Of a DNA stretch of 64,000 nt, positions 1-64,000 are shown piece by piece (within the stretch, counting starts at the first letter, position 1; every line of letters starts with the position of its first letter). This stretch comes from Spinacia oleracea (taxonomy: Eukaryota; Streptophyta; Magnoliopsida; Caryophyllales; Amaranthaceae), in the NCBI RefSeq assembly GCF_020520425.1, contig NC_079487.1, forward strand, positions 129,106,385 through 129,170,384. The letters run 5' to 3'. The translations under genes were made by a program, and so were the position numbers. Below the pieces are notes generated by a model. That model worked only from the letters and a program-made list of their open reading frames with translations, made no database searches and had not been told where the DNA came from.

Positions 1-3000
1 ATAAGAAACCATTAGTAAAAAATAGTCTTTTTATCAGTAAAATCAGTTTTAGGGACTAAAACCAGATTCAAGTCAAAACCTCTCGTCATTAATACCTAAA
101 AATCAAATTCAATGATAACCGCCAAAATGTACTGAATTTTTTTACGGATATTACTCCAAAAAGATGCTGAATTTAAACTAAGGCTTAACTAAATTACTCA
201 AGGTATGTTTCCAGTATAAGACTTTCCATAAATCGCATAATAAATAACCACTAGAACCTCAAAAATACGCACTCTTCTGTTCTCTCCACTTAGAGAACTT
301 AGACATCAGAAACTCCCCAATTACACTTGCGATGTCAAAATCATATTTTCTCCTTCGGTAGCACTGATCATCATTTAAACCAAAAATAACACATAATGAT
401 AGCCTGCAAAACACAATGGACTTGGAACCCATAATCCTTCCATCAATAACCATCTAAACATATTTACATGATCTCTCCTAGTACACTTCCAAAATAGAAC
501 TTTCCATAAACCACAACATAAACACTATCACAAAAACCTCAAAATATTCAATTCAACAACAACAACATAAACTATTCAACCAAAGCAAGTTTGAACATTA
601 ACCATTAGTATGATTTACAATTAAAACTTCTTGGTTGAACCGCACAAGAAACTCCTAAAGCTGAAACCTCAATTACCTAACCTACTCTTACAAAAAATTA
701 TAAGATCAAAATCAGTAAGTCGACAAAAATGTAAGTGGACATCCAAAAAGTTATCCACTTGTAAACAAAACTCTCATCCATAATGATAACCATCAATACA
801 TATTGACCTTGGATCCTAATATTACTCCAGATGTTGCTTTTTAAACTAAGCTTTCACATATTAACTTCAAGCATGCTTTCAATATAAGACCCTTTCCATA
901 AACCGCATAATAAATCAACCACTTTCCTCTCTTCACTATGAAAACTTAGGCAACAAAAACTCCACTAATACTGTTGTCGAAATCACTTTCCTTCATTACT
1001 CAAGATTGACCCTCTCAATAATAACCATCAGAAAGTTCGAGATTACGCTCACTAAAATTCAAAAACAAAACATTCCATAAACTACATAATATACTCTATA
1101 CCTAGGCCCTCAAAAATAGCTATTCATATAATAAAAATATTTAGTCAAATCAAGTTTCGAACAGTTAGATAAGAAACCATTAGTAAAAAGCAGTCTGTTT
1201 ATAAGTAAAATCAGTTTTAGGGACTAAAATCAAGAATCAAGTCAAAACCTCTTGTCATTAATACCTAAAAATCAAATTCAATGAAAACCGCCAAAATGTA
1301 CTGAATTTTTTTACGGATATTACTCCAAAAAGATGCTGAATTTAAATTACTCAAAAGTATGTTTCCAATATAAGACTTTCCATAAATCGCATAATAAATA
1401 ACCACTAGAACCTCAAAAATAGGCACTCTTCTGTCCTCTCCACTTCGAGAACTTAGACATCAGAAACTCCCCAATTAAACTTGCGTTGTCAAAATCATAC
1501 TTTCTCCTTCGGTAGCACTGATCATCATTTAGACCCCAAATAACACATGATGATAGCCAACATAACACAATGGACTTGGAACCAATAATCCTTCCATCAA
1601 CAACCATTTAAACATATTTACAAGATCACTCCTAATACACTTCCAAAAAGAACTTTTCATAAACCACAACATAAACACAATCACTAAAACCTCAAAATAT
1701 TCACTTCAAAGCAAGTTTAAACATTTTACAAAACCATTAGTATGATTTACAATTAAAACTTCTTGGTTGAACCGCACAACTAACTCCTAAAGCTAAAACC
1801 TCAATTACCTAAACTACTCTTACGAAAAAAATATAAGATCAAAAGCAGTAAGTCGACAAAAATGTAAGTGGACATCAAAAAATTTATCCACTTGTAAACG
1901 AAACTCTCATCTATAATGATAACCATCAATACATATTGAACTTGGTTCCTAATATTACTCCAGATGTTGCTTTTTAAACTAAGCGTTCACATATTAACTT
2001 CAAGAATGCTTTCAATATAAGACCCTTTCCATACACCGCATAATAAATCTACCACTTTCCTCTCTTCACTATGAAAACTTAGGCAACAATGACTCCCCTA
2101 ACATTGTTGTCGATATCGCTTTCCTTCATTAATCAAGATTGACCCTCTCAATAATAACCATCAGAAAGTTCGAGATTACACTCACTAAAATTCCAAATCA
2201 GAACATTCCATAAACTACTACCTCCGTTCCTTAATGTTCTTTACGCTTACTATTTGCACGGACTCCAATGCAATATTCAACGACTTATATATCCATTTCC
2301 GTATGTGAAAAAATTATAAAATTTTGATATTTTGAAAATACATAATGAGACCAATCTAACAAGATCTTACATGATAACATTTTGATGTATAGAACAGTGG
2401 GAATCCACGGTCAAAGTTTTCATACTTTGGAATCATATTCCAAAGCGTAAAGAACATTAAGGAACAGAGGTAGTACATAATATACTCTATACCTAGGCCT
2501 TCAAAAATAGCTATTCATATATTAAAATCTTTAGTCAAATCAAGTTTCGAACAGTTAGATAAGAAACCATTAGTAAAAAATAGTCTTTTTATAAGTAAAA
2601 TCAGTTTTAGGGACTAAAACCAGATTCAAGTCAAAACCTCTCGTCATTAATACCTAAAAATCAAATTCAATGATAACCGCCAAAATGTACTGAATTTTTT
2701 TACGGATATTACTCCAAAATGATGCTGAATTTAAACTAAGGCTTAACTAAATTACTCAAGGTATGTTTCCAGTATAAGACTTTCCATAAATCGCATAATA
2801 AATAACCACTAGAACCTCAAAAATACGCACTCTTCTGTTCTCTCCACTTAGAGAACTTAGACATCAGAAACTCCCCAATTACACTTGCGATGTCAAAATC
2901 ATATTTTCTCCTTCGGCAGCACTGATCATCAATTTAAACCCAAAATAACACATAATGATAGCCTGCAAAACACAATGGACTTGGAACCCATAATCCTTCC

Positions 3001-3980
3001 ATCAATAACCATCTAAACATATTTACATGATCTCTCCTAGTACACTTCCAAAATAGAACTTTCCATAAACCACAACATAAACACTATCACAAAAACCTCA
3101 AAATATTCAATTCAACAACAACAACATAAACTATTCAACCAAAGCAAGTTTGAACATTAACCATTAGTATGATTTACAATTAAAACTTCTTGGTTGAACC
3201 GCACAAGAAACTCCTAAAGCTGAAACCTCAATTACCTAACCTACTCTTACAAAAAATTATAAGATCAAAATCAGTAAGTCGACAAAAATGTTAGTGGACA
3301 TCCAAAAAGTTATCCACTTGTAAACAAAACTCTCATCCATAATGATAACCATCAATACATATTGACCTCGGATCCTAATATTACTCCAGATGTTGCTTTT
3401 TAAACTAAGCTTTCACATATTAACTTCAAGCATGCTTTCAATATAAGACCCTTTCCATAAACCGCATAATAAATCAACCACTTTCCTCCCTTCACTATGA
3501 GAACTTAGGCAACAAAAACGTACCTAACACTGTTGTCAAAATCAATTTTCTTCATTACTCAAGATTGACCCTCTCAATAATAACCATCAGAAAGTTCGAG
3601 ATTACGCTCACTAAAATTCAAAAACAAAACATTCCATAAACTACATAATATACTCTATACCTAGGCCCTCAAAAATAGCTATTCATATAATAAAAATATT
3701 TAGTCAAATCAAGTTTCGAACAGTTAGATAAGAAACCATCAGTTTAAGGGACTAAAAACCAGATTCAATTGTACAAATCTATATAATAACCTTTAATCCA
3801 TCGGAAAGAAATCAAATATTTAGCAAATCACAGTTTATACCTCAACTGAGCAATCCCAGAGTCAGTCAAAAGTCAAAACCTCTCATCATTAATACCTACA
3901 AATCAAATTCAATGATAACCACCCAAATGTACTGAACTTTTTTACGGATATTACTGCAAAAAGATGCTGAATTTAAAATA
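1..3980. repeat. Tandem array of ~1.17-kb units (three plus a partial fourth)
   Basis: The phrase 'ataagaaaccatyagt' recurs at 1, 1169, 2559 and 3728, giving unit lengths of 1168, 1390 and 1169 bp. The long second unit contains a 256-bp Stowaway MITE; without it the unit is about 1134 bp. The fourth copy is partial: it carries about 110 bp of different sequence and fades out near 3980. Units 1 and 3 are almost identical, while unit 2 differs at many positions. No coding capacity is convincing; short minus-strand ORFs at 259-453 and 1413-1607 are the same repeat position read in different units. The array probably continues upstream of the window. It could be a satellite-like local array or a tandem duplication of an intergenic segment. 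Confidence 0.9.
2218..2473. mobile_element. Stowaway MITE (Tc1/mariner-type)
   Basis: This 256-bp element has inverted ends beginning CTACCTCCGTTCCTTAATG and is flanked by TA on both sides. The empty site is visible in neighbouring repeat units, where 'aaactacataat' is uninterrupted. The same family recurs at 40602, 63477 (opposite orientation) and, more decayed, at 39426. It encodes no protein and would rely on a mariner transposase in trans. Confidence 0.9.
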
Positions 3981-4489
3981 AATACTCCGCTTATACAATA
4001 AAATATATAGCACTCTCCTTGATACATAAAATGGTATACACATTCCTTAATAGAACATGGTCTCACTTTAAATCATCTCCATTTAGCAAAAGAAAAGATA
4101 CCCTATGAAAGAAGGCGTGAAACACAACATATTTCCACTAAACAATACAGCCCTAAGTTAAAAGAAACAATGGAGTCAAACTAGCACCCGAGAACAGTCC
4201 CAGTCCTACTTGGAACTTCACCAGTTCACTTAGACAGATTGGCAAAAATTACTGGTTTGTCCAACATTAACAATTTACATGTTGCTATAGAAAAAAATAA
4301 TAGCAAAAAATAAATAACTTAGTTAGTACAACAGTACACATAACATTACTAAGCATACATCACATCAATACTCAAATGTTCGAAAAACAAAGCAGGGAGT
4401 TGTAAAAATACTTCCATACTTCAAGTAAACAAGAAAACAAACCTGCCTCGAAGCACTACTAAGACGTTCTTAAACTAAGGATTCTCTAT

Positions 4490-5800
4490 CACGTGTTGGC
4501 TTGCAGCATAGTGGAAGATTACTGCTGAGGATCAAATTGTGGTTCCACAATAGCAGGTGTCCTGAAGGGTTTGCTGCAATTGCTCAGCCATCTGGTGGAA
4601 AAAGGGATTCTTGAGCTATCTGCTAAATCAGTTCCTTAACGCTTAGTAGGACCTGCATTCATGACATAATGCACATAATAAGAACAATACTAAGATCTTC
4701 AGTAAGCTTGAACACCACCTGTGGATTTTAAGTTACCTCTTTTAATGAGCAGCAGAGAGTAATGACAAAGGATTGCGAAAAAGAAGCAACGTTTAACCTC
4801 TTTGCATCCATAGTCCCTTGACAAGCTCAGTAAATGCTTACAGCGTGGGAAGACTGAACTGCGTATACATAAATGGTAACATACATCAGACCTTATTAGG
4901 ATTAATTCAATGGAAAACATAAAGAACAAAACAAAACTCCACCACTACTCATATACATTGTAGTGTAGGAAGTAGCCGAACAGTGGCTACCACTCACTTC
5001 CATTCCATACTCGTTATCCCTAACCCCTAAGGAAGCAATTGCATGATTAATTCCATACTCGTATCGTCATCTTGCACCTTAGAATCCTAAAGTACCTAAA
5101 AGAACGCTCATAAAATAACGAGCAAAATAGTAAACAGGCCATGAAGAGAATTTAATAACAAACACGTACTTAATAATCGGGAATTTTGGGCTCAATGACA
5201 CAATGTTTTGGAATTTAACATACATAATCACCTTAATTGTTCAACTAAACAACAAGACAAACAAATAAAAATAATCTTTTACATATTATATACACAACTA
5301 CACAAAACCGTCATCAGATCTTAAATTACAAAACAAATAGAGAGTTTGCTCACCTTTGGCGTATAATTCTTCTACTTCGATCAATTCCGATGAAACCCTA
5401 GCTGCCTAGCATTACTGTCTCAGAGATTAACTGGCACTGTTTCGTTGCCTGAAACAAGTGGATACCGGAATCACCTCCAAACCCTAGAATTCCCGTCTCA
5501 AATACTAATTGACACTGTTACGAGGACTAATTGACGTTTGAAAGACAGAATTACTCCGCAAAGTGAAGATTTTGATCGAAGTTTTCATGAAATCGGGGGG
5601 AGAATTAAGACGAACAGACAAAAGGATAAACATCGTCTAAGTTTAGGGTTAGGGTTTTGATCGGATTGTTAGTTTTATGCAGGAGGGATTTGGAATTTTG
5701 GAGAGAAAATATAAAGACGGAGTGTTGGGTCGGAATTATCACCGATGACGGCGACGAGGAGTGTTTTATTTTATGGCGGTTAATGTTTACGCGGTAGACA
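4490..5800 (-). other. Possible minus-strand gene or transcript, exons unresolved
   Basis: Read on the minus strand, 5800-5350 resembles a 5' leader rich in 'aaaccctaa'-type motifs and ends in a good donor (CAAAG|GTGAGC, near 5354). Acceptor-like and donor-like signals bound a possible exon near 4720-4860, which has an in-frame ATG (MDAKRLNVAS...). Another acceptor (ATGCAG|G) lies near 4653, before a short open stretch ending about 4500. No frame gives a recognisable protein, so the start, the splicing and even the coding nature are uncertain. It could be a short-peptide gene, a non-coding transcript or a decayed gene. The downstream side runs into the tandem array. Confidence 0.25.
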
Positions 5801-6021
5801 CTAGGCAATGAGTTGTAACAACGGAGGTTTACAGCTGTCTTTTTTTTTTTTTCTTCTTTTTTGACAACGGTCTTTTCTTTTCGGGTACTCCGGTTTGAGA
5901 TTTATTTTTAGTAATAACGGATTAACAAAATAAATGGTTTCCTTTCTATTCCCGTTTCATGCTATTTTTATCTTAAGGATCAAGATTATGCCTCGTAAGA
6001 TAACAATAAAATTACTAATTG

Positions 6022-6178
6022 TCCGTAGGTTAAGTGGTGATGGGATTGAATTTGGAAGGAATGACCGCGTGTTCGATCCCCCGCAATAAAAATTGGGAGG
6101 TAACTGGAAACTATCCGTCCAAAACTCGCCCCGAATTCGGATTAGGCATAAGGGTAACCGGGTAGTGACAAAAAAAAA
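6022..6178 (+). mobile_element. tRNA-derived SINE, copy 1
   Basis: A polymerase III box A-like sequence (GTTAAGTGGTGATGG, about 6029) and a box B (GTGTTCGATCCC, about 6070) are followed by a body containing 'ctcgccccgaattcggatta' and a short A tail. The same body occurs at 61209-61375. I could not find a clear target duplication. Confidence 0.75.
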
Positions 6179-6179
6179 T

Positions 6180-6480
6180 TGATTTTGTTGCGTTTCTTTG
6201 TATTCAGGCTTGAGGATTAAACCATTATATTGGTGTAAAGAATCTTTAATTAGTCTTGGTTTCCTCTCGGTTATCAATATATATCATGTCATGTAAGATA
6301 ATACGAAGTATAAAAAATTAAATGTTAATAAATGGTTTTGTTGCATTTCTTTCTATTCAGGTTGGAGGATTGAACCATTATACTGGTGCAAAGAATCCTC
6401 AAAGTAGTGTTGGTTTCCTCTCGATTATTGATAACATGCCATGTAAGATAGTACGAAATATCAAAAATAAAGGTTGATTT
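6180..6480. repeat. Diverged ~153-bp direct duplication
   Basis: Two copies, starting near 6180 and 6333, share 'tttctttstattcagg', 'ggttggaggatt', 'accattat', 'ggtttcctctcg' and 'catgtaagata'. No coding or transposon ends were recognised. Confidence 0.7.
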
Positions 6481-7032
6481 TTTTTTTTCCCTTCATTAAT
6501 TTTCCTCTGTCATTATCTATTGTCTCCTATGAACATTTTTAGAGTGAGAGATGACTGGATTAAAAAGGTCCAAACTAAAAAGAATTTGATATTTTGGCCT
6601 TAGTAGTCATAGTCTTGTAGTTGTCGTAGTCGTAATAATCGTAATCGTAGTAGTCGTAGTCGCCATGGTAGTGATAAGTGTATCCGTGTACATTAAACAA
6701 ATCAGTGTGAATTTATATGTATCTCCTAACCTCTGTGTACTTTAAACATAAAATAGGCTAGTGAGAAACAATTTAAAACAACCATTTTATAAATATTTAC
6801 AAGAGAAAAGCATTGAAGGTGTACAAATGAAAAAGGCCAAATTTGACTTTAAAAATATATATATTTAAAGAAAGTGGGGATAAAAAAAGTAAAAAGATAT
6901 ATAAATGTTCCATTTGTTCCTTTTAAATTTCTCCATACGAATGTTCTTTATGATCTCTCCATAAGTCTGGCCATAAATCATTCTACATTATGTGTTTCCA
7001 TGTTATTCTTCATTTTTAGGTATTAAGCGCAA

Positions 7033-7337
7033 CTAGTTTATGAGCCCGTTCAATGAACGGACAATTATATAGTGGTTGTTAAACGGTTTTTAAAGTGCTA
7101 ATTTTGTTGAAAGCTTGTGATTTTAGTGGGAAAAAGTTGAAAAAAATGAATTAAATAGTGAATTGATATGAATGAGAAAGATGAAGTTGAAGAGGTGTTG
7201 AAGTTGTAAACTACTTCGTGTAACAAATAACAAAAGGAAAAGTTGAAAAAAAAAAGAACAAATTAATGGATGAAAGATGAAAATAACACATGTCATCTAA
7301 TAATCTATGGTGTTCCTAGGTATAGACTAGGTATAGA
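7033..7337 (-). mobile_element. Short non-autonomous Helitron
   Basis: On the minus strand the 5' end is TCTATACCTAG, preceded by A. The 3' end is a hairpin (CCGTTCATTGAACGG) followed by a short spacer and CTAG, then T. This matches the Helitron rules (5' TC, 3' hairpin plus CTRR, insertion between A and T, no target duplication). It is 305 bp with no ORF. A second Helitron with a different interior lies at 41764-42192. Confidence 0.6.
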
Positions 7338-8459
7338 TTTAATTAAATCGAAAATAATTCATGTTGGAGATAGGAGTCAACATCAAGACTCTTGGTTACA
7401 TGTCAAGCCAAGGTTGCTGCCAAACTGAGATATTTTGTAGGAATTGGTATTGGAGTATGATATCTCACGTGGGAACAATTATAATTTTATTAGACGAGGT
7501 TTACGCACTCAGCAAGACTTCTTTGTTTGTTAAACTTCTTGTACGGTTGTACCTAGCTATATTGCAATTAGGAAACTAATAGTATTTTGGTATGTAATGA
7601 TCCCTAGAATTATTTAGTCTTGGGGAACAATTATAATTCTATTAGATGAGGTATTCTAGTTTAGCATATAAAAAAGGGTTTGGGCCTAACTAGAAAATAA
7701 GAGGGAAATATGAGGGGAATCATCAATTGAGGATTTATTGTATTATTTTACAAGAACATAATAATACGATAACATTTGAGGGGAGGAAATCTAAATTTTC
7801 TCACAAATACTTATGTCCTTCATTATTGTTTTTGTTATTTGTTATACTTATACGGAGTACATTGTTTTGTAGATTTTGTTCCTAATTGTTCATGGCACAC
7901 GTTTGATTATAGCAACTACTAATACGACAATGACTACTACTAAAATGCGTGAAGGTAACAAACTCATTGGTCGTCGGAAATAACGCATAATGGAGAAGAA
8001 AGACGTTAAGCTATGCCTCTAGCTCCTCCCCCACTCTCCGGAAGGGGTAGAAGAAAAGCCACCTTCTTGCTCTTCTCTCTGAGATGACAAAACCATTGCC
8101 TTATAAAAATTAACCTAATAAAATTGTTAAGTTACACTTGTCCTATGCGGACTCCAAAGAAGTTCGAGCTTAATTTTTTTTACTTCGTCGTTTTCACAAC
8201 TGCTTTTGAAATTAAGATCTCGATTCATATTAATTAGGGTGAGAATAGAGGAGGTAGGAGGTAGGAGGGGAGAGCTAAAACAAAGGTGTAGACGAATGAA
8301 AGACAACAGTCCTACTATGTACACTAAATTAGTGTACACCCAATTTTTGTAAATGTTTGCATAAAATGTATTATTAAGTAAAAAATTGTCTCCCTTTATG
8401 AACAAATTATACATTAACCATTTTTTTGTTTTTTTTGATAGTTTAGTAGGGTGGAAGTG
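7338..8459. other. Intergenic, no gene seen
   Basis: The sequence is AT-rich. A small ORF at 7361-7579 (+) has no recognisable features. A motif around 8316-8340 with a palindromic 'gtacactaaattagtgtac' is a remnant of the 'tgtacaataaatttattgtaca' MITE family seen at 9400 and 62657. Confidence 0.6.
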
Positions 8460-8472
8460 GCAAACGCAATAT

Positions 8473-9180
8473 TTTTTTTTTAACGCAACGAAGGATATAT
8501 TATATTAAGCTAAATCATAAGATAGTAGTCCAAATTTTACAAAAGGTACGAGCAAGACCACAAAAACTTGCAGCTCGTACAGATTAAACCAAAAGCTACT
8601 GTAACATCTATTCCTTAACCCAAAAACTGATCCCCCCTAAATACACTAAGCCCAATATTATATTCATCTAGATGAGGAAAGGGGATACTTAAACTACCGA
8701 AACTACTCTTTATCGCTTGAGAATTGGCCTTGCTTTGCATCTGAAGCTGTCTTTGCACTCACCAAATGAGTAGTCACTTTGGTAGGTATAGTTCCAAACA
8801 TAATTTCTGTTGTGACCGTTGTGGAGGGCTGTTCTTCTGGTGGGGGAGGAATCTCCAAGTTGATTACTTGTTCCCGTCGTTGAGATGCTGAAGAAGACTC
8901 ACCCATCTGCTTTAAACTATCCTTGGCCTGCTTAAGCTGAGTCTGATACACTACATCCGTGAATGGTGGCGGATCAAGGAACACTTTATGTCCCAATGCC
9001 ATTGAAATTGCATATTGCCCCATACAATGCGCTAGCTTGTTGAATAACCTTGGAAGGTGGGTGATCGAGAATGAACTGAATCTTGTCATCAGGCAAGCTA
9101 CGTCTTTGATAACCGGAGCCAATTCATGATGATAATAATCTTCCATTGATGTCAACAATTTTATCAACAGCTCCGCATCC
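8473..9180 (-). mobile_element. 5'-truncated LINE with RNase H-like tail
   Basis: An exact 13-bp target duplication (gcaaacgcaatat) lies at 8460-8472 and 9181-9193. Directly after the left copy is a T-run, the poly(A) tail of a minus-strand insert. The insert holds an open frame to 8703 whose start resembles the C-terminal part of a plant LINE RNase H domain (pattern ...ITHLPRLFNKLAH...). A proline/serine-rich tail and about 230 bp of 3' UTR follow. The 5' end is truncated at the insertion boundary, as is usual after incomplete target-primed reverse transcription. It differs from the LINE at 17510. A processed copy of a host RNase H-like gene is less likely. Confidence 0.75.
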
Positions 9181-9399
9181 GCAAACGCAATATATTGATG
9201 TTCAATTTTTGAACAATTTGTTGATCTGACCTCCCAGTATGAAATAGGTAGTATATACCAAAAAAATATTTTAACTAATTTTTAATGATCTTTTATTTTC
9301 ACTATTTGAAACTGATTTTATACTCGGGAATAACATTTTTTTTTGCTTTTCCGTATTACATTAAATTATTTTGGTGTCACACCAAGTTAACAACAAGAC

Positions 9400-9700
9400 C
9401 AATTTAGGTGTACAATAATTTATTGTACACCAATATAATTTTTACCCAGTTTTATCTAACTTTTATCAAATTTTCTCAAACGTTTATATTATTAAAAAAA
9501 AATTGATAGATAAACATTTTAAATGGTTAAATGATTAACTTTATACATTATTAGTGACTTTGAAAAAATATTTTTATTACAATAAAAAAATTTATCACTA
9601 AAAAAATAGAAAACTTTTACCTATATTAGGATAACTTTTAAACATTTTATATTAACTTTAAATTCGGTGTACAATATTTATCGTACATCTCATATAAATA
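9400..9700. mobile_element. MITE with palindromic 'tgtacaataaattattgtaca' ends
   Basis: Both ends carry variants of a self-complementary 'ggtgtacaatwwwttattgtacac' motif around an AT-rich core. A related copy in opposite orientation occupies 62657-62955 and shares 'attggtaaaaat/ttgggtaaaaatt'-type internal words. The superfamily is not assigned and exact ends are uncertain. Confidence 0.5.
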
Positions 9701-9759
9701 AAAATGTGTGTTCAATTCTAGCCATATTGGCTACTACAAACTTTTAGGAAAAACGGTCT

Positions 9760-10135
9760 AACGGTTAGACCACTTTTATGCATGCACTTTAACTAATTAG
9801 TTAACCGCTGAAACTAATTAGTTAAGTTTAAAATTTAATTAGTTAAGCAACGAAACCAATTAGTTATGCAACTGAACCAATTAGTAAGTACTGAACCAAT
9901 TAGTTAAACAATGAAACTGATTAGTTAAGCAATGAGATCAATTAGTTAAGATTTTATGAGTTTTAGTTATAAATAAGTTTGTTCGAAAATCATAACTATT
10001 CGACTCATAAATTTAACTATTTGTCTTTATACCTTAACTATTTTGTTATTCAATTAGTTATGATTTTATTACTTTTAGTTATATTTTACACTAGTTTAGT
10101 TAGTACCAAAAAAGTGGTCTAACCGTTAGACGGTC
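9760..10135. mobile_element. Inverted-repeat element with internal ~22-bp tandem repeats
   Basis: The two ends share an inverted repeat of about 25 bp (core GTCTAACGGTTAGACCACTTTT) with one mismatch in the aligned core. The interior (9790-9950) has about eight imperfect copies of 'aattagttaagcaatgaaac', most separated by about 20-23 bp. No ORF and no clear target duplication were found. It is probably a non-autonomous DNA transposon, possibly MULE-like. Confidence 0.55.
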
Positions 10136-10150
10136 TTACACAAAAGCTTT

Positions 10151-10242
10151 TGTATTGGCTACTGCTATAATCAAAACAGAATTTGAAGGCCGGAAGTGTA
10201 TTGGCTACTGCTATAATCAAAACAGAATTTGAAGGCCGGAAG
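10151..10242. repeat. Perfect 46-bp tandem duplication upstream of PIF1
   Basis: Copies at 10151-10196 and 10197-10242 are identical (begin 'tgtattggctactgctataa'). They lie about 400 bp upstream of the helicase start codon, in the likely promoter or 5' UTR. Identity suggests a recent slippage or repair event. Confidence 0.9.
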
Positions 10243-10636
10243 GCCCGAAAGCCCAAATTGTACTCCGTAGCATTATTGTCACTTCGACACTTCGTCAGTT
10301 TCTTCTCCAAGTCTCCACATTTCATCTCCTTCTACCTCCTCACTTCCCACTTTCCGGCTACTGCGTTGCCTCAATTTTGGAGACAAAATCCTCCGAATTC
10401 AACTTCCTCCATGTTTGAAATCGTGGATTAGCTCCGTGCAATCGTGGGTAAACTTCTTCTTTCTCTCTCCTACCTTCCATTTTATAAATTATTAATCTTA
10501 TATTGTATTATAAGTATGTACTTGTATATGATACATAGTTCAGAACCCCATTTAATTCACCAATTTATCAATCTCGTTGTTAATATTTCAATGAATTCTT
10601 GAACACCCAGAATTTAGAAAGTTTTGATTTTGAATC

Positions 10637-12220
10637 ATGTTGTTGCAACTTAAATTTGGCATTGCATCATTTGTCAGAAACTATTCCACCAAAGTTAGTC
10701 CTAAACTTCCCTTTAAAAAACCCCAAATCACCAATGCCACTAAACCCAGAATCTCTGAATCTAATTCCACCAAAGTTAGTCCTAAACTTCCCTTTAAAAA
10801 CCCCCAAATCACCAATGCCAGTAAACCCAGAATCTCTGAATCTAATTCCACCAAAGTTAGTCCTAAACTTCCCTTTAAAAACCCCCAAATCACCAATGCC
10901 AGTAAACCCATAATCTCTGAATCCATCGAAATGCAATGGACTGATCAGCAATTGCAAGTTTTCGAAGCTATTGAGCGCCGTCAGTCGGTTTTTGTTACCG
11001 GGTCTGCTGGCACTGGCAAAACCATGTTAGTTCAGGAATTGATTAAGTTACTTAGGAAAATTTATGGGAAAAGAAATGTTAGTGTGACTGCCCCAACAGG
11101 GGTTGTGGCCTGTGCACTTGGGGGTCAGACCCTACACTCATTTGCTGGTGTTGGCCTTGCTGAGGCTGATGCTGAGACTTTGCTGTCTAGGGTTTTGGAT
11201 AATCGTACGGTTATTAAAAGGTGGAAGACGATTAAAGCATTGGTGATTGATGAGATTAGTATGGTAGAAGGGGAGCTTTTTGATAAGCTTGAATACATTG
11301 CTAGAACTATTAGAGAGATAGATGAGCCGTGGGGCGGTATTCAGCTTGTAGTTAGTGGCGATTTCTTGCAGTTACCACCAGTAAATGTTGGTAAGAGTTC
11401 TGATAATCGAAAGGAATTCGCATTCGAAGCAGATTCTTGGGACAGTTCGTTTCAGTTAGAAGTAGGTCTGAAAACAGTCTTCAGGCAATCTGACCCAGAA
11501 CTTATTAAACTGCTTCAGGGTATAAGGACAGGGGAGTTAGATGCTGAAGGTCTCGAGCTGCTTCAGCAACGTCGTTGTTTCGAAGAGCCTGATGAGACGG
11601 TTGTGAGATTATTTCCAAGAATAGCAGATGTTAATCGAGTGAATGATATGAGATTGAAAGGGTTGGGAGAAGAAACTATTGTTTATGAAGCCTTTGATAA
11701 AGGGGATAAACCTTGGATTGATCAATTGAATCGTGGAATGGCACCCACTAAACTGCAGCTTTGTGTAGGTGCAAGGGTGATGCTATTACAGAACTTAAAT
11801 GTGAAGGGCAGATTGGTGAATGGTGCTACTGGTACAATTATAGGTTTTAAAAAGTCATGTAAGAGCGACATTGCAAAGATATGTGAACATAAACTGTTAC
11901 CAATTGTGAAATTCGACTCTGGGTGTGACAAGGAGATAGGTACTCATACATGGAGTGTAATGGTGGGAGATAGAGCGCGTGCGACACGGTTGCAGTTACC
12001 TCTTATGTTGGCATGGGCGATGAGTATTCATAAATCCCAAGGCGTGACTTTGGACAGGCTTCACACTAATCTCTCACAGGCTTTTGGTTACGGAATGATT
12101 TACGTTGCTCTTTCCCGTTTAAGAAGCTTGGATGGTCTTTCTTTCTCTTCTGCCCTAAACCCTTCAAAAATTATGGCCCATCCCAAGGTTTTAGAGTATT
12201 ATAGAAATCATTTCTTGTGA
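10637..12220 (+). CDS. PIF1-like: PIF1-family ATP-dependent DNA helicase (organelle-targeted?)
   Basis: This 527-residue single-exon protein is a superfamily 1B 5'-to-3' DNA helicase of the PIF1 type, a family involved in genome maintenance at replication blocks, G-quadruplexes and organelle DNA. Visible motifs are Walker A GSAGTGKT (122-129), a TAPTG motif (151-155), Walker B VIDEISM (203-209), SGDFLQLPPV (motif III), an AWAMSIHKSQG motif and the C-terminal YVALSRLRSLDGL (motif VI). The N-terminus is basic and hydroxylated with few acids, with a start resembling a mitochondrial presequence (MLLQLKFGIASFVRNYSTK); targeting is inferred. Residues from about 17 to 96 are made of a 27-residue unit repeated three times. 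The whole helicase core is present and no Rep domain is next to it, so this looks like a host gene rather than part of a Helitron. The frame that starts at 10599 is a shadow. Confidence 0.9.
   Translation: MLLQLKFGIASFVRNYSTKVSPKLPFKKPQITNATKPRISESNSTKVSPKLPFKNPQITNASKPRISESNSTKVSPKLPFKNPQITNASKPIISESIEMQWTDQQLQVFEAIERRQSVFVTGSAGTGKTMLVQELIKLLRKIYGKRNVSVTAPTGVVACALGGQTLHSFAGVGLAEADAETLLSRVLDNRTVIKRWKTIKALVIDEISMVEGELFDKLEYIARTIREIDEPWGGIQLVVSGDFLQLPPVNVGKSSDNRKEFAFEADSWDSSFQLEVGLKTVFRQSDPELIKLLQGIRTGELDAEGLELLQQRRCFEEPDETVVRLFPRIADVNRVNDMRLKGLGEETIVYEAFDKGDKPWIDQLNRGMAPTKLQLCVGARVMLLQNLNVKGRLVNGATGTIIGFKKSCKSDIAKICEHKLLPIVKFDSGCDKEIGTHTWSVMVGDRARATRLQLPLMLAWAMSIHKSQGVTLDRLHTNLSQAFGYGMIYVALSRLRSLDGLSFSSALNPSKIMAHPKVLEYYRNHFL
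10683..10925 (+). repeat. 81-bp in-frame triplication in the PIF1 N-terminus
   Basis: Units start at 10683, 10764 and 10845, exactly 81 bp (27 codons) apart, with only a few differences. Each encodes a variant of STKVSPKLPFKNPQITNASK followed by PRISESN. Because the period is a multiple of three, the reading frame is preserved. Confidence 0.95.
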
Positions 12221-14574
12221 GGTAGTGCAGGATGTTTTTTCTTCTTTGATTCGTGGATTAGTCTAAAATAAAACAGAAATAGCATTTCTAGGAGTTTAGA
12301 GTAATTCAAGAATGCAAAGAGAGATAGCTGAATTCCTGGCTTGTGAAAATGTAGGCAGTTGTACATATATGGAAATTCATTTCCTGCTATTTATCTCTTT
12401 CTTACCTTTATTTGCTGCTCTTTTTAGTGATTACATTACTTTTGTAATGTGTTGTGATTCGATGTGCTTGTGATCTTGCAATTATCCTCACCAACAGTGG
12501 TAACATTCACAGAGTATTTCTTATAGCCGCTTTATATATTCTTTATGTATAAACATCATCCTTGAGAAGCTATGTTAGAATCTTGCATGAAAAGTAAGTA
12601 CTTTTGCTCTTAAAACAGATTACAGTAGCGGTTGTTTACAACTTCCATTGTTTTTTTGTGTGTGTGTCTGTGCTTCAAGTTTCTAGAGCAAATTGCAGTT
12701 TCCTGGATGGTTAAGAGTCTTGTGACTCTTGTGCTAGCTTAGGTTGGAGGAAAGACTTGAATGTGGATTCTCTTTCTTTTTTTTGACTTGTTATCATTTG
12801 CCACGTACTTTCTCACACAACTTGGTTTTTCATTCATTAGTTGTCTTTTAATTAAGTTACAAATAGCAGCTCCCTGGAGTAATGAACGCGTCATTTGCTG
12901 TGTACGTTAGCATGTTTAGAAAATTAGAACTTGTGTGTGAATGTAGTGAAGTCTGCTACACACAAGGATCCTTGACAGCAGTCACTAGCAGTGGTGCATT
13001 CCTGACCAATTTGGTTGCAACTCATACCACTCTCAACCATAGCTCCAGGCTCCAGCACCTTCAAGCATTATATCAGATATAAGTGCTGTTAAAGGTGTCT
13101 GCTGTGTAGCGCCTGCGATACCGCTACCGCTGCTGCACATCACCATTACAATCATGCTTATTGAAACCATAACTATCTTCATCTTGCTCGCTTTTGTTAA
13201 TTAAATCTCTTGAAAGTTTAGTTGTTGATGGATAGTTGCTCTACGTGCACCACGGTCCATAGTCCACGGATTGTGGGTTGAGACCCCAATATAGTAAACA
13301 TACTTTATATCCAAGAGACCCCAATATAGTAAACATACTTTAAATGGTGATAGACCCATTTCTGGCTAGCCAGCTCTAAGGTAGTTGGTAGTTACAATTT
13401 CAGAGTTTGCTTAATTATATGCAATACAAAAAAGACTCGAAAGCCAGCTAATTTAGCCCAAAATAGCGGGTTTTGAACACTGAAAAAGGCCCAAAGTTTT
13501 GGCCCGACCTGATATGGTGGACAAAATTTCTTGGCTACGGGGCTAGTGGACTCTCTCTCTCTCTTGATTACGGGGTGCGGCACAGGCCTGTATTTAACAA
13601 GCAAGAAACCCTACATAATTGATTTCACCAAGTAGGGACTAACCTCATTCGGTCATGTAAAACAGACTCTCTCTCTCCTAACATATAAAATTGGTAATTT
13701 TATTTTAGGATGTAACCCATGGGGCTTCTATGTGGTCAATTTCTTCTCTTGTATGGGTTTATACATGACCTGGTGAATTTATCAAATAGTAAGCTGAAGG
13801 GGTGTGGCCGTGTGGGCTTGGTTATGCTAATGTGAAATTTTATGTAATACTTCCGTTTCAAAATGATATTTCGTTTTATTTATGGATAATGGAGTGCCAA
13901 TTTTTGTCTGTGCCTAATAGACGAAGGAACTCGACCTTATAGAGTTTACGTATACTAGCGATTGTATTTTTTTTATTTTAAGGGAATATGGCTTATTTAA
14001 AAGTGTATTATCTTTTTGACATAAGATTGTACTAAAAGAAACAACTAAATAAAATTGTATGCACCTGCCAATACAGAGTTATGCACCAAATTTCGCGCGC
14101 ATACAAAAATGTTGCTAAATGGTATCACATTTCTGACTTCGAGTCACGTCCGTTGCAATATGAACTCTCTTTTTCTAGCTTATAGCATATTAGCATCTGA
14201 ATATAATCCAATTCTGTTCACCAAAACTCCCCAAAGCAGAATTGGATTACTTTTGAAAGAAGAAAAAAAGCTGTTACAAATAGAAAATGTGATATGGACC
14301 AACAATTGAATCGGTGCAACACATCCATCATCTCCTCATCACGGACAAGAAAAACACCTAAAATTATAAACGAAAATTTAGATTTATACACCGATCATCC
14401 GACCATCCGACCATCCAATTCAATCATCATTCTGCTCACTCCTACTCCCTATGGGATCAAGCTGACTGCACTATTTTAGCTAAACAAGGATGATGGTCGG
14501 ATCTGGCGACATAAGTCGGATTTGAGAAGATTCATCCAACACATCAACCGATCAATTGATCCATCCCCCTACCC
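12221..14574. other. Intergenic after PIF1, no gene seen
   Basis: This holds the likely PIF1 3' UTR and AT-rich sequence with decayed MITE pieces. Examples are 'gtgcaccacggtccatagtcc' near 13247, related to the 25275 MITE, and 'cttccgtttcaaaatgatat' near 13851, a Stowaway end. Short ORFs at 12882, 13392 and 14055 show no family features. Confidence 0.55.
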
Positions 14575-14591
14575 AAATAGATGTGTTAAAT

Positions 14592-14763
14592 AGTTAAGGG
14601 TCTCTTGCTCCTTAACCAAGGTCTCGGATTCGAGCTTTGGGAATGGAAAAAATCTCAACTGGAAGGGATGCTGCCCATCGAGGTACCCATGCAAACTCCC
14701 ACGGTAGATTACCTCGCCGAAGGCGGTGGGAACTCCTCGTAGTAGAACCAATAAAATAAAATA
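14592..14763 (+). mobile_element. tRNA-derived SINE with 17-bp target duplication
   Basis: An exact 17-bp repeat (aaatagatgtgttaaat) lies at 14575-14591 and 14764-14780. The insert has a tRNA-like head with box B-like GGATTCGAGC near 14628 and ends in 'aataaaataaaat'. It is a different SINE family from those at 6022 and 61209. Confidence 0.85.
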
Positions 14764-15223
14764 AAATAGATGTGTTAAATTTAATTTAAAACTTTCTACA
14801 TTGTGTTTCATGTGATTGTGGTTTTTAATTAACTTGTACCAACTGTTTCGAAAGTTATACATTGTACCCCTCAAGTTCGAATAAAAAAAAAATTCACGAA
14901 ACCAATAACTATATTTTTTTCTTATATGAAATGAGAATTAATGATTTAAGTTTTTAAATTTTAACCCTAAAATTGTAACGGGATAACCTTTTAAGAACGG
15001 ATCGGAGTGAGTAATAATTGTGTATGGTCCAACAAAAAATTCAAAGCAAATCTTGAATTGGGGCCGTATATGATAAATACCCTTTCAACGTGATTCATTA
15101 CATCTTATCTTTTCATTATTTTTGTTGATAAGAGTGATTCATTAATTCGATTCTGATTTAACAACAAACAAACCTGTCAAGTAGAACATATTAGGTTCCC
15201 TCAAAAAAAAAAAATAGAACATA

Positions 15224-15365
15224 TTAGGTACATTCGGGTGCACGGTGCACCCTCTCACATTTTCCCCTTACATTTAAGGAGAAAATATGAGAGAGATTAC
15301 CCATGACCGCATGGGCATAGAAATATCCTTGGGTACACGATAAACCCGAGTACATCTAATAATTT
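15224..15365. mobile_element. Short MITE with 'cggtgcaccctctca' end
   Basis: 'gtacattcgggtgcacggtg' and the inverted 'acgataaacccgagtacat' bound about 140 bp. A close relative is at 51419-51545 ('gtacactcggatgcaccgtg' to 'gcacccaggtgtaac'). No ORF is present. Confidence 0.55.
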
Positions 15366-15807
15366 ATAGTCAAGTGATGTCTTAAAACTTCTCCGTAGAG
15401 TACGGGGTTGGAAAATTTGGAAGCTCCAAATATCTAAATGTCAATTAATTTGGGATTGGCAAATTCGAACTTGCATTATATTTGTCATCAAGGTGTGCCA
15501 ATTTCCACATCTTTTTGCGGAACTCATTTAATTGATTGCCAAAATAAGTGAGATTCCCAGGTTGTTTTTTGTTATTATATGCTATAATCATTTAATTACA
15601 GTAGAGATTAAAATCTAACAAATACGTAGTACTACTCCTATACATAATACATGGGCCAAAGAAATAAACAATTGAAACAAATAATAAGATAACCTACTCT
15701 TAAACATTGGGCCAAAGAAATAAACAAATGACGTATCCTTACTTATTTCTTGAATCTTGAATGCGTAATTGCGTGTATCAATCATCAATATTCAATAATG
15801 CATGCAT

Positions 15808-15860
15808 GGGATTATGGGTTATAAAAAGGGAGTGTACCCTCCTCTTCAGAACACACAAAC
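15808..15860 (+). promoter_or_regulatory. Core promoter of double-knottin gene 1
   Basis: A TATA box (TATAAAAA, 15820-15827) lies about 80 bp upstream of the start codon. The surrounding block, including 'gggagtgtaccctcctcttc' and 'acacacaaac', recurs almost unchanged at 25798-25860 before the second gene. Confidence 0.8.
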
Positions 15861-15904
15861 ATAACAATTAATTAATTAATTAATTAATTAATTAATTGAT
15901 TATT

Positions 15905-16309
15905 ATGGGTGAGATGAAGGTGAAGAAAATGGTAGTAGCAAGTAAGGTGTTTCTCCTACTGATGATAATTGCCGCAATAGTTGGCACTTCTTGTGTAGCT
16001 GCCCAGAATATTAATTCTGGGCAGCTAGAGGAGCAGCAGCAACAACTGCTCTTGAAGATTTCAAACATCATGCTTGAAGGTGGTCGAGGCAATATTGATA
16101 TTGATAATAATCTAATAAGTTGCGTAGCAGGTGGTCAATCTTGCGATGGTGGGTTGCAGTGTTGCCCAGGCAGTATTTGCACATTTCTAAAGCCTCTTGG
16201 AAGTAGGACATGCGTATGGTGCCCTGGACCTGGGAGTTCATGTGGTGCATTTGACTCATGTTGCCCCGGTTACACCTGTAGTAGTTATGTTACCGGTACA
16301 TGCCATTAA
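15905..16309 (+). CDS. Secreted double-knottin peptide 1
   Basis: This 134-residue precursor is predicted to be secreted; its function is probably defence, by analogy with Caryophyllales six-cysteine knottin antimicrobial peptides. After MGEMKVKK comes a hydrophobic signal segment (about 9-31). A Gln/Glu/Leu-rich spacer (SGQLEEQQQQLLLKISNIML) and a small Gly/Asp stretch follow. Then come 12 cysteines in two consecutive domains: C-x6-C-x5-CC-x4-C-x10-C, two residues, C-x6-C-x5-CC-x4-C-x7-C. The spacer may be a propeptide. The start is the first ATG after the TATA box; the frame is open further upstream but has no ATG there. Two intact relatives and a pseudogene follow on the same strand. A protease-inhibitor or signalling role is also possible. 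Confidence 0.85.
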   Translation: MGEMKVKKMVVASKVFLLLMIIAAIVGTSCVAAQNINSGQLEEQQQQLLLKISNIMLEGGRGNIDIDNNLISCVAGGQSCDGGLQCCPGSICTFLKPLGSRTCVWCPGPGSSCGAFDSCCPGYTCSSYVTGTCH

Positions 16310-17494
16310 TCTAAACATATTATCCTTTATCGGAGAATATATATTATAATGTGTGTGTGTTACTCCGTACTACTAATCTACTATCGTTGCATGGAAACAT
16401 GACGTACTACTATCCTATTTTATGATCTCTATGCCAGTATGCATAGTTCCGTCCGTGTTTTGTTTTTCGAGTTGCATTTCAGTTTATGTTTAAAAAATAT
16501 TATGTATGTTGTAATCCATTGTATGAATAAAACTACCCCTATTGTTAGTAATGCATTTCTTTCGTCGTTTTTATTTTTTATGTTTGGTATCATGAACGTT
16601 TCCGCGAGATTGGTTTTTCAAAAGTTGAAACTTAAAAAATTAATGGTTGATAAAAAAAAAACCTATTGAGTAGGGGGGAGATGGGTAAAAATAGGTAACA
16701 ATAATACGGAGTAGGCCGAAGATGGGTAGGAAATAAGGTGCATGATATAGATTTCTGAAATTTAAGCTCATACGATACTAAAATTGATAAGTCTATATCA
16801 TGGTCGAAACTTAAAAAGTCATAAGTCTGTATCATGGTATAAACTTAAAATTCATAGGTCTATACTGTGGTACAAACTTAAAATGAATAAGTCCGTGAAT
16901 TTTTTTCGGACAAAAAAAATCACGTCTTCCATGTGAAGTCGTCGGCCTGTAGAATCAGACATATAACAATTTTCACGCATTTTCTCACTGGGGACGTTAG
17001 CTTTGGTGAGGTGGACGGATTGATATTCGAAGGTGGCGGTGGCCAGAGGTGGTGAAGTAAAGGTGGGCTATGGTGGTGGGTGGCTGTTTGAGTTTAGTGT
17101 AGTATATTGGCGGAGTTATGTGAAACGTAATTCATTGATAATTAAAGATTTATATGAGATTGCAATAGTTATCAACATTTCAAATCCAATATCAGATTGA
17201 TCAAATGGATATGTCCTCACAACTACATGCAACAACTAAGTTAGATCGTCTTCCAAAAAAACTGTGTTTTTAGTGGTATGTGCGAGAGATTGTCCACGAT
17301 GCAAGATACTCAAAGCAAAATAAGCAATTTTTTGTTAAGCCTTGATAAATTTTAGCCTTGTATTGATATTAGCCTCACATTTTAACTAAATGTTGGGACT
17401 CATATGCTCAGGCCGGTCTTATAATTAGCCTCACGCCCTCACATTGTATAAACGCTTAATGACAGAAATACAAAACCAAGAACTATCATTTCCT
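16310..17494. other. Intergenic, no gene seen
   Basis: Knottin 3' flank followed by AT-rich sequence. A few near-repeats of 'cttaaaattcataggtctatactgtgg' occur around 16740-16900. The region ends at the target duplication of the LINE. Confidence 0.5.
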
Positions 17495-17748
17495 AACAAA
17501 AATAAGGGTAATTAACTAGTAAAAGAGTTAAGTGAAAGTGAGAGAGAATGTTAGAGAGAGAAAGTGAGAGAGAGCCCCCCTAACCGCCGGATTCCAGCAG
17601 CAAGCCCATCGGTCAGCCAGTATAGTTCTCACTCAGCCACAGCGCCACCAAACCACCCCAAACCATTCCCCAACCGACCAACGAGCCAAACGACACCAGA
17701 AACACCCACAAAGGATGCAAAACCACGACCAAACCATCCTATGCAGTC

Positions 17749-18855
17749 ATGGTCCAAGGAGTGACCCAAACCCCTCCACCTGGTTACCGACCTCTAGCCT
17801 CCCTGCAAGCCCTCACCTCCACTACCCCATCCCCAAATTATGACCCAACCATGGAAGCTTTCATCAGCCTCGACAAGGAGGAGGCAATGGTGCTCTCGGA
17901 GCAATGGATAAATTCACTCATCATCAAAGTGATAGGGAAATCATTTTCAGTTGATTACCTCAAAACAACCCTCCAAAGAATTTGGAAAACCAACCACCAG
18001 ATTCGCTTCATTGCCTTGGGCAAAGGTTTCTACAACATCTCGGTCCCGAATGAGGAAGTAAGGGAACACATCCTGTCACAAGGGTCGTGGTTCATTGCTA
18101 GCTACATGTTAATTGTTCAACCATGGATGCCAGGATTCATACCATCCCAAGCCATAATCTCGAAAGCCCCAGTCTGGGTTTCATTACCGGAGCTGCCAAT
18201 TGAGTTCCACTCGCTGCAGATGTTTCAAAGAATTGCAAGCGAAATTGGGACCTTCATCAAAACAGACACAAAAGCTCTTGAGCAAAACAGAATAAGGTTC
18301 GCAAGGATTCAAGTGTTGTTGGACCTAGCAAAACAGAGGAAAGAAGTAATATGGCTAGGAGCCTTCAAGCAATCCATCTACTATGAGGAGATACCACACT
18401 ACTGCAACCAGTGTCAGTCAATTGGGTACCGGAGTGAAAGATTCCCGCATTATCCGGTTGATAAAGGGGAAACAGAGGACGGCGCGGAGGAGGTTGAGAA
18501 GGACAAAAATGAAGGAGTAGGGCAAAACGTGGCACCATCACAGGCCACCAATGAGGAGGGAGAAAACACCAACCCTTGGATCCATGTTCCCAGCAAAGAG
18601 ATAAAACAAAAAAGGGAAACAAAAAAGCTAAGTACAAAAAACAAGAAAAGTGCAGAGCAAAAGGTGGGAGAAACTCAGGAAGGAAAAAGGGGGAAAAACA
18701 AAATACCAAGAGCTAACCGAAGAAGTCAACTACAAGTGTGGGTAAATACCCAATCTCGGTCCACAAAGTCACTACAAGGCTATCAGCCCAACTTGCAAAA
18801 ACAGACCAGCAGAAAGCCCAATGGGGGAAGAAGAACCAAGAAACGGGCCCAATGA
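17749..18855 (+). CDS. LINE ORF1: DUF4283/zinc-knuckle nucleic-acid-binding protein
   Basis: The protein has 368 residues. The N-terminal half matches the plant DUF4283 pattern (…MVLSEQWINSLIIKVIG… through …GSWFIASYMLIVQPW…), typical of ORF1 proteins that bind RNA in plant L1 elements. A zinc knuckle follows (CNQCQSIGYRSERF, about 222-235), but the usual His and last Cys are Tyr and Phe, so it is degenerate. The C-terminal third is Lys/Arg/Gln-rich and probably disordered. The chosen ATG lies 239 bp inside the element. A frame starting at 18738 overlaps the end and continues beyond; it may hold the original C-terminus of ORF1. Confidence 0.8.
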   Translation: MVQGVTQTPPPGYRPLASLQALTSTTPSPNYDPTMEAFISLDKEEAMVLSEQWINSLIIKVIGKSFSVDYLKTTLQRIWKTNHQIRFIALGKGFYNISVPNEEVREHILSQGSWFIASYMLIVQPWMPGFIPSQAIISKAPVWVSLPELPIEFHSLQMFQRIASEIGTFIKTDTKALEQNRIRFARIQVLLDLAKQRKEVIWLGAFKQSIYYEEIPHYCNQCQSIGYRSERFPHYPVDKGETEDGAEEVEKDKNEGVGQNVAPSQATNEEGENTNPWIHVPSKEIKQKRETKKLSTKNKKSAEQKVGETQEGKRGKNKIPRANRRSQLQVWVNTQSRSTKSLQGYQPNLQKQTSRKPNGGRRTKKRAQ

Positions 18856-19143
18856 AGATTGGGCAGGGAAATCAGTCGATTCTCGAAGTCCAAAAGCCAA
18901 AAGATAAATTCACCCCACCAACCACATTCAACCCCCCCTCCCAAACTGCATTAACTCCCACCAACCTTGTTGAAACCCAACCGACCATCCAACCAATCAC
19001 AATCCAGAAAGACCAAACGTTTACTTTCACCTCCATACAAAATCACCCTTCAGAAGGAAACCAAAAAATCAACCCCCCTCTTTCTCTCTCTCCCCACAAT
19101 CTCTCTCCAAGCCAAAAACCAGAAAACTCCAAAAACCCTAAAA

Positions 19144-19896
19144 ATGTCGAGCGACATGGACACGGACATGTTCGACTTTGGAAACGAGTCGGAGGACAGC
19201 GATGCTTCAATTCCACTACCATGCATCCGCCGGTATTTCAAACGGCGATCAACCCCCAACCCAAGGTTCACTCTTCCGTTCCAACCTCTCCCACTGGACT
19301 TTCCATTCCCGATCATCGAACCCACAGAAGATCTGCCTCCCAAGCACTATGTCTGCAAAGAAGCTCTAATTCCAACCTACCCGGAGTTCAACTTCAACAA
19401 CATGAGATTCACTCTCAGACTGGCGAACGAATGGATGGACGTCGGTGCGGAAGCGATAAGGGGCTTCATCTTGGCATCGCACTGGGTGGACTTTCCATAT
19501 CAAGACTTGGAAATGTCGCCAAAAAGAGGAGGTTCGTTGATGCCTGTGCACCTACCGGATCTCAAGACTGTGAAGGCTCTCTCTCCTGGCCTGGAGAAAT
19601 TCATCAGATGGTGGATGAAGACAAAGGAAGCGAAGGAGGAACACCTCATCTTCCCAACGGAGCTGGAGTTTCTTTCCGATCCAATACCGATCTTCCCGCA
19701 AGTCAGGAAAACTTGGCAACTAACCAAAAGGGCTCCCCTCAAGGGAACATTCGGCGAAGCGACCAACGCCCTAATGGTAATCTCCACAACAGAGGATCTC
19801 CCACAGGTGGAGATCAAGGTGATCTCGGTGAAGGAGATAGAGGAAGGGGATTGCGAGATGGAATTGGAGTTTGTATCCAGGAAGGAAGTCCTATGA
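19144..19896 (+). CDS. Extra LINE ORF between ORF1 and ORF2
   Basis: This 250-residue ORF begins MSSDMDTDMFDFGNESEDSD and is in the same frame as ORF1 and ORF2 but separated from each by stops; it ends 21 bp before the ORF2 ATG. The start is acidic, then comes a compact region with many Trp, Phe and Pro (LANEWMDVGAEAIRGFILAS, FIRWWMKTKEAKEEH), and the end is acidic again. I do not recognise a domain. It could be the detached C-terminus of ORF1, a captured host segment or a true third protein. It is uninterrupted although ORF2 is broken, which makes it notable. ATG context 'aaaaatgtcg' looks usable. Confidence 0.6.
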   Translation: MSSDMDTDMFDFGNESEDSDASIPLPCIRRYFKRRSTPNPRFTLPFQPLPLDFPFPIIEPTEDLPPKHYVCKEALIPTYPEFNFNNMRFTLRLANEWMDVGAEAIRGFILASHWVDFPYQDLEMSPKRGGSLMPVHLPDLKTVKALSPGLEKFIRWWMKTKEAKEEHLIFPTELEFLSDPIPIFPQVRKTWQLTKRAPLKGTFGEATNALMVISTTEDLPQVEIKVISVKEIEEGDCEMELEFVSRKEVL

Positions 19897-19917
19897 AGCA
19901 AGAGGAGTCAAGAATTC

Positions 19918-22900
19918 ATGAACAAGATAGACCCCTCCACTCAGAAGAAGTACAAAGAGTTCTCGAGAACTCACAAAATCCCTGACCCGATGATCATTGT
20001 CGCATGGAACTGCAGAGGGATAGCTCGCAGAGGGTTCCAAGCTAACTTGCGCTACCTGTATGATGAACACTTGCCCCAAATCCTCATCCTGACTGAAACC
20101 AAAACTAGCCCAAAACACACTGAGCGCCTTATGAAGAAGACCCATTTTGAGAACTATGTACTGGCTGAACCGTATGGGCTCTCTGGCGGAATAATAGACA
20201 TATGGAGCCCCCAGTTCATCAATTTTCAGATGATTGGGAAGGATCTCCATGCTATTCACGGCGTTGTGGAGGTAAACACTTCTAACCCTTTTCAATTTTT
20301 ACTTTCAGCAATTTATGCTAGTACAAAGTTTAAAAGTAGAGTAGAATCATGGCATGAATTAATAGATATGTCCAACCATGTTTCTGTGCCTTGGGTTGTA
20401 ATGGGAGATTTTAATAAAATCACTTGCCAATCGGATAAACTTGGGGGAAATAGAATAAAACAGTACAGAGCTGATAGGTTTGTAGATGCAATGAATGAAT
20501 GTGGCTTGATAGATGCTGGTAGTGTAGGAAGTAGATTTACATGGTTCAACAAGCAAAAGGACAATCCCATTTATCAAAAATTAGATAGGGCTTGGTTAAA
20601 TATGCATTGGCTAAACATGTTTCCTAACACAACTGTTCATAACCTCCCCAGAGGGACATCAGACCATAATCCAATTAAACTTATGACTGACCACAAAGAT
20701 GAAAGGGTTGTCCATACCCACCCTCTGTTTAAACTGGAACCACTATGGTATGCTGAACCAGGATTTATTGACATGGTTAATGAGAACCTGAATACTGATT
20801 GCTCTAGCCTTGTTCCTAAACTAAATAATATTTCAAAAAAAATGTCTTCTTGGGCAAAGCAAAACATAGGGAATTTCCAAAAAAAAGGGAGAACTCTGTC
20901 TGCTAGGTTAAAAGGGATTCAAAAGGCCCTTGAAACTAGACCAACCAGTAGGCATCTACTGGAATTAAATGAGGAACTCTCCAAGGAGCTGAGCCTAATT
21001 TATGAACTGCAAGAAGCCTTCTGGATGGCCAGGGCAAGGTCTAATTGGATCAAGAGTGGGGATGCTAATACTGGATTCTTTCATAAGTCAGTAATCATAA
21101 GGAGGAGAAGAAATAAGATCTCAAAACTTAATTCTGATGTTGGTGTTAGTGTTGAAGGACCTGAACTAGTTCCCCACATTGTCTCCTATTTCACTAAACT
21201 CTTCACCTCTGAAAGCACTGTTTCCCCATGTGAGGACCAACATTACACTAATGAAATTAGTATAGACCACCCAACCTCCATTGAGGAAGTAGGAAGAGCA
21301 GTTTTTCAATTAGGAGCCCTCAAAGCACCAGGTAAAGATGGCCTCCATGCCTTCTTCTACCAACAACATTGGGGAAATCTTTGGCAAGACACCTATAACT
21401 TTGTAGATAGCATCCTCCAGAATAGGTTCTTCCCCAACTCAGTGAATGATACCACCATCTGCATTATCCCTAAGTCTGAACACCCAGAAACAATCAAGCA
21501 ATTCAGACCCATCATCCTTTGTAATGTCAACTACAAGATTGTTTCCAAAGTCTTAGTGAATAGAATCAGACCTCACCTTGGTAACCTAATTTCTCCCAAT
21601 CAGAATAGTTTCCTCCTAGGGAGAGGTTGTGAGATAAACTACATAGTTTCCTCTGAAATTCTACACTCCATGAAAACCAGGAAAGGCAAATTTGGGTGGT
21701 TTGCTTTTAATATTGATCTAGAAAAGGCCTATGATAGGTTGGAGTGGAATTTCATTAGGTTTTGTTTAGCCAGAAAAGGTTTCAGCAAAAACTCCTGTGA
21801 CCTGATTATGAACTGTGTAGCCTCCCCATCCACATCCATCATTGTTAATGGTCAACCATCTCCCAGTTTTAGAACTTCCAGAGGTATTAGACAAGGAGAC
21901 CCTTTATCACCATACATATTCATCCTTTGCATGGAATACCTTGCTGACCTCATCACAGAATCAGCAACAAAAGAGGACTGGAAACCCTTCTGCCTTAGGA
22001 GGAATGGCATCCCAATAACTCATCTCATGTTTGCTGATGACCTCATTCTCTTTGGGGACACTTCTAGCAAAACTCTTCAAAGCATAAGAAATGTACTTGG
22101 GAAGTTTTGGGAGGTTTCTGGCCCAAAAGATGAACAATGAAAAGAGTAAAATGTACTTCTCAAAGCATACTCCTCAAGAACAAAAGGATCTGTTCTGTTC
22201 AGCCCTAGAAGTCCAACCTAGCCCAGACCTAGGTACTTACCTTGGATTCCCCTTGACTGATAAGAGGCCAACAAAGAACCAAACTGAATATGTCTGTAGG
22301 AACATTAAAAGTAGGTTGGCCTCATGGAAAGCAAAATGCCTGAGCAAAGCTGGAAGACTAGTCCTCATTAAGGCCTCCCTCACTGCCATAGCCAATTACT
22401 CCATGCAAGTACTTTATCTCCCCAAGAAAACCCTAAAAACAATTGACCAAATCTGTGCAAAATTCTTGTGGGATTCTGAACCTCAAGCCCAGAAAACTCA
22501 TCTAGTAACTTGGCTTAAATCCTGTGGGGATATGAAATTAGGGGGGCTAAGTATCAGAGCAGCAATTATTATGAACCAAGTTTTAATGGCCAAACTCTGC
22601 TGGAAGTTTGACACAAACACAAACCTGGCCAGTAAGCTTGTGAAGGATAAGTACATTGAGAACAGACCCTACCCCACTCCCTTCCACAAGGGTTCTAATA
22701 TATGGCAGAATGTTGGGAAAGGGTGGGATCTATACCAAAAGTTTTCTGCTTGGTACATTGGGGATGGGAAAAATATCAACCTCTGGCATGACAATTGGAC
22801 AGGAAAAGGTCCCCTTAGATCTCTAGTGGTTGGTCCAATGAACACAGGTGAGGAAAACCAAAAACTCAGTAGCATTATAAGTAATGGGAAGTGGAACATC

Positions 22901-24084
22901 AAGTACCTTTCCTTCATCCTCCTTGCTGACCTAGTCCTATGGATTCAAGCCATCCCTCTACCCCAATTTGGAAGAGATGGCCCCTACTGCTCCCTTACCT
23001 TAGGCTTAAAGTTTGACTCAAAAACTGCATATAACACCATTTGGAGGAACCTCTTCCCTGAACTTTTACCAAATGACAAATGGAGTTATATCTGGAAAGC
23101 CAGATGCCCACCCATGATACAATTCTTTCTCTGGCTCATCCTATGGAAAAGGCTCCCAACAGCTTGCCATTTAGCCAGCAGGCACATCATCCCTAACCCC
23201 CACTGCATCTTTTGTCCCACTGCCCAAGAAGACATGGCACACATTTTCCTACATTGCCCTAGAGCTCAGGAAATGTTGATTTTGAATACTGGGTTCTTGA
23301 AAATTTAAAAACCAACAGTACTGATCCAAATCCTAACAAACCCCTCCCCCAAACTCTGTTTGCCTTTTGCTTGTGGAGGATATGGATCAGGAGAAACATG
23401 TGGGCTTTTCAAAAGGAAAATAAAAACATCACCCCCTGGTGTCAGCAAACCATGTGGCTCTCAAATGAGTTTGAACAGTTCCACACCACCCAAGTTAATC
23501 AGCCAAAGCCAATGCATATAGAACCCAAACCCCAATCTCAGTTTTTTATAAAATGTGATGCCACCTTTTGCAGTACCACACTCTTTGCTTCCTATGCTAT
23601 TGTATGCAGGGATCCAAATCACATATTCATAGCAGGTGTAGCTCGTACTTTCACATCAAACTCAGCAAAGACTGCAGAAGCACAATCAATCCTTCTTGCA
23701 GTCTCCTGGAGTGTCAACAACAACTGGCAAAACACAACAATATACTCAGATTGTAAAGCTGCAGTACAAGAGCTAAATGATGACCAAGCACCAACTACAA
23801 ACCTCACTAACTTGTATGGAAAATGCAGGGCATTGCAAAGAAGCCACGGGAGCCTATGTGTGAAGTTCCAAAGAAGAGAGCAACTCTTGGAGGTGGACTA
23901 CGTGGCAAAGAAGGCCAAGGCCCGGTTGAGTCTGTTGGATCAAGGCGTTAAAATTTCCCCCCCACCCATCTTAGCTAATGATATCTCTAGTAACAATGAA
24001 ACTTATTTTTTGGGAGCATGCTTGCTTCATAATTATGCCATAAGTGGCTGTATTTTTGCCTCCGAAAGGAGTGGGGCATCATGA
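19918..24084 (+). pseudogene. LINE ORF2: endonuclease-reverse transcriptase-RNase H, frame-broken
   Basis: The polyprotein cuts target DNA and copies LINE RNA. In order: an exonuclease-endonuclease-phosphatase domain (VAWNCRG, ETKTS, GDFNKI, TSDHNPI), reverse transcriptase (KAPGKDGLHAFFY, AFNIDLEKAYDRLEW, SRGIRQGDPLSP, and catalytic FADD near 22030), the zf-RVT region (WSYIWKARCPP...CIFCPTAQEDMAHIFLHC), and an RVT_3 RNase H (KCDA, AEAQS, SDCKAAV, VDYVAKKA). The frame from 19918 ends at 22140, overlapped by the continuing frame at 22091-23308. A shift near 22124, where an extra C lies in 'ggcccaaaag', explains this. A second shift near 23280 moves RNase H into a third frame (to 24084). There are no other obvious breaks, so inactivation is recent. 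Confidence 0.88.
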
Positions 24085-24165
24085 ACAAACCGTTACAACC
24101 TTTTGATGTTTATATTTAAATAAAGTGACTCGTTTTCAACCAAAAAAAAAAACAAAAATAAGGGT

Positions 24166-25270
24166 CTGTGTATATACAGAGTAATATACAATAAGTTGTA
24201 AAGTTGAATTTTCTTTCTCAATTGTAATTTATTTGTATTGTTTCAGTAATCTCATTCACACCAAAAAAAAAAAAAAAAAAAAACGGGTGGTAGTTACAAT
24301 CGCTAGGCGAACGGTATCCAGTAGTTTGTAGATGGGAGTAATTGCCTAATGTTAATAATTGGGGGTCATGTTAGATTTAGCGGGTAGACATTATTGATGA
24401 GTACAATAAATGAAAATAGTGTATGATAGCAGATAGATGCAATAAACAAATCAAAGGAAATCTTGAATTGGGGCCATTTATGACAAACACCATTTCAACG
24501 TCATACATTTCATCTTATCGACCTTTCATATTAAGTCATCCTAATGAGTGACCCTGATTGAATACAAGAAATCCAACGGTAAAGATCAAAAAGTAACCAT
24601 GATTACGAAATTATTGTAGTCATTATAAAACTATCCTATAAAGCTTGATCGATCTTTTACCAAATTGGTTACTTTTACAATTTTATTTACCAAAATGGCT
24701 ACTTTCAAATTCTATTTATCAAACTGACTACTATTTATTTACCAAAATGACTATTTTGACTTTGAGGCAAAAAAAAAAAAACCAATAAAACCGACTTGGT
24801 TTGGTTTTTTTTTCTTCTATATATATATATATATATATACAGTGAACTGGTTTTTTTTTTACTGAAAAACATAAATTACAAACCAAAGGGTATTTGTAAA
24901 AAAAAAATAACTTGTACCAAAAAAGTACTTAGATATACTAGTACCATGACTATCATCACACTGGGTCAGAGCGCGTTCCAAATTGGATACAATATATATC
25001 GGTCGTTATAGGCCTGTCTTTTCCCTCTAAGTTGACACAATGTAATGCAGTATAAGCATCAAGCTCAACCGTGTCCAATTCGATCATTAACATCAGGCAC
25101 TCCTACATACGAAGTACTTACCAATTGTCCTCTTGGAATCTTCAATCGAAAAATATTAGGGTTTATGAATATCAATAGTCAATTGGCCAGACTCATGCAG
25201 TAACATCGATCAAATTTGGTATAAGAAAAAATAAAAAGAACCCAAAAATATATATAAAAAAGGGAGCAAT
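24166..25270. other. Intergenic with a MULE end fragment
   Basis: From about 24652 to 24850 the sequence ('gatcttttaccaaattggt' and 'accaaaatgactattttgac') matches the left end of the MULE at 37390, but no matching right end follows. A (ta)n microsatellite lies near 24819. No gene was recognised. Confidence 0.6.
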
Positions 25271-25274
25271 CCAT

Positions 25275-25545
25275 GGACTATGGACCACGGTGTACGGTGA
25301 TCATATATAGTGCACCAAAAGAACATAGGTGCATAAGCAGAAGAACATCATACTACGATAAAAGAACATGCGATATAATATAACACTTTTTTGTTATAAA
25401 AAATAATAATATTATTTCACTATTTATTAAAAGTATAAATAAAAAAAAATCATGTTCTTTTCACGTAATCAAATGTTATTTTAATTATATACTAGTGTTC
25501 TTAAGGTGCACCGTACTCACGGTGCACCATGGTCCACCTTCTAAA
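25275..25545. mobile_element. MITE with 'ccatggtccac' inverted ends
   Basis: 'atggaccacggtgtacggtg' on the left and the inverted 'caccgtactcacggtgcacc' on the right bound about 270 bp of AT-rich sequence with several 'aaagaacat' words. It resembles the MITE at 37073-37325, which has similar 'gtgcac' ends and 'agaacatat' interior. The exact target duplication is unclear. Confidence 0.55.
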
Positions 25546-25797
25546 TTGGAAAAGGGAGTCCCTAAAAGAAACCAAATCGTTTCATTAATCTAAAAAAAAA
25601 AAATCAAACCGTACCGGAATTTTTAACCCGTACGTGGTTATTAAGATTGAGAATTGAAAAGATAATGAAGAGCACTGTGAAGCTACAACCAAACATCAAT
25701 CTATGGCAGCCCTAGCTTGATCAATTAGCCTATTATCAAGAATACTTGGTGTATAGAGAAGTCGTCCCTACTTGCCAATTGCCATATATGTCATCAA

Positions 25798-25860
25798 TAA
25801 TGCATGGGATTATGGGTTGTATAAAAAGGGAGTGTACCCTCCTCTTCAAAACACACAAAC
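25798..25860 (+). promoter_or_regulatory. Core promoter of double-knottin gene 2
   Basis: TATAAAAA at 25820-25827 is followed by 'gggagtgtaccctcctcttc' and 'aaaacacacaaac'. It is nearly identical to the block before gene 1, so the duplicated unit included the promoter and the two genes may be co-regulated. Confidence 0.8.
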
Positions 25861-25880
25861 AAAACCAAAAAAACATAATT

Positions 25881-26294
25881 ATGATTATGGGTGAGATGAA
25901 GGTGAAGAAATGGGTAGTAGGAAGTAAGGTGTTTCTCCTGCTAATAATTGCCATAATGGTTGGCACTTGTTGTGTGGTTGCCCGGAATATTCAATATTCC
26001 GAGCAGCCAGAGAAGGAGCAACAACTGCTCTTGAAGATTTCAAACATCCTGCTTGAAGGTGTCCGAGGCGGCGGCGGTGGTGGTGTTAATGATGATAACA
26101 ATCTGAGTTGCTGGGCACAAGGCGAAGCTTGCAGCCCTTTTATTTCAAGCAAGCGGTGCTGTGACGGTTATTCATGCGATAGTTATAGAGGAAGATGTGA
26201 ATGGTGTCCAAGGAAGGGGGATTCTTGCGGTTTAAACGACCCTTGTTGCCCTGGCTTATCCTGCAATGATTGGCTCAAAGGTACATGCAGTTAA
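25881..26294 (+). CDS. Secreted double-knottin peptide 2
   Basis: This 137-residue precursor is a paralogue of the gene at 15905. It begins MIMGEMKVKKWVVGSKVF, with a signal segment ending near TCCVVA. A charged spacer (YSEQPEKEQQLLLKISNILL) and a Gly6 tract precede 12 cysteines: C-x6-C-x8-CC-x4-C-x6-C, two residues, C-x6-C-x5-CC-x4-C-x7-C. The second domain (CPRKGDSCGLNDPCCPG) is closer to that of gene 1 than the first, which has changed loops. The first ATG downstream of the TATA box is at 25881; the ATG at 25887 corresponds to the gene 1 start. The frame stays open further upstream, but that part is promoter. It probably acts outside the cell as a defence peptide; this is inferred from family resemblance only. 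Confidence 0.85.
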   Translation: MIMGEMKVKKWVVGSKVFLLLIIAIMVGTCCVVARNIQYSEQPEKEQQLLLKISNILLEGVRGGGGGGVNDDNNLSCWAQGEACSPFISSKRCCDGYSCDSYRGRCEWCPRKGDSCGLNDPCCPGLSCNDWLKGTCS

Positions 26295-26834
26295 AATCGA
26301 TCTTCAAATTCTGTCAGAAAAATATATCTGGCTATCCGATCCGTTCTGTTTGGAATTGCGAATTATCGCTTTGTATTTGTATTACTACTACTATACTACT
26401 TCTATCATTGCATATGAGTAGTACTTACGTAGGTTATGATTATTTATGTACGTGTCTTTCCCTTTCCCTTTCCCGTTGAGTACGTGTTTGGCAGTTGATC
26501 GATATATGCCTCATCGATCTTGTATTATTGTTGTTTATGTCGTCTATATGAAATAAAACAGTTTAATGTTGTGTTTTATATAATGAATTTATTTCTATTT
26601 CATGCATGTTCATCTTGTGATGCGATAATGACATAATGTGATCTAAGTACGTACATATGCATGCACGCTTAGACAAGCACGTACAGAGACAAGATAATTA
26701 ATCGTGCATTTTTTTAATTGTTTTTTAACCCATGTGGCGATGTACGTACGTTTATATTTATCCTTCACAATTACAACCGTTGCCAAAAGATTTCCCTTAG
26801 AAAATTAAAAAACCAAGATCTCGTATTAATTCTA

Positions 26835-27100
26835 CACTACAAAAAGTGTACTATTAATGATGGAAGATCCCGTCGTTAAATGCCAATAATCATTGATTAA
26901 TGACGGGTTTTCTATCGTGAACCTGTCATAAAAGGGGACCGTCGTTAATGTAAAATCTCGTCGTTAATCCGTCGTAAAAGGCATTTACGACGGTTGTTCC
27001 CGTTTTTGTTTGGTTGTTAGCCCCATCGCAAAATGTTTTTAAGATGGAATTTTTGACCAGTCATAATTAAGTTGTGGTTAAAGATACAATTTTATAGTTC
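26835..27100. mobile_element. CACTA-derived MITE (A), one end degenerate
   Basis: It starts CACTACAAAAAGTGTAC and contains multiple 'cgtcgttaa' and 'gacgg' words typical of CACTA (En/Spm) subterminal repeats. The right end near 27100 no longer matches. It lies in opposite orientation to the related copies at 28940 and 33089. Confidence 0.7.
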
Positions 27101-28140
27101 TATCTTTAATTTGCAACTAAATGAAGTATGAATTAACTTGTGTTACCGGCTTAATCGGGTCCGATCGAATGGTTATCTATTTAACAACGCGGATGCTGTA
27201 GCCTTATCCATTAAGTTATGGTATACGAAGTATTACATGTACTGCCTCCAACTACTTTCGAAAATTTGTGAGAAAAAAATGACGTGGCCGGCTATGGGCG
27301 GGGATATAGGAGAAATATAAATAATATTTCCTCCGTCTCGCACCGGTTTGATCATCAGTGCAGAGTTTAACACTTGAATTGACTGGGTCGTGTCAAGAGC
27401 GGGTCAGGCCCAAACTTAAATGAAATGAGTCGATTCGAATCATAATTTAAACAAGCTAGTCATATTCAATCAGGTCGAGTTATAGACCATTTAGCATAAC
27501 CCAACCCGGTCTGACCCATTTTTTAAAAAAGAAAATGAGTATACGAGTCACATGCAACCTAAAAATACTTGTAGTGTATATTATCAATCTATCGTACTCC
27601 CCATTGCACGTCACCTCTTTAAAAAGCATCCTCATTCGAAACAATGCTCGAACGTCATTTTACTTTCAATTTTTTCAGAAAGCATGCAAAAATTTTGATC
27701 TCCTTATGTAACTAACCTTTTGTAATTGTGTTCTTTAAGCTAATGTAAAAAAAAAAAAGAAAAAGAAGTATAAACATCACAAATTGAAAAAAATAATTCA
27801 AACAAGTGTCACAAATTAAGATCAACACAAAACAATAATAATAATTAAGCATCAAGTGGTGATTGTCCCTACTTTATTGAATGTGTATACCAAATTTACT
27901 GTTTCGCCAACAATAATAAAAATCAATAATAGCTAGTAGTAAAAGTCATACGTAGCAAATAGTGAAGTATATTAGACTAATAGTATGTACGTAGTAATCA
28001 ATAACAATGCATGACAACAATAGATATTGTCATATTGATGATTGAAATAATACTACATCGTTTTACAATATATGTAATGTTTTATTTTACAAGTATTACA
28101 ACGCGTTTCTTGAGGCATTCATATATCAAATTGTGAAATA
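27101..28140. other. Intergenic, no gene seen
   Basis: AT-rich sequence. Around 27390-27530 there is a block of 'gggtcaggcccaa', 'tgggtcgtgtc' and 'acccaacccggtctgaccc' words, which resembles the interior of plant hAT MITEs but has no clear ends. Confidence 0.45.
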
Positions 28141-28414
28141 AAATGTAATATTAGATAATGGTTATTTAAAGGGACTCTCCCCTCTTCAAAACACAATTTA
28201 CACATAATCCAAACAAATTAAATCAAAACAAAAAAAGACATGGAGAAATGGATACGAAGTAAGGTGCTTCTCTTGCTTATAATTGCTACAATGGTTGGCA
28301 CTAATTTTACTATGGCCGGCTGTCCGGAATGAATTTTCCGAGCAGCCGAAAATGGAGCAACTGCTCTTAATGATTTCCAACATCATGCTTGAAAGGAGTC
28401 GAGGCAATGATAAT

Positions 28415-28866
28415 TGTTAGAGTTATGGTGTATCTAGGTTTTTAGTATGTTTAGGAAACTAGAATTGTGTTAGTTTAGGAATCTAATAGAGTCCTAAACG
28501 ACTAAACCCATTATAGTTATGTTATGGTTTCCTATATAAACCAATGATGTAGCCATGTTATAATTAAGCGATTCAATTATATTATTGTCAATCAATATAA
28601 TAAGAAAATGAGACGACTCTTTTTTGAACTATATCATAAACAAGTCTTCTTCTATCATTCTCTGTAAACCCATCGGCTAGATTTGTTAGCCTCTCAAAAG
28701 TTGAGATTTTTTTTAATGGACACGGTATATTGTTGACAATGATAGTATGGTTTATTAGTGCGTTTTTTTTCTTTGTTGTTGTTGTTGTTCTGGTGACTTG
28801 CGATTTGGCGGGATGAGTTGGCTTTTGTGCGATGTACTGAGTTGTGTTAGTTTAGATATCTAATAA
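28415..28866. mobile_element. LTR-like insertion in the knottin pseudogene (old fragment)
   Basis: It begins TGTTAGAGTTATGGTG, has a TATA-like 'cctatataaacc' and AT-rich downstream words, and reaches a CA near 28642. This gives about 228 bp resembling a small Copia-type solo LTR, followed by about 220 bp of uncertain origin. No internal protein-coding region is present. It is a fossil; the family assignment is weak. Confidence 0.35.
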
Positions 28867-28939
28867 TAATAATCTAAGTTACCATCCGACCACTCTTGCA
28901 TGGTGGGATGAATTGTTGCCGAGCAGTATTTGCAAATTT

Positions 28940-29198
28940 CACTACAAGAAATTGTATCTTTAACGACAACCTAATTACGACGGGTCAAAAATCCCGTCGC
29001 AAAAGCCTTTTGCGGCTGGGTTAACAACCAAACAAAGACCGTCGCAAATGTCTTTTACAACGGGTTAACGACAAGATTTTTTATTAACGACGACCCCCTT
29101 TTATAAAGGGTTCGCGACAGAAAATCCCGTCATTAATCAACGATTACTGGCCTTTAGCGACGGGATCTCCGTCGTTAATGGTACAATTATTTGTAGTG
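28940..29198. mobile_element. CACTA-derived MITE (B), inside the knottin pseudogene
   Basis: It starts CACTACAAGAAATTG, ends TTGTAGTG and is flanked by a 3-bp duplication (ttt), as expected for CACTA elements. The interior has repeated 'gacgggt', 'cccgtcg' and 'ttaacgac' subterminal motifs. It has no transposase. Confidence 0.88.
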
Positions 29199-29354
29199 TT
29201 TTCAAAGGTTGTTGGAGGTCGATAATACATGCGTATGGTGTCTTGGACCTGAGACTCTGGAAGTTCATGTGGTGCACTTGACTCGTCTTGCCCCGGTTAC
29301 ACCTGTAGTAGTTATGTTACCGCTATTTAATGCAAATAAGTAGTACGAAGCATA

Positions 29355-29692
29355 AATTATGTGGCGAGGAAAGCCAAAGTCTGGTTGAGTCTGTTGCATC
29401 CAAGAGTTGCACCACCCTACCAACCCCTAAAAATTTGGTGATATCTCTTTAACTACGACATTTCTGTTTTGAAAGATAATTTTTTGTGCACTATAGCCTA
29501 TAGGTGCCATGATTGGCTGCGTATTTGTACCGTCTAGTAGTGAAAGTTGATGAAATCAGCACAAACTTATCTACTGATGTATATCTTGATGATTTAGTAA
29601 TCTTTTTTGAAGGTAAAATTTTTTAAAGGTAAAAAATGATTTATTAATCTAATGCAGTGACTCATTTTGACCAAATATATGTTAAAAAAAAG
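29355..29692 (+). mobile_element. LINE 3' fragment
   Basis: 'gtctggttgagtctgttg', 'tgatatctctt' and 'gtgactcattttgacca' align in order with the RNase H end and 3' UTR of the LINE ending at 24150. Only the last 340 bp or so remain, immediately downstream of the knottin pseudogene. Confidence 0.7.
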
Positions 29693-30242
29693 GATCACAA
29701 AAGAGATTTTATCAACTTTTTATATATATATAAAAAAAAAAAAAGAGTTCTTATTTTACAAATGAGTTTGCGAAAATTTTGTTTGGGTTATGAAGTTTAC
29801 GTGTACTCCTTGCGAAGGCCCAGGCCCAATAAAGCTGTCCAAAATTCTGCAAATGCATTAAAATATCCCACCCATATGGCCAAAGTCCCAAAATCACCTT
29901 CTCTTTTTCCTCTCCTGCTCCTGTGCTCCATAGCATTTGTTGCCATGAAAATTCAATTAGTCTTTCCTTTACATATTCGGCAAGCTAACTCTTGAAGTGT
30001 TTGATGTCCGCAAAGGCCACATTAACACATACGGAACAAGCCATGCATCATGCATGCATGGAGCCATGGAGGGATCGACATCATACATCGATCAAAAGTT
30101 TGGGGCCAATTAGTAATTAATGTACCACCATCACAATAACAAGTTAAAAAGCACTAATTAGGATCGGAAGGGGGTGGCTATTTTGTTTAAGAACCATAAA
30201 TGCATTACGTTAAGTTACGTTGATGAACATGCATCAAAAGTA

Positions 30243-30541
30243 CTCCCTCCGTCCAGGAATACTTGCACCGCTTTTTTTATAAAGCCGTCCCCCATTACTT
30301 GCACCGTTTCTATAAATGGTAAACTTTTATTAATATTATATCAACTACCCTCTTCACATGCCATTTTGTGGTCCCATGCACCCTATCCCTACCTTTTTAA
30401 AAAGTTGTCACATATCCCTATCTATATTAAAAAATACCCCACTATCAACTATCATCTAATTAAATAATAAGTCAATTACTTTGTATTAAACTCTGTGTTG
30501 GTCAAACCAGTTCAAGTATTCCGAGACGAGAGGGATCGGAG
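30243..30541. mobile_element. Stowaway-like MITE
   Basis: It starts CTCCCTCCGTCCAGGAATAC and ends with the inverted 'gagagggatcggag', and is flanked by TA. Length is 299 bp. The interior differs from the 2218/63477 family. Confidence 0.8.
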
Positions 30542-30974
30542 TAGCATACATAATACACATTTCGAAGAAATTTCATCAGATAGTACGTACATGAGTAGTT
30601 TTTTGTATTGGATTTTACAAACGTACATGGTACATCACATCATTCGATCAGATGCATTACAACATAACACAATAGATAATGCCCTATACTGATACAGGAA
30701 GCTTCGGACACACAAGAAACCAAATCAAACAGTCTTACTCAAACTAGTTTGAAAGCAACATCACCTTGGGAAGATGTACGTCGTCGTGGTTGTGAAAAAT
30801 GTAGTTTAGTTATAATCTTATTACAAAAGTCGAGCACAATCATACACATGTGAATTATATATTACATTTGTAATATCTCTTGTGGTCTCAACGCGCGCAT
30901 AGTCCAAAGCTAGATCGTCATGCCTATAGTTGTGTACGTAAGTGTATTTTGTCACGGGGTCCAACATGCAGGGT

Positions 30975-30982
30975 TATAAAAA
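30975..30982 (+). promoter_or_regulatory. TATA box of double-knottin gene 3
   Basis: TATAAAAA in 'gggttataaaaagaag' lies about 120 bp upstream of the gene body. The 'gggttataaaaag' core resembles the promoters at 15820 and 25820, but downstream sequence has diverged. Confidence 0.6.
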
Positions 30983-31097
30983 GAAGACTAATATCAGAAA
31001 TGATCTAGTATAATTAAAATCAAAGAAAACACAAAAAAAAGCTAATAAGTATATATGGGAGAGATGAAGAAATGGGTATTAGGGAAAATGGTGCGCG

Positions 31098-31430
31098 ATG
31101 ATAACTGTATTGGTAGGCGGCGCTTGTACTTTGGCTGAGCCGGAACAAGCAGAGGTAGTGGTCCCAATTTCAAACATCTTGGTCGAAGGGACTAGAGGCC
31201 GCGGCGGGGGTGTTGATGATAATCTGAGGTGCATAGCAATTGACTATGCATGTGGTCTGTATCTGAAAAAGGATTGTTGCACAGACAGCGTATGCAAAAT
31301 TAGCATAATTCCTGGTCGTGTTACTGGTACATGCCAAAAGTGCCCTGTACGTGGGGATTTTTGTAGTCTTTTTCGCCATTGTTGCTCTGACTACACCTGT
31401 GACGGCCTCTTATGGGGTCGTTGTTCTTAG
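31098..31430 (+). CDS. Double-knottin peptide 3, start region altered
   Basis: The body is a third double-knottin: after a short spacer (VVVPISNILVEGTRG) there are 12 cysteines, C-x6-C-x7-CC-x4-C-x12-C, two residues, C-x6-C-x5-CC-x4-C-x7-C. From 31098 the protein has 110 residues, but its N-terminus (MITVLVGGACTLA) is a very short hydrophobic segment. A family-like start (MGEMKKWVLGK) lies at 31055 in a different frame, so the usual signal peptide is not continuous with the body. Either translation starts at 31098 with a minimal signal, or the gene is damaged or misassembled here. The two domains are otherwise uninterrupted and their spacing is conserved, which suggests selection until recently. 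Confidence 0.65.
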   Translation: MITVLVGGACTLAEPEQAEVVVPISNILVEGTRGRGGGVDDNLRCIAIDYACGLYLKKDCCTDSVCKISIIPGRVTGTCQKCPVRGDFCSLFRHCCSDYTCDGLLWGRCS

Positions 31431-33088
31431 ATTATATATGAACTAGATGCAACATGCAAGTATGGTACGTACGTGTTTGTTAAATTATGTGGCGTTGATC
31501 TCTATACTATCAAATATCGATCTTGTGATTCTTGTCTTCGTTCACCTTGTGTTATACTGTTTGCTGTTTTTACTTAATTTCTAGCTAAATAAATAAATTT
31601 ACTCTCATCTCTTTAGACTTTAGAGAATGGGAGACTGGTAGTACGTTGTATCTAATGAATTACCAACTATTAAAACTGTGTTCCATGTTTATATATTACT
31701 TCGTATTATGTATAGATGCATGTGTTGTTTTGACCTTGGCTTTGTATACTCGGATGATTTTACAATGGCTACAAAAAATTGGTAGCCACTGTAAACTATT
31801 AATCGTGACCTTCCATTTTCATAAATAAATCTACACCACTGGTTTGGTTGACTAATAATAAAAATAAAAAGTGTTTTTGGATAAAGACAAATAAAGTAAC
31901 TGCTCCATAAACCAGGTTTTCCCATTTCCCTTCCTTCTATTATCTCACAAGAACATTAATGGACGGAAGCCTTCAAATAAGTCGTAATTTAAATGATTAT
32001 TTGTGAAAGTAATATTATACCATTCTCATATCATTAACAACTGGTTTCTATTAGTGCTATACGGAGTATATTGCTATAGAATTCTTAATTACATAGTGTT
32101 TTTTTTTTTTTTTTGACAAATACACAGTGTCACTCAATGGAGTTCCCTTATTTTTGTGTTATTTTCATAAATGGATAATAACTTGAATAAAGATAAAATT
32201 GTTGATTAATTAACAAAGAAATTCGGAGTAGTTCCAGACTTGGAAATTGGAAGTACGAGAATTTTGTTCCATTAACATCATGCAGTTAATAATCAAGATT
32301 CGAGTGCCTTATTTCCATTTATAAGAATAACTGATTATTTTTTTTTCATTTTTATTTTAATGGTCAAACAAATAAACGGCCAAGATTAGTCTTGTAAATT
32401 CAAAGGTTCAGATTAAAACAATTACAATGGCTACCACTTTTTGGAGCCATTGAAAAGTCTTCCTTATATACTCTGTTTATATATATCCTTATACAACCTC
32501 TGAATTATTTCTCTCTCCTACCCACACGAGTTAGATTTATTTGACAAGTATACTTATATTAAAATATCTTACGTTTTAAAAGGGACTAATAATCAAAAAC
32601 AAATAGAGTACTAAATTATTTATTCCCAACTTATCGATCAGATCAGTATAAGTAATCAATCAAAACATATATAATTCTGGAAACTTCAAATCTTTAATAA
32701 AATTGACACGTTAAACAGATCAATTAGCTAGTATCAAAAATATTTCTTTTGTGAAATCAACTAGAACATATAAAATCATATACTTCGTAGTAACATTAAT
32801 CATTTATTGAATATATATTCAAGTAGCTAGAATCATCTCTTATACCTATTTGCAAGTTACCATTGGCGGAGCCACGTGGGTACAAGGGAGTCCGAGTAGC
32901 AGCATCTTGGACTCCCTAATACCTATTTGGATGAAAGGAGGCTAATCAAGCAACAATTTATGAAAAAAGAATAATTCTCATTTTATTTTACACTGATACA
33001 CCCGTCTTGATCAATCACATAAGAATTAATCTAATAGTGGAGGTAAATTAAATAGAAATGGGGATTGACCTCTTGAATTGATTCCTTA
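31431..33088. other. Intergenic, no gene seen
   Basis: AT-rich. A fragment 'ttggcggagccacgtgggta' near 32863 is the end of an hAT-like repeat also seen at 38474. No ORF of interest. Confidence 0.5.
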
Positions 33089-33375
33089 CACTACAAGAAT
33101 TTATATCTTTAACGACAACTTAATTACGACGGGTCAAAAATCCTGTCGCAAAAGCTTTTTGCGACGGGGCTAACAACCAAATAAAGACGGGAATAACCGT
33201 CGCAAATGTCTTTTACGACGGGTTAACGACGGGATTTTCCATTAACGACGGGATTTTCCATTAACGACGGCCCCCTTTTATGACGGGTTCGCGACAGAAA
33301 ATCCGTCATTAATCAACGATTATTAGCCTTTAGCGACGGGATTTCCCGTCATTAATGGTACAATTTTTTGTAGTG
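33089..33375. mobile_element. CACTA-derived MITE (C)
   Basis: It starts CACTACAAGAATTTATATC, ends TTGTAGTG and has a 3-bp target duplication (tta). It is the least decayed of the three copies, with an internal direct repeat 'taacgacgggattttccat'. Same orientation as copy B. Confidence 0.9.
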
Positions 33376-33378
33376 TTA

Positions 33379-34600
33379 GCTGATGAGCAGCAGAGGTGGC
33401 CTTCTCTGCAATGTTGCTAGCCTTCTCCTGTAAGAACAGTCAGCAAGAATTAGAATAAATGAATCTATCAATCAATTAATTTTGAATCTTAATTTAAAAG
33501 GAAAAAAACTTTAATTTATTTTATATTTTAGGAAAGATTTGTGATCATCGTCACGTTTCAACATTTTTTTTTTGAAAAAAAAATTAATTCATTAATCATG
33601 TGAACAATGATACGATATTTACAATAGAAAATTTGAGAATTTTTTTTTAAAATATTCGCCTCGGTTTGGCACTTAGCTTGGCCGGCATGGTAGTTGATGT
33701 TTTGTGAGGCCATATCTTTTATAAATTGAACTAATTTATATCGCTTTGTTTAAAATTCTTGTGAAAAAGTGAAGTGATCGTAGATGAACCATGAGAAGTA
33801 TATTTAAGTTTAGTGTGTTTTTTTGAACCATGAGAATACACTTCCTATGGTTTTGTTTGTATGAAATAGATAATCATGTTTTTACCTTAGCAAAAATTAC
33901 AATACTTATAATGTTTTTGTTGGTATATAATTACTGTATAATGTTTGTCCTAATGGATATTCGATAATTTAATCATGTTTGTTGTAATCCCTCTAAATTA
34001 TTAATACAATCAATCATTTGATTTTGTGGAAGCAACGTACACTACCTAATCATTCAAATAAGTGAGTAACCCACAAAAAACCTAGTATCAATTTATCACA
34101 TTAGTCCATTACACTTCTTTCTAATTTTAAACTCTATTTTCCTAATTAATTCAATATAACACTAAGATCTTTGGCCAAAATATGGCCCTACACTTGTCAA
34201 AAAAAAAAAAAAAGTATGGCCCTACACTATCAGATCCACCAATGAGACACTGCCACGTTTTAATTTTAATATTGAGGGCGAATCTTAATCGAGACCAATA
34301 TTCCTCGATTCTCAACTGCTGCCACATGGTTCATGAACTTAGAACTTCAATTCCACATAAAAAAACAAGTCCTAAACTACATGGACCATTCGACCTTTTC
34401 GAACATTCGGTTATACATTTTTCATTTTTATAAAGGTCTTATGATCGGTATAGTGGTGTCTAGTTTAATCTTTGCTTTATTTTTATTTTTTTTTGGTTTT
34501 TCAAACAAAATTAATCATTGTTTAACAAATTAGGAAATAATTTCACTTTCAACTAAAAGGTTCGGGGCGTTCAATCTTCAATGTAGACACTTTAAGGGGA
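33379..34600. other. Intergenic, no gene seen
   Basis: AT-rich sequence with short poly-A/T tracts. ORFs at 34182 and 34333 overlap in different frames and show no family features. Confidence 0.5.
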
Positions 34601-34608
34601 GTGTTCCT

Positions 34609-35016
34609 TAGACCTGGTTATTGGACAGAGTAGTCAAATGGATATAGGGTTAGGGTCAAGTTAATAGGGCATTTATTGGGCAGGGCTCTTATTGGACAGG
34701 GCCTTTATTGGACAGGGCCTTTATTGGACAGGGTCATTATAGGGTCAAACTTATACTACAATTATTTTGAAAATTAAAATAGTAATGATACAAAAACTTA
34801 CGTGTATAGCTTCGTATTTACTTGTACTTGCACATGGCTCTTTTGTTTTTCATTTTTCATTGCTCGTTTATTGACCTGTCCACTAAAGACCCGCTATTGA
34901 CCCGCGACCCGCTTTTGACCCGCCCATTATCGACCCGCTAAAAATGACCCTTTCTATACCCGACCCTCTTTTGACCCGCACCGACCCTGACCCGCCCCGC
35001 CCGATAACCAGGTCTA
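34609..35016. mobile_element. hAT MITE 'TAGACCTGGTTAT', copy 1
   Basis: Ends TAGACCTGGTTATTGG and inverted CCGATAACCAGGTCTA are flanked by an exact 8-bp duplication (gtgttcct, 34601-34608 and 35017-35024), the hAT hallmark. Subterminal arrays of 'ttattggacagggcc' and 'gacccgc' words flank an AT-rich core. The same element occurs inverted at 62283-62656. Confidence 0.93.
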
Positions 35017-35154
35017 GTGTTCCTCTTACCCTTCTCCCCATTTTCAAAGTGTTTAGACAACTCACCTGGACTGGATTTCTACCCGATAAGACACTTCATT
35101 TTACATTCTCATTATGTACTATAACATTTATTTAATATAATACAATTATATGAT

Positions 35155-35420
35155 CCAGTGGTGCAACCAGGAATTATACATGGGGGCCAAAATTTAACGT
35201 ACGATTTTTATAACAATTCAAAACAAAACAAAAAATCGAAAAAAAAAACAAGTATAAAAATAAGTGAGACAAGATTTGAACCTTGGGCCTCTACTTTTCA
35301 AGGTAAAATTACCACTTGAACTATATTTCGTATTAAAAATGTGTTTTATAATGCATATTTAGTTTTCAAACATATCAGGGCGAGGCCCCGCCAGACCCTC
35401 TTAGTTCCGCCTATATCACT
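35155..35420. mobile_element. Decayed hAT-like MITE
   Basis: It starts near 'cagtggtgcaaccaggaatt' and ends near 'agttccgcctat', a familiar 'cagtggcggagccagg' plant hAT type. Related end fragments lie near 32863 and 38474. No exact target duplication was found. Confidence 0.5.
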
Positions 35421-35777
35421 TTTCATGTACAAGTTTACAACAAACAAAAGCTTCTTTTTAACATCAAGTGACTTGTGAACAAATTGGATATAAGTCACAC
35501 ATTACAATCATTATTAGTACCAACACATAATTGAATATGTCAGTACCAATAACACAAATGACTCTTATCGTTCCTTAGCAGTGTATTGGTATGTTAATAA
35601 GTATTAACACATTAGTCTCATTACCAATAAAAGTCACTTACCTTCGTTTTAAACACCAGCCACTAAACAATACACTTAAAGTAAACATGTTACGGATACA
35701 CTTTTTTCCCTCCTATATATACCCGCTTCAATTTTCTTCTCCAAAATATCCAAAAAGAAAATTAAATTAAAAAAAAC

Positions 35778-37013
35778 ATGGGTTTCGAAAGCAGCTGCAA
35801 CAATAGCTCCTCCTCAATGGTGTCTAAAGAATGGAGCTTTAGAAGCACATCTTCATCTTCAATCTCCAACAATAGCAGCACAAACAATCTTAATCTATCT
35901 CATTATACTTATATCCACCCCTATTACAAATGCATAACAACTCTTAAAACACCAAACCACCACCACATCTCTTGCTTAGCAGTCCACAACAACCTCCTCT
36001 ACGCCGCGTCCGGCAACCAAATCACTTCCTTCGATTTAACCACACTCTCTCCTACGGTGTCGTTCGACGGCCGAGATTTTTCCTCGGGAGGGTTCATCAA
36101 GTCCATTGCATTCCACCAAGATGACAAAATCTTAACCGCTCATCAAGACACTAAAATCCGAGTATGGAAACGACACCGTTTACTCGCAACCCTCCCTACG
36201 ATCAAAGACAAACTACGTCGTTTCTATTGTGCGAAAAACTACGTACAAGTTGGAAGAAATAAGAGGAAGCTTTGGATTCAACATAACGACGCCGTTTCAG
36301 GGATGACGTTACATAACGGTTTAATCTACTCCGTTTCATGGGATAAAACGTTGAAAATATGGCGGGGGTCGGATTTTAAATGTTTAGAGTCGGTAACGGC
36401 GCATGAAGACGCTGTTAACGCCGTAGCGGTTTCGACAAACGGGGTAGTGTATACGGGGTCAGCTGACGGGAAAATAAGGGTGTGGAAGAGGGGGTATGAT
36501 AAGGTGGGGAAACACTCCATGGTAGCTAACATGGAGAAGCATGGATCAACGGTAAATGCGTTAGCGTTGAGTAAAGATGGGAGGGTGTTGTTATCAGGCG
36601 GCTGTGATGGTGCGATCATTGCGTGGGAAAAAGAAGGGGAGGATGATCAGATGGTGGAGAGTGGAGTTGTAGGAGGGCATGATGGGGCCGTGTTGTGCTT
36701 GATTAGATTGGATCATGATTTGTTTGTTAGCGGTGGAGCGGATCGGACGGTGAGGATTTGGGGGAGAGGAGAGGGGGGAAATGGGTGTGGGGGTAGGGGA
36801 TTGTTTTGTTGTATGGGTGTTTTAGAAGGGCATGATAAACCGGTGAGGTCGTTGGTGGTGGCGTCGTCGGAAAGTGTGTCGTCGAACGGTGTCGTTTCGG
36901 TTTGTAGTGGGAGCTTGGATGGGGAGATTAAGATTTGGGAAATCATGGCTTCTGAGCTCATCAATCATAGGCCTTCTTGCATGGCTGCAACAAAGATTGT
37001 TACACCGTACTAG
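35778..37013 (+). CDS. JINGUBANG-like WD40 repeat protein
   Basis: This intronless 411-residue protein matches plant WD40 proteins of the JINGUBANG type (pollen germination regulator in Arabidopsis). The first 45 residues are Ser/Asn-rich and probably disordered. Propeller blades follow from about 62, with W-D-like ends at KIRVW (126-130), TLKIW (191-195), KIRVW (232-236), AIIAW (279-283), TVRIW (324-328) and EIKIW near 387, giving six or seven blades. The family signature region RRFYCAKNYVQVGRNKRKLWIQH (147-169) is present. WD40 propellers are interaction scaffolds with no enzymatic activity. A TATA box (tatatatac, about 35715) lies about 60 bp upstream of the first ATG. The coding region is more GC-rich than its flanks. 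Naming within the family is tentative. Confidence 0.88.
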   Translation: MGFESSCNNSSSSMVSKEWSFRSTSSSSISNNSSTNNLNLSHYTYIHPYYKCITTLKTPNHHHISCLAVHNNLLYAASGNQITSFDLTTLSPTVSFDGRDFSSGGFIKSIAFHQDDKILTAHQDTKIRVWKRHRLLATLPTIKDKLRRFYCAKNYVQVGRNKRKLWIQHNDAVSGMTLHNGLIYSVSWDKTLKIWRGSDFKCLESVTAHEDAVNAVAVSTNGVVYTGSADGKIRVWKRGYDKVGKHSMVANMEKHGSTVNALALSKDGRVLLSGGCDGAIIAWEKEGEDDQMVESGVVGGHDGAVLCLIRLDHDLFVSGGADRTVRIWGRGEGGNGCGGRGLFCCMGVLEGHDKPVRSLVVASSESVSSNGVVSVCSGSLDGEIKIWEIMASELINHRPSCMAATKIVTPY

Positions 37014-37072
37014 ATAACTTTAGTATAGTGAATGTGGTGTACTGGTGTATGGTGTATCGGTTGCACAATATG

Positions 37073-37325
37073 GTTTATACACCCGGGTGCACAATACTCA
37101 CTGTGCATCTTCTTTTTAAATGAACATATAGTTAAATACAAAGAACATATTGTTCATACCCAAAGAACATATAACTAATAAACATATAGTTCAAATCCAT
37201 AGAATATTAGTTTAAATATTTCACTAGTACATGTAAATTGAAATCATTCTCCATGTTTATTAGATTTACAATGAATGTTCAACATGGTGCACAATGAGCA
37301 CTGTGCACCCGGGTGTATAATCCAA
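37073..37325. mobile_element. MITE with 'tatacacccgggtgcac' ends
   Basis: Inverted ends 'tatacacccgggtgcacaat' and 'tgcacccgggtgtata' enclose about 250 bp rich in 'gaacatatagtt' words. It sits just downstream of the WD40 gene, possibly inside its 3' UTR. Confidence 0.75.
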
Positions 37326-37389
37326 ATCGCGGTGTATCGGTCTAATAACCACGAGTAATGAACAATACATTTTGTTTAAGGTTAATATT

Positions 37390-38405
37390 GGATCTTTTAC
37401 CAAACTGGCTACTTATACAATTTTATTTACCAAAATAGCTACTTCTGAATTCTATTTTCCAAAGCTACTATTTATTTATCAAAATGACTATATTAACTTT
37501 GAGGCAAAAAAAAAAAAAAAATCATTAAACTGGTTAGGTTTTTTTTTTTTATAATATATATAATTTCTTTTTAGTAAAAAATATAAAATCTTGTTTTGGG
37601 GGTTTTATATTTTTGTATTTTTACTAAAAAGAAATTAAGAAACCTTTAAACCTTTAAACATAAATTTAAGACCTTCATAACTAACCACTTCCCCTAATAT
37701 TTGTCCAATACAACCTGTAATCCCAGTAGAACTCGATACTCAAGAAAAAATAAATGACATAAATAGGGTAATGAACCATAGAAAGGTAGAAATTGAGATA
37801 CTCATGCACATTCAAATAATAGGGAAGTATACAATTCTCAAATATGCGTAGACAATTTAATTAAGCTGCAAGAACCGGAACTTTTATCATACCAGCAATA
37901 AGAATGCAAGTGAATCAATTTCCAGAATTTAAATCACCTCCAACTAGCAAGGAACCCTCAGTGAAGAAGTTTTAGGAAGTCTATACCGACCCCAACCACG
38001 GTTTTCAATTGCTATTAGAAATAGTTTCGGTTTCTTATTAGAATCGAAACCAAAATTCAGAACATTGAAATACTCCAAATCAGTTAATAATTATTTTAAA
38101 AAAAAAAACTCAAACAAAACCGGTTCACTATTAAAAAAAGAAACTCCAACAAAATCGGTTCACTATTTAAAAATAAATCAAACCGGTTCACTATTAAAAA
38201 AAACTCAAACCGGTTCACTATTATAAAAAAGCTCAAACCGGTTTACTATAAAAATAAAAATAAAAATAAAAACTCAAGCTCGTTCATTGGATTTTACTTT
38301 AAAATAATAAAAAAAAATAAAAAAAAACTAGTTTGGGAATTAAAATTAAAAGATAGGAATTTTGGTAAGTAAAATTGTAAAAGTAGCCACTTTGGTAAAA
38401 GATCC
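37390..38405. mobile_element. Non-autonomous MULE with 9-bp target duplication
   Basis: Inverted ends start GGATCTTTTACCAAASTGGC and share more than 40 bp; an exact 9-bp duplication (gttaatatt) lies at 37381-37389 and 38406-38414. The interior has a palindrome of about 75 bp around 37562-37637 and about five copies of 'aaaccggttcactatt' around 38115-38245. No transposase is present. A single end of the same family lies at 24652. Confidence 0.93.
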
Positions 38406-38414
38406 GTTAATATT

Positions 38415-39425
38415 TTTCCAAAGTCAATTATTATCGGCTAGCGGTCGAGTCTCATATCAGACCAACTGACATTTGTTACCAGTGGCGGAGCCACGCGGGT
38501 ACAAGGGGGTCACCGACTCCCCAAAGAAAAATTGAAAAAAAACTTATAACCGAATGTTAAGAGACATATTGTAATCTAGAACTGATATTTTAGGTGATAG
38601 TACTAAAAAACACCATCATCGCACATAAGACATCGTGTATAACTATGGGGGATAAGACTAAGAGATCAGTCTGTATAAACAACCAGTCTCTTAGAATTTT
38701 GAATAAATTCAATTCAAAGCAAAGAGATCAATTATTTAAATGCCTGCACTCTTAAATTAAGTTATTCTAAGCATATGAAACCCGTAGAGAATTATTGTAA
38801 TAATTTTGTAAGTATTTGATTGTAATATAGTCTTAAGTCTTAACAACTAGGTCAAGACATCATTGATCCACGTTGATGACATGTATTCCTTGTTGTTATG
38901 TTTTTTTTTTTTTTTAAGTTGACCCGTTTCATTTTAATTTTATTACATCAAACGATATTTAAATAATTACTCATTATTAACAATAAACGAAAATTAAAAA
39001 CATTAAACAATAATCAAGTACTCCGTATAAATTTATGACAATAAATTAGTAACATTAAATGATAATTAAGTTGAAATTAATAACAATCAACAAATAATTT
39101 CATAACTACACCCCACCCCTCAACCCCTAAAATGACATGGTCCCTACTTGTTTTACTTATTAAAATATCTACTCAACGACCCCACTTGTTCTATTCATTC
39201 AATTATTCGTCTTAATACCCGTGCACGGCCAAGTGTATCTCTTAAATAAATACGGAGGGAGTACGAAGTATGAGATATATTTTGGGTACAATTGATTGGA
39301 TTGTAATCATCAAATATTATTAATCATTACATCCATTTTGATCTCGTTTGAAGTACATTTCTTTGGCAATGGCAAAAGAAAAAGAAGGAAGGAAGAGTTT
39401 CGAGAATGATCGACTATACGTATTA
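38415..39425. other. Intergenic, no gene seen
   Basis: AT-rich. A 'cagtggcggagccacgcgg' hAT-like end fragment is near 38474. No reading frame is supported. Confidence 0.5.
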
Positions 39426-39682
39426 CTACCTCCATTTCAATAAGTTCGTTATGCTTACTATTTGCAAAGACTCCAGTATAATGTTTGATCTTTATTGTAT
39501 TCAATTTCGTATGGCAAGAAAATATAAAATGTTGATATTTATAAACTACTTTTTGAGGCGAATCTAACAAGATATCTCATGATAATTTTTGATAGATATA
39601 ATAGTAAAAATTTAATGGTCAAAGTTTAGATTGTTGGAAACATTTTTCAAAGCGTAAAGAATTTAATGAAACCGAATTTTGT
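39426..39682. mobile_element. Degenerate Stowaway MITE
   Basis: It starts CTACCTCCATTTCAATAAG after TA and keeps internal words of the 2218 family ('ttgcaaagactcca', 'gaatctaacaagat', 'aagcgtaaagaa'). The right end is eroded. Confidence 0.75.
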
Positions 39683-40601
39683 ATATATTATACTCAAAAT
39701 ATTATAGGCTTTAATAATTTAACACTACGTATTATGATCGGGTAAATCACAACTGCACAATCGAATTATATTCATGAATCATGAGGTCATTCAATCTCCT
39801 TTTGCAAGTTAAAAGTATCAACACAAAAAATCTTAACAACTATGGTTTCCTGATTTTATATAATAATTCAAGCACCAATATTTCTTAACGTTAATTAATT
39901 AATTAATTAATTCACTAAATTGGACCACATATCATATACAGTATTAATAGATTATTTGTGTCACTATAATTTCGAATGGTAATTATATTTTGGGAATAAT
40001 AGGGTATTGTTGCAAACTTGCAATATGATTGCCTCTGTATTTGTATTTAATTATATTTTAGGCTCAGGACACGTCGTGACGTGAAATAGACTTTGGAGGT
40101 GTTTGTTTCCATGTTTGTGCAAGCGACTCGAAGCATACATCCAAATCCCCAAAAGGAGCGGGCGAGCACTATGATCAAAACTCAAAAGTAAGCTCAAGTA
40201 TAATCAAATGCTTAATTAATTAATTTTAAACAATTAACATATACACTTGTTCTCCTTCAGCCCCTTTCTTATATATTGTTAGGACAAATAAGTTTTTGTT
40301 AATAAACTTTACAAAAATGATAAAGGTCGCAACATGCGAACTTTAAGCCGTGTCACAATGATGAAATGACATGCTTATATGTCATGATTTAAATTAGAAA
40401 CAATATTTAATTTATATAACCTAAACTTTATTCTCTTACAAGCATGTCTAATTAGTAATTAGCTATAATAAGATCCAATCAGTTTAGAATAAGTTTAAAA
40501 GATTTCAGGTGATAGAAAAGCATGCTTGTTGTGGCTAAAGACAATTACGTACAATAAGGTTTGATTTATATATCAAGAGTACAATTTGAGTTCCTAGCTA
40601 C
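39683..40601. other. Intergenic, no gene seen
   Basis: AT-rich, with a (ttaa)n tract near 39890. Nothing coding was recognised. Confidence 0.5.
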
Positions 40602-40855
40602 TACCTCCGTTTTAAAAAGATCTTTACAGTTACTATTTGCACGGACTCCAATGCAATATTTAACTACTTATATATCCAATTTCGTGTATGAAAAAATTAT
40701 AAAAATTTGATATTCTGAAAATATATACCGAGACCAATCTAACAAGATCTTACAAGTAACGTTTTGATGTATATAATGGTAAGAATTTATGGTCAAAGTT
40801 TTTATACTTTGGACACATTTTCCTAAGCGTAAAGAACTTTCTGAAACGGAGGTAG
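40602..40855. mobile_element. Stowaway MITE
   Basis: It starts CTACCTCCGTTTTAAAAAG and ends 'cggaggtag' with TA on both sides. Length is 254 bp. Internal sequence is close to the copies at 2218 and 63477. Confidence 0.9.
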
Positions 40856-40857
40856 TA

Positions 40858-41763
40858 GCTAATACTCCGTTGCTTCCTAGGTTTGACAAGGAATTTGATT
40901 AGATACTCCAATTAGTTATGTTATTTCATGAATCATGATTTGATGTTCACCTTTTTTAAATGCCTTACATTATATTATTAGTGATAAATTACGAGTATAT
41001 TATAACCCTACACAAAACTCTGTATGTATTCCTGAATTTTATATACTCCGTATTTTGGGTGCAAAATTTTGTATTATATATTGAGGGAGTCAAATAATTT
41101 AATAAACCAATATCATATGGTAGAAAATCAAAAGAAGGCATGCAATAAAGCTACTTCCTTACAGTTTATGTTAAAAAGTTGAAACAAAAATATGCTTAGC
41201 AAAAAGGCAAGTTTCTAATCATCCCCTCTTGCCAATAACGACATTTTTGGGGGATGTTTACTGAAATCACTATGTTAAACTCCATCTTTGTGGGAGCATG
41301 TACATGTGGCTCACACTAATCATCTTAATTAATTACATTAATTAGTTTAATTTGAAGAATTAAGCATCTATAGAGTATCAACTTCAACTATAACTCCACT
41401 ATATCAAATCGCAATTATATCATAATTGCGTAATTGCTTACGTCGTACTTTATAATTAACTAATTCTTAGGAGTAATTATTAGTTTAATTTAATTACATA
41501 GTAGTTATTAAAAAAAAGTTATTAAAACAATTTATACGCTGAAACGTAAAACAAATAATTTGGTCTTGTTTGGCAATGACGGAGTATAGAGTAGTTTTTA
41601 GCTGGTTTTACTGGTTGTTACTATATGTTTGAAACATCTGTTTGTTTAAAGTGTTTGGTAAATCACCTGTTAGTTGGTATGTTTAATATATAAAATGACT
41701 ATTAATAACATAACATTGACATAAACTAATGTAGGTTGGTAAGAGTTGTATTTTTAAATAATA
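40858..41763. other. Intergenic, no gene seen
   Basis: AT-rich sequence without supported genes; a few 'ctccgta' words are Stowaway-end remnants. Confidence 0.5.
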
Positions 41764-42192
41764 CTAGATTAAATCCCGTGCACGCACGGATTTTGATCAT
41801 TTTTTCACAAAATATTTAACTGAATATCTCCCAAACTATTGCATAGTTATAACATTTTTAACATACTCATTTAAATTTATTCATCTAATATGCATATTTA
41901 AATTCTTAATATGGTAATTTGACCAAATATTGAATGGTATATTTTCCATTATTAATATAGCAATTTGACTAAAATATTACTAATTTAGAATAATTATTAT
42001 TACGCCATATCTATTATTGCCATAATTTATAAACTAAATTTTGTTTCCAATAAATAGATTATAAAAAAGGTAGAGAATAAATATAAAATCAAACAGGTAC
42101 ACCTTTTGGGAAAGTGGTTTTTGGCGGGAAAAAATTGCACCAGAAATTGACACGTGTCATTCCTAGTGTCTCTTTTAGTATATAGTAATAGA
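41764..42192 (-). mobile_element. Short non-autonomous Helitron
   Basis: On the minus strand the element starts TCTATTACTATATACTAAAA after A. It ends with a hairpin (CCGTGCGTGCACGG) followed by GATTTAATCTAG and T. These are classic plant Helitron termini, inserted between A and T with no target duplication. Length is 429 bp, with no Rep/helicase coding region. Confidence 0.85.
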
Positions 42193-42459
42193 TAATAGAT
42201 TAGGACAAAGTTATCATTTTACATCCACTTTTCCAGATCTCTAATGCAAAAAGATTCTACATTGAGCTTTTTTAATATTAGCTTTTTTCATACCAACTCC
42301 GAACCAAACACTATGATCCTGTTAGCTTTTTAAAATGGTTAAATTTCTAAATCAACTCACCTTTCTTTTTTCTCCAAACCTTTCATAACCAAGCACCTCA
42401 TTTATCAGTTTGTTGAAGCATTCTATGGTTCTTACGGTGTTACCTTTGTGCTTTGAAGT

Positions 42460-43014
42460 TAGAGCTGGCAATGGGTTGGGTTGGGTCGAAATCAGGTCGA
42501 CCCATTTATAAACGGGTTGAGATTTTCCCAACCCAACCCGACCTGTTTAATTAAACGGGTTGAGATTTTCAACCCAACCCAACCCAACTATAAACGGGTT
42601 GACCTGAAGTTGACCCGTTTAATTTTTTTTCCCACTTTTAATTGTAAATTGATTTGACTATAGAATTGCGAGGTGATTTTGTTATGGCATATCTCATTGC
42701 AAAAAGTAATTTTTCAATATGTATTTGACATGAATCAAAACGTCAAATAATTATTCAATGTTGAAGGGAAAATGAGAAATAAAATCTTTCAAATCACATT
42801 ATACATATATATATTACATACTTGCTTGCACTTAAATGGGTTAGACGGGTTGTTTTCGGGTTGAAAATTTCAACCTGACCCAACCCATTTAATTAAACGG
42901 GTTGGGTTGGGTTGACCCATTTAATTAAACGGGTTGAAAATCTTGACCCAACCCTTTATTATTGGGTTGGGTTCGGGTTGGGTTGGTGGGTTGGGTCAAT
43001 TTTTGCCAGCTCTA
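42460..43014. mobile_element. hAT MITE 'TAGAGCTGGCAA'
   Basis: Ends TAGAGCTGGCAATGGG and inverted TTTGCCAGCTCTA are flanked by an exact 8-bp duplication (tttgaagt, 42452-42459 and 43015-43022). Both subterminal regions are dense arrays of 'gggttgggttgacc', which could be transposase-binding sites, around an AT-rich core. Confidence 0.93.
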
Positions 43015-43153
43015 TTTGAAGTATCATTCTCATTTAAGATTTTATGGGTACCCAAGCCCTGCTCAATTTATGTCCAACGGAGTACTAAAGTATTTGGGTA
43101 ATTGGGTTGCTGGGCAGCGTAACCATCGAATTATTTTTTATATTATTGGGTGG

Positions 43154-43801
43154 TAGCTAGGGGTGTAAATGAGGCGAGTCGAGTCGAGTACTGTCCTGTT
43201 CTTGTTCATATTAATTTATTTTAGGCGAGCTCGATTCCGAGCTTTCAACCGAGCTTTCAACCGAGCTCAAAATTTTGTACAAGCTCGGTTCATTTAAAAT
43301 ATTTTGTGTTCGTGACCGGTTCATGAACGTCTCGTTTATTAGCCGTGCCGAGTTCATAAACGAGCTTTTTTTCCTTAAACGAGCTTTCACTTTAAAGTTT
43401 AACCATTAGAAAACATAATTTTGAACGTGCACTAATTTAGCCATTTGAATTCAAAGTATTTTTTATTCTATGAAGTATATGTTTTTGGTTGTTTGAATTA
43501 TAGTCATAATACGATTTTTATCTATGATCGTACAATTGTGTATGAAAATTTTGATTATGAACACAAATAGATGAGTTTGTTCATGAACATAAATAACGAG
43601 TAGTTCATGAACATAAATAACGAGTAGTTCATGAACATAAATGAACGAGCATACATATGTTCATGTTCAAACTCGTTTGTTAAACGAGCTTCCAAATTTG
43701 TTCAAGCTCAGCTCATTTATTAAATCAACGAACATGAACGAACTTTAACCGAGCCTGAACCCGAGTAGTTTATTGAGAGTCTCGACTCATTTGCACCCCT
43801 A
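43154..43801. mobile_element. hAT MITE 'TAGGGGTGTAAATGAG'
   Basis: Ends TAGGGGTGTAAATGAG (43158) and inverted CTCATTTGCACCCCTA lie within an 8-bp repeat (ttgggtgg, 43146-43153 and 43802-43809), with four extra bases (tagc) at the left. The interior has repeated 'gagctcg' and 'gttcatgaacataaataacg' words. Confidence 0.88.
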
Positions 43802-44299
43802 TTGGGTGGTGGTCTAGTGGAGATGTAAAAATATACGTAATGAAAGATAGCTATGGTCAAATCTACTAAAGCAAGTTCCAATAGACCATTTTCAGTATAC
43901 GTAATGAAACTTGCATTAGTAGGACCGCACCCCATCTCTCTATTCCTGAATCCGTCACTGACAAAAATGCAAATAAAGACTATATTAGTGGGTGGTATAC
44001 TGGTATAGTGGTATTGCATGTGTTTCCATTCTCTTAGGAAAAAGAAAACTACTGGGCTGGAGTAGAGTTGGGCTGAAGATTATACAAGAAGCTTACTAAT
44101 TAAGCCTTTACCAAATTCATTTGATTATTGAATGAGCTTTTAGCCTTTTAACATCCCAAATGTTAGCATGCATGCTGGATCTGAGTACACATCTCGGTCC
44201 AGGCAAGGATTAATTGAACAAATATACTTCGTTTGTTTTGAATAAGTTTACTCGTATATTTATTACAAAGTACACTAGTTTTGGTAATTAAACTAGATA

Positions 44300-44740
44300 T
44301 ATTATGTCCAGATCATAATCACTATGTCCAGATCATATGTGTTTTGTCCAGACCATAACCATAATGTTCATATCATATCCGGTATGTGCAGATCATATCT
44401 AGATCAGAACCGATCTGACATGACCTGTCTAGTTCAGAACCGATATGTAAAGATTACGTCCAGATTAAAACCAATATGTCCAGATCAGAACCGGTCTGTC
44501 CAGATTAGAACCAATATGTCCAGATCAGAACCGGTATGTCCATATCATGTCCGAATCAGAACTAATCTGTCCAGATCAGAACTCATACGTCTAGATTAAA
44601 ACCGTTATGTCAAATAATGTCTAGGTCAAAACCATTATGTCCATATCAGAACCCGTATGTCCATATCATGTCCAACTCAGAACCAGTGTGTCCATATCAT
44701 GTTCAAATCAGAATCGATTTGTCCAAGTCTGTCTAATATA
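44300..44740. repeat. Minisatellite of ~20-22-bp 'atgtccagatcagaaccggt'
   Basis: About twenty imperfect copies of a 20-22-bp unit run head to tail. An ORF at 44324-44599 is only the repeat read through. Flanking 'ggatcagttctgat' words to about 45000 suggest the repeat may be part of a larger decayed element ending at 'gaactaaacggggcc'. Confidence 0.85.
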
Positions 44741-45813
44741 TGGAATAGTTAAATAATGACTAAAGTCAAATAAATAATGTATAATTTATAATAATAATAT
44801 TATAAATTTGTATAATATTTATTTAATGTAAATAATTTAATATTGAATCATTGTAGGGTTTTTTTTATTTAAATCTTAATTATGAAAAATTAGATCTGAT
44901 CGGATCAGTTTAGATCGGATCAGTTCTGATGAGAAAATATAAGTTCTAATTAGATCAATTAAAATCAAATAAGAAGAAATAAGGTGATCGAACTAAACGG
45001 GGCCTAAAAGTACCGCACCAGCATGTACTCGTAGGCTTGTATTAAGTACTTACACGAAACCATTAAACGTATATTGTGCTATATGTTGGTTTGAAAATGT
45101 TATAGAATGTTTATATATCAAAAGGTCTTAGTAGAGGTTAATTAGTGATTAATGAAGACATTGGGCATAAATATGAAGTGAAATTACCACACCACACTTC
45201 GAACATAGTATTATTCATCGTAGAAATTTGTATATTCCCTTAAGTATGATTGCAATTTACTAGTCAAAATAATGATGAAAGTAATCAAGCGAGGATGGTT
45301 TCTTAGAACTTATGCCTAGGTTTCACTTGACAAACTCGAGAAGAAATTTTGAGTGGAATTGAACACAAAAATAATCATCAAAGATGACGTATTGGTCACA
45401 AAACAAAGTTAAGGTTACTTAGGATTTTTTATATTTTCATAAACATGACTCTGTAAATTAGTAATTCGAAAAAAATATGAAGTGACTACTGACTCGTCAA
45501 GTAGTTTTGACTATTGACTACTTCAAACATCCACTAAAATCCCCGTAGATCGTGGAATATCTTCTTAGAAATTAGAATAGAACTGACAAGCAAAAAAACT
45601 TCCAAAAGTTTAAAATTTACCAAATATAAAAAAAATGTAACAAGTCAAGTTACATCTCACTTTTTAAAGAGCAAAACTTAAAGATGTGACATATTTTTTT
45701 AAAAAAATTCTCCACTTTTTATGACCCATTGACCCCCTATAATAATTTAAGCCATGTTATTTTCTTGTAAAAAATGAAGAAAAAAATCTAGGTAAAAAGG
45801 GTAAGTAAACAAT

Positions 45814-45885
45814 TGCCCCCATGCAGGATCGAACTACAGACCTCCAGTTTACAAGACTGGCGCTCTACCACTGAGCTATAGGGGC
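45814..45885 (-). tRNA. tRNA-Thr (anticodon TGT)
   Basis: On the minus strand the 72-nt sequence folds into a complete cloverleaf. The acceptor stem is GCCCCTA with TGGGGGC and A73. The D arm is GCTC/GAGC, the anticodon arm CCAGT-CTTGTAA-ACTGG with anticodon TGT (reads ACA threonine), and the T arm has TTCGATC. Internal promoter boxes are intact (A: TAGCTCAGTGGTAGAG; B: GTTCGATCC). CCA is not encoded and there is no intron, as for nuclear genes. A T5 run about 15 bases downstream can end polymerase III transcription. Confidence 0.95.
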
Positions 45886-46015
45886 TTACTTGTTGTCATT
45901 TGAAAAAGTAAATTATATAACAAAAAAATTGCGTCAAATTACAAAGACTCAAACAGAGAGAAAATTAGAGGAGCGCCATTCCCAGTTTAATTTTGTGTTC
46001 TATTTGCTCTCGGAA

Positions 46016-47933
46016 ATGGAGGAGAATTTCGACCCCGTAAGTTATTTTTGTTCTATTTTTATTCATTCAAATGTCTATTTCTTAATTATTGTTTGATTAA
46101 TTTTGTTTTGATTCGTTAATTTCGAATAATTAGGACCTAATTCACGCCATTTTCAAGCTCGTTTGGCGCAAAAAAGCTTTCGGTAATTTCTATTTCTCTC
46201 TCCTAATTGCTTAATCGCAATCTTAATCTTAATTTGTGTTAATTATGCATATATTTTTATTAATGTTTTTTTAATTGTAGAGAGAGAAAAGAACGAAGGC
46301 ATTGATACTTTGGACCATGAGGTAAATTCTGACACTTCTCGAATTTCAGTTTTAGGTTTTTTGATTTCCAGATTTTGTTAAACTTTTGCTGAATTTAGTT
46401 TGAGTTTCTGTTTAGTTTGGTAACAATTCGGAAATTTGAACAATTATGTAATGTAATATCACTATGCGCCGTGTATGTTTGTTGCAATTAACAATATAAC
46501 TCTTTGAGTACGATGTAGAAATCGGTGAAAATGGCGGTGTCTAATTATTAATATAAGCACATAACTACATTATTGAAAATGTTATGTTTGCTTGAGGATG
46601 AATCTATAACATTGATATAGATTTTTGTCTGAGTTTTTAATGGAAAGTGATGACTTCATAAGATTAGTAGCATGGGTGCTATGTTAGTTTGTGTTGGTGT
46701 ATGTCAAAACTCGAAGGGATAGATCCTACTTACAGCCTCACTTTGATTTCAATATCTGCATTGCAATTAGAACATCATTTTGTGGAGTAGGGTACTAGAA
46801 ATGCAGGTGCCCTCGTTGATTTCTCACATTTGTTTGACCTTGATCTGCTTGACTTGTTTAATTTTTTGTGTCGATACACTTCCTCATTGTCTGCTACATT
46901 TATCCATTTAGGTGAAGCAAACCCTTCAGAAGCTGATATTATTAACTGTGTTGTTCTTTGCAAGTGCTTTAGCTTTTTCGACTTATATTTGTCCTCTCCG
47001 TTCAACTTTGTATGTGTTCCTTTCACACACATTTTCCTTCATAACCTGATGAATGATGATGCAACTTCTACTCGGGTTATTAGTATGGAATATTCTTAAT
47101 GATCTATGGATAGTTCGGATTATGTGAACCATATGCATCATAAAAAATTATGATATTGTAGCATTTGCTTCTTGATCTAACTTTTGATATATACTGCACA
47201 GAGCGGGTAGAGATTTTATACATTTGATTTTGGCTCCTGCAGGGAGCAGTTGGGACAACTAAAAAAGTCCGGCCAACATCTGGTATGACAATTACATTGT
47301 CAAGCTCATTAGTGTTTAATCTTGTATGCAAACAGTCTTGTTTAACATTCAATGTGACATGTTAGAAAACTATTTATGATCGCTCTGTCTTGCAACGTAC
47401 TGGTTAAGTGCTGACTATACTGATTACGTAGATAGTGTAAGCTAATTGTCAATTCTATGGGAATATTTACAAAACGAGCCTTGCCTTATGGGAGTAATGG
47501 AACTTTGCAGCCTAGTGATATGCAGTACTTTTTTCTGCTTCCTGGAGAGGCTCCTGCATGCATTGTTTTGATTGATACAGATTTGTGATATTTTTATGTT
47601 GTTTCTCTTATGTCATTTATTTGTCTTGCACTAATATATCACATATGCAAGGAATCATATATGTATTTTGTTGACTTGTGAACTACAGCAAATGCAACTG
47701 CTGTGAAACTAAGTTGTGAACTCCTCCGAATCTTCATTACAGGTTTGCTTTTACCTGAATTATTTTTACGTTCTATCATTTGCATAAATATTCTTGCCAA
47801 ATTTTACTTAAACTATAACCTTAATTCAGAGGCCATTCAAAGGGCTGCCGCCATTGCTGAAGCAGAAGGCGTTAGTCAGATAGAAGCAACCCATTTGGAA
47901 CGAATTCTTCCACAATTATTGTTGGACTTTTAA
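46016..47933 (+). CDS. CENPX (MHF2): CENP-X / MHF2 histone-fold protein (six exons)
   Basis: CENP-X pairs with CENP-S (MHF1) as histone-fold proteins acting at kinetochores and in the FANCM pathway of DNA repair and meiotic crossover control. Exons by GT-AG signals and frame are 46016-46036, 46134-46182, 46281-46321, 47243-47282, 47689-47742 and 47830-47933, together giving 102 residues. The N-terminus is MEENFDPDLIHAIFKLVWRK; the histone-fold helices include KLSCELLRIFIT and EAIQRAAAIAEAEG; the end THLERILPQLLLDF matches the animal protein end (...LEKVLPQLLLDF). All six junctions keep the frame. The start is the first ATG of the leader, 130 bp from the divergent tRNA gene. The coding region is short and scattered, so no single ORF reveals it. 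I see no damage. Confidence 0.9.
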
Positions 47934-48387
47934 GGCACTGCAAGACCGTGATGTCTATGGTCAAAACACTGCGTGATGTGGAGTGAGTGAACTTAAGCAT
48001 TTGATATTCATACATGTTAAAATCATCAATACTGTGAGTATAGTGGATTAAATTTGAAACTTCTGCCTTATGATACGAGTATGTTATATGACTGAGCTAT
48101 ATTCTTTCTAGTAGAGTTTTCCATTAAATTCTTGCCATGCTTGTTATAGCTGTTCAATCGTTCAATTGCTCTTTATTTGTTTGAGCAGTAAAATATATAT
48201 TGTATCAGCAAACACATGGATGATCTTGAATCTTGATTCAATATTACAACTATAAAGTGATCAACAAAACACTAAAACAGAACTACACTTAATAGATACA
48301 CTAGATACACTTATATGTGAGTAGCTCTATACTGCATTTACCTGTATTTACCACCATTCCAGTCGAACATTCAGCTTAAACTTATAT

Positions 48388-50295
48388 TTAGTGATTGATT
48401 TGGGACAACATACCTCTAACATCCTTACTGTCAGGCCTTTGTTTGGGATCATCGAGAGTACAAAAGAATGCAATTTTTAGGACTTGAAGCATTTGCTCTT
48501 CATACCCATTCCCCATTAGTTTAGGATCAAGTGCTCTTTTTGGTTCTTCTGAAGTCATGACATTCCTCATCCATTTCACCAAGTTGATCTCTTCTGTGTT
48601 TTGAAAGAATATATCGCCTGGTAGCTTTCCCATTACCAGAGATCCAAGAACCACGCCAAAGCTGAATATATCACATTTTTCTGTGAACTTAAAAGTTTGG
48701 TGATACTCTGGAGCTATATACCCATATGTTCCAGCTACATGTGAAGTTGACATATGGGTATTCTCGAGGGGCATTTCCTTTGCAAGCCCAAAATCTGCAA
48801 TTCGAGGCTCCATGTCATCATCAAGAAGGATGTTGGCTGGCTTGAGATCCCTATGAATGATTCTGGGGTTATTATTTATATGTAGATATTCAAGCCCTGA
48901 AACCACTCCGAGTGCTATTCTAAATCGAGAAAGCCAATCTAACTCTGTCTCTCCTTTGGCAAGCTTTACCATTATATCATGCAAACTACCATTTTTCATA
49001 TACTCATAGACTAACAAATGACAATTGTGCCTTGGCACATGAGCAAGGAGAGGTATCAAATTGCGGTGTCTGATTTTGCCAACAGTTTGTATCTCTGATC
49101 GGACTTGACGCATCTTCTTGTTCAACATTTTACTATCTTCTTCAGTGATCTCTGCAGCCTCCTTTGCAGGTTCGTTTATCTTCTTTATTGCAATCATCTT
49201 TCCATTGCTGCCTGGTAGCTCTGTTTTGTACACTTCACCACATCCACCTTTTCCTATCAACTGTAAGTTTGTCAAAGCATCTTCTTTCTCCAAGAAAGCA
49301 AGGTCCTCCGCTTTCTTGATAAGTGGACTGAAGATTGATGGTCCAGCACCCTTTCCCCTACCACGTAACATAGCCAATCCCGTCTTCACAAGTACCGAAA
49401 ATATCATCCCACATATACCCCCTACTACACCTCCAGCTAGGAACCCGAGTGACCAAGCCACGAGCTTCTTCCGTTTGTTGTGGTGCTTTGATTTATGTGC
49501 AGATGGCGAAGGAGCTTGAGCAGGACCAGAGCTTGCTCTCTGAGCTCTAGACGAACTGCGATTACTCCTCGCAGTTGAATTTTGCTCAAGTATGTATCTT
49601 CTTGGAACTAAGCTCTTCTTTGGGACTTCTGATGATATATATTCAACCCCTTTTAAAACAGGAAATGGGCCTTGAATATAATCATTCCCAGAAATGTCAA
49701 AGAATTGCAAGTTCCTAAACGACTTCAGAGATGCTGGGATCTTCCCAGTGAAAAGATTATTAGCAAGTGTGAGACTCTCTAAGTTAGGGAAATACCTCAA
49801 GAAGCTCAAGTCCCCTGAAAGCCTATTCATGGAGAAGTCAAGAACTCGAAGACGAACAAGTTTCGACAATTCAGACGGTACACCACCAGTAAAATGATTA
49901 CTCTTAAGATTAAGAATCTCAAGTTTCTGGCAGTCAACAATTTCTTCTGGTATTTTGTCAACAAGATGGTTAGTTGACAAAGTCAGCTCTCGAAGCTCCG
50001 AGAGCTGACCAATAACAGGGGAGATGAAACCATCAAGCTTCTCCGACTCGTAAGCGATACGAGTAATCTTCAGAACAGAACTGTAATTCGCAACTCTCCG
50101 TTCACAGGAAACTGCAGGAGAGTTGCAGGGAGTTGTACTAAAAGAAGGGTGGTGATTATATATGCCCAAATCTCTTTGAATGATCTTGAAGGCTTTATAG
50201 TCCGACGGGTCGAGGTATAGCTTCGCATGAACTACAAAGATTAGAGAAAAGAGTAGGAAGAAGTAGAACTGGAAACTGGTAAAATTGAGCTCCAT
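48388..50295 (-). CDS. SOBIR1: SOBIR1 leucine-rich repeat receptor-like kinase
   Basis: SOBIR1 is the plasma-membrane adaptor kinase that partners LRR receptor-like proteins lacking kinase domains and starts immune signalling with BAK1. This single-exon protein has 635 residues, about the usual length. Layout: signal peptide 1-24; paired-cysteine N-cap (C57, C64); about five LRRs (about 75-205); Ser/Pro-rich juxtamembrane linker (235-276); transmembrane helix 279-304 with GxxxG-type motifs (GFLAGG, GGVVGG), known to matter for partner binding; kinase 342-635. The kinase has P-loop GKGGCGEV (348-355), Lys371, HRD 481-483, DFG 501-503 and APE 528-530, so it looks active. The stretch GPSIFSPLIKKAEDLAFLE is a SOBIR1 family signature as I recall it. 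ATG at 50295 gives the signal peptide. No truncation. Confidence 0.93.
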   Translation of the reverse strand: MELNFTSFQFYFFLLFSLIFVVHAKLYLDPSDYKAFKIIQRDLGIYNHHPSFSTTPCNSPAVSCERRVANYSSVLKITRIAYESEKLDGFISPVIGQLSELRELTLSTNHLVDKIPEEIVDCQKLEILNLKSNHFTGGVPSELSKLVRLRVLDFSMNRLSGDLSFLRYFPNLESLTLANNLFTGKIPASLKSFRNLQFFDISGNDYIQGPFPVLKGVEYISSEVPKKSLVPRRYILEQNSTARSNRSSSRAQRASSGPAQAPSPSAHKSKHHNKRKKLVAWSLGFLAGGVVGGICGMIFSVLVKTGLAMLRGRGKGAGPSIFSPLIKKAEDLAFLEKEDALTNLQLIGKGGCGEVYKTELPGSNGKMIAIKKINEPAKEAAEITEEDSKMLNKKMRQVRSEIQTVGKIRHRNLIPLLAHVPRHNCHLLVYEYMKNGSLHDIMVKLAKGETELDWLSRFRIALGVVSGLEYLHINNNPRIIHRDLKPANILLDDDMEPRIADFGLAKEMPLENTHMSTSHVAGTYGYIAPEYHQTFKFTEKCDIFSFGVVLGSLVMGKLPGDIFFQNTEEINLVKWMRNVMTSEEPKRALDPKLMGNGYEEQMLQVLKIAFFCTLDDPKQRPDSKDVRGMLSQINH

Positions 50296-50533
50296 TGGAG
50301 CTTGAAGATGGTAGTTTGTTTTAGTTTGGGAAGTGGGAATTTGTTGATGAAATGTTTTACTAGTATAAGTTTATAAAGACGTTTGCCGTGTGGAAATTTA
50401 GGCTATTTGGGCCTATTGTTGACTCTTGACTTTGATTTTAACGACGACTTGGGTTGGTTTCGTTACACCGTGCTCTTTGGGGCAGGGGGTATATGCGACA
50501 TAGTTTTTTAATTTTTACTCCGTATATTTTTGC

Positions 50534-51097
50534 GAGGGAGGCTACATCGCTGGTTACCAGCGGCTTTTTTGCCCATACCCAGGGGCAAAATCGTCTTTTC
50601 ACTCAATTAGTTGAAAAGTCAAACAAAGTACTAAGTATCGGAAATAAATGACAGTATTCAATATAACAATGACAGTATTCAATATAACAATGACAGTATT
50701 CAATACAAACAATGACATAGTATATGTAACACGTTTATCCAGTCATTTAAGTGGTCCCTTTACTATTTTTGTTTCATTTCGTTTTCTTCTTTTTGGATGA
50801 TTATGACAGAGAGCATATGTAACACGTTTATCCAGTCATTTAAGTGGTCCCTTTACTATTTTTGTTTCATTTCGTTTTCTTCTTTTTGGATGATTATGAC
50901 AAATTTTAATACAACAATGACAGTATATACACAATAATGACAGTATTTATCTAACATTTGACAGTATATAGCAAGTTCGCAATATTTTTACCATTTATTT
51001 AAGGGGTGGGCCATCATTGCAATTTATTTTCTTTTCACTTTTTTTTGGTGGGTATGGGGCAGATACATCGCTGGTAACCAGCGATGTAGCCTCCCTC
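50534..51097. mobile_element. MULE-type MITE with internal direct duplications
   Basis: Inverted ends GAGGGAGGCTACATCGCTGG, extended by 'ttaccagcg', are flanked by a 10-bp duplication (atatttttgc, 50524-50533 and 51098-51107). Inside, a segment of about 93 bp starting 'atatgtaacacgtttatcc' is repeated in tandem at 50722 and 50815. The 21-bp word 'gacagtattcaatataacaa' (plus one base) is repeated before it. It lies about 240 bp upstream of the SOBIR1 start. Confidence 0.88.
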
Positions 51098-51418
51098 ATA
51101 TTTTTGCCAATGTCTTTCACATTTTAACAAATTTTACTCTGATTGAATAATGTATTAAAAGTACTCAGTCGGATTTAATGAACTAATGTGCAATTTTGCC
51201 AATCTGAATTTGCACCGGTCATAATCGTAATGAAAATATGGCTACTCCTAGCTTTAGGTGGACTCGAAAACAAGATATATAGAAAATTACAATGTATTGA
51301 GTAAGATATTTAGGCTTTATTCTCTCACCGTAAACATTCTCACTTCTTGATCCTTAGAGTAGAGTATTGTAGAGGAGGAGAGAAAGTGATTAACATAGAC
51401 TTTACCTCTTATGGTAGT

Positions 51419-51545
51419 ATGTACACTCGGATGCACCGTGCACCCTCTCATATTTTCTCCTTATATGTGAAGAGAAAATAGTGGGTACTATCAATGAGCA
51501 TAAAAATACACTTGGGTGCATAGTGCACCCAGGTGTAACTAATAA
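51419..51545. mobile_element. Short MITE, relative of the one at 15224
   Basis: 'gtacactcggatgcaccgtg' and inverted 'gcatagtgcacccaggtgta' bound about 127 bp with 'tctccttatatgtgaagaga' in the middle. Confidence 0.55.
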
Positions 51546-51888
51546 TTTTTAAGTATGTACGGAGTACCAATCAATTTTAATGTGAAAATCCCAAAAGGCT
51601 AGAATATAGCCAAATCTCTTCTACTCACTTCTCAATCCTTAGAGTTGAGTATTGTTTTTCCCATGGAAATTTTTTCAAGACCTCAAAAATCAAAACCGGA
51701 TTGGATTAGACCATTCAGATTGATCTTGTTAGTATGGGGTAAAGAAATTTTGGATTTTCTTCAGGTCCTTGGTCATTTTATCAAATTAAAGGTTTTTTTT
51801 TTAGTAAAATAAGAATAGTATTAACCAAATAATAATTGAGTACAAACTGCGAGAGATAAAAAATAAAAAAATAAAAAAAAAAGGCAAG

Positions 51889-52357
51889 TAGGGTGTGCAT
51901 CAGTCCAAATCCGGACCGAAGACCAAAATTTTGATAATTCAAGACCCGAATACCAGCCGATTATGCTTGGACCGAATCCAGACCGGAAAAATCGGTCTAA
52001 AATCTGGACCGGCTGTAGACCTATTTCTATATATTTTTTATTTTTTCTAAAAATTATGGTAAAAAAGAAAAATTATATATAAAAAATTCAATTCTTTAAG
52101 ACCTTTTTTGGAAGCTAAAATAAAATATATCACAATATAGAATATTTACAACATATTAAAGGAGAGATATTTTAAAATAGTTTATACTTCGTATTATATT
52201 TTATTAAAGAAAAATTGGTCTGAACCAGACCGAAGATCGAAAATTGATATTTCTCGACCCAGAGGCCCGACCAAATGCCTTCGATCCAATCCGTTCCGAT
52301 ATGGCTCGGTCCTATCCGATCCATTTTTTCGGTCCGGACCAATTTTGCACACCCCTA
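51889..52357. mobile_element. hAT-like MITE 'TAGGGTGTGCA'
   Basis: Ends TAGGGTGTGCATCAGTCC and inverted GGACCAATTTTGCACACCCCTA bound 469 bp. Subterminal regions are rich in 'ccggaccga' words in both orientations. The 8-bp duplication is not exact (ggcaag/ggcaac), so the assignment rests on the ends. Confidence 0.7.
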
Positions 52358-52416
52358 GGCAACAAGCCCCAACCAAACAACTTCAACAACTGCTAAACTA
52401 AAATAAGCCAACAGGC

Positions 52417-52563
52417 GAGTAAATAGATCTGCAGGTCCCTAAACTTTGCCAAAAGGAGCAGTTAGGTCCCTCAAGTTTCAAAAGGAGCATTTAGGTCCCT
52501 GCGTTTGGATGGAATCCGCTGCTTTTTGTTTTCCGTCACTAACGTCCGTTAAAATGCATTTAA
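52417..52563 (+). repeat. Left terminal inverted repeat of the MULE
   Basis: Pairs with 58141-58287 in inverted orientation over the full 147 bp with a modest number of differences. It probably holds the promoter of the GRF gene, whose leader begins shortly after. Confidence 0.92.
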
Positions 52564-52932
52564 ATTAAAAGGAAACTAAATAAAAGGCACTAAACGACAA
52601 AAAAAACAGTTACATTTACCATTTACCAATAATTAAATAAAGGAAAATTCATTTCAGTTAGCTTTTTACAAAAATATAGCCGTTGAGGCTCTCAAAAAAC
52701 AAAGTATTTAACATTCCATGCACATCAAAACAACAACAAAACACTTAAACAAAAAATTCTTTCTTCTCCATCTTCTGCTCTGTGTTTTTTCTCTGTTGCT
52801 CCACCATAGCTGACTCTTCTCAACATAAAAAGGTATTTTTCTGCCATTTTTTTGTAAATCTTAAGTTAGCTTATTTTAACAATAATTAAACATATTTAGG
52901 AATAAATTATTAAAACGTAATTTATTTGCAGA

Positions 52933-53361
52933 ATGATGAACAGGGCTATCTCTTTGTTCAACAATGGTGATAATGAACACCCTAAGAGGTGCTACTGTGG
53001 ATTCACAGTATCCATTCAAAAGGCATGGACAAAAGAAAATCCTGGAAGGAGGTTCATTGCTTGTCCAAATTATGATGTTGAAACAAACAGAAGGGGTTGC
53101 ATCTTTTTTAGATGGATTGATGAACAAGAACCAACAACTTGGCAAACAATTGTCATACTAGGGTTAATGCAAGATAAACAAAGCCTTGCTGCTGAAGTTG
53201 ATAGTTTTAGGACAAAACTTAGTGAAGCTAACAATTATGCAAGGAAGAGGGAGGCAGACTATGTGATGAGCAAGATGAGAAGACCTATTAGTGTGAAATG
53301 TGAAGTGTGGGTTGTAATCCTAGTGGTTCTGTTTTTTTTTATCTGGTTTGTTTTAAGTTAA
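52933..53361 (+). CDS. GRF-type zinc-finger protein with C-terminal membrane segment
   Basis: The protein has 142 residues. The GRF finger has Cys20, Cys22, Cys44 and Cys56 with the hallmark GRRF (38-41) and a Trp at 61. A charged, probably coiled-coil helix (about 80-115) and a hydrophobic tail (124-141, WVVILVVLFFFIWFVLS) follow. GRF fingers bind single-stranded or structured nucleic acid in several repair proteins; the role here is unknown. The start follows a likely 5' UTR intron (donor at 52833, acceptor CAG ending 52931); the second codon is also ATG. The gene sits between the left MULE end and the transposase tail, convergent with it. It resembles small plant GRF proteins annotated in large numbers, which fits spread by transposons. 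Confidence 0.8.
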   Translation: MMNRAISLFNNGDNEHPKRCYCGFTVSIQKAWTKENPGRRFIACPNYDVETNRRGCIFFRWIDEQEPTTWQTIVILGLMQDKQSLAAEVDSFRTKLSEANNYARKREADYVMSKMRRPISVKCEVWVVILVVLFFFIWFVLS

Positions 53362-53442
53362 GTGGGTTAAGTGGGTAGGTAAAATGTAATGATCTGCACT
53401 AATGAAATGTAATGAAGACTTTAAATTCAATAAAATCTAACC

Positions 53443-56424
53443 TCATGGTCTTTTTTCTAATCTTCTAGCCATTGCAAGATCCTGCAATGCTTGGCTTGAT
53501 ATTGTGTGTCCTTGACTTGGTTGAGTCTGTGACAATGGGAAGTCATGTGCAGGGAAGGAGTAGATGGTTTGCTCACCCCCATGATCAGAATAGAAAGCTG
53601 CAGGAGGTCTTTGCCTCTGTGGTGTGGGGAAGTGTTGTGATATAGGCTGCATTAATTAAAACAAATTAGGAACAAGTTGGCTTCAGTACAGTAAAGTAAC
53701 ATGTAAGAAAGAATTTGAGTATATTGAATGACTTACAGTAGCTATTCTTTGATACCCATTTGGGTAGGTATAAATACCCACACCCCTATTGTGCATTGGT
53801 ATAGCTGAACTGGTTCTTGGGTGTTGTTGCTGTGGTGTGGTCTGCTCTGCAGTAGCATGATTGTTGCTGTGTTGTTGTTGCTTAGGGGCATTCTTGCAAC
53901 CCCTTTTGTTGTGGCCTATCACACCACATAAGCTGCATTTCATAGAACAACCTGTTCTCTTCAGCTTACCAGATGCAGTTACCTCTCCAACACCATATCT
54001 CCTCTTTGTTTTAGGTCTTCCATTGACCTTTTTCACCTTTGGAGCCACAACAATGCTATCAGAAGTAGGCCACTCTTGAGGACCATTTAAAGGCTCTAAC
54101 AAAAATTCATATGCCTTCATGTAGGTCTGTTTGCAGAAATATGCATTGACATATTGTTCTGGGTGGTCTACTTTATTCCATATAGCAACAATTGCATGTT
54201 TGCATGGAATCCCACTCACCTGCCATGCATTGCAACTGCAAGTATGTTGGTTCAGATCCACCACATACTTAACCTGTGTTGCACCTTCTCTTACTCCATA
54301 GAAAAACCCACCATCCCAGTATGCATTCCAACCCCTAGCCCAAATTTTGTGTTTCTCTAACTGAATTTGGATCCTAGGACACAACATTATCTCCTTTTTC
54401 CCTATGAAATCTCTTTTCTTATGCAGTCTTTCCATCAAACCCTCTCTGATATCTTCCAACATGGTAATAATAGGCTTGTGCCTTGCACTCAAGATGTATG
54501 CATTAAACACCTCACTCATGTTGTTGTCTACACTGTCACAACAAGATAATGGAGTGTAGAATGCCCTACACCATTTCTTGTAGTTCCTTTTCAGTAGGTC
54601 TTCAGCAGCTTCATGTGAAATACCCCTCATTACTTCAATGTTTTCATTGAAGTGATTTACTGTGTTGCTTTTTGCAATAGTCCAAAATTGTTTTCTGTAC
54701 TTTAAACCACCTCCAAACACTCCCCTAAAGTTACAGTACACATGCCTTGCACACACCCTACTTTCAGCTTGTGGAAACACATTTGACACAGCAGCAAGTA
54801 AACCCTTTTGTTGGTCAGACATGAAAGTGTACCCTGCTCCTTCACTAGTGCCTAAATCAGTAGCTAGAAGTTCTAGAAACCAACTCCATGTGTCAGTGCT
54901 CTCAACCTCACAAACAGCCCAAGCCAAAGGGAACATTTGATTGTTTCCATCCCTCCCTACTGCTACTAACAATTGACCCCCAAATGGTCCCTTTAAGAAA
55001 CATCCATCAAGTGATATGAAAGGTCTGCATCCTGCCAAGAACCCTTTCCTAAGTGCCTCAAAACACAAATACAGTCTGTCAAACACATTTGCATCCAACT
55101 TCAACTTCACTGTGTTCCCTGGATTGCTTCTTAGTATCTCAGCTGCATACCTTGGGAGTAATGCATACTGCTCTTTGTATTCACCAACAATGAGTGCTTG
55201 ACCCCTTCTCCTAGCCCTGGAAGCCTTGTCTTTGCTCACCCTTATACCCTTTTCTAACCAAATGGTTTCCTGAATATCTTGCACTCTCATGTAAGGGTTA
55301 ACCTTAAACAGATTCTGGTAGTGTTCTGCAATCCAATGTGAAGTCATCTTCTTAATGATAGGTGTCCTACCACAAGTGTGCTCACTGACAAATGTTTTCA
55401 CTGTAAATGACCTTCTTCCTCTCTCCCATGAAGCCCAAATTCTCCATTTACAACCTTTATCTTTGTGCTCACACTCTGCACAAACCCTAGTGGAATCATT
55501 TTTAGAAAATGGAATGTTTCTTCCTTTATCAATTGAATAATCTATGATTGCTTTTCTAAATGTCTTTGGATTCTCAAACTGTTGCCCAACATAAAAAGTG
55601 GCTTCCCTCTCTTCAGTTTCAGTGTTGTTTTGCTTCTGTTTCCCTCTCCCCCTCTTATGGTGTTGTGGTGCAACTAAGTAACCAACATCATCCTCATCTT
55701 CTGACTCACTAGGGCTGTCTAAGTCACTGTATCCATCAAAGTCATCCCCCAAATTCAGACCACCTTCTACTTTACTTTCTGCTAGTTTTTTCAGCATTAC
55801 TAACTCCTCAAAATAAGCCTTTTCCCTTCTCATATCATCAGATATCTTAGACCTAGCAGTGGCTAACTCATCATCATCTTCATCTGTACCCTCTGAATCA
55901 TAATCAATTTCAGGTTGAGGCACATTTTGAGGTTGAATTTGAGGTTCAGGTTGAGGTTCAGGTTGAGTTTCAGTTTGTTTGGGTGGGAGTACTGTAAAAG
56001 GTGGTTCCACATAATCAGAATTTAAGTCAACCACATCAGTATTCAACAACTCAAGGAAGCTACCTCTCTCTCCTCCCCCTCCTGCACTCCTGTTTAGGTT
56101 AAAGTTGTAGGTGGGTTTGATTTTATGTTCAATGTATATATGAATGCTTTTGTATTCAAAGAGTAAAGCTAAGAAAGGGTCACAAGTACTACTATCAAAA
56201 CCTAAAAACCTAACCCCATTCTTGAATTATTTCCTAGGGTCCCAGAAATGTACTTTCTCTATATCATTATAACCTAAACTATCGACTAATTCCTTAACAT
56301 ATTTTCCATCTGCATTCTCATGGATGTAATCAAAGACATCCACCCTCCCCCCACTATAAACCATATCACCTTGCACAACCCATTCACCACCATGATGCAC
56401 ATATATGCAAGGGTTCAAAGTCAA
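53443..56424 (-). CDS. mudrA-like: MuDR-type transposase (with one in-frame stop near the N-terminus)
   Basis: The enzyme would bind the terminal repeats and cut and join DNA. The minus-strand main exon (53737-56049) encodes: an acidic linker; a MuDR DNA-binding region (EREATFYVGQQF..., C190/C193/C200, H224/C226); a MULE DDE core with Asp348 (SLDGC), Asp412 (SDQQKG), CxxH 433-436 and Glu513 (NNMSEVFN); a SWIM finger (CSC 604-606, CKH 616-618); and a zinc knuckle (CSLCGVIGHNKRGC). A 90-bp intron (53647-53736, GTAAGT...GCAG) joins a final exon ending ARRLEKRP at 53443. Upstream, 56227-56424 encodes a PB1-like domain (IYVHHGGEWVVQGDMVYSGG...) in the same frame, separated only by TAA at 56227-56229. 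The true first exon was not found; TCAG|AT near 56443 may be its acceptor. Confidence 0.88.
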
Positions 56425-56858
56425 ATCATCAACATCATCTGATCAAAGTTAAACAATATCAATTAAAAAAAACAAAACTTTAAGAAATCAAACCAAACCA
56501 AAGCTTGAATAACAACACAAGAGATAACAAAAGGAAACATTTCATTCATTCATCATCATGATCATTCCAGTTTCATTTACAAAAGGGTAGGCTTCAACCC
56601 TAACATTTCAAACCTCAATCCACTATTGAGGGAGAAGTCTACGGTTAGATATAAACTATTGTCATAGCAGTGACAAATACCAAAAACCAACATTTGTCAC
56701 ATTCACAAAAACCTAATTGCAATGACAGTAGTAATGTAATTGTCCTTGAAAATTAAAAATAAAAAAAGCTATAAACAAGCTGTATCAACAAAAGCTTGAC
56801 AAAAGAGGGGCCACCACCAGCGCCACCACCACCCACCCTGCATGGCCTCCACCACCAG

Positions 56859-57119
56859 CTACTCCTCCTCTTCCTTGAAAAGGAGGGGGAAGCCGTCAAA
56901 GTAGACGGTCATGTCCTTGTCCAACCAGGCGTGGAAGTCACGACCATCATTGTCAATGATGTCCATGATGACCCACTCACGCAGCCATGCACGGTAGCAT
57001 CCTTGAGGGTAGTGGTATGGGAGGCGGTACCGCAGCTTGGCCCACCGACGCTACTGCTTGCACACACTCTGCACAGCAGACTGCCCCTCCCAGTCCAGCC
57101 TGGGGAAGATCTGGGTGAT
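56859..57119 (-). pseudogene. GC-rich coding-like fragment inside the MULE, unknown family
   Basis: On the minus strand about 87 codons read as protein-like sequence (QIFPRLDWEGQSAVQSVCKQ, then RRWAKLRYRLPYHYPQG, then REWVIMDIIDNDGRDFHAWL) with one internal stop. Codons strongly prefer G or C in the third position, unlike the rest of the window. I do not recognise the family. It could be a captured host gene piece, as in Pack-MULEs, or an upstream exon of the element. The plus-strand ORF at 56796-57122 is a low-complexity Pro/Leu/His shadow. Confidence 0.4.
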
Positions 57120-58140
57120 TAGAATGTCTTGATGATGGCAAAGGGGGTGTGCCTCCCTTAAAGCATGGGCTCCTAAAGTCAAAGTAACGGCCAAAGTCAA
57201 TAAAACAGTAAGTAAACCCTAATTATTATACGGAATCTAGATTAAAATACTTCTAAATTAAGAAACAATAGTTTAAATAAACACCATTTTCAAGAAAATG
57301 CAAGCATCAATTCGAATTAATCAAACTCTGTTTTTTATTTAAGTGAATCAAAAACAGTAAGTGAAACCCTAATTACTACAAAATCTAGTTTAAATTAATT
57401 CCAAGTTAGGCAACAATTGTATAATTTAACATATTAAACACCATTTTCAAGAACATGCAAGCATCAATTCGAATTAAATATTGGAAAGTAAAAACGGACG
57501 AAACCCTAATTCCAACTTCAATTGATAAATTATGCGAAATCAGCCCACGATTGTTTAAATTAACATATAAAACACCACAATCAAGATAATGCATGCACCA
57601 ATTTTGGGAAAAAGTTACTTAACAAAAAAACCCTAATTTATCATGGCTCAACTGCAAACATTTATTGAAAAAACCGACAAATTGAATGAAAATACCTTCG
57701 TCCCATCTGGATATTCTTGTTCTCTTCCTGGTGAGACCTTCCCACTTGGAATCAGCAGACCTTTTGTTTGATACGCAAGAACCCATTTTTTTGCAGAAAA
57801 CTCAGGAGTAATAACTTCTAATTCTCTTAAGTGTTTGAGTGAGTAAATGGCAAAAAGACAACTGAGAGTGAAAATGGGGGGGGGGGGGGACCATATAAAT
57901 AGGAAGTGAAAAGGGGGGAAATAGGGTTGGGAACAGTAAAAAATTACCGCCAAAACATTATTAGGAAGGAACCAGAAAAAACGAGGGAAGTTGGAAGGGT
58001 TTCCACGTGTACACATTGAAAAAGTAAGTTGAAAAGGCTAAGTAATTGGAAAACGCTTATTTTCATCAAAATCATCTGTTTTCAATCATTAATCTACGTG
58101 TATATTAATTCTCCTTTTATTTTAATAATTTTTAATATTA

Positions 58141-58287
58141 TTAAATGCATTTTAACGGACGTTAGTGAAGGAAAACAAAAAGCAGCGTTTTCCATCCATT
58201 TTGAGGGACCTAAATGCTCCTTTTGAAACTTGAGGGACCTAACTGCTCCTTTTGGCAAAGTTTAGGGACCTTCAGTACAGTTTACTC
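58141..58287 (-). repeat. Right terminal inverted repeat of the MULE
   Basis: Inverted match to 52417-52563. It lies at the 5' side of the transposase gene and would supply its promoter. Confidence 0.92.
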
Positions 58288-58654
58288 GCCAACAGGCTAC
58301 ACAAGGAATTAAGGCACACAAATTAAAGGTTTTTTATTCCTTCCAATAAAGATATATTTTTCCTATTATGGGCTATTGGATATTTTTTTAGGATTCTCTA
58401 TTGGACTTATTTTGTCTGAACTTACTTTAACTTTATCTGAACTTATCTGAACTTATTTAGACTTATTTTATCTGAAAAAATATATTTTGTCTGAAATAAA
58501 TTTATTTGTTTGCCAAAATGTATGAAAGAAACTTACTTTGTATTTATTCCGAACTTATTTTGTCTAAAATAGTCAAACTATGAGTCGAACAAAATAGAGC
58601 CTTAATATTCCTGTTACATTTGTGTTTACTATTTATTTCCTTAACATCGGAGTA

Positions 58655-58869
58655 CTCCCTCCGTTCCTTAATGTTCTTCCCATTTCATTTAGACACATTT
58701 GCCAATGCACATGGTGTATCGTTGATATCTCTAATTATATTTTAGTAAAGTTATAAAATTCTTGTATTATTAAAGTTCTCATTGAGACGAATCAAACAAG
58801 ATTTTACATGACTATGTTTTTTCCAGTATCAAGATTTCAAATAAAAATAATAAAATGGATCTGAGGGAG
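58655..58869. mobile_element. Stowaway MITE variant
   Basis: It starts CTCCCTCCGTTCCTTAATG and ends 'ggatctgagggag', with TA on both sides. At 215 bp it is shorter than the 2218 family, with a partly related interior ('gacgaatcaaacaagatttt'). Confidence 0.85.
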
Positions 58870-59377
58870 TAATACTAATACGAAGTATCTATGTCCTTAA
58901 ATTTTTTATTTTGACAATAATGTAAATCAATCAAAATAAGAAACAATCAACCTTTGAATGTGGAAAAAATTAGACCACGCACAACTACACAAGAGGGAGC
59001 TAGGGCCTAAGGGATGCAATTGGGTTAGATGTTTCTCCATCACTCGGCATCAAACTTTGTAATTGCTCGTTCATTGAAATTTTGTCTTAACATACTATGA
59101 TTCTTAATATTTAGCATATGGCATTACCAAAATGTTAAGAAAAAGAAAAGCAAGGTGGTCTTTCTTAACACCACATTTAATTCGTGGTATACGAACCATG
59201 TGTTTTTAGCCTATCCCTAAAATAGAAAATCGACTACAAAACTACAAATAAAAATATTAAGTTAGCTAAAAAGATAATATCAAACACCCTTTTTATTTTA
59301 TGTAACAAGTAAACAAGGAAAGATTTCTTTAAAATTTCATTGTTGGAAAATACATTTTATTTAGCCTCTATTTAAAT
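58870..59377. other. Intergenic, no gene seen
   Basis: AT-rich; the part nearest 59377 is probably the 3' UTR of the minus-strand knottin gene. Confidence 0.5.
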
Positions 59378-59635
59378 TTAGGGTCGCGGTGTGCATACAC
59401 CCGCAGATTCAGAATCTAATTTGCAAAAATAAGGTTGACAACACCGGTTGAGGAGATCATCACATGGTTGACCACTAGCTACACATTCAAGGCCAATATC
59501 ATTAGGAACAAGCGCTTCAAAGAGGTTGTTTGAGGGCAAGGGAAGCTCTCGGACAGCGGAGATTGATTGAGGTTTGGTTGCAACCCCTAAAAAGGCTATC
59601 AACATAAGAAATGTAACCACCTTCTTCATCTCCAT
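59378..59635 (-). CDS. Secreted single-knottin peptide A
   Basis: This 85-residue precursor has a signal peptide 1-27 (MEMKKVVTFLMLIAFLGVAT...SISA). A short spacer (VRELPLPSNNLFEALVPNDIG) precedes one six-cysteine domain: C-x6-C-x6-CC-x4-C-x9-C. The frame resembles Mirabilis Mj-AMP and Phytolacca PAFP-S knottins, which have C-x6-C-x8-CC-x3-C-x10-C, but the loops differ, so antimicrobial activity is a guess. On the minus strand a TATA box (TATAAAAG, at 59747-59754) lies about 115 bp upstream. A paralogue is at 63104-63355. Both starts share MEMK and both precursors have TKP in the signal region. Confidence 0.88.
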   Translation of the reverse strand: MEMKKVVTFLMLIAFLGVATKPQSISAVRELPLPSNNLFEALVPNDIGLECVASGQPCDDLLNRCCQPYFCKLDSESAGVCTPRP

Positions 59636-59746
59636 TACTTTAATTAGTTACTCTCTCAATATAACTTGCTAATTTTGTTTCTTGACTTATATTATCTTTG
59701 TGGCTTTGAGTATTTGTGTGTATTGGATCGTTGGAGTTGAACACCC

Positions 59747-59754
59747 TTTTATAA
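59747..59754 (-). promoter_or_regulatory. TATA box of single-knottin gene A
   Basis: TATAAAAG on the minus strand about 115 bp before the ATG; no other TATA-like motif is better placed. Confidence 0.65.
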
Positions 59755-59759
59755 AACCG

Positions 59760-61208
59760 TATGTTTAATAACATAATTTCTCTATCATTAATGGGATTTG
59801 ATTTTTATAAATCCAAATATTTTATCTTTAATTTTATTTGAACAAAAAAGGACATATTTAACCAATTATGATTCTTTCTTTTTTTGTATTGATTCTTTTG
59901 CGATAGAGATGTATGATCAATGATAAAGGTGTCTAAATAGATCCATATACTTTGTTCATTTGTTTCTCTTTTTGTTTGATCTCTTTCCTAGCGATGATAA
60001 TATCGTACATTTTTTTGATCTCATTCCTAATTTGGACAGATATCATATGTTTATATTTACGGAGTATTTGTTTCCTAGTTTTTCTAATTATGGTATCGAA
60101 TTTTTTATTTCTTTCCCCACCCCCCTCCCCCTCCCCACCAACCCCCAACAACAATAAAACACAAAATCTTAAATACGGAGTAAGGAAATTCCTTTAAAAT
60201 AAACACTTAAATATTGTAAAACTAAGTGGAAAGTTATTTCAAAATGATAAATAGTTACCCCGTTATAATTAAAACTAGTCTTTTATGCGTCCAAAGAGGT
60301 TTTGGATCCTCTAAAGTTCTAAAATAACTCTACAAGGCAGAGTTTGATCAATATCAAGGTATCAACCATTGAATGAAAAATCAATGGCTCATGATTCCCC
60401 CCTATTTTTTTTTCTTCTAAAAACAGTTTTATTATTTTATCAAAATCTTAGGAGAAAATTTAGGAAATTCAAATAGTTTTTACTTGGAAAATAAGATTTA
60501 GGAAAATCTGATTTTATTTAAAACGTAAAAACAATATTTATTTATGTAAATGTTTTCCATAAAATTTGCTACCAGATATTTTGATAAATCATTAAATCTA
60601 AGTTCCTCTTAGTTCCATAGTATAACGTTAACCGTATTAATAACTTACACGAATTCTAAGTATAATAAACTACCTAGTCTTCATGTCTTCTCTTTATTGG
60701 AACTTACAACTCAGAGGCTTCAATTGTTCCTACTCCGAAACAGGTGAGTTCCTCGTTTAGTATTGAGGAACTTAGAGCTTAGAACTAGGAACTCCACCAT
60801 TCTTTGCTTATTATGGAAATCATCCGATTGCAATAGTTGTTCCTCTGGTTTGTATTAGCTTTGATGCTCTGGCTTTGCCATTTCCAACTCAGGAACTCCA
60901 GCAGCTATCCTTAGTTCCTCACAGGAACTTGTGCACTTAACTGTGAACATAAACCAACAACATTAGGAAGTTTTCTTCAAGTCATCAACCAAAACTTAGT
61001 AGGGTCAACAATTAGACACCAAAATAATTGGGACATGTATTTTTATTACAGAGTTATTTGTTTCGCTGATCAGTTATGCAAATGACTTTTGTTTAATTGA
61101 AATTAAAATATGATTTATTTTTAACAATATAAAAATGTGGCATAATAAAAAAAACTTGAAAGTAAAAAAATCTGACATTCTTATTAATCACATACTACAA
61201 TTTCCCAC
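59760..61208. other. Upstream region of knottin A and intergenic DNA
   Basis: Around 59945-60060, words such as 'tgatctctttcctag' and 'cctaatttggacagatatca' match the repeat upstream of the other single-knottin gene (63776-64000). The rest has no supported gene; ORFs near 59933-60197 are low-complexity. Confidence 0.55.
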
Positions 61209-61375
61209 CAATTGTCTGTTGGTTTAGTGGTGATTGAGGTTGAACTTGGTAGGGAGGACCCCGCGCGCGTGTTCGATCCCTCGTAACAACAATTGAGAGG
61301 GGATTGGACCCTATCCACTTAGAACTCGCCCCGAATCCGGATTAGCACTAAGGGTGAACCGGGTGGTACACAAAA
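61209..61375 (+). mobile_element. tRNA-derived SINE, copy 2
   Basis: Box A-like GTTTAGTGGTGATTG (about 61221) and box B GTGTTCGATCCC (about 61270) are followed by 'ctcgccccgaatccggatta' and 'gggtgaaccgggtggta', then an A-rich tail. It matches the SINE at 6022 with moderate divergence. Confidence 0.75.
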
Positions 61376-62274
61376 AAAATAAAAAATAAAGTTGTATTTA
61401 TTAAAGTTGTATTTATTAAGTTTTATTTGTATTTATTTTTTTAATTAAAATTAAAGTTGTTTTCACTATAATTAAAAAGACACTAAATGTGAGATTTTGA
61501 AAAAAAAAATGAAAACAGAATTAATGATGGATTAATTTGCATTTTTTTTTTGAAAAATGAATATTTATTATACTTTAAAACGCGTGCAAAATACCAGACT
61601 TAAAAAATATTTTGAGACGTAGTAGTCATCTATTTATAGAAAAAAATCATTTTAAACATAACGTATAAAATCTTTCCATTTATGACCTTTCACGCTACGC
61701 ATCGTGTGTGTCAGTGTGTAAACACTAGTAATGCATAACAGTTACAATATCCTTTAGAATACTTAATTATTTACCCATCAAAATATACAAAGTTAATAAA
61801 CATATTAAAAGTTATTTCGATGTAAATTGAATTTATCATACGCCTGCCCGCCTGGAGCACATAAAAACTTTTGATAATAAAAATTTCAAGAACACAACTA
61901 CTTCGTATCTTACAGTCCATTCAACAAACACTTCCTTCGTTTCTTTTTACTTACTTTGTTTTTTCCCTATTCACGTACATATTGTACTTATTTTTGATAT
62001 CTAAGGACAAAATATCTTATTAGTTTCGTCTTATTGTATATTTTTTGAATACCAATTTTTTAAAAAAAATTTTACTTATCAATAATCAAAAATATTAATT
62101 GTTCAAGTTATTACAAACGTGAAAAATAAGGTGTTACCGATAAAAATAAATACTTCCTCCGACAATGAAGTACTTCCTCCCCTAGAAAAGGTCTCCAAAT
62201 CATCCTTCAATTCCATGTCTTAGAAAGTAAACTCAGACGACTTAATTCGGTCACAAATTATTATTTAAAGACGT
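61376..62274. other. Intergenic, old MITE remnants
   Basis: AT-rich. A stretch from 'cttccttcgtttctttttac' (61931) to 'atacttcctccg' (62161) looks like an eroded Stowaway-type element. No gene. Confidence 0.5.
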
Positions 62275-62282
62275 TGTACAAC

Positions 62283-62656
62283 TAGGCCTGGTTATCGGAT
62301 GGGGCGGGTCAGGGTCGGTGCGGGTTAAAAGAGGGTCGGGTATTGAAATGGTCATTTTTAGAGGGTCGATAATGGGCGGGTCAATAGCGGGTCATTATTG
62401 GGCGGGTCAATAAACGAGCAATGAAAAATGAAAAACAAAAGAGCCATGTGCAAGTACAAGTAAATACGAAGCTATGCATGTAATTTTTTGTATCATTACT
62501 ATTTTTATTTTCAAAATAATTGTAGTATAAGTTTGACCCTATAATGACCATGTCCAATAAAGGCCCTGTCCAATAAGAGCCCTGCCCAATAAAAGCCCTA
62601 TTAACTTGACCCTAACCCTATATCCATTGGACTACCCTGTCCAATAACCAGGTCTA
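62283..62656. mobile_element. hAT MITE 'TAGACCTGGTTAT', copy 2 (inverted)
   Basis: Ends TAGGCCTGGTTATCGG and inverted CCAATAACCAGGTCTA are flanked by an exact 8-bp duplication (tgtacaac, 62275-62282 and 62657-62664). The interior, including 'gagccatgtgcaagtacaag', matches copy 1 at 34609 in reverse orientation. Confidence 0.93.
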
Positions 62657-62955
62657 TGTACAACAAATATTGTACACGTAAGTAAAAAAAATTAACTCAA
62701 AATGCTTAAAAGTTATTCCCAATATAATGTAACAATTATCTATTTTTTAGTGATAAGTTTTTTCATGTTAATAAAAGTTATTCTTTCAAAATCACTAATT
62801 ATATTTGAAATTATTCATTTAAGTATTTAACCTTTAAAATCATAATACTTCGTATAAAAGTTTAAAAAAACATAATGAGTAAAAGTTAAAAAAAAAATAG
62901 TTGGGTAAAAATTCTCTCTGTGTACAATAAATTTATTGTACATGTGTAAGATCTT
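62657..62955. mobile_element. MITE with palindromic 'tgtacaataaatttattgtaca' end
   Basis: Related in reverse orientation to 9400-9700. The hAT MITE inserted at or next to its left end, so its boundary there is blurred. Confidence 0.5.
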
Positions 62956-63103
62956 TTATACATAGTAATTTATGACCAAATTTCCACGTATAATTAAGAG
63001 ATAAATAAACACTAGAATAATAATAATAAAATAAAAAAAACGTGTCTATTATCGTATTTTTTTCTCAAATAAAAAGGGATACTATTTTATTCAAAATTTA
63101 ATC

Positions 63104-63355
63104 TTAAACAACATCTAGTCGAATACAATCACCGCCAACTTCTGACCTGAATCTACAATAATAAGGCTCACAACATTTTACGAAGAAGTTACATAATCCG
63201 CCAAGGTCTACGCATTGTAATCCGACATCGTTAACTAGAAAGAATTTGTTTGGGGTAGGGACAATGTTGCGACCAGCCATGGTCGATGGAGGTTTTGTAA
63301 CAACTAATAAAAGTGCTACTAATATTATAAAACTAACCAAGTTCTTCATCTCCAT
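63104..63355 (-). CDS. Secreted single-knottin peptide B
   Basis: This 83-residue precursor has a signal peptide 1-27 (MEMKNLVSFIILVALLLVVT...STMA). A short spacer (GRNIVPTPNKFFLVNDVG) precedes one six-cysteine domain C-x6-C-x5-CC-x4-C-x9-C. It is a paralogue of the gene at 59378, sharing NDxGLxCV and CCxPYxC. The usual TATA box is replaced by a (TA)n stretch (63464-63476 on the minus strand), immediately next to a Stowaway MITE at 63477. The promoter may therefore have been altered. Function is inferred as defence only from the fold. Confidence 0.85.
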   Translation of the reverse strand: MEMKNLVSFIILVALLLVVTKPPSTMAGRNIVPTPNKFFLVNDVGLQCVDLGGLCNFFVKCCEPYYCRFRSEVGGDCIRLDVV

Positions 63356-63476
63356 TATTTCACTTGGTCTATCACTATATAAAGCTTGCTAATTTTTTAA
63401 TTGATTCCTTTATTATTTGAGACTTGGTATGTGTGTACATCTGATAATAAAAGTAGAGGTTCCTTATATATATATA

Positions 63477-63732
63477 CTACCTCCGTTTCTTAATGTTCTT
63501 TACGCTTTGGAATATGCGTCCAAAGTGTGAAAACTTTGACCGTGAATTCTCACTGTTATATACATCAAAATGTTATCATGTAAGATCTTGTTAGATTGAT
63601 CTCATTATGTATTTTCAAAATATCAAGTTTTTATAATTTTTTCACATACGGAAATGGATATATAAGTCGTTAAATATTGCATTGGAGTCCGTGCAAATAG
63701 TAAGCGTAAAGAACATTAAGGAACGGAGGTAG
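63477..63732. mobile_element. Stowaway MITE upstream of knottin B
   Basis: 256 bp, starting CTACCTCCGTTTCTTAATG, flanked by TA. It is close in sequence and equal in length to the copy at 2218 but in opposite orientation. It lies about 120 bp upstream of the knottin B start codon. Confidence 0.9.
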
Positions 63733-63775
63733 TATATGAAAAGGTATAAGAAATCCATATAGATTGTTATATTGT

Positions 63776-64000
63776 TCATCTCTTTGTTTTTTCTTTTTCC
63801 TAATTTGGATAAATATCATTAGTTTTTGTTTATTTCTTTCCTAATTTGGATAAATATCATATGTATTGTTCACTTGTTCATCTTTTTGTTTGATTTAATT
63901 CCTAGTTAGGATAAATATGGTATGTTTTTGTTTATCTCTTTCCTAATTTGGATAGATTATCATACAAGTTTATGTTTTATTTTGTTGATCTCTCTCCTAG
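63776..64000. repeat. Imperfect repeats upstream of knottin B
   Basis: About four spaced copies of 'cctaatttggataaatatca', each with a 'tttgttgatctcttt'-like word, run to the window end. Similar words occur upstream of knottin A near 59945-60060, suggesting that the duplicated gene unit included its upstream DNA. Confidence 0.65.

What the first reader, a model, noticed from the sequence alone, without database searches (positions are those of the whole stretch)
15905..31430. Family of double-knottin secreted precursors
Three same-strand genes (15905, 25881, 31098) and one pseudogene encode signal peptide, acidic/Gln-rich spacer and two back-to-back six-cysteine domains separated by only two residues. 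Domain 2 spacing (C-x6-C-x5-CC-x4-C-x7-C) is identical in all three, while domain 1 loops vary (x5-8 and x6-12). Described Caryophyllales antimicrobial knottins known to me have one domain. The constant and variable halves suggest different roles.
Basis: partly seen in the sequence, partly recalled or inferred. Interest (0 to 1): 0.78.

Follow-up and report, generated by a model that had tools for sequence, protein, structure and literature searches.

The report
Plant double-knottin defence peptide genes
A plant gene cluster encodes small, apparently secreted proteins built from two knotted, disulfide-rich units joined end to end; this layout is already known from cactus and purslane relatives, so the genes are real but mostly ordinary, with an interesting hint that related copies have exchanged their front halves.

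Summary
Three same-strand genes (15905, 25887, 31098) encode two C-C-CC-C-C domains separated by two residues. Domain 2 spacing is 6,5,4,7 in all three; domain 1 varies only in loops 2 and 4. The motif is far beyond chance. The third gene has no intact signal peptide: its conserved start is out of frame.

The novelty claim fails. Signal, pro-domain, knottin, hinge, knottin precursors were published in 2017 as 'type IIb' bleogen precursors, found in Cactaceae, Portulacaceae and Talinaceae (PMC5743680). The idea of constant and variable halves is not supported: domain 1 versus domain 2 divergence does not differ significantly (permutation p 0.19-0.31).

New here: leader and domain 2 have conflicting histories (g1 resembles g2 in the leader, the pseudogene in domain 2), pointing to exchange near the pro/mature boundary. 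Most likely function: an uncleaved bivalent defence inhibitor with the fold of plant alpha-amylase inhibitors (wrightide, AAI); processing and target are inferred.

The parts
15905..16309 (+). g1, double-knottin precursor (134 aa): signal peptide, pro-domain, D1, VW, D2
16121..16213 (+). g1 domain 1, loops 6,5,4,10
16220..16303 (+). g1 domain 2, loops 6,5,4,7
15820..15826 (+). TATA-like box, 85 bases before the g1 ATG, in the stretch shared with g2
15802..16090 (+). promoter + leader stretch shared with g2 (79.9% over 294 BLASTN columns, gaps included)
25887..26294 (+). g2, double-knottin precursor (135 aa from this ATG; an in-frame ATG lies at 25881)
26109..26198 (+). g2 domain 1, loops 6,8,4,6
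26205..26288 (+). g2 domain 2, loops 6,5,4,7
25800..26069 (+). promoter + leader stretch shared with g1
28240..28408 (+). pseudogene, decayed leader piece (signal and pro-domain)
28886..28939 (+). pseudogene, domain 1 piece
28940..29198 (.). short insert with CACTA-like terminal repeats (16 of 20 terminal bases match) and possible TTT target-site duplication, inside domain 1 of the pseudogene
   Evidence: ends; class assigned from recall of CACTA element ends
29227..29325 (+). pseudogene, domain 2 piece, close to g1
31098..31430 (+). g3, double-knottin ORF (110 aa); both domains intact, leader frame disrupted upstream (conserved start at 31055 is out of frame)
31230..31334 (+). g3 domain 1, loops 6,7,4,12
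31341..31424 (+). g3 domain 2, loops 6,5,4,7
59378..59635 (-). K59, single-domain knottin precursor (85 aa): signal-like start, short pro-domain, one domain with loops 6,6,4,8 and CC-Q-P-Y-F-C
63104..63355 (-). K63, single-domain knottin precursor (83 aa), loops 6,5,4,8 and CC-E-P-Y-Y-C
12924..13191 (-). K13, frameshifted single-domain relic whose leader carries the pro-domain motif ISDIMLEG (ISNIMLEG in g1)

Best explanation
A plant cysteine-rich-peptide cluster of single- and double-domain knottin precursors. The doubles are secretory precursors with the layout of bleogen type IIb. The signal peptide sends the chain to the ER, and each half folds into a cystine knot (I-IV, II-V, III-VI expected). 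The pro-domain is probably cut off at a conserved Asn just before domain 1 by an asparaginyl endopeptidase. The two-residue linker is very short and lacks Asn/Asp, so the halves most likely stay joined as a roughly 60-residue bivalent peptide. The likeliest role is defence by binding a digestive or pathogen enzyme; the fold is closest to plant cystine-knot alpha-amylase inhibitors. The cluster diversifies by duplication, decay and exchange of promoter-plus-leader segments between copies. Shown: architecture, clustering, fold-level resemblance, conflicting similarity of leader and domain 2. Inferred: secretion, disulfide pairing, processing, bivalency, enzyme target, exchange as the mechanism.
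For: Architecture. Fold: a profile of the 8 intact domains finds wrightide R1 first of 57 PDB sequences (E 1.1e-5), with alstotide S4, alstotide S1 and AAI at E 0.013, 0.023 and 0.031. The AlphaFold2 model of the g2 mature region (3 sequences) has mean pLDDT 85 and pTM 0.56; Foldseek gives wrightide R1 at 0.7 A over 30 columns (target TM 0.90) and AAI at 1.2 A over 32 (target TM 0.74). Singles: K59/K63 match alstotide S4 best (E 0.0028) and have CC-x-P-Y-x-C, as do 3 of the 4 amylase inhibitors aligned there; the fourth has P-W. Processing: Asn stands 3 or 4 residues before Cys1 in 3 of 3 doubles while 0 of 3 linkers hold Asn or Asp. Asn cleavage is proposed for roseltide precursors, with the same pathway said to hold for amylase inhibitors (PMC5171801, passages). 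In hevein-type tandem precursors non-cleaved linkers are short (4-6 residues), cleaved ones 13-18 (PMC9127739 and PMC8512870). Exchange: g1-g2 89% identical in the leader and 68% in D2; g1-pseudogene 84% and 93%. Sites where g1 agrees with g2 only versus with the pseudogene only: 20:4 in the leader, 4:30 in linker + D2 (Fisher p 5e-8, sites treated as independent).
Against: No Pfam family reaches its cut-off for any of the 3 doubles or 2 singles. The PDB profile hits also include many spider, cone-snail and sponge peptides, the second best being a spider toxin (E 0.00058), so similarity shows the fold more than the function. Foldseek has no match at E <= 0.001 and ranks a spider double-knot toxin first. 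The doubles lack the x-P-Y-x loop 3 in 6 of 6 domains. The linker rule comes from hevein-type lectins, not from knottins. The exchange claim rests on short alignments. The g1-g2 D1 alignment is no better than shuffles (z -0.8), so the D1 part (27 sites, 2:12) is unreliable. With g3 as fourth sequence informative sites are few (4/1/3 in the leader, 0/10/1 in D2). The step in synonymous difference is seen in g1-g2 but not clearly in g1-g3 or g2-g3. No expression data were available.
Confidence: 0.55

Rival explanations
1. The double precursor is a way to make two separate knottins from one message; proteases cut between the domains, as in quinoa chenotides or Momordica TIPTOP precursors.
For: Cleaved tandem precursors are known in plants (PMC8512870 section 2.8; TIPTOP rows in PMC11253845).
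Against: The linker is two residues with no Asn/Asp in 3 of 3 genes; the cleavable linkers reported for hevein-type precursors are 13-18 residues.
Confidence: 0.25
2. The peptides are antimicrobial knottins like Mj-AMP1/2, PAFP-S or bleogen pB1, acting on fungi rather than on an enzyme.
For: The cysteine motif is shared with these (PMC5743680); bleogen pB1 is anti-Candida.
Against: The domains are close to neutral: K+R versus D+E is 2/1 and 0/1 in g1, 4/3 and 3/3 in g2, 4/3 and 3/3 in g3. No chain named as one of these peptides is among the 57 PDB profile matches; whether each is in that copy was not tested.
Confidence: 0.25
3. The leader/mature contrast is due only to strong constraint on the leader and fast diversifying evolution of the mature domains, with no recombination.
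For: Mature sequences of plant antimicrobial peptides are often more variable than the flanking precursor parts (PMC4695807, passage). g1-g3 and g2-g3 show no clear step in synonymous difference between leader and domains, and g1-g3 even keeps identical codons more often in the domains (18 of 21) than in the leader (10 of 18).
Against: g1 and the pseudogene are more alike in D2 than in the leader while g1 and g2 show the reverse; divergence 42 of 150 v 8 of 84 sites for g1-pseudogene (p 0.0008) and 26 of 150 v 34 of 84 for g1-g2 (p 0.0002). Synonymous difference between g1 and g2 rises from pS 0.13 and 0.32 in signal and pro-domain to 0.78 and 0.64 in D1 and D2; identical residues use identical codons in 42 of 49 leader positions but 13 of 25 domain positions (p 0.004).
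Confidence: 0.25
4. The cluster is largely decaying: g3 and the 28 kb copy are dead and, of the doubles, only g1 and g2 work.
For: g3 has lost the leader frame, the 28 kb copy is split by insertions, K13 is frameshifted.
Against: g3 keeps all 12 domain cysteines and an open frame through both domains, which suggests recent loss, use of another start, or an assembly error.
Confidence: 0.4

Closest known systems
Bleogen type IIb precursors (pB12-pB15, Pereskia bleo; tandem precursors also reported from Lophophora, Pereskia aculeata, Portulaca and Talinum)
   Same: Signal peptide, pro-domain, knottin domain, hinge, second knottin domain; CXnCXnCCXnCXnC motif; no chitin-binding domain; occur beside single-domain precursors in the same plant (PMC5743680, abstract and passages).
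   Different: Their sequences and hinge length were not in the text that could be read, so homology and linker length could not be compared. Here the linker is two residues and the genes are seen clustered in genomic DNA.
Cystine-knot alpha-amylase inhibitors (AAI, wrightides, alstotides, allotides)
   Same: Best PDB profile match and close fold matches; loops 1 and 3 of 6 and 4 residues in the wrightide and alstotides aligned; pro-domain (PMC5743680); K59/K63 share CC-x-P-Y-x-C with alstotides S1, S4 and wrightide R1.
   Different: Those solved are single-domain; the doubles lack the P-Y loop; inhibition untested.
Chenotides / Sm-AMP1 (tandem six-cysteine hevein-like precursors of quinoa and chickweed)
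   Same: Two six-cysteine domains in one precursor (PMC8512870 section 2.8).
   Different: Chitin-binding, long 16-18 residue hinge, cleaved in chenotides; C-terminal tail; no pro-domain described before the first domain.
DkTx (double-knot spider toxin)
   Same: Two linked knottins; top Foldseek match over the whole model (E 0.0048).
   Different: Animal venom peptide; match is fold-level, TM 0.41/0.34, 27% identity, rmsd 13 A (domain arrangement differs); no claim of kinship.
TIPTOP precursors (Momordica)
   Same: Several knottin-type peptides in one plant precursor (table rows in PMC11253845).
   Different: 5 or 8 core peptides per precursor; that they are cut out and partly cyclised is recalled, with support only from a search-listing abstract.

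Membership tests
Non-chitin-binding six-cysteine hevein-like peptides (6C-HLP, bleogen sense) | CXnCXnCCXnCXnC cysteine motif | tested here: met
   8 of 8 intact domains in the window
Non-chitin-binding six-cysteine hevein-like peptides (6C-HLP, bleogen sense) | No chitin-binding motif (SXXG in loop 3) | tested here: met
   Loop 3 is four residues and not S-x-x-G in 8 of 8 domains; read by eye from the alignment, motif as given in PMC9127739
Bleogen type IIb precursor | Signal - pro-domain - mature - hinge - mature | tested here: met
   g1 and g2 meet it, signal judged by hydropathy only; g3 meets all but an intact signal peptide
Bleogen type IIb precursor | Sequence kinship with pB12-pB15 | not testable with these tools
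   Sequences not in the readable text; no plant sequence collection is searchable
Bleogen type IIb precursor | Occurrence in Caryophyllales (order of the three reported families) | not testable with these tools
Cystine-knot alpha-amylase inhibitors | Knottin fold with loops 1 and 3 of 6 and 4 residues | tested here: met
   disulfide pairing itself not measured
Cystine-knot alpha-amylase inhibitors | x-P-Y-x in loop 3 (seen in 3 of 4 inhibitors aligned; not documented here as a strict requirement) | tested here: not met
   Doubles: 0 of 6 domains; singles K59 and K63: 2 of 2
Cystine-knot alpha-amylase inhibitors | Proline-rich with at least one cis-proline (PMC4695807, passage) | tested here: inconclusive
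   The six domains of the doubles hold 1 to 3 prolines each, counted by eye; cis configuration cannot be told
Cystine-knot alpha-amylase inhibitors | Inhibits alpha-amylase | not testable with these tools
   needs assay
Cleavable tandem precursors (chenotide, avenatide type) | Linker of 13-18 residues with protease site | tested here: not met
   Linker of two residues (VW, EW, QK) in 3 of 3; rule from PMC9127739 and PMC8512870
Pfam families | Score above the curated cut-off | tested here: not met
   0 of 3 doubles, 0 of 2 singles

The most novel reading that the evidence does not exclude
The double knottins stay joined as bivalent inhibitors, a plant counterpart of the bivalent spider knottins, and the cluster evolves by cassette exchange: a promoter-signal-pro segment of about 290 bases is copied between paralogs with a break near the pro/mature boundary, so that new knottin payloads are put under a shared control and delivery cassette.
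Probability: 0.3. Interest if true: 0.55.

Novelty: new member of a known kind. Interest (0 to 1): 0.33.

Why it matters
It places tandem-domain (type IIb layout) and single-domain knottin genes side by side in genomic DNA, with a two-residue linker that predicts an uncleaved bivalent peptide. Of the tandem plant precursors in the papers seen here, chenotides and avenatides are reported as cut apart and wheat-germ-agglutinin-type lectins stay joined; for bleogen type IIb I saw no statement either way. A permanently joined knottin pair would be a natural scaffold for avid or dual-target inhibitors. The conflicting similarity of leader and mature region offers a compact, testable example of how plants may swap payloads under a common delivery leader.

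Tried and rejected
Positive selection on domain 1: pairwise Nei-Gojobori dS in the domains is 0.82 to infinite, so no dN/dS claim is made. Tree of domains: mean identities outside shared cysteines are 0.32 within D2, 0.15 within D1, 0.21 between D1 and D2, 0.17 D1 to singles and 0.14 D2 to singles, over 21-25 positions a pair; too little to order D1, D2 and the singles. Dickkopf, ion-channel-toxin, UPF0506 and conotoxin Pfam matches: all below cut-off, treated as shared cysteine patterns. DkTx as a relative: best whole-length Foldseek match but E 0.0048 and rmsd 13 A; taken as a layout analogy only. Model of the single-domain K59 with K63: mean pLDDT 57, not used. The pdb_via second look was not available. 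Alstotide paper PMC4692237 is not held. Literature searches. Papers seen: PMC5743680 abstract and passages; PMC9127739 abstract and one section; PMC8512870 abstract and section 2.8; PMC4695807 passages and section 2.4.2; PMC11253845 passages; PMC5171801 passages; PMC5731061 passages; PMC5478723 passages; PMC13172734 abstract. All others: search listing only. Changed on re-checking: the exchange test is now quoted from leader versus D2 alone, because the D1 alignment is unreliable; the pooled figures (47:7 against 6:42, p 9e-15) are given in the full report with that warning.


Full report
What is there. The window (35.3% GC, no Ns) looks like plant nuclear DNA, judged from a DUF4283/RT/RNase H LINE, a MULE transposase, an LRR receptor-like kinase, a WD40 protein and a PIF1 helicase. 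Three + strand genes encode double knottins: g1 15905-16309, g2 25887-26294 (an earlier in-frame ATG at 25881), g3 31098-31430. Loop lengths are g1 6,5,4,10 then 6,5,4,7; g2 6,8,4,6 then 6,5,4,7; g3 6,7,4,12 then 6,5,4,7; the two residues between are VW, EW, QK. A six-frame scan for the motif returns 8 single and 3 double hits, all in knottin genes; 60 windows simulated with the same dinucleotide transitions gave 1 single and 0 double hits in total.

Corrections and additions. g3 does not have the signal peptide of g1 and g2: the conserved start at 31055 leads into another frame, and the ORF from 31098 begins with a short, weakly hydrophobic stretch. The 28 kb copy is a pseudogene in pieces, with one insert whose ends look like a CACTA element. 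On the minus strand lie two intact single-domain knottin precursors, K59 (85 aa) and K63 (83 aa), 44% identical to each other, and near 13 kb a frameshifted single-domain relic whose leader carries ISDIMLEG, close to the ISNIMLEG/ISNILLEG/ISNILVEG of the doubles. The cluster therefore mixes single and double precursors.

What it works like. No Pfam family reaches its cut-off for any of the 3 doubles or 2 singles. A profile of the 8 domains against PDB sequences puts wrightide R1, a cystine-knot alpha-amylase inhibitor, first (E 1.1e-5), with alstotide S4, alstotide S1 and AAI at E 0.013, 0.023 and 0.031 among 57 sequences; a spider toxin is second (E 0.00058), and most of the others are animal toxins or sponge peptides. 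K59 and K63 together find alstotide S4 best (E 0.0028) and have CC-x-P-Y-x-C, as do 3 of the 4 inhibitors aligned there. The AlphaFold2 model of the g2 mature region (mean pLDDT 85, pTM 0.56, 3 sequences) matches wrightide R1 at 0.7 A over 30 columns and AAI at 1.2 A over 32; the spider double-knot toxin is the top whole-length match but with rmsd 13 A, and no match has E <= 0.001. The single-domain knottin fold is well supported, the target claim is an inference, and the doubles lack the P-Y loop in 6 of 6 domains.

Processing. In 3 of 3 doubles an Asn stands three or four residues before the first cysteine, and 0 of 3 linkers contain Asn or Asp. Roseltide precursors are thought to be cut after Asn, and the same paper says that this pathway was also observed in precursors of amylase inhibitors; roseltide loop 4 varies from 4 to 13 residues (PMC5171801, passages). 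In tandem hevein-type precursors the cleaved linkers have 13-18 residues and the uncleaved ones 4-6 (PMC9127739; PMC8512870). By that rule the two knottins should stay joined; the rule was not derived on knottins, and an Asn in so Asn/Asp-rich a stretch is weak evidence by itself.

Evolution. Between g1 and g2 the 100 bases before the ATG are 91% identical over aligned positions, the leader 89%, D1 65% (alignment no better than shuffles) and D2 68%; between g1 and the pseudogene the values are 73%, 84%, 84% (D1 piece, 43 positions) and 93%. Sites where g1 agrees with g2 only, against with the pseudogene only, number 20:4 in the leader and 4:30 in linker + D2 (Fisher p 5e-8, sites treated as independent); adding promoter and the poorly aligned D1 piece gives 47:7 and 6:42 (p 9e-15). 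With three sequences this compares branch lengths, not topologies; with g3 as a fourth, the split counts (g1g2|psi-g3, g1-psi|g2g3, g2-psi|g1g3) are 4/1/3 in the leader and 0/10/1 in D2. g1-g2 synonymous difference steps up from 0.13 (signal) and 0.32 (pro) to 0.78 (D1) and 0.64 (D2), and identical residues keep identical codons in 42 of 49 leader positions against 13 of 25 domain positions (p 0.004). Against this, g1-g3 and g2-g3 show no clear step (pS 0.63-0.68 in signal and pro, 0.50-0.90 in the domains), and g1-g3 keeps identical codons in 10 of 18 leader and 18 of 21 domain positions, g2-g3 in 13 of 20 and 9 of 23. That is what an exchange limited to g1 and g2 would give, but it also shows how noisy these short stretches are. 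Exchange of a promoter-leader segment, or formation of a chimaera, near the pro/mature boundary is the simplest reading; rate shifts confined to one lineage and one region remain possible. Recombination within plant defensin-like families has been reported before, as few events (PMC5731061, passages), so the process would not be new in kind.

Known or new. The layout signal - pro-domain - mature - hinge - mature is the published type IIb precursor of bleogens pB12-pB15, and tandem precursors were also found in transcriptomes of other Cactaceae, Portulacaceae and Talinaceae (PMC5743680, abstract and passages), all three in the order Caryophyllales. Nine literature searches of an open-licence library, of which only the top rows were listed, showed no title or abstract start about uncleaved tandem knottins in plants; no claim of absence is made. 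I file the genes as new members of a known kind, by layout; sequence kinship with the bleogens could not be tested. What raises interest above zero is the mixed genomic cluster, the two-residue linker with its clear prediction, and the leader/mature conflict.

Noticed in passing
17626-24084: LINE-type retroelement between g1 and g2 (DUF4283, weak endonuclease match below cut-off, reverse transcriptase, zf-RVT and RNase H-like ORFs), possibly recent since long ORFs survive.
   Followed up: partly
53683-56226 (-): Long open MULE/MuDR-type transposase ORF with SWIM zinc finger.
   Followed up: no
10634-12220 (+): PIF1-like helicase ORF whose N-terminus holds three near-identical repeats, perhaps an organelle-targeted Pif1.
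   Followed up: no
48388-50370 (-): LRR receptor-like kinase encoded in one open frame.
   Followed up: no
15996-16027 and 25975-26009: Short imperfect inverted repeats in the pro-domain coding region of g1 and g2, seen as self-matches on the opposite strand.
   Followed up: no
31341-31424: Domain 2 of g3 contains an RGD tripeptide in loop 1; likely chance.
   Followed up: no
52921-53361 (+): GRF zinc-finger ORF, 146 codons.
   Followed up: no
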